Of a stretch of 20,763 bases of DNA, positions 1-20,763 are shown in pieces; positions within the stretch are counted from its first letter, which is position 1, and each line of letters begins with the position of its first letter. The translations under genes and the position numbers were made by a program. Location of the stretch: IMG/VR virus record IMGVR_UViG_3300006810_000520, positions 1 to 20,763 of that record. One strand, 5' to 3'. This DNA comes from a virus. The notes beneath the pieces are model-generated. The model did not search any database, was not told the DNA's origin, and saw only the letters and a program-made list of their open reading frames with translations.

Positions 1-161
1 AAACATTCCTCACCGACGAAGAAATCCTCCAGTTAGTTACAACTGGCATGGTTAAATTGACTGATGATCTTATTATCAGAATGTCAGAATCTTCCGAATC
101 TTATGAAGATTCTGATTGGTACAATGATCCTAACTGCGTGATGTCCCGCCATCATTATTAA
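1..161 (+). CDS. C-terminal end of an unidentified small acidic protein (5' partial)
   Basis: An open frame beginning at base 3 runs without interruption to a TAA at 159-161 and gives 52 residues; its start lies left of the window. The visible part begins TFLTDEEILQLVTTG and ends CVMSRHHY. It is acidic, with a Ser/Glu/Asp-rich middle (MSESSESYEDSDWY). The TDEEILQL start looks like a helix N-cap, as in many small phage proteins. I do not recognise the family. Coding is supported by the absence of stops, biased third positions and the immediate start of the repeat array after the stop. An ATG at codon 16 could be an internal start, but the frame is open upstream of it. Confidence 0.55.
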   Translation, partial: TFLTDEEILQLVTTGMVKLTDDLIIRMSESSESYEDSDWYNDPNCVMSRHHY

Positions 162-260
162 AATCTCGACGAGAATGCGCATGATTTAATCTAGTCGAGA
201 ACGCACACATAAATCTAGACTAGAATACGCACATCATTCTAATCTAGATACACACATACA
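162..260 (+). repeat. Array of four degenerate ~25-bp tandem repeats with palindromic cores
   Basis: Four copies start with AATCT at 162, 188, 212 and 241, spaced 26, 24 and 29 bp. Each has an 11-bp palindromic core followed by a purine/pyrimidine tail resembling ATGCGCAT or ACGCACAC. The cores are TCTCG-A-CGAGA (164-174), TCTAG-T-CGAGA (190-200) and TCTAG-A-CTAGA (214-224), with a decayed fourth (TCTAGATACAC, 243-253). Copies 1 and 3 differ at both arms in a compensating way, so the dyad is kept while the sequence changes. The array begins directly after a stop codon and ends about 10 bp before the next start. This could be a set of operator sites or small RNA hairpins; the function is unknown. 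Confidence 0.75.
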
Positions 261-270
261 AACAAAAACA

Positions 271-432
271 ATGAACAATCAAAAACAAATCAATTCAATT
301 GGTTTCACAATTACATATCAAACTCCATACAATAATTGTGAATGGAGAACACAATCATTCACCACAAAAGAAGAGGCAGAAAGAATGATTTCATTCTATC
401 AGTCTTGTGGTTCACCTGCTAAGTTTATCTGA
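271..432 (+). CDS. Small conserved-looking phage protein, unknown function (53 aa)
   Basis: ATG at 271 to TGA at 430-432 encodes 53 residues beginning MNNQKQINSIGFTITYQ. A probable beta-hairpin (GFTITYQT ... EWRTQSF) is followed by a helix (TKEEAERMISFY) and a closing SCGSPAKFI tail. The pattern of two strands, a helix that starts at a T-x-E-E-A cap and a Cys-Gly end is one I associate with small accessory proteins of T4-like cyanophages, but I cannot name a family. No strong Shine-Dalgarno sequence precedes it; the leader is A-rich. It lies immediately after the palindromic repeat array, so those sites may control it. The next gene starts 11 bp after its stop. Confidence 0.7.
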   Translation: MNNQKQINSIGFTITYQTPYNNCEWRTQSFTTKEEAERMISFYQSCGSPAKFI

Positions 433-569
433 GGAGAAAAACAATGTTCGGACGTTGGATTCACAAAGACGGCAAATCACGCCCTGATAAAAGATTTAAG
501 AACGTAAAGTCTCAGGCAAAGACTAACGGAGCAAAGAAGTCAGGAAGTACAAGAAAGAAGAAAAAGTAG
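431..569 (+). CDS. Very small, highly basic protein (41 aa), with its ribosome binding site
   Basis: ATG at 444 to TAG at 567-569 gives 41 residues, MFGRWIHKDG to the C-terminal RKKKK. A strong Shine-Dalgarno GAGGAG (431-436) sits 7 bp before the start, one of the best in the window, which argues for real translation. About 16 of 41 residues are Lys or Arg, there are no hydrophobic stretches, and the second half (VKSQAKTNGAKKSGSTRKKK) looks disordered. Such a protein could bind nucleic acid or neutralise DNA charge, but that is inference from charge alone. It is closely downstream of the 53-aa gene and the two are probably co-transcribed. A perfect hairpin starts 8 bp after the stop. The coding part is 444-569. 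Confidence 0.65.
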
Positions 570-576
570 TTCTTTA

Positions 577-606
577 TTCTTTATACTCACCACTGAGTAT
601 AAAGAA
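577..606. terminator. Perfect 12-bp inverted repeat, possible bidirectional terminator
   Basis: The arms TTCTTTATACTC (577-588) and GAGTATAAAGAA (595-606) are perfectly complementary around the 6-nt loop ACCACT. It starts 8 bp after the stop of the 41-aa gene, where a terminator is expected. The stem is AT-rich and no clean U-run follows on the + strand, so it may act as a 3'-end stabiliser or a protein site instead. The left arm is one copy of the CTTTATACTT-type motif repeated further right. Confidence 0.5.
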
Positions 607-611
607 TTACT

Positions 612-669
612 CAGGGTTGAATGTAAACTATCAGTCAGTGGTGTGGTTTATTCTTTACATTCATCCCTG
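612..669. repeat. 16-bp inverted repeat with a 26-nt loop
   Basis: The left arm CAGGGTTGAATGTAAA (612-627) pairs with TTTACATTCATCCCTG (654-669) at 15 of 16 positions; the single mismatch is at the sixth base pair. The loop is 628-653. It lies directly right of the 577-606 inverted repeat and is followed by TCTAATTCTTT. It could be a terminator-like stem or a recombination or protein-binding dyad; the sequence does not decide. Confidence 0.55.
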
Positions 670-758
670 TCTAATTCTTTATACTTAACGATTTCTATTT
701 GATCTTTATACTTTGCAATTCTGATTGATTCTTTATTCTTTATACTTTTATGTGTTGC

Positions 759-874
759 ATCGGGTCGCATGGGACTCGATAGATTCCGATTCTCTTAAGG
801 TTCTGGCGGTTGCACTGCTGGCGATCCATGCCAGAATGAGCGAAGCGAGGGGGGATCCCTCGCAACCACACCGC
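759..874 (+). ncRNA. Candidate structured RNA element (GC-rich cluster of stem-loops)
   Basis: Several helices can be drawn. First: ATCGGGTC (759-766) with GACTCGAT (773-780), eight pairs including one G-U, loop GCATGG. Second: TTCTGGC (801-807) with GCCAGAA (830-836), or alternatively CTGGC (818-822) with the same right arm. Third: GCGAGGG (845-851) with CCCTCGC (857-863). A longer-range pairing of GCGGTTGC (806-813) with GCAACC (862-867) and CCGC (871-874) is also possible. The element is much more GC-rich than its flanks and ends about 10 bp before the start of the gene at 885, so it could be a leader RNA of that gene. No known riboswitch was recognised. Confidence 0.35.
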
Positions 875-884
875 TAGACCTGCC

Positions 885-1121
885 ATGATGATCGCCCAAA
901 GCACAACTAACCCCCGCGAAATTGAGACGGTTGTTGAATACTATCGTCCCTCAGATCGCGGGTTTAATTATGTCATCCCTAACGCACAAGTTGTTAGTTT
1001 TGTCGTCGATTCTGATGAGTTCGATGAGATCGGGGATGAGGTTTTTGCAGAATTGGCAGAACATTTCTGCAAGATTAACGGTTTAGATTTCTTCCAAGTG
1101 TTCACATCTGACGCCTGGTAA
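885..1121 (+). CDS. Small acidic protein of unknown function (78 aa)
   Basis: Two consecutive ATG codons (885 and 888) open a 78-residue frame; there is no clear Shine-Dalgarno, so the start between them is not decided. The protein is acidic and ends DFFQVFTSDAW. A middle segment (VVSFVVDSDEFDEIGDEVF) looks like a beta strand followed by an acidic helix. I do not recognise a family. Codon use is richer in G and C (CGC, CCC, GAC, ATC) than in the structural genes to the right. The gene is followed by a GC hairpin at 1131-1151 and then the DUF6011-like gene, whose own downstream hairpin has the same flanks, so the two genes look like a paired cassette. The antisense frame at 968-1171 is a shadow. 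Confidence 0.65.
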   Translation: MMIAQSTTNPREIETVVEYYRPSDRGFNYVIPNAQVVSFVVDSDEFDEIGDEVFAELAEHFCKINGLDFFQVFTSDAW

Positions 1122-1130
1122 GTTACATTT

Positions 1131-1151
1131 AGGGGGAGCAATCCTCCCCCT
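1131..1151 (+). terminator. GC-rich stem-loop, likely 3'-end or attenuating terminator
   Basis: AGGGGGAG (1131-1138) and CTCCCCCT (1144-1151) form an 8-bp perfect stem with loop CAATC, 9 bp after the stop of the 78-aa gene. It is followed by ATTCTTCTC rather than a pure T run, so termination may be partial, leaving read-through into the gene at 1185. It is flanked on the left by the sequence TAAGTTACATTTA, shared with the second hairpin at 1615-1636. Confidence 0.7.
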
Positions 1152-1184
1152 ATTCTTCTCACAAACCACACCTAAGGTAAGCAC

Positions 1185-1604
1185 ATGCGCCATCCCATCA
1201 TCCGTCATTCTGACCGCCCCGTTTATAGTTTCGCAGGGATTGTTAATGCTATTGAAGAGGCACAGAATCGCGGTCTAAAGAGAATCACAATGCGCTTCAC
1301 TGATTTTATAGTTAAACCCTCCAAGTATCAGGGCAAGATGTATGTTTTCTCTCACGATAAAGAGGTAAATCAGTGGGGCACACTTAGCAACATTTACCTG
1401 GGTTGGATTACATCAACTGAGACTAACTTAGGTGAGGTTGATCTAATCAAACGGGTGCAATCAGTCGCCACTGATCCTTATGCTGCCGCTAAACTTTATG
1501 GGCAGAATACTGGCACCTGTTCGTGTTGCGCCCGTGAGTTAACCAATCCCCTCTCAATTGAGTTGGGCATAGGTCCTGTTTGTAGGGAAAAGTTCGGACT
1601 CTAA
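1185..1604 (+). CDS. Protein with C-terminal DUF6011-like zinc-binding domain (139 aa)
   Basis: ATG at 1185 is preceded by AAGG (1174-1177) at 7-bp spacing. The 139-residue product has an N-terminal part of unknown fold (residues 1-105). Its C-terminus, residues 110-139, carries Cys112-x2-Cys115, the motif CARELTNPLS and then GIGPVC with Cys133. This C..C.R.L..p.S...G.GP.C arrangement is the hallmark of the small DUF6011 domain seen in many phage and bacterial proteins. It presumably binds one metal ion, but its biological role is not established. The central YLGWITSTETNLG and the helix near DPYAAAKLYG resemble other phage proteins that carry this domain at the end. Codon use is GC-richer than the right part of the window, as in its left neighbour. 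A strong hairpin follows. Confidence 0.8.
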   Translation: MRHPIIRHSDRPVYSFAGIVNAIEEAQNRGLKRITMRFTDFIVKPSKYQGKMYVFSHDKEVNQWGTLSNIYLGWITSTETNLGEVDLIKRVQSVATDPYAAAKLYGQNTGTCSCCARELTNPLSIELGIGPVCREKFGL

Positions 1605-1614
1605 GTTACATTTA

Positions 1615-1636
1615 AGGGGTGGCAATCGCCGCCCCT
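1615..1636 (+). terminator. GC-rich stem-loop, likely terminator (second of a pair)
   Basis: AGGGGTGGC (1615-1623) pairs with GCCGCCCCT (1628-1636) around loop AATC; one of nine pairs is a G-U type. It follows the stop of the DUF6011-like gene by 10 bp and is followed by CTTTATACC. The left flank TAAGTTACATTTA and the G-GCAATC loop region match the hairpin at 1131-1151, although the stem sequences differ. Confidence 0.7.
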
Positions 1637-1680
1637 CTTTATACCTATCAGCAGTGCTTATCATTCGTTCGTTCGTGTTT

Positions 1681-1729
1681 GGCAGTCCTTATGGGTCGGG
1701 GGGGCGGCGCGGCGGTCCTCATGGGCGGT
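1681..1729 (+). repeat. Pair of ~18-bp direct repeats in a GC-rich block
   Basis: Consensus GGCRGTCCTYATGGG at 1681 and 1711, exactly 30 bp apart, separated by a block of G and C only apart from a single T. A shorter relative, CCATGGGTCCCCG, follows at about 1739. The block stands out strongly from the AT-rich surroundings. Function is unknown; the spacing of about three helical turns would fit a dyad of protein sites, which is inference. Confidence 0.5.
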
Positions 1730-1919
1730 TTTAAATGCCATGGGTCCCCGTAATCTATAAACGACCCAAATCGACCTTTAAATATAACACTCATAAAAAT
1801 TTACCGGCCCCAGAAATTCGAATCAAAAATCCCATGAGTATAAAAATTTTTTTGGGCCAAAAAATTACCTCAAAAAGTTTTATATACTATATAAAGTGAA
1901 AAAATGAAGCATCTAATAC

Positions 1920-2090
1920 ATGAAAAGAGGATCAAACAATAATACAGAGTATTTGCAAGTTGACCCCATCACAGGTGAATACTATGTTATAATACCTGAG
2001 TGGGTGGTAAACGACCTATGTTGGTATGAAGATACCGAAATCGAAATTGATATCGAGTCTAATGAATTAGTTTTAAAAGAAAAACAATGA
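1920..2090 (+). CDS. AbrB/MazE-like small DNA-binding-type protein (56 aa)
   Basis: ATG at 1920 to TGA at 2088-2090 encodes 56 residues. The body (EYYVIIPEWVVNDLCWYEDT, then EIEIDIESNELVLKE) matches the SpoVT/AbrB swapped-hairpin plan: a strand ending in an IP motif, a short helix (WVVNDL), a turn where AbrB proteins have L-G-W/L-x-x-G-D, a strand, then a final strand ending in a Leu-Lys-Glu tail. Proteins of this fold bind DNA as dimers and act as transition-state regulators or antitoxins. No toxin-like gene follows; instead the next gene overlaps by four bases (ATGA at 2087-2090), so translation is probably coupled. Upstream lies the near-palindrome TATATACTATATA. The fold call is from pattern only; a regulatory role is inferred. 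Confidence 0.65.
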   Translation: MKRGSNNNTEYLQVDPITGEYYVIIPEWVVNDLCWYEDTEIEIDIESNELVLKEKQ

Positions 2091-2269
2091 CAGAACAAAA
2101 ATGTTTTCACATTTATTTGAATGAAAAGTGTATGTTTCATTCACTCAATGAAACTGATTTTAATTTGATTTGGGATAAGATTCAAAACAATAGTTCTTTT
2201 GAAATCGAAGACTTTTCATATGAATCATTATCATATGTAAAGAATTCTCTGATCAATTCGTCATATTGA
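2087..2269 (+). CDS. Small phage protein of unknown function (60 aa)
   Basis: The ATG overlaps the stop of the AbrB-like gene (ATGA). The 60 residues begin MTEQKCFHIYLNEKCMFHSL. A beta-hairpin (CFHIYLNEKCMFHSL) leads into a helix (NETDFNLIWDKIQNN) and a tail rich in Ser and Tyr. The plan resembles the 58-aa protein at 3075: a Y-x-N-x-K turn followed by an S-x-L-x-E helix cap and an acidic helix. The two could be distant paralogues of a small family seen in T4-like cyanophages; the similarity is weak and from inspection only. The TGA stop (2267-2269) lies within the -35 box of the promoter for the next gene. Confidence 0.65.
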   Translation: MTEQKCFHIYLNEKCMFHSLNETDFNLIWDKIQNNSSFEIEDFSYESLSYVKNSLINSSY

Positions 2270-2294
2270 CACACATCTATATACATGGTATGAT
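2266..2294 (+). promoter_or_regulatory. Sigma-70-type promoter for the glycosyltransferase gene
   Basis: TTGACA (2266-2271) and TATGAT (2289-2294) are separated by exactly 17 bp: a perfect -35 hexamer and a 5/6 match to the -10. Expected transcription would start near 2301, about 16 bp before the ATG at 2317. This points to recognition by unmodified host RNA polymerase, as for early phage genes. The -35 box overlaps the stop codon of the upstream gene. Confidence 0.75.
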
Positions 2295-2316
2295 TCACTT
2301 GTAAATTATCTCTATT

Positions 2317-3069
2317 ATGGCTAAAGGATTTACTGTTAAAGCAAAAACGCCTGAAGTGGCACCTGAAGAATGGGACTTTAATCTCGCAAGAGAAATGATT
2401 AGAGGAAAGACAGTTGTATTTTGTCTTCCTGGAAGAGGGGTTTCTTATACCTTCCTAAAGAATTTTGTACAACTGTGTTTTGATCTGGTACAAAACGGAG
2501 CAAGTATCCAGATCTCGCAAGATTATTCGTCAATGGTAAATTTTGCAAGATGCAAATGTTTAGGGGCGAATGTACTGCGAGGACCTGATCAACTTCCGTG
2601 GGATGGAAAATTAAATTACGATTGGCAACTTTGGATTGATAGTGATATTGTTTTTAACACAGAAGCATTTTATAAACTGGTTCTGATGGACAAGGACATT
2701 GCTTCTGGATGGTACTGTACAGAAGATGGGAGAACAACTTCTGTTGCACACTGGTTAGAAGAAGGTGACTTCCGTAATAATGGTGGAGTCATGAATCACG
2801 AAACTCTTGAAAGCATCTCAAAGCGTCGCAAACCATTTACCGTGGACTATGCAGGATTTGGTTGGTTAATGATCAAGAAAGGAGTTTTCGAACATTCAGA
2901 AATGAAGTATCCTTGGTTTGCTCCAAAGATGCAAGTTTTTGAATCTGGTGAAGTTCAAGATATGTGTGGAGAAGATGTTTCATTCTGTCTCGATGCAATC
3001 TCAGCAGGATTTGAGATTTGGTGTGATCCTCGTGTTAGAGTTGGTCACGAAAAAACAAGAGTTATCTGA
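2317..3069 (+). CDS. Putative GT-A-fold glycosyltransferase (250 aa)
   Basis: The ATG at 2317 follows the sigma-70 promoter; the leader has little Shine-Dalgarno character. The 250-residue protein opens its core with KTVVFCLPGRGVSYTFLKN (from residue 31), a nucleotide-sugar-binding-like first strand and loop. It has a DxD-type metal motif, Asp108-Ser-Asp110, in LWIDSDIVF. Later come DYAGFGWLMIKKGVFE (177-192), a GED motif (218-220) before a helix, and a final VGHEK (242-246), as in family 2-like phage glycosyltransferases with a late acidic catalytic residue and a terminal GH. It would transfer a sugar from a nucleotide-sugar donor; the acceptor (host surface, phage DNA or a virion protein) cannot be read from the sequence. 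Length fits a minimal single-domain enzyme. The next gene starts 5 bp after the stop. Confidence 0.7.
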   Translation: MAKGFTVKAKTPEVAPEEWDFNLAREMIRGKTVVFCLPGRGVSYTFLKNFVQLCFDLVQNGASIQISQDYSSMVNFARCKCLGANVLRGPDQLPWDGKLNYDWQLWIDSDIVFNTEAFYKLVLMDKDIASGWYCTEDGRTTSVAHWLEEGDFRNNGGVMNHETLESISKRRKPFTVDYAGFGWLMIKKGVFEHSEMKYPWFAPKMQVFESGEVQDMCGEDVSFCLDAISAGFEIWCDPRVRVGHEKTRVI

Positions 3070-3074
3070 TAACA

Positions 3075-3251
3075 ATGACTCGTTCAAACGAAAGATATAA
3101 CGTCTATTACAACGGACGTAAAATTCATTCAGAACTTACGGAAGAAGAGTACTTCGACGTAATGGAAGATTTGGCACAAGAGTACTATAAAAATGGAACT
3201 CCTGATGCATCTGAACTACACATTGAAACTATTGTAATTAACGGAGATTAA
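3075..3251 (+). CDS. Small phage protein of unknown function (58 aa)
   Basis: ATG at 3075 to TAA at 3249-3251 gives 58 residues, beginning MTRSNERYNVYYNGRKIHSE. A hairpin (YNVYYNGRKIHSE) is followed by an acidic helix (TEEEYFDVMEDLAQEYYKNG) and a last strand (ELHIETIVING). This two-strand, helix, strand order resembles the 60-aa protein at 2087, suggesting a family that occurs twice here. It begins 5 bp after the glycosyltransferase stop and is probably in the same transcript. No known domain was recognised; confidence that it is a gene comes from tight packing, the clean frame and the family-like composition. Confidence 0.7.
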   Translation: MTRSNERYNVYYNGRKIHSELTEEEYFDVMEDLAQEYYKNGTPDASELHIETIVINGD

Positions 3252-3256
3252 GTATT

Positions 3257-3412
3257 ATGGCAGTTAAGTCTAAAGGTGGTTTGAACAAGCACAGTTCTTA
3301 TATTCCCGGTCCACCTAAGAAGTCTCGTCAAGGCGATGGTGGTGGAACTAAATACGCCGCATCTTCTCGTAATAAAGCGCGTAAAAAGTATCGCGGACAA
3401 GGTAAAGGATGA
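3257..3412 (+). CDS. Small basic Gly/Lys/Arg-rich phage protein (51 aa)
   Basis: ATG at 3257 to TGA at 3410-3412 encodes 51 residues with a GGAG Shine-Dalgarno at 3243-3246 inside the previous gene. The sequence is rich in Lys, Arg, Gly and Ser and has the pattern YIPGPPKKSRQGDGG, then TKYAASSRNKARKKYRGQGK. I associate proteins of this P-G-x-P-K-K-(S/T)-R-Q-G ... K-(R/K)-Y-R-G-Q-G-K type with T4-like cyanophage genomes, where they are listed as hypothetical. The charge and lack of hydrophobic core suggest a disordered nucleic-acid-binding peptide; that is inference. Its stop overlaps the next start by four bases (ATGA at 3409-3412), indicating translational coupling. Confidence 0.75.
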   Translation: MAVKSKGGLNKHSSYIPGPPKKSRQGDGGGTKYAASSRNKARKKYRGQGKG

Positions 3413-3879
3413 ATAAAACGATTGAAAATGACTTGAAAGTTTGGATAAACACGATTATCAAATCAAATCCAGACCTTTCAGGATTTTCAATCTGTCCATT
3501 TGCCAAGAACAATACCTATAAAATCATAGAAAGTTCTGTTCACGACATTCATCCTCTTAAAGAAGAGTTTGGTGTCGTGATTTTTGTTATAGAAGATGAT
3601 TTAGACCTTGATCTTGGTCGTCAAAAGATACAAGAACTTAATCAATCATACCCAGAATATAAGTTTTTTGATGATTTTAGAGATGAACCTAGTTTCATAA
3701 ATGGAATACAAACAAATAATGGCAAATATAATCTCATTTTATATCAAAATGCCAAATTTTTACAAAAAATGAGACTCATATTAGCAAAAACAGACTATTA
3801 TGATCATTGGGATGATGAATATTTGAAAATAATTCTTGAACAGGATTATGATTTAGTTCAAAAATCAAGAAATAAATAA
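3409..3879 (+). CDS. Protein with CPFA motif, DUF1415-like N-terminus (156 aa)
   Basis: The ATG overlaps the stop of the basic 51-aa gene. The product has 156 residues. Near its N-terminus, Trp12 in LKVWINTIIKSNP is followed by GFSICPFAKNN with Cys29-Pro-Phe-Ala32. This W-(about 16)-CPFA spacing resembles the start of the DUF1415 family, a group without an established biochemical role. The rest is not obviously similar: two strands (FGVVIFVIEDDLDLD, KYNLILYQNAKF), a helix (GRQKIQELNQSY), and an acidic C-terminus with YYDHWDDEYLKIILEQDY. It sits just before speD. A late-promoter-like AATAAATA overlaps its stop codon. Its own function is unknown and the family link is tentative. Confidence 0.65.
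   Translation: MNKTIENDLKVWINTIIKSNPDLSGFSICPFAKNNTYKIIESSVHDIHPLKEEFGVVIFVIEDDLDLDLGRQKIQELNQSYPEYKFFDDFRDEPSFINGIQTNNGKYNLILYQNAKFLQKMRLILAKTDYYDHWDDEYLKIILEQDYDLVQKSRNK
3871..3878 (+). promoter_or_regulatory. Late-promoter-like box upstream of speD
   Basis: AATAAATA fits the NATAAATA late consensus of T4-like cyanophages and overlaps the TAA of the upstream gene. The speD ATG at 3916 is 38 bp downstream, which would give a leader of about 30 nt. The match is to a short AT-rich motif, so a chance hit is possible. Confidence 0.5.
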
Positions 3880-3915
3880 ATTGTTTGGTATATTACTGAA
3901 TTGGAAAAGTTTTCA

Positions 3916-4242
3916 ATGGGAAATCACCTCTTGTTAGAGGTGTATGATGTAAATTTTAGTCTTTTAAATGAATCAATATCTCTTCAAAAAACTATGGAGA
4001 GGGGTATTGAACGTGCAGGAATGACAATTCTGAATATATTTTCTCATTGTTTTACTCCACAAGGATGTACCATTGTTATTACGCTCTCAGAAAGTCATGT
4101 TTCTTGTCATACGTGGCCCGAAAACGGATGTATTGCGATTGATGTATATACATGTGGGGGAGGAGATCCAAAATTAATCGCTTTAGAACTGTTAAAATAC
4201 TTAAATTCTGACAATTATTCACTAAGACAGGTCTATCGTTAA
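3916..4242 (+). CDS. speD: S-adenosylmethionine decarboxylase proenzyme (SpeD), 108 aa
   Basis: SpeD decarboxylates S-adenosylmethionine to supply the aminopropyl group for spermidine. The product is short, like the bacterial/archaeal class of about 110-130 residues. From the ATG at 3916 the sequence starts MGNHLLLEVYDV, the family's usual start; GGAAAAG (3903-3909) lies 6 bp upstream, so I prefer this to the in-frame TTG at 3901. The self-cleavage site is seen as SESHVS, with cleavage expected between Glu59 and Ser60 so that Ser60 becomes the pyruvoyl cofactor. His65 in CHTWPE and Cys80 in DVYTCGGGD match the catalytic proton donor and the processing residues of the Thermotoga enzyme. All key residues are present, so it should be active. 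speD is a recurring auxiliary metabolic gene in T4-like cyanophages, thought to support polyamine supply during infection. It precedes the baseplate genes. Confidence 0.95.
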   Translation: MGNHLLLEVYDVNFSLLNESISLQKTMERGIERAGMTILNIFSHCFTPQGCTIVITLSESHVSCHTWPENGCIAIDVYTCGGGDPKLIALELLKYLNSDNYSLRQVYR

Positions 4243-4282
4243 ATAATAATAGGGGAGATAGAAACCTCCCACCAAAAAAGTT

Positions 4283-4305
4283 CTGTTTTATTCATAAAAC
4301 AGGAG
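4283..4305 (+). promoter_or_regulatory. Stem-loop overlapping the ribosome binding site of the 83-aa gene
   Basis: CTGTTTTAT (4283-4291) and ATAAAACAG (4294-4302) are perfectly complementary with a very short loop (TC, so the top pairs must open). The Shine-Dalgarno AGGAG (4301-4305), 4 bp before the ATG at 4310, shares its first two bases with the right arm. The hairpin could hold or shield the ribosome binding site. An AGGGGAG...CTCCC stem-like segment lies just upstream (about 4251-4270) and may end the speD transcript. Confidence 0.5.
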
Positions 4306-4309
4306 CACT

Positions 4310-4561
4310 ATGTCCAATTCACCAGTAGACAGAGATTCAGATTACATGTATCAAATGTGGGGAACAACATCATTAGTAACTGACTATCATAATCCAAATC
4401 AAAAACCAAAGGTGATTCAAGAAATTATGCATGATGACATTCCAAAGAATCAACATCATTTAAAAGAACAGTCTGAGATGCACCAAAAAATCAGAAATTC
4501 TGAAGATTATGATGATTGGGAATACGGGACAGAACCAAATTATGGAATTTCTTGGAAATGA
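4310..4561 (+). CDS. Unidentified hydrophilic protein (83 aa)
   Basis: ATG at 4310 with AGGAG at 4-bp spacing. The 83 residues are hydrophilic and rich in Asp, Asn, His, Gln and Tyr, with no membrane segment. The N-terminus is MSNSPVDRDSDYMYQMWGTT; a middle helix-like part is HHLKEQSEMHQKIRNS; the end is acidic and aromatic (EDYDDWEYGTEPNYGISWK). I do not recognise it. It lies between speD and gp25, and the gp25 late promoter box begins immediately after its stop. An antisense frame (4491-4715) that overlaps it and gp25 is a shadow. Confidence 0.65.
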   Translation: MSNSPVDRDSDYMYQMWGTTSLVTDYHNPNQKPKVIQEIMHDDIPKNQHHLKEQSEMHQKIRNSEDYDDWEYGTEPNYGISWK

Positions 4562-4562
4562 G

Positions 4563-4570
4563 CATAAATA
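4563..4570 (+). promoter_or_regulatory. T4-type late promoter for the baseplate wedge genes
   Basis: CATAAATA, an NATAAATA-type late box, starts 2 bp after the stop of the 83-aa gene and ends 23 bp before the gp25 ATG at 4594. Recognition would need the phage late sigma (gp55-like) and the sliding-clamp system. It is positioned to drive gp25, gp6 and the giant gp7-like gene as one late transcript. Confidence 0.75.
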
Positions 4571-4593
4571 ACTGAAGAAGTTTTCTGAATGAG

Positions 4594-4995
4594 ATGGCAG
4601 TAACAAGGATATCAAGATCCTTTAAAGATATTAGTCTATCTTTTGAACCACACCCTGTGACAAAAGATTTGCCAATATTAAAAAATGAAAATGCCATCAT
4701 TCGATCTATTCGCAATTTAGTTGAAACAATTCCAACTGAACGATTTTTTAATCCTATTCTAGGTTCAGAAGTTAGATCCAGTTTATTTGATTTTGTTGAT
4801 TATGCTACGGCATCCACCATAGAATCTCAAATCAAAACAACGGTGAAAAATTTTGAACCTAGGGTAGATAATTTGTTTATTGAAGTTTCGCCAAGACCAG
4901 ATCAAAATGAATTCGAAGTTACTGTTAACTTCGATATTATTGGACAGGAAATTCCAACACAAGAATATACGTTTATTCTAGAGGCAACAAGATAA
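4594..4995 (+). CDS. 25: Baseplate wedge subunit gp25 (133 aa)
   Basis: This is a GPW/gp25-family protein, the lysozyme-like-fold component that joins gp6 and gp53 in each baseplate wedge and is related to TssE of type VI secretion. The length (133 aa) matches T4 gp25 (132 aa). The sequence shows the expected strand-rich start with FKDISLSFEPHPVTKD, the helix ENAIIRSIRNLVETIPTERF, and the hallmark EPR motif at residues 88-90 in FEPRVDNLFIEV. It ends with the two terminal strands (FEVTVNFDI, QEYTFILEATR). The start follows a CATAAATA late box. One base separates its stop from the ATG of gp6, so the two are translated from the same message. Confidence 0.95.
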   Translation: MAVTRISRSFKDISLSFEPHPVTKDLPILKNENAIIRSIRNLVETIPTERFFNPILGSEVRSSLFDFVDYATASTIESQIKTTVKNFEPRVDNLFIEVSPRPDQNEFEVTVNFDIIGQEIPTQEYTFILEATR

Positions 4996-4996
4996 A

Positions 4997-6904
4997 ATGC
5001 CTTTTACTAAATTTACCAACCTAGACTTTGATCAGATAAAAACCTCAATAAAGGATTATCTTCGTGCGAATTCTGATTTTACAGATTTTGATTTTGAGGG
5101 GTCAAATTTTTCAATTTTAATTGATGCACTAGCATATAATACCTATATTACAGCATTTAATTCAAACATGGTTGTGAATGAATCTTTTTTAGATTCTGCA
5201 ACTATAAGAGAAAATGTTGTTTCACTTGCCAAGAATATAGGTTACAATCCTAGATCTAGACAATCTGCACAAGCCGTTGTATCCTTTGATATAGAGACAT
5301 CCGCCAGTACTCCCACAGTTTCATTGCAGGCAGGACTTGTTTGTATTGGTGATGTTCAAGGATCATCTTATGTATTTTCTATTCCAGAAAATATCTCACA
5401 AAATGTTGTCAATGGAGTTGCAACATTTAATAATCTAACAATATATCAAGGTACATTTTTAACTAAAGAATTTGTAGTAAATAATTCTTTAGATCAAAGA
5501 TTTATTTTAGATAATTCATTTATTGATACAAAAACTATCGTTGTTCATGTAAGAGAATCTGGAGAGAACGGAAGAGGTAGAAAATATTCTTTGATAGACA
5601 ATATAGTAAAAATTAATGAATTATCTGAGATTTATTTCATTCAAGAAATTAAAGATGAAAAATATGAACTTATTTTTGGTGATGGAAGGTTTGGTAAAAA
5701 ATTACAAAACGGAAGTGTTGTAAGTGTTAGTTACATTGTAACTGATGGATTGGATGGGAATGGTGCAAGACAATTTGCATATGCAGGATCAGTTAGAAGT
5801 GCGTCAGATTCTGTAGTTATTCCAACTAATACAGTTGATGTTACGACAATTAACTCATCTACTAATGGGTCTGAAATAGAAAATATTAGTTCTATTAAAT
5901 ATTTCGCACCGAGATTGTATTCATCTCAGTTTAGAGCAGTTACTGCGAAGGACTATGAGGCAATTATACCAAGTTTAATCTATGAAAATGCGGAATCAAT
6001 ATCAGTTGTTGGTGGTGAAGAATTAGATCCTCCAGAATATGGAACTGTTTCAATTAGTATCAAACCAAAAGGTGGTACATTTATTTCGGATTTTGATAAG
6101 GAGCAAATATTATCAAAATTAAAGCAATATAGTTTGACAGGAATTAATCAAAAAATCGTAGATCTTAAGATTCTATATGTTGAAATTGATTCTTCAATCT
6201 ATTATGATTATTCTAAAATTTCCAGTGTTGAGAATTTAAAAACAAAAGTAATAAATTCTCTCGATAAGTATTCAAAATCTGTAGAATTAAATAAATTTGG
6301 TGGTAGATTTAAGTATAGTAGGGTTCTGCAAGTTATTGATAATACCGATGTTTCAATAACATCTAACATTACTAAAGTTATTATGAGAAGGGACTTAAAA
6401 GTGGCGATTAATAATTTTGCACAATATGAACTTTGTTATGGTAATAAGTTTCATATTAATACAAAAGGGTATAATATCAAGTCTACCGGATTTAGAATTT
6501 CAAATTATCCCAATACAACTGCTTATCTCACAGACACTCCAAATTCTGATGGAAAAACAGGAACAATATCTATTATTAAAATTGATGCTGATTCAAAAAC
6601 AACTCCAATAACCATTTTAGTTCAGTCCGCCGGAACAGTGGATTATGAAAGAGGAGAAATTAGACTCGGCACAATTAAAATAATCTCAACTGTTGAGCCT
6701 GAGAATGTCATTCAGATACAAGCAGTGCCAGAATCAAATGATGTAATTGGATTGAAAGACTTATATTTAGATTTTAACATCTCAAAAAGTAAAATAAATA
6801 TGGTTAAGGATGTCATCGCTTCTGGTGAAGATATCTCTGGAGTGGTATTTTCTAAAGATTCTTACAGATCAAGTTATTTAAACGGAGAAATAACGAGGAC
6901 ATAA
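4997..6904 (+). CDS. 6: Baseplate wedge subunit gp6 (635 aa)
   Basis: gp6 forms the continuous ring that links the wedges of T4-type baseplates. At 635 residues this protein is close to T4 gp6 (660 aa). The N-terminus (FTNLDFDQIKTSIKDYLRAN, then FEGSNFSILIDALAYNTYI and VNESFLDSATIRENVVSLAKNIGYNPRS, residues 7-88) is the characteristic helical start of gp6. A J-domain-like signature follows: FGDGRFGKKLQNGSVV at residues 227-242, with GLDGNGA shortly after. The region FAPRLYSSQFRAVTAKDYEAI (303-323) is a further classic gp6/J feature. The C-terminal third is beta-rich. It sits between gp25 and the giant gene, with one base between stop and start on each side, which fixes it as the second gene of a late structural operon. 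Confidence 0.95.
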   Translation: MPFTKFTNLDFDQIKTSIKDYLRANSDFTDFDFEGSNFSILIDALAYNTYITAFNSNMVVNESFLDSATIRENVVSLAKNIGYNPRSRQSAQAVVSFDIETSASTPTVSLQAGLVCIGDVQGSSYVFSIPENISQNVVNGVATFNNLTIYQGTFLTKEFVVNNSLDQRFILDNSFIDTKTIVVHVRESGENGRGRKYSLIDNIVKINELSEIYFIQEIKDEKYELIFGDGRFGKKLQNGSVVSVSYIVTDGLDGNGARQFAYAGSVRSASDSVVIPTNTVDVTTINSSTNGSEIENISSIKYFAPRLYSSQFRAVTAKDYEAIIPSLIYENAESISVVGGEELDPPEYGTVSISIKPKGGTFISDFDKEQILSKLKQYSLTGINQKIVDLKILYVEIDSSIYYDYSKISSVENLKTKVINSLDKYSKSVELNKFGGRFKYSRVLQVIDNTDVSITSNITKVIMRRDLKVAINNFAQYELCYGNKFHINTKGYNIKSTGFRISNYPNTTAYLTDTPNSDGKTGTISIIKIDADSKTTPITILVQSAGTVDYERGEIRLGTIKIISTVEPENVIQIQAVPESNDVIGLKDLYLDFNISKSKINMVKDVIASGEDISGVVFSKDSYRSSYLNGEITRT

Positions 6905-6905
6905 T

Positions 6906-9900
6906 ATGATCGGAACAACTTTTGACAGTCGAGTAAAGATACATCAAGTAATTCAAAATCAACTACCAGAATTTATCTTAGATGAAAGCCCAAAGGCAGT
7001 TGATTTTTTAAAACAATATTTTATTTCTCAAGAATATCAAGGTGGACCAACCGATATTGTTGAGAATTTAGACCAATATTTAAAATTAGATAATCTAACC
7101 CCAGAAGTCGTTGGTGGATCAGTAACTTTATCAGAATCTATTAACAATTCACAAACTACTATTGTAGTAAATTCTACAAAAGGATTTCCAAATTCATATG
7201 GAATCTTAAAAATTGACGATGAGATTATTACATATAAAGAGAAAACTGAAACTACATTTAATGGTTGTATACGTGGATTTAGTGGAGTAACTAATTATCA
7301 TAAAGATTTAGAGTATGAGGAATTAGTATTCTCAGAATCTTCTAGTTCGTCTCATACTTCTGGAGCAAAAATTGAAAATCTCAGTGTATTATTCTTAATA
7401 GAATTTTATAAAAAGTTAAAATATACATTTACTCCAGGATTAGAAGACCTTGATTTTGTTTCCGATTTGAACGTTGGTAATTTTATTAAACATGCAAAAA
7501 CATTTTATCAGTCTAAAGGAACAGAAGAATCATTTAGAATACTTTTTAATATTTTATTTGGTGTAAATCCAAAAATTGTAGACCTGGAAAAATTCTTAAT
7601 CAAATCTTCTGGTGCAAATTACATTAGACGAGAGGCATTGATTGTTGAAAAAATTTCTGGAGATATTTCTTCATTATTAGGTCAGACAATTAGATCTGAA
7701 AAAGATCCTTCTATATCTGGATCAATATCAGAAATTGAAATTATTACTAGAAATAATAATACTTATTATAAAATTCTAATGTTCGTTGGTTATGATGATA
7801 TCAAAGAAACAGCATTTTCAACTTTTGTTATTACACCAAATACAAAATGTATCGATGATATCACGGTAGGAGAAACAGTAATCACCGTAGACTCTACGCT
7901 AGGATTTTTAGATTCTAGTATTTTATATGTTAATGGTAATATTATTGAATATACAAGTAAATCAATTAATCAATTTTTTGGTTGCAAGAGTTTAAACAGC
8001 AACTCAATTTCTATTTCTATACCCAAAAAATCTTCAATCGTATCTGATTTTACATATTATGGATACGAAAACGGTGATATTACAAAAAAAGTAATCTTTA
8101 GGGTAACTGGTGTTTTATCTGATCTTAGAATACTTTCGCAAAATTACAGTTTACTTGAAAATGACATTATTGGCGTAAAACAATTGGGTGATAAAATTAA
8201 TATTCCTGAGGATAATTCTAATTTAACTTATAAACAAATACATGCAAATAGTTGGATTTATAACACTAGTTCCAGTTATCAAATAGATGTTATAGGATCT
8301 TCTTTTGTAATTACAAAATCTTCTATACATAAATCTTCTATTAAAGTAGGTGATTATGTAGAAATTGTTTCTAAAATTACCAATCTTCCCGTCAGTGGAT
8401 TGGATAATGTTTTAGTGATTAGTATAGTTGATAAGAAAATAACACTAAATCAAAATCTTTCTTCATTAAATCCATTGAGATTATATGAAATAAGAAGGAA
8501 ATTAGTCAAATCAAATAGTTCTATTGTACCAATTAGTATTGATGGTAATGAAAATTTAAATAATAAAGTATTTGCTGATGTGCAAAATACATATTCTGAT
8601 AATAATGGTGAATTCATTTATGTAGCATCAAATTCATTACCTTCTTATACTATAGATAGTAATATTTTTGAGTATGAAGTATCTGATGTAAGTAATTATA
8701 GTGAAATAACGCAAAAATATTCCCAACTTGAGTTAAATGCTAATATATCATTTTTAACCGGAGATGAAATTTATTATACTTATTCAGATACCCCAATTTC
8801 TGGATTGGAAGAAGGCAAATACTATGTTGAATTAGTATCATCCAGAAAAATAAGATTATATACATCAAGAAACTTTATTGATATTTCATCGTATATCGAA
8901 TTTGGATCCTTAACTTCTGGCACACATACATTCACATTATTGTCACAAAAAGAAAAATTCATTTCACCTCAAAAAACACTAAAGAAATTTAAACTAGATC
9001 CAGATATTGGTAATATTGAAGGTGATGTAACACTTCCAGGATCGATTGGAATGTTATCTAATGGTGTTGAGATATTCAACTATAAATCAAATGATAAAAT
9101 CTATTATGGTCCATTAGAGTCTGTTTCAACTTTAAATCCTGGAAAAAATTATGATGTTATAAATCCACCAAAATTATTGGTTTCCGGTAATGCAAAAGTT
9201 CAACCAATTTTACAGGGAAGTATTGCAGAAGTTTATGTAGACCCTCAAGAATTTGACATTGAAGTAAATGTTTCAATAGCGGTTACTGGTGGAAATGGAA
9301 AAAATTCGATTCTAAAACCAATAATTACTCGCAAAAGAAGAGAGGTACTCTTTGATGCTAGAGAATCATCGAAAGGTGGTGGTGTTGATATTACTAATGA
9401 AAGAATTACTTTCTTATCAGATCACAATTTTATCACGGGGCAAGAAGTAACTTATGATAATAATGGGAATTCTAATATAGGAATATCATCATTCAAAGCT
9501 GGAAATTATGATCAAGAACAAGAATTGGTTGACGAATCTGTATATTTTGTAAAAGTATTAAACAATACTACTGTTCAGATTCATAATACTTTTGGAGATT
9601 CGATATCTGGTGTTAACACAGTTGGATTTACTACTATTGGAACATCTGGCATTCAAAAGTTTAAAACAAAAATATCAAATACACTATCAGAAATTAAAGT
9701 TTATGATGGTGGAGAAGGATTCACAAATAGAAATTTAAGAGTTAATCCATCTGGTATATCAACTTATAAAAGTACTATTAATTTTGTAAATCATGGATTT
9801 TCAACAGGAGAAATAGTAACTTATAATTATCAAACTAGTCCAATAACTGGAATATCTACAAACAATCAATACTATGTAATTAAACTTACTAATAATGCTT

Positions 9901-12900
9901 TTAGAATTTGTGATGCTGGAATTGGTGCGACTATTAGGGAAAATTATGAAAAAAATAATTATGTAAAATTTTCTAGTACTGGATCAGGATATCAAATCTT
10001 CAATTATCCATCAATATCAGTAACTGTAAATTATAATTCAATAGGAGTTGGTACAACGGCAATTAGAGGTACAATAGTTGCAACTCCAGTAGTTAAAGGT
10101 GGAATAGTTGATACTTACGTATATGAAAAAGGATCTGATTATGGATCTAAAGTATTAAATTTCCATAAAAAACCATCAATAAAAGTTGAAGAACCCAATC
10201 ATGCTCAAATAAAACCCATTATTAGTGATGGAAAAATAACCAAAACCCTGATTCTTTATTCCGGATCTAAGTATAGTTCTACCCCAGATATTGCTGTTAT
10301 AGGAGATGGTACTGGGGCTAAATTAAGGGGTATTATAGGATCAAACGGAAAACTTTCCTCGATAATTGTAGTTAATCAGGGATTTGGATATAGTGAAGAA
10401 AAAACATCAATTTTAGTTAGATCTCCCGGACAGAATGTAATTTTTAATCCTAATGTAAGAAGTCTATCTATAAATCAAGGATATAAGTATGGTATACAAG
10501 GAGCATTTGGTAGAGAAGTTGCAAATGAGTTATTATATAAATCTGATAAAGGATTGCAATATTTTGTATATGCATATACTAAAAAGATTCAAGATTACTT
10601 TAATGATACGGGAACAACACATTCACCAATAATTGGATGGTCTTATGATGGTATTCCAATATATGGACCATACGGATATACGGATCCTTATAATTCAAAT
10701 ACATCACCAAAATTAATTTCTACTGGATATGGTACAACTACTATTGTAAATAGACCTTCTGAGTTTGAAATTGGATTTTTTAAGGAAGATTATGCATTTA
10801 ATGGGGAAGGTGACTTAGATGAACATAATGGTAGATATTGTGTAACCCCAGAATTTCCAAATGGAACCTATGCTTATTTTGCAACTTCAGAATTAAATGT
10901 TCTTGGAGAATTAACTGGAAAGTTTCCGTATTTTATTGGAAATCATTTTAGATCAAAATTTATATCTGATAATATAAATTTAAATCAATCTACATTTGAT
11001 TTAAATAATTCAGGTTTGTTTAGAAATACCTTACCATATAATGTTAATGATCAATATGCTGGGAATGACTTTATTGTCGAATCAAATGAACTAATTAACC
11101 AAACTGCACAAATTGAGTCTGTCAGTCATGGTGAAGTAACATCTTTAAAGATTATAGAATCAGGAGATAATTACAAGGTATCTGACAGATTGAATTTTGA
11201 TGAATCTAATTCCGATGGATTTGGAATCAATGCCCAAGTTTCGGAATTAAAAGGTAGACAAATTGTTGAAATTAATACAAATAGGATTACTTATCAGAAT
11301 GTTGTTGTTACTAGAAAAAATAATAAAAAACTTGAATTTAGAATAGATCCATATCATGAATTTAATAGTGGTGATAATATTAATATTTCAGGAATAACTA
11401 CAGATTTATTCACTCTAAATGGTCAATATAAAATAGGATTTACAACTTATACTTCATACACCACCAAGTACATTCCACCGGCAGGTAGTACTGGTATTGT
11501 AACATTCATGACTTTACCTTTCATTCCCGGAAATATTTCTATAGGAAGTAGTATCAAAATTGAAAATGAAGTTGTAGAAATCCTTGATAAATTTGATATT
11601 CAAAATACCTTAAAAATTAAAAGAGTTGGATCTGGTGTATCTCATGCTGAAGGAACTTCGGTTTATTTCTTACCCAATTCGTTTGAAATTGATAAAGATA
11701 CTGATCCGTTCAATTCCAAAAATACTACAAAAGTGTATTTCAATCCAAGAAATACGTTGGGGATTGGAACTACATCAGGTGGTGGAGATAATAGAAGTTA
11801 TTGGATAGATGGTGTAAAATATTACACATTTACACCAACCCAATCAATATTCATACCAAAACATCCATTTAGAACTGGACAAAAACTTACTTTTAGAAAG
11901 CAGTCTGGAACTTCTGGATTAACAATAAGAGACGAAAGTGGAAATACTTCTATATTATTATTATCATTGAGTCAGACAATGTATGCTATTAATAAGTCTA
12001 AAGACTATATTGGAATTGCTACTAGTAGAGAATCTGCAGTAACTGGTAATGGAGTATTTTTCCCTGGACCAACAGGAACAGATAATGAGTTTTATACTAT
12101 CGAATCATCAGAAACGCAACTTCTTTGTGATGTAAATAAACTTGAGTCTACAATAGTAACTACATCTGAACATTTACTTCAGAAAAATGATCAAATAGAT
12201 CTCATAATTAAACCAAATTTATCTGTTGGAATTGGAACTACAACTTCAATAAAATTAAGATATAGTGATCAGTCAAAGTCTTTGTTAGTACATAAAACTT
12301 TAATCGAAAATGTTAATACCTCCACGAATACTATAGGTATAACATCACATTTATTTAATACTGGCGATTTAGTTTATTATGATTCTGAAGATACTGTTGC
12401 CGCTGGATTGGTCACAGGAAAATATTATGTTTGTAAGATAGATCATAACAATATTAAATTATCTACAAATTATTATGATTGCCTTTTAGATTCACCAAAA
12501 ACTGTGTCTATTACTTCTAGTGGAGGTAATTTACAAGAACTTTGGTTTGTTAATCCAAAATTAAACTTTGTAAACAACAATAATATTATATTTGATGCTA
12601 CAGATCCATCATTAGTAGGGTATAATTTTAATCTGTATTATGATAATAAATTTAACAATAAATTTATATTAGATTTTGAAGACCCGACTCCAATTTTATC
12701 GGGAGTTGGAACTTTTGGGTCGTCTGGATTTTTAACTATTAACCATTCTGGTAGAATTCCACAAAAATTATATTATAATTTAGAAAAAAATCACACACCA
12801 CAAGATATTGATGAAGATGTTATTGATTTTTGTGAGCTTGAATTTTCTAATAGTGCTTATAATGGGCGATATAATGTTCATGGAATAGGTTCTACAACAT

Positions 12901-15900
12901 TTAGTATTTCTTTAAGAAACACTCCAGAAAAATTAAATTATACTAGTTCTAATTGTGATGTTTTGGAGTATGTTACAACTTCAAAGTCTGCCAAAGGTCC
13001 AATTAATAAAGTAAAAATTATTTCTGGTGGATCTAATTATAATAAGTTACCAGTTTATAATGGTGCAATATCTCAAAATGGCGATGGTGCATATATTTTA
13101 CCAAAATCTTCAAGCATTGGTAGATTAAATAGATTTAGAATTATCAATGAAGGATTTGAATATTCGTCGGATAAAACTTTAGTGCCATTTGCAGAAATTC
13201 CAAAAGTAGTCTCACTTAAAAATTCTAAAAAAGTATCTTTCGTCGATGTTGTTTATGGTGGAAAATATTATCTGACACCACCAAATTTAGTTTTAGTGAA
13301 TAAAACTACGGGTAAAAAGATAGATAGTGGATTATTAACTGCAAATGTAAATGGAAATTCAATTGTTAGTGTAGATATTCAAAAAACTCCTGTAGGAATT
13401 CCTCTTGAAACCCCCATAGTAAGATCTGTAAATAATACTAATGGTGTTAAAATTGACACTATTCAAACCTCAGTAACTGGTGTAGGTACAATTTTCTTAG
13501 CGACTCCTATTGTAGGATTTGCAACATCTCCTTTTGTAACTGGTGATTTCGTTTTTGTTGAGGGTGTCACTAATTATGATCCCGGAATTGGTAATACAAT
13601 TGGTCTTGGGTTTAATTCTGCAGATCATGGGTATGAATTTTTTGAGGTTACTAACTATTTTACAGGTTCTAATCCAGGAAAACTTGAATTTAAAATTCCA
13701 AAATTATATGGAAATCCTGGACTAGCAAAAACTGTCCAAGATTCTTTTGCGACGGTAGTAAATAAAACCAAAATGCCATCATTTACAGTTACTACAGAAA
13801 AGTCTATTTTCTTAGAAACTGAACAATTATATTCCTCCAAAAATGGTCAAGAATTCGAAAAAAGAGATTTATATGTATCATATTCCGATGGAAACTCGGT
13901 AAGATTAACTGGTAGTTATAATCTAACTATAGGTGAACTCATAAAAGGATCTTATTCATTCTTTACTGGTCAAGTAAGTGATATTGAATCATATGAAGGT
14001 GTATTCGACGTTAGTTTTTCAAAAACAGAGGATATTGGGTGGATTGATGATGCAGGAAAAATAAGTAATGATACTCAGGTAATACAAGATAATGATTATT
14101 ATCAAAATCTTTCATACACTATTAAAAGTTCTAAGAGTTGGGAAGAGATAGTAACACCGGTTAATAACTTAGTCCATCCTACTGGACTTAAGAATTTTGC
14201 AGACATAGAAGTGCAGCAAAATGCTCAGACTGGAATTGCAACATTTGGTAATAGTCAAATTGAAATTATCAGAGACTGTATTCAAGTTTCTGATGTTACT
14301 ACTGTTAATAATATAGATTTGGTTTATGATATAGAACCTTTAATAGATTCTACAAATATTGTTAAGTTTCAAAACCTTAAACTTGCAGATTACGTTGAGT
14401 GTAGAACTAATAGAGTATTAACTATAGATGATATTAGTCCATTATTCTCCAGTATCGAAGACGAGAAAAAATTAGCATACACAATTGTTTCACCATTAAG
14501 TATATTAAAAAGACTTAATAAAGCTTTAATACAAATTAAAGAGATTGGTGGTAATGACATACAAATATCGGAAATTGTTGTTATTAATGATCCTGATGAA
14601 TCATTCACTTTACAAAGAGGATTTGTTTCAAACAAAAATACTTCTATAGGTGATGTAACTGGATTTATTGATGATTTTAGTACATTCTTCTTGAAATTTG
14701 ATCCGGTAGATACTTTCAATACAGATTATGAATTAAAAATTTTGAAGACAGAATTCACAACTTCATTTACCGGTATTTCAACTTATAGTCTAGGGATGAA
14801 TAGACTAATTTCATCTAATGCTATAGTTAATCCAGGAATAACAACTACTATAGTATCATTTGAATCTGAAAAATTTGATTCATTCTATACCAGTGTTCAT
14901 TTTTATGATATTGTGACTAATGAAGCAAACTATGTGGAACTTTTTGTCACACATGATAACGAAAATACATATGTAAATGAATTCTATTTTGATAGTAATG
15001 ATTCTAATTATGGAAATTATATTGGATCTTTTGGTGCATCACTATCTAATGGTGTTATAAGTCTTGATTTTGAAAATTTAAATATCAGCAATAAGTACAG
15101 ATTCTCTAGTAAGACAGTTGGATTTGGATCAACAGCTGTTGGAATAGAAACATATAGATTTAAATATTCTGGACAACCTGATGGATTAGAGGAAACTGCA
15201 TTATATGCATCAGAATATGTTAATTCAGCATCTAATGTTGATGTAGTTGTTGTAGATTCAAGAAGAATTACATCTTTAAAATCTACCGTAAGAGTTTCTT
15301 ATGGACAAACATCTGCTCTACATCAAGTATTGCTTGTTTCAGATAAAATTGATGTATCTACTACTCAATATCCATTCGTATCTATTGGTGCAACATCTGG
15401 AATAGGCACATTTGGCGGATCTATAGATGGATTTGATTTAAAATTAACATTTTATCCAGATGTTACAGAAACAAATGGTGCTAATTTAGAAATTAGAGCA
15501 TTTACTGAAGAATTCTATGGTGAGTTTGATGAGATTAATATACCACCAAAACTTTTCTATGGACAAGTTACAGAGTCATTTAATATTGCAAAATATTTCG
15601 GTTCTAATTCGGAAAGAAAAGATAGATTAAACTTCACATTAAATCACAATGGAACACCAATATTCCAAAAAGAATTTGATCCATCTGATATTAATGTTTT
15701 AGATCGCAATACTCATACATTTAATATTACAGACCATTTCTTCAGCACTGGAGAAGAACTTTATTACAGACCTAAATCTACTTATGTTGGTGTTGGAACT
15801 GTTGCAGTTGGTATAGGTACAACTGAAAATTATCTTGGGATAACTACAGATATACTTCCAGAAAAAGTGTATCCAATTAAAATAGATAATAATCAATTTA

Positions 15901-18900
15901 GATTATCAACAAAAAGAGAATATGCTCTTGCTGGTATATATGTGACATTTACATCATATGGTGAAGGAAACGCTCATCAACTCGAAATGGCTAAGAAAAA
16001 TGAAAAAGCATTTATCACCGTTGCAAACTTAACTCAATATCCATTGTCATGGACACCAAATTATCAAACATTGCAAAATAACGGTGGATCAATTGGAGTT
16101 GGAAATAGTATTTTTGCTTTAAGTGGAATTAGTAGTGTTGTAATTAGAGATGTAATTAAAATTGATGATGAATATATGAAGATTGTTAATGTTGGATTTG
16201 GTACAACGAGTATAGGTCCTATATTTAGTGGAGATGTTCCATTAATTGAAGTGACTCGTGGATTTTGTGGGACTGCATCATCAGCACACACTGATGGGTC
16301 TGAGGGTAGAATTTATAAAGGATCTTACAATATATTTGGAAAAGAAATATTCTTTACAGATCCTCCAAGAGGAAATATCACGGATCTTGTTGGATTAAAT
16401 GAAAGTAATCTTGTTAGGGAAAGAGCAAAATTCTCTGGTAGAGTATTCTTAAGAAAAGATTATACACGAAATACTGTGTATGATAATATTTCTTCAGAAT
16501 TTACTGGAATTGGTCAAACATACACATTAACAACATTGGGTGTTAATACTGTAGGTCTTGGAACAACTGCAGGAAATGGACTGATATTTATTAATAGCAT
16601 TTTCCAAACTCCAACTACAGAAAATCCAACTTTAGCAAACTATCAAATTGTTGAGGATGTTAATGTTGGTATTACTAGTGTTATATTCTCCGGTATTACC
16701 AGTTCAAATGGTAAAAAAATAGTTTCTGATTATGACCAAAATCAAAATCAATTACCTAGAGGCGGTCTAATTGTTTCATTAGGATCAACTCCAGGTCTTG
16801 GATATGCCCCCCTAGTTGGAGCAAAAGTTATTACAAGAGTTGATGGGTCGGGAACAATTCAAAGTATAGTTGGTGTTAATACAATTGGGTCAGAATTAAA
16901 CATCGATTCTGCATATTATGATCATAATGTGGGGGTTTTAGAACTCACTACTGCTGAAGATCATAGATTTGGTGAGACTGGAATTTCTGTCGCAACTAAT
17001 AGTGTATTTCTGGAAGGATTGGAATTTAGTTGTTCTGTAGAACACACAGGTATAACATCAACTATTTTCCCATATCCCGGATCAAGTCCATATGGATTTA
17101 TTTTCCCAGTAATTGGTATTGCGTCTGATAAAACATTTACTGTTAGAGTGGGGACTAGTACAATTCCACATACTTATGTTGGATCTGGAACTGCATACCC
17201 TTATTATTATGATTTAACCTATGGTTCTGGATATAGAGGTACAGTATCAGTTGCAGTAACAGAAACAGGGCATACTGGGGATGTGGCCACAATAACAGCA
17301 ACTGTTGGTCTTGGCGGTACATTGGCGTTTAATATTGTTGATGGTGGTACTGGTTATACAAATCCTCAAGTTGTTGTACCACCACCATCTTATGAATATA
17401 TGCCAATTACTGGTATATCTAGATTAGGTGTTGGAGAAACTACCGAATGTGGAACTGGCGTATTATTAAATCTTGAAATTGGACCAAGTGGATCTACCGT
17501 TGGTATTGGTACTACATTATTTGAAGTTTCATCATTTAAAATAACTAGATCTGGATTTAATTTCAGGGAAGGTGATGTATTTACTGTGGGTGGATTAGTT
17601 ACTGATAGAAGTTTAAGTCAACCGATTGAAGAATTTAAAGTAACCGTCTTAGAAACATTTAGTGACTCTTTTGGTGCTATACAATTGGGTGAAATGAATT
17701 ATATTGATTCTATAAGAAATTTACAAGATGGAAAACGAGTAAGATTCCCACTTTATTATAATTCAGAACTTTTAAGCTTTGAATCTAATCCAGAGGATCC
17801 AGATTCGTCATTAATAGAATTTGATGCACTTTTAGTTATTTTCATAAATGGAATATTACAAGAACCTAAGAAAAACTATAATTTCAGTGGTGGTACAACA
17901 TTTACATTTACTACAGCACCTAAAAAAGAAGATAATGTTTCCATCTTCTTCTATGTTGGTACTAGAGATGACGATAGCATTAGAGTTTCGGTGTCTCAAT
18001 TCATTGAACCTGGAGATATTATTCAAATAAACAGTAATAATAATTTACTGGATAGTACAGTTACCCAAAATAATAGAACTGTAGCATTAATTAGCGGATC
18101 TGATAGATTGGAAACAAATATCTATAGAGAACAGGGAATTGATGAGATTAATCCAAAACCACTGTATTGGACTAGAAAGAAAAAAGATGTTGTTGTTAAT
18201 GATGAAATTATTTCAAAAGCAAGAGATTCTATAGAACCTCAAGTGTATCCAACGTCTAAAATTATTCAAAATTTCAATATAGATGATACTGATTTATTCA
18301 TAGATAATGCAGAATTCTTCGATTATGAAGAAGGTTTACCAATAGATCCATTTGATTGTTTGATCATAAACGATCAAGATGTAAGAGTTGCTGGTGCAGT
18401 TACAGCTATAGTTTCTGCTGGTGGAACAATCAGTTCTTTAGATATTGTAGATGATGGTGATGGATATAGTGGATCTTCAGTTCAGGTAAAAATTTCAGCT
18501 CCAAAAAGAATTGGTGTTGGGATAGGAACCACAGCAACTGCAACAATAGAAGTATTGGGTGGCAAATTAACCAACAATGTAACAATTACTAATCCCGGAT
18601 TCGGTTATACCAGAACAAATCCCCCAAATGTAATTGCACCCTTCCCCCAAGGATCTACGGAATTGATTAAAGATATATCAATTGCTCAAGGATTTGATGG
18701 AGTTATTACAGGAATTGCTGTAACTGATGGATTAAATGGTGCATCGTTAGCATTAGAATTTAAAATTGTTAGAGATCCTGCTGTATATACTGATTTAAAT
18801 ATTGGATATCCAATTTATATTAATAATACTAGAGTTGGTAGTGGAGTTACTTCTATTGAATATAATGATAATGATACTGTTGCTATAGGAACTGCATTTT

Positions 18901-19190
18901 TAGATAATATCTACCACATTCACGGTATCAATAAAACTTTGGGAATAATTACTTGTAATGTTGCATCAGACACTAGTATTGTTGGTATTGCCACTACAGG
19001 AACTGTTTCTTATCCTGTTGGAACTTTCTCATGGGGAAGATTATCTGGATTCTCTAGGTCAAATCCAGTATCAATAGCTGTTACTGGTAAAACTCTTGAT
19101 GTTGGACTGTCAACTTTTGCAAGTGTTCAAAGGAGAGGAACTGGATTAAGAAATGTCGGACCTTTGAAAAAGCGGGTAATGGGATTATAA
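6906..19190 (+). CDS. Giant gp7-position baseplate wedge protein with modular extension and YHYH domain (4094 aa)
   Basis: A single uninterrupted frame of 4094 codons, four times the length of T4 gp7 (1032 aa). Residues about 15-55 and 160-300 resemble the C-terminal third of T4 gp7: PEFILDESPKAVDFLKQYF early, then AKTFYQSKGTEESFRILFNI and SLLGQTIRSEKDPSISG. A beta module (about 69-125) is inserted between these parts. The remainder is a modular beta-rich body. Family A (GFP...IDDEIITY type) occurs near 69-125, 321-360 and 3065-3133. Family B (H-F-x-T-G-D-x-V-x-Y ... G-x-Y-Y-V) occurs near 608-680, 829-921, 954-1035, 1805-1883 and 2933-3027. Family C (G-x-G-Y) occurs near 1059-1179, 2031-2150, 3479 and 3849. 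A YHYH domain lies at 1195-1335, INGxxQxP modules near 3228 and 3641, and scattered GIGTT motifs throughout. No signal peptide or membrane helix. It most likely forms the wedge core plus a long peripheral appendage. Confidence 0.85.
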   Translation: MIGTTFDSRVKIHQVIQNQLPEFILDESPKAVDFLKQYFISQEYQGGPTDIVENLDQYLKLDNLTPEVVGGSVTLSESINNSQTTIVVNSTKGFPNSYGILKIDDEIITYKEKTETTFNGCIRGFSGVTNYHKDLEYEELVFSESSSSSHTSGAKIENLSVLFLIEFYKKLKYTFTPGLEDLDFVSDLNVGNFIKHAKTFYQSKGTEESFRILFNILFGVNPKIVDLEKFLIKSSGANYIRREALIVEKISGDISSLLGQTIRSEKDPSISGSISEIEIITRNNNTYYKILMFVGYDDIKETAFSTFVITPNTKCIDDITVGETVITVDSTLGFLDSSILYVNGNIIEYTSKSINQFFGCKSLNSNSISISIPKKSSIVSDFTYYGYENGDITKKVIFRVTGVLSDLRILSQNYSLLENDIIGVKQLGDKINIPEDNSNLTYKQIHANSWIYNTSSSYQIDVIGSSFVITKSSIHKSSIKVGDYVEIVSKITNLPVSGLDNVLVISIVDKKITLNQNLSSLNPLRLYEIRRKLVKSNSSIVPISIDGNENLNNKVFADVQNTYSDNNGEFIYVASNSLPSYTIDSNIFEYEVSDVSNYSEITQKYSQLELNANISFLTGDEIYYTYSDTPISGLEEGKYYVELVSSRKIRLYTSRNFIDISSYIEFGSLTSGTHTFTLLSQKEKFISPQKTLKKFKLDPDIGNIEGDVTLPGSIGMLSNGVEIFNYKSNDKIYYGPLESVSTLNPGKNYDVINPPKLLVSGNAKVQPILQGSIAEVYVDPQEFDIEVNVSIAVTGGNGKNSILKPIITRKRREVLFDARESSKGGGVDITNERITFLSDHNFITGQEVTYDNNGNSNIGISSFKAGNYDQEQELVDESVYFVKVLNNTTVQIHNTFGDSISGVNTVGFTTIGTSGIQKFKTKISNTLSEIKVYDGGEGFTNRNLRVNPSGISTYKSTINFVNHGFSTGEIVTYNYQTSPITGISTNNQYYVIKLTNNAFRICDAGIGATIRENYEKNNYVKFSSTGSGYQIFNYPSISVTVNYNSIGVGTTAIRGTIVATPVVKGGIVDTYVYEKGSDYGSKVLNFHKKPSIKVEEPNHAQIKPIISDGKITKTLILYSGSKYSSTPDIAVIGDGTGAKLRGIIGSNGKLSSIIVVNQGFGYSEEKTSILVRSPGQNVIFNPNVRSLSINQGYKYGIQGAFGREVANELLYKSDKGLQYFVYAYTKKIQDYFNDTGTTHSPIIGWSYDGIPIYGPYGYTDPYNSNTSPKLISTGYGTTTIVNRPSEFEIGFFKEDYAFNGEGDLDEHNGRYCVTPEFPNGTYAYFATSELNVLGELTGKFPYFIGNHFRSKFISDNINLNQSTFDLNNSGLFRNTLPYNVNDQYAGNDFIVESNELINQTAQIESVSHGEVTSLKIIESGDNYKVSDRLNFDESNSDGFGINAQVSELKGRQIVEINTNRITYQNVVVTRKNNKKLEFRIDPYHEFNSGDNINISGITTDLFTLNGQYKIGFTTYTSYTTKYIPPAGSTGIVTFMTLPFIPGNISIGSSIKIENEVVEILDKFDIQNTLKIKRVGSGVSHAEGTSVYFLPNSFEIDKDTDPFNSKNTTKVYFNPRNTLGIGTTSGGGDNRSYWIDGVKYYTFTPTQSIFIPKHPFRTGQKLTFRKQSGTSGLTIRDESGNTSILLLSLSQTMYAINKSKDYIGIATSRESAVTGNGVFFPGPTGTDNEFYTIESSETQLLCDVNKLESTIVTTSEHLLQKNDQIDLIIKPNLSVGIGTTTSIKLRYSDQSKSLLVHKTLIENVNTSTNTIGITSHLFNTGDLVYYDSEDTVAAGLVTGKYYVCKIDHNNIKLSTNYYDCLLDSPKTVSITSSGGNLQELWFVNPKLNFVNNNNIIFDATDPSLVGYNFNLYYDNKFNNKFILDFEDPTPILSGVGTFGSSGFLTINHSGRIPQKLYYNLEKNHTPQDIDEDVIDFCELEFSNSAYNGRYNVHGIGSTTFSISLRNTPEKLNYTSSNCDVLEYVTTSKSAKGPINKVKIISGGSNYNKLPVYNGAISQNGDGAYILPKSSSIGRLNRFRIINEGFEYSSDKTLVPFAEIPKVVSLKNSKKVSFVDVVYGGKYYLTPPNLVLVNKTTGKKIDSGLLTANVNGNSIVSVDIQKTPVGIPLETPIVRSVNNTNGVKIDTIQTSVTGVGTIFLATPIVGFATSPFVTGDFVFVEGVTNYDPGIGNTIGLGFNSADHGYEFFEVTNYFTGSNPGKLEFKIPKLYGNPGLAKTVQDSFATVVNKTKMPSFTVTTEKSIFLETEQLYSSKNGQEFEKRDLYVSYSDGNSVRLTGSYNLTIGELIKGSYSFFTGQVSDIESYEGVFDVSFSKTEDIGWIDDAGKISNDTQVIQDNDYYQNLSYTIKSSKSWEEIVTPVNNLVHPTGLKNFADIEVQQNAQTGIATFGNSQIEIIRDCIQVSDVTTVNNIDLVYDIEPLIDSTNIVKFQNLKLADYVECRTNRVLTIDDISPLFSSIEDEKKLAYTIVSPLSILKRLNKALIQIKEIGGNDIQISEIVVINDPDESFTLQRGFVSNKNTSIGDVTGFIDDFSTFFLKFDPVDTFNTDYELKILKTEFTTSFTGISTYSLGMNRLISSNAIVNPGITTTIVSFESEKFDSFYTSVHFYDIVTNEANYVELFVTHDNENTYVNEFYFDSNDSNYGNYIGSFGASLSNGVISLDFENLNISNKYRFSSKTVGFGSTAVGIETYRFKYSGQPDGLEETALYASEYVNSASNVDVVVVDSRRITSLKSTVRVSYGQTSALHQVLLVSDKIDVSTTQYPFVSIGATSGIGTFGGSIDGFDLKLTFYPDVTETNGANLEIRAFTEEFYGEFDEINIPPKLFYGQVTESFNIAKYFGSNSERKDRLNFTLNHNGTPIFQKEFDPSDINVLDRNTHTFNITDHFFSTGEELYYRPKSTYVGVGTVAVGIGTTENYLGITTDILPEKVYPIKIDNNQFRLSTKREYALAGIYVTFTSYGEGNAHQLEMAKKNEKAFITVANLTQYPLSWTPNYQTLQNNGGSIGVGNSIFALSGISSVVIRDVIKIDDEYMKIVNVGFGTTSIGPIFSGDVPLIEVTRGFCGTASSAHTDGSEGRIYKGSYNIFGKEIFFTDPPRGNITDLVGLNESNLVRERAKFSGRVFLRKDYTRNTVYDNISSEFTGIGQTYTLTTLGVNTVGLGTTAGNGLIFINSIFQTPTTENPTLANYQIVEDVNVGITSVIFSGITSSNGKKIVSDYDQNQNQLPRGGLIVSLGSTPGLGYAPLVGAKVITRVDGSGTIQSIVGVNTIGSELNIDSAYYDHNVGVLELTTAEDHRFGETGISVATNSVFLEGLEFSCSVEHTGITSTIFPYPGSSPYGFIFPVIGIASDKTFTVRVGTSTIPHTYVGSGTAYPYYYDLTYGSGYRGTVSVAVTETGHTGDVATITATVGLGGTLAFNIVDGGTGYTNPQVVVPPPSYEYMPITGISRLGVGETTECGTGVLLNLEIGPSGSTVGIGTTLFEVSSFKITRSGFNFREGDVFTVGGLVTDRSLSQPIEEFKVTVLETFSDSFGAIQLGEMNYIDSIRNLQDGKRVRFPLYYNSELLSFESNPEDPDSSLIEFDALLVIFINGILQEPKKNYNFSGGTTFTFTTAPKKEDNVSIFFYVGTRDDDSIRVSVSQFIEPGDIIQINSNNNLLDSTVTQNNRTVALISGSDRLETNIYREQGIDEINPKPLYWTRKKKDVVVNDEIISKARDSIEPQVYPTSKIIQNFNIDDTDLFIDNAEFFDYEEGLPIDPFDCLIINDQDVRVAGAVTAIVSAGGTISSLDIVDDGDGYSGSSVQVKISAPKRIGVGIGTTATATIEVLGGKLTNNVTITNPGFGYTRTNPPNVIAPFPQGSTELIKDISIAQGFDGVITGIAVTDGLNGASLALEFKIVRDPAVYTDLNIGYPIYINNTRVGSGVTSIEYNDNDTVAIGTAFLDNIYHIHGINKTLGIITCNVASDTSIVGIATTGTVSYPVGTFSWGRLSGFSRSNPVSIAVTGKTLDVGLSTFASVQRRGTGLRNVGPLKKRVMGL
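6948..7805 (+). other. gp7-core region of the giant protein, split by an inserted module
   Basis: Residues 15-300 of the giant protein. By comparison with T4 gp7 as I remember it, PEFILDESPKAVDFLKQYF corresponds to the segment with YLLQDSNFEAFCEAYIQYL, and FYQSKGTEESFRILFNILFG to FYSTKGIEASYKFLFKVLYN. The following LLGQTIRSEKDPSISG matches LVGQTIYTATGRC. In T4 these lie near residues 690-830, so here the gp7 C-terminal region is at the N-terminus and the T4 N-terminal two thirds are absent or replaced. An inserted A module occupies roughly residues 69-150. Confidence 0.7.
10488..10910 (+). other. YHYH domain inside the giant structural protein
   Basis: Residues about 1195-1335. The signature elements are SPIIGWSYDGIPIYGPYGY (from residue 1241, with Gly1244 and Trp1245) and LDEHNGRYCVTPEFPNGTYA (from 1304), which are the two conserved blocks of YHYH proteins (GxxxDGxPIYGP; D-x-x-N-G-R-x-x-x-T-P-x-x-P-x-G-T-Y-x-Y). 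YHYH domains are found in secreted bacterial and marine phage proteins; their activity is not established. Upstream lies a C-type module and downstream more beta modules, so it is embedded, not terminal. Confidence 0.85.
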
Positions 19191-19193
19191 ATA
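19186..19193 (+). promoter_or_regulatory. Perfect T4 late promoter TATAAATA overlapping the giant gene's stop
   Basis: TATAAATA at 19186-19193 is identical to the T4 late consensus and contains the TAA stop (19188-19190) of the giant gene. It lies 19 bp before the gp8 ATG at 19213. Initiation a few bases downstream would give a leader of only about 12-15 nt with no clear Shine-Dalgarno. A near copy (TATAAATG) overlaps the gp8 start itself. Confidence 0.8.
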
Positions 19194-19212
19194 TAGAAAA
19201 AAAGTATTATAA

Positions 19213-20763
19213 ATGTCCGCAATTGTAACAGATCAATTTAGAATACTGAACGCCTCCAATTTCGTAAATTCCATTGAAACTGGCAGTGATTCATATTATG
19301 TCTTTGTAGGACTTCCAAACCCTCAGTCGAATGATGGTCCTGGAAGAAATGAAAACTGGGATAGACTTGATATCCCGGACCCTAATTTGGCAGTTGTTCC
19401 AAATCCTGTTGATAATTTCTCATATCTAGATCATTATGGGCAGATGTCATTATTTGGTAAAAAGATAACTGGATCTACAATAAGAAGAGCTGTAAGAAGA
19501 ATTGATTGGACGCAGGGAACTAGATATGAAATGTATCGACATGACTATAGTGTTATAAATCCTTCCCCAAACTCCAATAGTAATAGATTATATGATACCA
19601 ATTACTATGTGATGAATTCTCAATACCAAGTATACATCTGTATAGATAATGGATCTTCTGGAATTAATACAAATGGCAACCAATCAAAGGATGAACCAGT
19701 ATTTACAGATTTAGAACCATCAAGAGCAGGGGAAAGTGATGATGGATATCTTTGGAAATATTTGTATACCGTTACTCCTAGCGACATTGTAAAATTTGAT
19801 TCAACTGAATATATCACCATTCCAAGTCAATGGGAAACATCTACAAACCCCCAAATTGTCTCTGTGAGAGAAAATGGAGATTCTTCTATAAACGAAAATC
19901 AAATTAAAAAAGTTTATATTGAAAATGCCGGAAAAAATTATTCTTCAGGAGAAGTTGATATTTTAGGTGATGGAACTGGTGGAAGAGTTTTTATAGATGT
20001 TAATGAAAATGGAGAAATTACAACTGCTTTGGTAACTTCTGGTGGATCTGGTTATAGTTATGGTATAGTTGACCTTGGACCTTTACAACCTTCAGGAAGT
20101 TTACCATATCCGGCAAACTTAATTCCAATTATCCCACCATCTAGAGGTCATGGATATGATATTTATAGGGAACTGGGAGCGGATAAACTTTTAATTTATA
20201 CTAGATTTGATGATTCTACCAAAGATTTCCCAGTTGATACAAAATTTTCTCAAATTGGTATTGTAAAAAATCCAACTAAATTTATTTCAACGGAAACTTT
20301 TGTTGAAAGTCAGTTTTCAAGTTTGTATGCACTAAAAGTTACTCCAACGTCTAACAATATACCAGAAATTGGTGAAAAAGTTTCACAAGATACTGATGGT
20401 ACTGGAAATAGAATTGCCGTTGGATATGTTGCATCATATGATACTGAAACTAAAGTTTTAAAATATTTTAAAGATAGATCTTTATATTATAATCCATCAT
20501 CCTATGATACTATGGATTATTTTGATGTCTCCGTAAAGGCGAATGCTACTATAGATTTTGTTTATACTGGAGGATCAATATCTACTCCTAGTGGATTTAC
20601 AGCATCTATAGATAATTTTAGTGGGATTACAACAGTTCCAACAAATAGTACAAAAATAATAAACTTAGGAACTGAATTTCAAAATGGTGTATCTCTACCA
20701 GAGATAAATAAAGAATCGGGGGATATTATTTACATTGATAATAGACCTTTAATTTCTAGAAAT
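19213..20763 (+). CDS. 8: Baseplate wedge subunit gp8 with a beta-module insertion (3' partial, 517 aa visible)
   Basis: gp8 is a dimeric wedge protein that bridges gp7 and gp10 in T4. The start MSAIVTDQFRILNASNFVNS matches the T4 start (AIVTSKFRTEKMLNFYNSI). Further shared landmarks are RRAVRRIDW at residues 91-99, DGYLWKYLY at 177-185, HGYDIYRELGADKL in the middle, FSQIGIVKNP, and DIIYIDNRPLI near the window end. In T4 the last motif lies about 20 residues before the C-terminus, so only a short tail is missing. The visible 517 residues exceed T4 gp8 (334 aa). Part of the excess, residues about 232-290, is a G-x-G-Y beta module (KNYSSGEVDILGDGTGG, SGGSGYSYG) of the same family as in the giant protein. 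The antisense frame at 19620-19820 is a shadow. Confidence 0.92.
   Translation, partial: MSAIVTDQFRILNASNFVNSIETGSDSYYVFVGLPNPQSNDGPGRNENWDRLDIPDPNLAVVPNPVDNFSYLDHYGQMSLFGKKITGSTIRRAVRRIDWTQGTRYEMYRHDYSVINPSPNSNSNRLYDTNYYVMNSQYQVYICIDNGSSGINTNGNQSKDEPVFTDLEPSRAGESDDGYLWKYLYTVTPSDIVKFDSTEYITIPSQWETSTNPQIVSVRENGDSSINENQIKKVYIENAGKNYSSGEVDILGDGTGGRVFIDVNENGEITTALVTSGGSGYSYGIVDLGPLQPSGSLPYPANLIPIIPPSRGHGYDIYRELGADKLLIYTRFDDSTKDFPVDTKFSQIGIVKNPTKFISTETFVESQFSSLYALKVTPTSNNIPEIGEKVSQDTDGTGNRIAVGYVASYDTETKVLKYFKDRSLYYNPSSYDTMDYFDVSVKANATIDFVYTGGSISTPSGFTASIDNFSGITTVPTNSTKIINLGTEFQNGVSLPEINKESGDIIYIDNRPLISRN

Follow-up and report, generated by a model that had tools for sequence, protein, structure and literature searches.

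Genome context and organization of the array

The window, by which we mean the whole 20.8-kb stretch of DNA analysed here, is a piece of a T4-like cyanophage (Kyanoviridae) genome. It carries an AbrB-like gene, a glycosyltransferase-like gene, a SAM decarboxylase gene, gp25, gp6, and a giant baseplate gene, with the same gene order as in the region of approximately 90.8–118 kb of Synechococcus phage S-SRM01. The 4094-aa ORF at 6906–19190 occupies the position of the S-SRM01 giant baseplate wedge initiator. At the left end is a small rightwards-transcribed ORF of which 52 aa are visible (3–161), its 5' end lying beyond the contig, and its TAA stop codon (159–161) adjoins an operator-like array at 161–258. 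To the right of the array, with a start codon at position 271, is a conserved 53-aa ORF (271–432, plus strand) with a predicted beta-beta-alpha-beta fold, and the array is thus located between two small genes, as a preliminary description had stated. A fold search with the 53-aa protein gave no confident PDB match, the best having E = 0.83, and one weak Dmd-like match. Farther to the right, a 41-aa ORF is followed by a perfect 12-bp stem with a 6-nt loop (577–606; TTCTTTATACTC ... GAGTATAAAGAA) and by several tandem TTCTTTATACTT-type repeats (674–748).

The array consists of three 13-bp near-palindromic sites and one half-site, with A/C-rich, G-poor spacers. Site 1 (163–175; ATCTCGACGAGAA) and site 3 (213–225; ATCTAGACTAGAA) contain the full dyads TCTCG-A-CGAGA (164–174; TCTCGACGAGA) and TCTAG-A-CTAGA (214–224; TCTAGACTAGA), respectively. 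The 11-bp dyads originally reported are therefore complete in units 1 and 3 but not in unit 2 (189–201; ATCTAGTCGAGAA), where the dyad (190–200; TCTAGTCGAGA) is imperfect and positions 4 and 8 place an A opposite a G. The three dyads are spaced by 26 and 24 nt, and the half-site ATCTAGAT (242–249) is a reduced fourth copy. The claim of a four-unit tandem repeat is confirmed by these coordinates, by Tandem Repeats Finder (161–258, period 24, 4.0 copies), and by two comparisons with randomized sequence. Site matches with no more than one mismatch number four in the window versus 0.53 expected, a count reached in none of 100 shuffles, and the three exact sites seen within 100 nt compare with never more than one in 300 first-order Markov simulations. 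The array is real and well above chance.

A search for sigma-70 matches gave no promoter overlapping the window array, and its coding strand lacks any terminator-like site; the single terminator-like match at the array is on the minus strand (249–213). No Rfam family matched the array above its gathering score, and its identification as a tRNA or known RNA family was rejected, since none matched.

Distribution among phages

Relatives of the two flanking ORFs are present at 68 and 56 loci in IMG/VR, and at most of these a like array is positioned directly 5' of the 53-aa ORF, with differing genes upstream. The 53-aa ORF is also found without an array, and 12 of 52 upstream regions hold no exact site. 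The search for the array in related phages that had been proposed was productive, with at least 119 viral DNA stretches carrying two tandem sites in a scan of a viral collection. The arrays can be described by position as A1, at the head of the site-bearing region, A2, in the middle, and A3, which comprises the window array and its counterparts; those downstream of A1 fill gaps between consecutive genes. A2 arrays such as those at S-SRM01 88118–88250 and L050 169–256 include a GTGCCAC ... GTGGCAC hairpin between sites.

The isolates with arrays are S-SRM01, S-BM3, S-SKS1, P-SSM2, and S-T4. Only one or two scattered sites each are found in DSL-LC03, S-B68, and S-B05, and there are no exact sites in S-PM2, S-SM2, Bellamy, S-CAM7, S-SCSM1, S-CRM01, ACG-2014f, Sf-CH8, or DSL-LC02. 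True arrays are limited to about 5–7 kb in S-SRM01 and in two long contigs, the sites lying at 85.57–91.01 kb of the 240.8-kb S-SRM01 genome (with one lone site at 154 kb), at 48.5–54.9 kb in contig G001, and at 120.6–125.5 kb in contig G005. The S-T4 record (MH412654.1) contains a four-site array twice, at 2777–2934 and 174346–174503, with identical spacing and 171.6 kb apart, reflecting either terminal redundancy or an assembly artefact. The sequence 5' of the RVTLDL-family ORF in S-CAM7/L297 (2701–2800) is without TCTMGWCKAGA and has another short repeat, ACGCAGTATAT, with spacings of 22, 24, and 43; this is possibly a diverged operator specificity.

The A3 arrays share a simple arrangement. 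In 39 distinct A3 regions, the stretch from the array to the start codon holds no 9/12 sigma-70 match, and in the 25 of these 39 where the upstream ORF is resolved, its stop codon mostly ends 0–3 nt before the first site. Transcription thus runs through A3, which occupies the interval from one gene to the next. Measured from the end of the last full site, the start codon is a median of 34 nt away (39 regions), and a half-site is found between the two in 30 of 39 relatives, versus 0.2% of shuffled tails. The fourth copy of the window array had been described as decayed, and it is indeed reduced, but it is better regarded as a recurrent half-site. The spacers in the relatives are only 6% G on the coding strand, the spacings, mostly 23–26 and 30–33, show no helical phasing, and relatives differ in the gene that precedes A3.

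Consensus and constraint

Alignment of 182 distinct exact-match units gives the consensus ATCT[C/A]G[A/T]C[G/T]AGAT, the core of which is its own reverse complement, with the asymmetry confined to the flanks. Units 1 and 3 of the window differ in both arms with symmetry kept, and the preliminary description took this as compensating change and as a sign of selection on the dyad. The difference is literally true, but there is no compensation: positions 4 (C/A) and 8 (G/T) are independent among the 182 units (102/31/33/16, Fisher p = 0.25), and they change independently between nearest relatives (76 unit pairs, p = 0.41). An A at position 4 goes together with a central T in 42 of 49 cases, and a T at position 8 with a central A, so that the association of both positions with the centre reflects a half-site preference rather than pairing between the arms.

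The argument from symmetry thus fails. Divergence between nearest relatives, measured on A3, is 0.66% in the core versus 5.8% in the spacers, which shows that selection acts on the fixed bases. This comparison supersedes an initial one that required sites in both sequences and was biased. It also serves as the test by which the array had been put at risk, namely whether dyads are broken as often as their flanks; they are not, and the array survives. The degenerate positions 4, 6, and 8 are 29% divergent in nearest-neighbour comparisons of A3 arrays, five times the value for spacers, a high turnover that could be explained by constraint on the spacers, by exchange of units, or by selection.

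A site within the early promoter

In the A1 arrays the 17–18 bp between the -35 and -10 of an early sigma-70 promoter are filled by a site. In P-SSM2 (A1 at 66.0–66.2 kb) a 12/12 consensus promoter, TTGACA-ATCTCGACTAGATCTGG-TATAAT, is located upstream of PSSM2_098; its 17-bp spacer holds the perfect site ATCTCGACTAGAT, and the site centres of the array are at -82, -47, -11, +31, and +82. Promoters with a spacer site are also present at A1 in S-SRM01 (TTGCATCTCGACGAGCATTATGCTATAAT) and S-BM3 (TTGACATATAGTCGAGATTCATCTATAAT); in S-T4 the array surrounds the same ORF family, and the regular-expression scan called no promoter over its spacer site. Among 137 promoter-like matches near arrays, a site centre is positioned 11–14 bp before the -10 in 30, whereas 200 circular shifts of the sites gave 7.3 on average and never more than 16. 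At 55 non-redundant A1 loci the site centres are at -12/-13, with further preferred positions near -45, -77, +29, and +58, but these loci were chosen for having a spacer site, leaving the 30 of 137 versus circular shifts as the sole test of position, and they represent one orthologous promoter and not 55 independent origins. An extended -10 (TG) is present at 39 of the 55, and the A1 sites are spaced in register with a 10.5-bp period (R = 0.43, n = 261).

A conserved acidic ORF (MYDDYDLDYTY...) has its start codon about 29–40 bp past the A1 -10. Sites within this ORF are in one frame in 93 of 96 cases, encoding L-D-E, so operator and protein share sequence. By sequence, the ORF is found only in array-bearing genomes (five of eight), with that of P-SSM2 recognisable by position, and this restriction may be either a cause or a consequence of the arrays, the latter because the operators lie inside the ORF. 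For the RVTLDL-family ORF after A1, the structure prediction is not confident enough to assign a fold. An ArdA-like anti-restriction gene (phrog_36653, E = 2.6e-13) is located about 1 kb 3' of A1 (L168 1839–2312 and relatives; S-SRM01 86731–87201), and the A1-regulated region may thus be an early counter-defence operon.

Other promoters are also found near arrays. To the left of A1 is a conserved leftward promoter, TTGACA-17-TAGAAT or TACGCT, seen in S-SRM01 (minus strand, L134 9500–9472) and in other phages; it points away from A1, has no evident leftward gene in S-SRM01, and could possibly express a small RNA or a replication primer. In one lineage (L120 1445–1600, L128 1395–1480) an array is positioned just 5' of a tRNA-Leu promoter, which itself holds the half-sites TTGACTAGATCA ... 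TGATCTAGTCAA.

Candidate binding proteins

A presence/absence comparison of 14 genomes gave no gene present in all eight array-bearing genomes and in none of the six array-less ones. The only candidates of a DNA-binding type are AbrB/MazE-like genes, each with exceptions, and no CI-like gene was found. The AbrB/MazE-like ORF of the window (56 aa, 1920–2090, plus strand; phrog_661) belongs to family 2 and is a weak candidate for binding the sites. Family 2 is present in six of the eight array-bearing genomes, with a marginal match in contig G005, and is absent from S-BM3; it was rejected as the regulator, as Sf-CH8 has the gene while lacking arrays of this motif or of any other that is obvious. 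Family 1 had seemed linked to the arrays, and it was rejected in turn, as the array-less DSL-LC03 carries its closest relative.

A proposed operator cluster for early genes

We interpret the array as an operator cluster through which a dimeric DNA-binding protein controls early genes in T4-like cyanophages, and give this reading a probability of roughly 0.7. An operator array was one of the readings offered at the outset, and it is supported by the site between -35 and -10 in dozens of related phages, with the core conserved and the spacers changing. The evidence is of sequence (the motif, its constraint, its clustering, and the promoter geometry), from which we infer a dimeric binder, repression, a phage origin for the regulator, and a block to elongation. 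The 13-bp site ATCTMGWCKAGAT, clustered in one small region of the genome, would be bound by a dimeric protein that is probably phage-encoded and accumulates early in infection. Bound at A1, the protein would occlude RNA polymerase and shut off the early transcript; bound at A3, it would block read-through into the next genes, in the manner of mycobacteriophage stoperators. Repression is proposed because of the placement of the site within the promoter. MerR-type activation occurs at over-long spacers and is not expected here, as the A1 spacers are 17–18 bp. The arrays look like an undescribed way of turning early genes off in these phages. We suggest only tentatively, at somewhat less than even odds, that T4-like cyanophages encode their own early-gene repressor, acting through tandem 13-bp near-palindromes over a promoter and through stoperator-like roadblocks between the downstream genes.

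Alternatively, the phage may be making use of a cyanobacterial transcription factor of its host, with ATCTCGACGAGAT as the operator. Host-type regulatory sites are known in phages, where NtcA and Pho boxes have been searched for (PMC3037559), but the distribution of paired sites makes this unlikely. The two-site pattern has 40 matches in 84,980 bacterial and archaeal species genomes, nearly all of them two chance sites inside long open frames in unrelated phyla, and no cyanobacterial record is among them. One match, L256 (RGAJ01000223.1), is a 3.9-kb contig with seven sites and cyanophage genes, filed under a Rhodobacteraceae MAG; it is probably a misbinned cyanophage contig and the sole true array in the 84,980 genomes. 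With no true bacterial array in this set, a phage-encoded regulator is favoured.

It is also rather improbable that the arrays are recombination or cassette-shuffling elements like the promoter-early stem-loops (PeSLs) of other T4-like phages, which have been considered earlier for gene shuffling in S-PM2 (PMC4503421). The arrays do fit exactly into intergenic gaps of a small-gene region that is variable, and the changing gene upstream of A3 would fit such a role, but it leaves unexplained the constraint on core versus spacers, the position in the promoter spacer, the helical phasing, and the A3 arrays without a promoter. Recombination at the arrays may be a by-product instead of their function.

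The transcribed arrays could also fold into hairpins, within or between units, and control the translation or stability of the downstream mRNA, an RNA hairpin series having been the other reading offered at first. RNA folding of A3 does exceed that of dinucleotide shuffles (z = -4.5), with adjacent units pairing, and a G-poor leader ahead of the start codon and a half-site near it are in keeping with such a role. Better folding than shuffles is expected of any palindrome array, however, and positions 4 and 8 show no covariation inside a unit and no clear covariation between neighbouring ones (p = 0.08 and 0.28, 20 regions). No Rfam family was matched, and the promoter copies at -12, -45, and -77 are outside the transcript and so act as DNA. 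We regard an RNA element as very unlikely.

Similarly remote is a role as replication-origin or partition sites, as iterons or a parS-like array. The densest DnaA-box-like cluster of the genome is within about 300 bp of A1, or of the orthologous position, in S-BM3 (~6.75 kb), S-SKS1 (~151.4 kb), and S-SM2 (~58.06 kb), which suggests a putative replication origin there. The clusters and the arrays do not go together, however: S-SRM01 and G001 have arrays without a DnaA-box cluster, S-SM2 has a cluster without arrays, and exact placement in a promoter spacer is not expected of iterons. Least probable is that the protein bound at the operators activates and does not repress; some arrays are located 5' of a promoter (L130, and the tRNA-Leu promoter of L120), but a conserved site in an optimal 17–18 bp spacer and another between the -10 and the start codon are both normally polymerase-blocking.

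Comparison with known systems

T4-like cyanophages show early, middle, and late expression classes, with timing largely common to P-HM2 and P-SSM2 (PMC5082946). A review describes early and middle control in cyanomyoviruses as unclear, with motA, asi, alt, modA, and modB absent (PMC2984593). No prior description of the motif or of cyanophage early operators was found in the open-access journal literature searched; a match to the letters of the motif in the DLP6 literature was rejected as a terminator coincidence. With a defined cis-element and an identified early promoter of the model phage P-SSM2, whose sites can be mutated, the question of early control becomes directly testable, and the site provides a bait for finding an early regulator, the first for these abundant phages of marine and fresh waters.

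The MetJ, Omega, and AbrB-MazE repressors also use short repeated sites, and their cooperative binding offers a working analogy, with an AbrB-like gene located near A3; they differ in that the arrays are not strictly accompanied by any such protein. To our knowledge, the motif is unlike the known sites of these repressors. PeSL cassettes of T4-like phages consist of a promoter and a stem-loop terminator (Arbiol 2010, Comeau 2014, as cited in PMC4503421). They resemble the arrays in being intergenic and in variable small-gene regions of T4-like phages, some of the arrays having early promoters, but the unit described here is a tandem 13-bp near-palindrome, and the A3 arrays have neither a promoter nor a coding-strand terminator. 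Lambda-type OR and OL are similar in having several near-palindromic sites with an odd centre over an early promoter; the cyanophage sites differ in sequence and length, number up to eight per promoter region, and include additional promoter-less arrays downstream.

There are also parallels in arrangement with the operators and stoperators of mycobacteriophage L5 and its Cluster A relatives, bound by the repressor gp71 (structure in PMC9283540). As in L5, there are many 13-bp copies per phage, some at an early promoter and others in the short gaps between genes, close to stop and start codons, and promoter-less intergenic copies are present in the 39 A3 regions. The asymmetric site and the genome-wide spread of stoperators do not apply here: the L5 sites are asymmetric, bound by monomers, distributed across the genome, and serve lysogeny, whereas the cyanophage sites are near-palindromic, tandem, and clustered in one region, and the T4-like phages that carry them have been described as lytic. 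While operators as such are familiar elements, those found here form an undescribed family with an unusual, stoperator-like arrangement in such phages. If the proposed mechanism is correct, the arrays would amount to a shut-off system of stoperator-like kind in phages regarded as lytic.

Follow-up and report, generated by a model that had tools for sequence, protein, structure and literature searches.

What does a frame of 4094 codons encode when it stands where phage T4 carries gp7, and where in so long a chain do the parts of a baseplate wedge protein lie? Such a frame occupies positions 6906..19190 on the plus strand of the window, that is, of the whole stretch of 20,763 nt analysed here (IMG/VR virus record IMGVR_UViG_3300006810_000520). 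It opens with ATG and runs for 4094 codons without a stop, giving a protein of 4094 aa and 450 kDa, and the other five frames across 6906-19190 contain 200-552 stops apiece. A frameshift or assembly artefact was ruled out as the cause of this length, which is accepted as real because dozens of separate contigs carry similar frames. A preliminary description of this DNA had placed the frame at the T4 gp7 locus, and Pfam and PHROG matches to its neighbours bear this out. Ahead of it lie gp25, a sheath initiator or baseplate wedge protein (4594..4995, +; Pfam GPW_gp25 9.8e-12; phrog_261 2.4e-51), and the baseplate wedge protein gp6 of 635 aa (4997..6904, +; Pfam Gp6-like_1st 5.3e-18; phrog_219 1.2e-198); behind it lies the baseplate wedge protein gp8, cut at the window end (19213..20763, +; Pfam Phage-Gp8 5.2e-9; phrog_438 1.3e-145). 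One base separates gp6 from the giant frame, and 22 bases separate the giant frame from gp8.

The order gp25-gp6-gp7 is common to related phage records, and gp8 comes next in most of them. S-PM2 has one small extra gene between gp7 and gp8 (528 bases, annotated as a virion structural protein; L087, 26133-26660), Melnitz has several genes there, and no gp8 was seen adjoining the gp7-position gene of RHph_I1_18 or BUCT-ZZ01. The Synechococcus phage S-SRM01 shares the gene order of the window, down to the S-adenosylmethionine decarboxylase gene that stands two genes upstream of gp25 (speD in the window, 3901-4242, +; Pfam 8.8e-29). Further upstream, the window encodes a 250-aa protein (2317-3069, +) that matches phrog_1574, to which no function is given, and more weakly a phage glycosyltransferase family (1.2e-6), and a 139-aa protein (1185-1604, +) with a DUF6011 domain at its end (4e-15). 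The G+C content is 0.39-0.43 in positions 1-2000 and 0.26-0.36 in the remaining window (1000-base steps). Late-promoter-like sites (TATAAATA) occur twice in the window, and at least as many were present in 96 of 100 shuffles, so they are not evidence.

The giant protein is not unique; it is a further member of a catalogued family. Its best PHROG is phrog_2885 ('baseplate wedge subunit'), a family of 4179 columns that scores 3530 bits over the whole protein, the best stretch running from residues 3-3345 of the protein against positions 3-3357 of the profile. With a 400-residue N-terminal query at E 1e-3, relatives were found in 464 of 50,697 phage records, 457 of which have Synechococcus, Cyanophage or Prochlorococcus as their first word; among the matches listed, several are annotated as gp7 or 'baseplate wedge initiator' and others as structural or hypothetical protein. 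The giants range from 3048 to 7312 aa, with lengths in the records of 3048 (S-PM2), 3891 (S-8S55), 3895 (S-SRM01), 4446 (P-HM1), 5195 (P-SSM2), 6619 (S-SZBM1) and 7312 aa (P-SSM4). The S-SRM01 giant is 50% identical to the window protein across residues 1-3327, and that of P-SSM2 is 43.5% identical across the C-terminal residues 3467-4088; most of the size difference between P-SSM2 and the window protein falls at window residues ~3377-3466 (1046 residues versus 90), which marks an internal size hot spot (nt ~17034-17303) ahead of a conserved end. The gp7 frames of three loci (L027, L015 and L020) close early, at 2791, 3587 and 3587 aa, the first of them just 350 residues after its last core block, and several relatives stay open past 3650 aa; the early closure may reflect natural truncation, a frameshift or an error in assembly. 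The new element here is the location of the gp7 core inside the giant protein.

Identity of the giant protein

None of the T4-specific Pfam models Gp7_helical, Gp7_5th and Gp7_6th matched the window protein at E 0.1, and PF23786 (Baseplate_wedge) reached 21.4 bits, below its curated cut-off of 27. That cut-off is passed, with neighbouring matches summed, by gp212 of the Pseudomonas phage pf16, a protein of 523 aa at the same locus, which gives two separate BLAST matches in the window protein, at residues 193-267 and 2391-2436. We rested the assignment on a core profile built from the gp7-position proteins of ten phages, picked among the best 60 of 424 matching records, with T4 and all giants left out. 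These proteins are small: X1 (498 aa), pf16 (523), RHph_I1_18 (528), 7757 (586), BUCT-ZZ01 (607), OC (631), Cr30 (767), Melnitz (896), phiN3 (1006) and DLP_6 (1288). The core common to them comprises ~280 residues, lies at the N-terminus in all ten and runs without interruption in OC and 7757.

The profile was applied to T4 gp7, 23 T4-family loci, seven giants and a set of controls. T4 gp7 gave a single match at residues 645-890 (iE 5.7e-14, with the database size set to 1000), and all 23 T4-family loci were matched. The window protein gave three ordered matches, at residues 10-66, 166-291 and 2361-2442 (blocks N, H and C; full-sequence E 1.1e-30), and three ordered blocks were likewise found in each of the six other giants, P-SSM4 being covered as far as residue 6530. 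None of the controls, which comprised three gp6 proteins, gp8, gp53 and 20 shuffles, fell below 1. Profiles of the single blocks were significant on the window protein (N 3.4e-7, H 2.2e-8, C 8e-15) and weak on T4 gp7 for both N (0.46) and C (0.017); the beta domain profile alone was not significant in the window protein. Against a six-frame background of 7,889 ORFs from 208 loci, 206 loci each had a single ORF that matched H, and every one of the 106 ORFs containing block C contained N or H as well. When the small-core alignment was searched against PDB sequences, the top two matches were gp7 proteins, from a Klebsiella phage and from T4 (6.4e-12 and 4e-9), followed by the next match at 0.22; PDB sequence searches gave one chance-level match for the full-length window protein and nothing useful for its N-terminal part. 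By sequence comparison the window frame encodes gp7, and the assignment holds. The preliminary description had likened residues 15-300 to the later part of T4 gp7 and had named T4 residues of about 680-850 in advance as the expected counterpart; that counterpart falls within the T4 match at 645-890, and the T4-free profile does match residues 10-291, a stretch that holds only about two thirds of the core; the remaining part, at residues 2361-2442, had gone unnoticed there.

A structure model of window residues 1-310, built on 77 sequences, points the same way. In a Foldseek search of 350,542 PDB chains, gp7 chains (those of 9f4a and 5iv5, assigned as gp7 by length and PDB sequence search) ranked 1, 2 and 6, with E values of 2.3e-4, 3.8e-3 and 5.2e-2. 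The model predicts helices in the core, and pLDDT is low in much of the core, including the block N helices; the global TM was just 0.15-0.16, a poor superposition. Given these two weaknesses, we count the ranking as support for gp7 identity that is not conclusive. An earlier model from 41 close relatives had placed gp7 at rank 3 (E 0.035), and adding S-PM2-type loci moved it to rank 1. The VIA-align rows shown were filled by a beta module rather than the core, and gp7 was absent among the matches listed.

A different protein has been proposed for the gp7 role. According to one report, pelagi- and cyanomyophages lack T4 gp7 and VrlC appears to take its place (PMC7029224); another lists gp7 as one of the non-cyanophage core genes (PMC3037559). 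Were VrlC the functional gp7 of these phages, the giant would be an unrelated structural protein, a reading that we consider extremely unlikely. In the three records that use the name (S-SRM01, P-HM1 and phiN3), VrlC is a separate gene after gp8, and the VrlC-position proteins of S-SRM01 and S-8S55 are without a significant N, H or C block, whereas the giant contains all three. The weak full-sequence core profile values of these two proteins (1.4e-3 and 2.1e-4) came, as single-block profiles showed, from the beta part alone (1.2e-3 and 4.5e-5). The core stands at the gp7 position in seven of the seven giants examined, as well as in S-SZBM1 and in the pelagiphage HTVC008M, where the frame has 1016 codons. 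Our comparisons thus do not support the published statement that VrlC replaces gp7, and detection of the core speaks against gp7 being missing. Nor did the related records searched reveal a second gp7 gene carrying domains of the T4 type: of ten records, T4 itself was the one in which Gp7_helical and domain VI exceeded their cut-offs (S-SRM01 gave a sub-threshold helical domain match, E 0.09), and the first 62 columns and the C-block columns of the small-core alignment matched only the gp7-position gene in 11 records.

A core split in three, in unchanged order

Block N (residues 10-66; 6933..7103, +) covers columns 5-61 of the core profile (iE 6.9e-6) and, by analogy with Vibrio phage XM1 and T4, probably forms the gp7-type helix-turn-helix of the core bundle. 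Block H, with the helices that follow and the beta domain (residues 166-291; 7401..7778, +), covers columns 62-182 (iE 9e-12), the match to the gp7-type beta domain extending to residue 291. Block C (residues 2361-2442; 13986..14231, +; columns 202-282, iE 7.1e-13) carries the IQDxxYYQxxSYxI...HPxGLK segment and corresponds to T4 gp7 ~832-890, ending in the HPxG segment. Only 9 residues precede the core, so the absence of the T4 N-terminal part noted in the preliminary description stands, as does the presence of a very large addition: about 99 and about 2070 residues lie inside the core and 1652 after it. The first break maps at T4 gp7 ~701-702 and the second at ~813-832. The profile delimits both a large insertion between the beta domain and block C (residues 292-2360, 2069 aa; 7779..13985, +), which falls inside T4 Pfam domain V (766-861), and a C-terminal extension (residues 2443-4094, 1652 aa; 14232..19187, +).

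The same arrangement recurs in a survey of viral contigs, which yielded 160 loci with frames long enough in 35 of the window type (2460 aa) and 47 of the S-PM2 type (1900 aa). Block C was present in all 82 (35/35 and 47/47), and all three blocks were found in order in 75 (34 of 35 window-type and 41 of 47 S-PM2-type loci) under the filter used; among the remaining seven, H was missing in one and N in six. The first insertion measures 99-106 residues in window-type loci and 97 in S-PM2-type loci, and the second 1942-2079 and 1483-1530 residues, respectively; in P-SSM4, the first is enlarged to ~600 residues. S-SRM01, P-SSM2, P-SSM4, S-SZBM1 and the other giants share with the window protein both the locus and the three-way split core. 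The profile matches show that the core is split in three, that its order is unchanged and that the positions of the breaks are fixed. We found no description of a split gp7 core in the open-licence literature.

These positions bear directly on how the protein came to be so long. The preliminary description held that the C-terminal region of gp7 had been moved to the N-terminus, with everything past residue ~300 forming one giant C-terminal fibre. It is true that residues 10-291 match T4 gp7 from residue 645 and that no T4-like N-terminal part stands ahead of them. However, the core matches T4 and the window protein in the same order, so the 'moved' reading is wrong: N, H and C follow one another identically in T4, the small gp7s and the giants, and the core lies at the N-terminus of the small relatives without exception. 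The single C-terminal appendage does not survive either, as the last core segment stands behind the 2070-residue insertion in 82 of 82 loci and insertions inside the core make up over half of the added mass. A relocated core with one long fibre is, in our judgement, very unlikely.

T4 gp7 (PDB 5IV5, 5HX2) has the same gene neighbours and a core, at 645-890, collinear with that of the window protein, but in T4 the core is unbroken, with ~640 residues before it and 142 after. The same ordered core is N-terminal in pf16 gp212, Xanthomonas X1, Ochrobactrum OC and Desulfovibrio 7757, and insertions of up to hundreds of residues occur at the second site in Cr30, phiN3, DLP6 and pf16. The 242-residue gp17 of phage XM1, called an orthologue of T4 gp7, also starts with the helix-turn-helix (PMC10457771). 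Because the core is N-terminal in the ten small gp7s and in XM1 gp17, the ~640-residue N-terminal part of T4 looks, by parsimony, like a lineage-specific addition. Anabaena phage A-1(L) has a (gp31)2-gp32 wedge in which gp32, of at least 151 residues, is the third subunit; this protein has a helical bundle at its start and holds a fibre by a C-terminal loop (PMC10966104). It may be the equivalent of gp7, and both it and XM1 gp17 are likened to the window protein by their published descriptions rather than by sequence. Since gp17 of XM1 is described as holding the spikes with a loop inside the chain and with its C-terminal part (PMC10457771), additions inside and after the core would be where peripheral parts are expected.

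One of the giants is known from virions. In CsCl-purified particles, S-SZBM1_208 (6619 aa), whose core is split in three as in the window protein, was detected by mass spectrometry with 71 peptides and 13.5% coverage (PMC9146016 Table 1). ORF122 of S-CREM2, with 1937 codons between the gp6- and gp8-position genes, gave 91 unique peptides (PMC10665884) and is, by its locus, a candidate relative. As the published proteomics gives peptides and coverage per gene rather than intact mass (PMC9146016), such data would also fit a giant that is cleaved after translation, its core pieces or extensions acting as separate proteins. We think this unlikely, as block C is conserved in sequence and shares a reading frame with N or H in all 82 loci, and core pieces that pack together would have to meet again after cleavage.

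Beta modules and the YHYH segment

The preliminary description had ~3800 residues of beta modules following the core. Beta modules do account for much of the rest of the protein, but recognised copies cover just part of the residues after 300, and one module lies between residues 66 and 166. The latter is copy 1 of module A (residues 75-128; 7128..7289, +), between blocks N and H; copy 2 lies at residues 315-364 (7848..7997, +). Module A flanks block H on both sides in all seven giants, with a third copy near the C-terminus in S-PM2. Module B occurs in the window protein, always on the plus strand, at residues 735-778 (9108..9239), 1019-1081 (9960..10148), 1109-1170 (10230..10415), 1409-1458 (11130..11279), 2031-2090 (12996..13175), 2110-2158 (13233..13379), 3438-3491 (17217..17378) and 3840-3910 (18423..18635), and numbers 5-15 copies per giant in the seven giants; the counts refer to a permissive iterative threshold of E 1e-3. 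Model residues 65-160 resemble domains of the VP1, GP4, JBD30 and LKA1 proteins (Z 8.7-11.5), and model residues 309-382 resemble 9n71_A (Z 10.6, rmsd 1.6, 69 aligned). The beta modules look like building blocks common to several virion proteins. The beta columns (~200-380) of the small-core alignment match many other frames in related genomes, among them the 521-codon frame that occupies the gp8 position in S-SRM01.

One segment of the large insertion raises the possibility of an enzyme. Residues 1234-1333 (10605..10904, +) match the C-terminal half of the YHYH domain (PF14240; 1.2e-23, positions 88-187 of 193), at 84.5 bits against a cut-off of 25, and a segment of this type is also present in P-SSM2, S-8S55, P-HM1, S-PM2 and P-SSM4. 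The histidine motif that names the family would presumably be placed ahead of the conserved segment. We examined 93 frames of at least 1500 aa, of which 65 carry the segment under a strict pattern, and in none of the 65 did HYH or HFH, the pattern searched for, occur within the 60 residues before it. YHYH domains are predicted to be metal-dependent hydrolases (PMC7824862), a prediction not relied on here because neither pattern stands in that stretch. It could nevertheless be argued that the added residues serve mainly as an enzyme, a YHYH hydrolase digesting the envelope, and not as architecture, the more so as the half-domain region is among the best conserved parts outside the core in distant giants. 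Given the match to only half of the profile, the lack of HYH or HFH in the 60 residues ahead of it and a segment of ~100 of 4094 residues, this seems to us improbable.

A model for the cyanophage wedge

We propose that cyanophage gp7 consists of a small wedge core with beta-rich accretions at three points and with the core order kept, a reading to which we assign a probability of roughly 0.85. By comparison with T4, XM1 and the TssF-TssG complex of the type VI secretion system (T6SS), the three blocks would fold together into a core (~280 residues in relatives) that pairs with two copies of gp6, presumably as one (gp6)2-gp7 heterotrimer per wedge; TssF-TssG offers the analogy for core blocks joining two gp6 copies (PMC6300606). 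About 99 residues with one beta module would have been accreted between the helix-turn-helix and the next helices, ~2070 inside the equivalent of T4 gp7 domain V and ~1650 behind the core. The large insertion breaks into the domain-V equivalent and is followed by the conserved HPxG segment, so it would start and end at the wedge, both of its ends probably returning to the same wedge domain. Anchored twice in this way, it would be an out-and-back excursion forming a peripheral lobe or skirt on each wedge and not a simple C-terminal fibre, and residues 2443-4094 would be the only part able to form a free arm.

The role of the extra mass is the least certain part of this proposal. In T4, which has six gp7 copies per baseplate, the N-terminal part of gp7 together with gp10, gp11 and gp12 provides the periphery, which holds the adhesins, contacts the host and relays the contraction signal. 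The extra mass of the giants may take over these tasks. Among 15 records, the gp11 family was found in one, T4 itself, and gp9/gp10 N-terminal domains in three, T4, P-SSM4 and Melnitz, so that a replacement of the T4 periphery would not be uniform. In P-SSM4 (AY940168.2), the gp9/gp10 N-terminal domain (79118-79330; 9.8e-14) belongs to a frame of 415 codons that closely follows the 7312-aa gp7. According to the list of Clokie et al., cyanomyoviruses lack g10, g11 and g12 (PMC2984593). Neither for a T4-like cyanophage baseplate nor for a giant gp7 did our searches of PDB sequences and of the open-licence literature turn up a solved structure. We go one step further tentatively, at a little less than even odds: gp7 might be scaffold and periphery in one chain, the lobes of the six wedges forming a continuous skirt that replaces gp10-gp11-gp12 and moves with the wedge at firing. 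If so, each lobe would comprise ~1500-2700 residues emerging from the fixed domain-V break, usually with ~1000 more behind, and six copies of the window type would amount to ~2.7 MDa.

T4-like myoviruses are abundant in the ocean (PMC3037559), and placing the core residue by residue separates the wedge-bound parts from the likely peripheral parts of a chain of 4000-7000 residues. One conserved machine part appears to have been enlarged in two ways, before the core in T4 and inside and after it in the cyanophages, and the gp7-position proteins, which range from 498 to 7312 aa, offer a size series for the growth of insertions inside a working domain.
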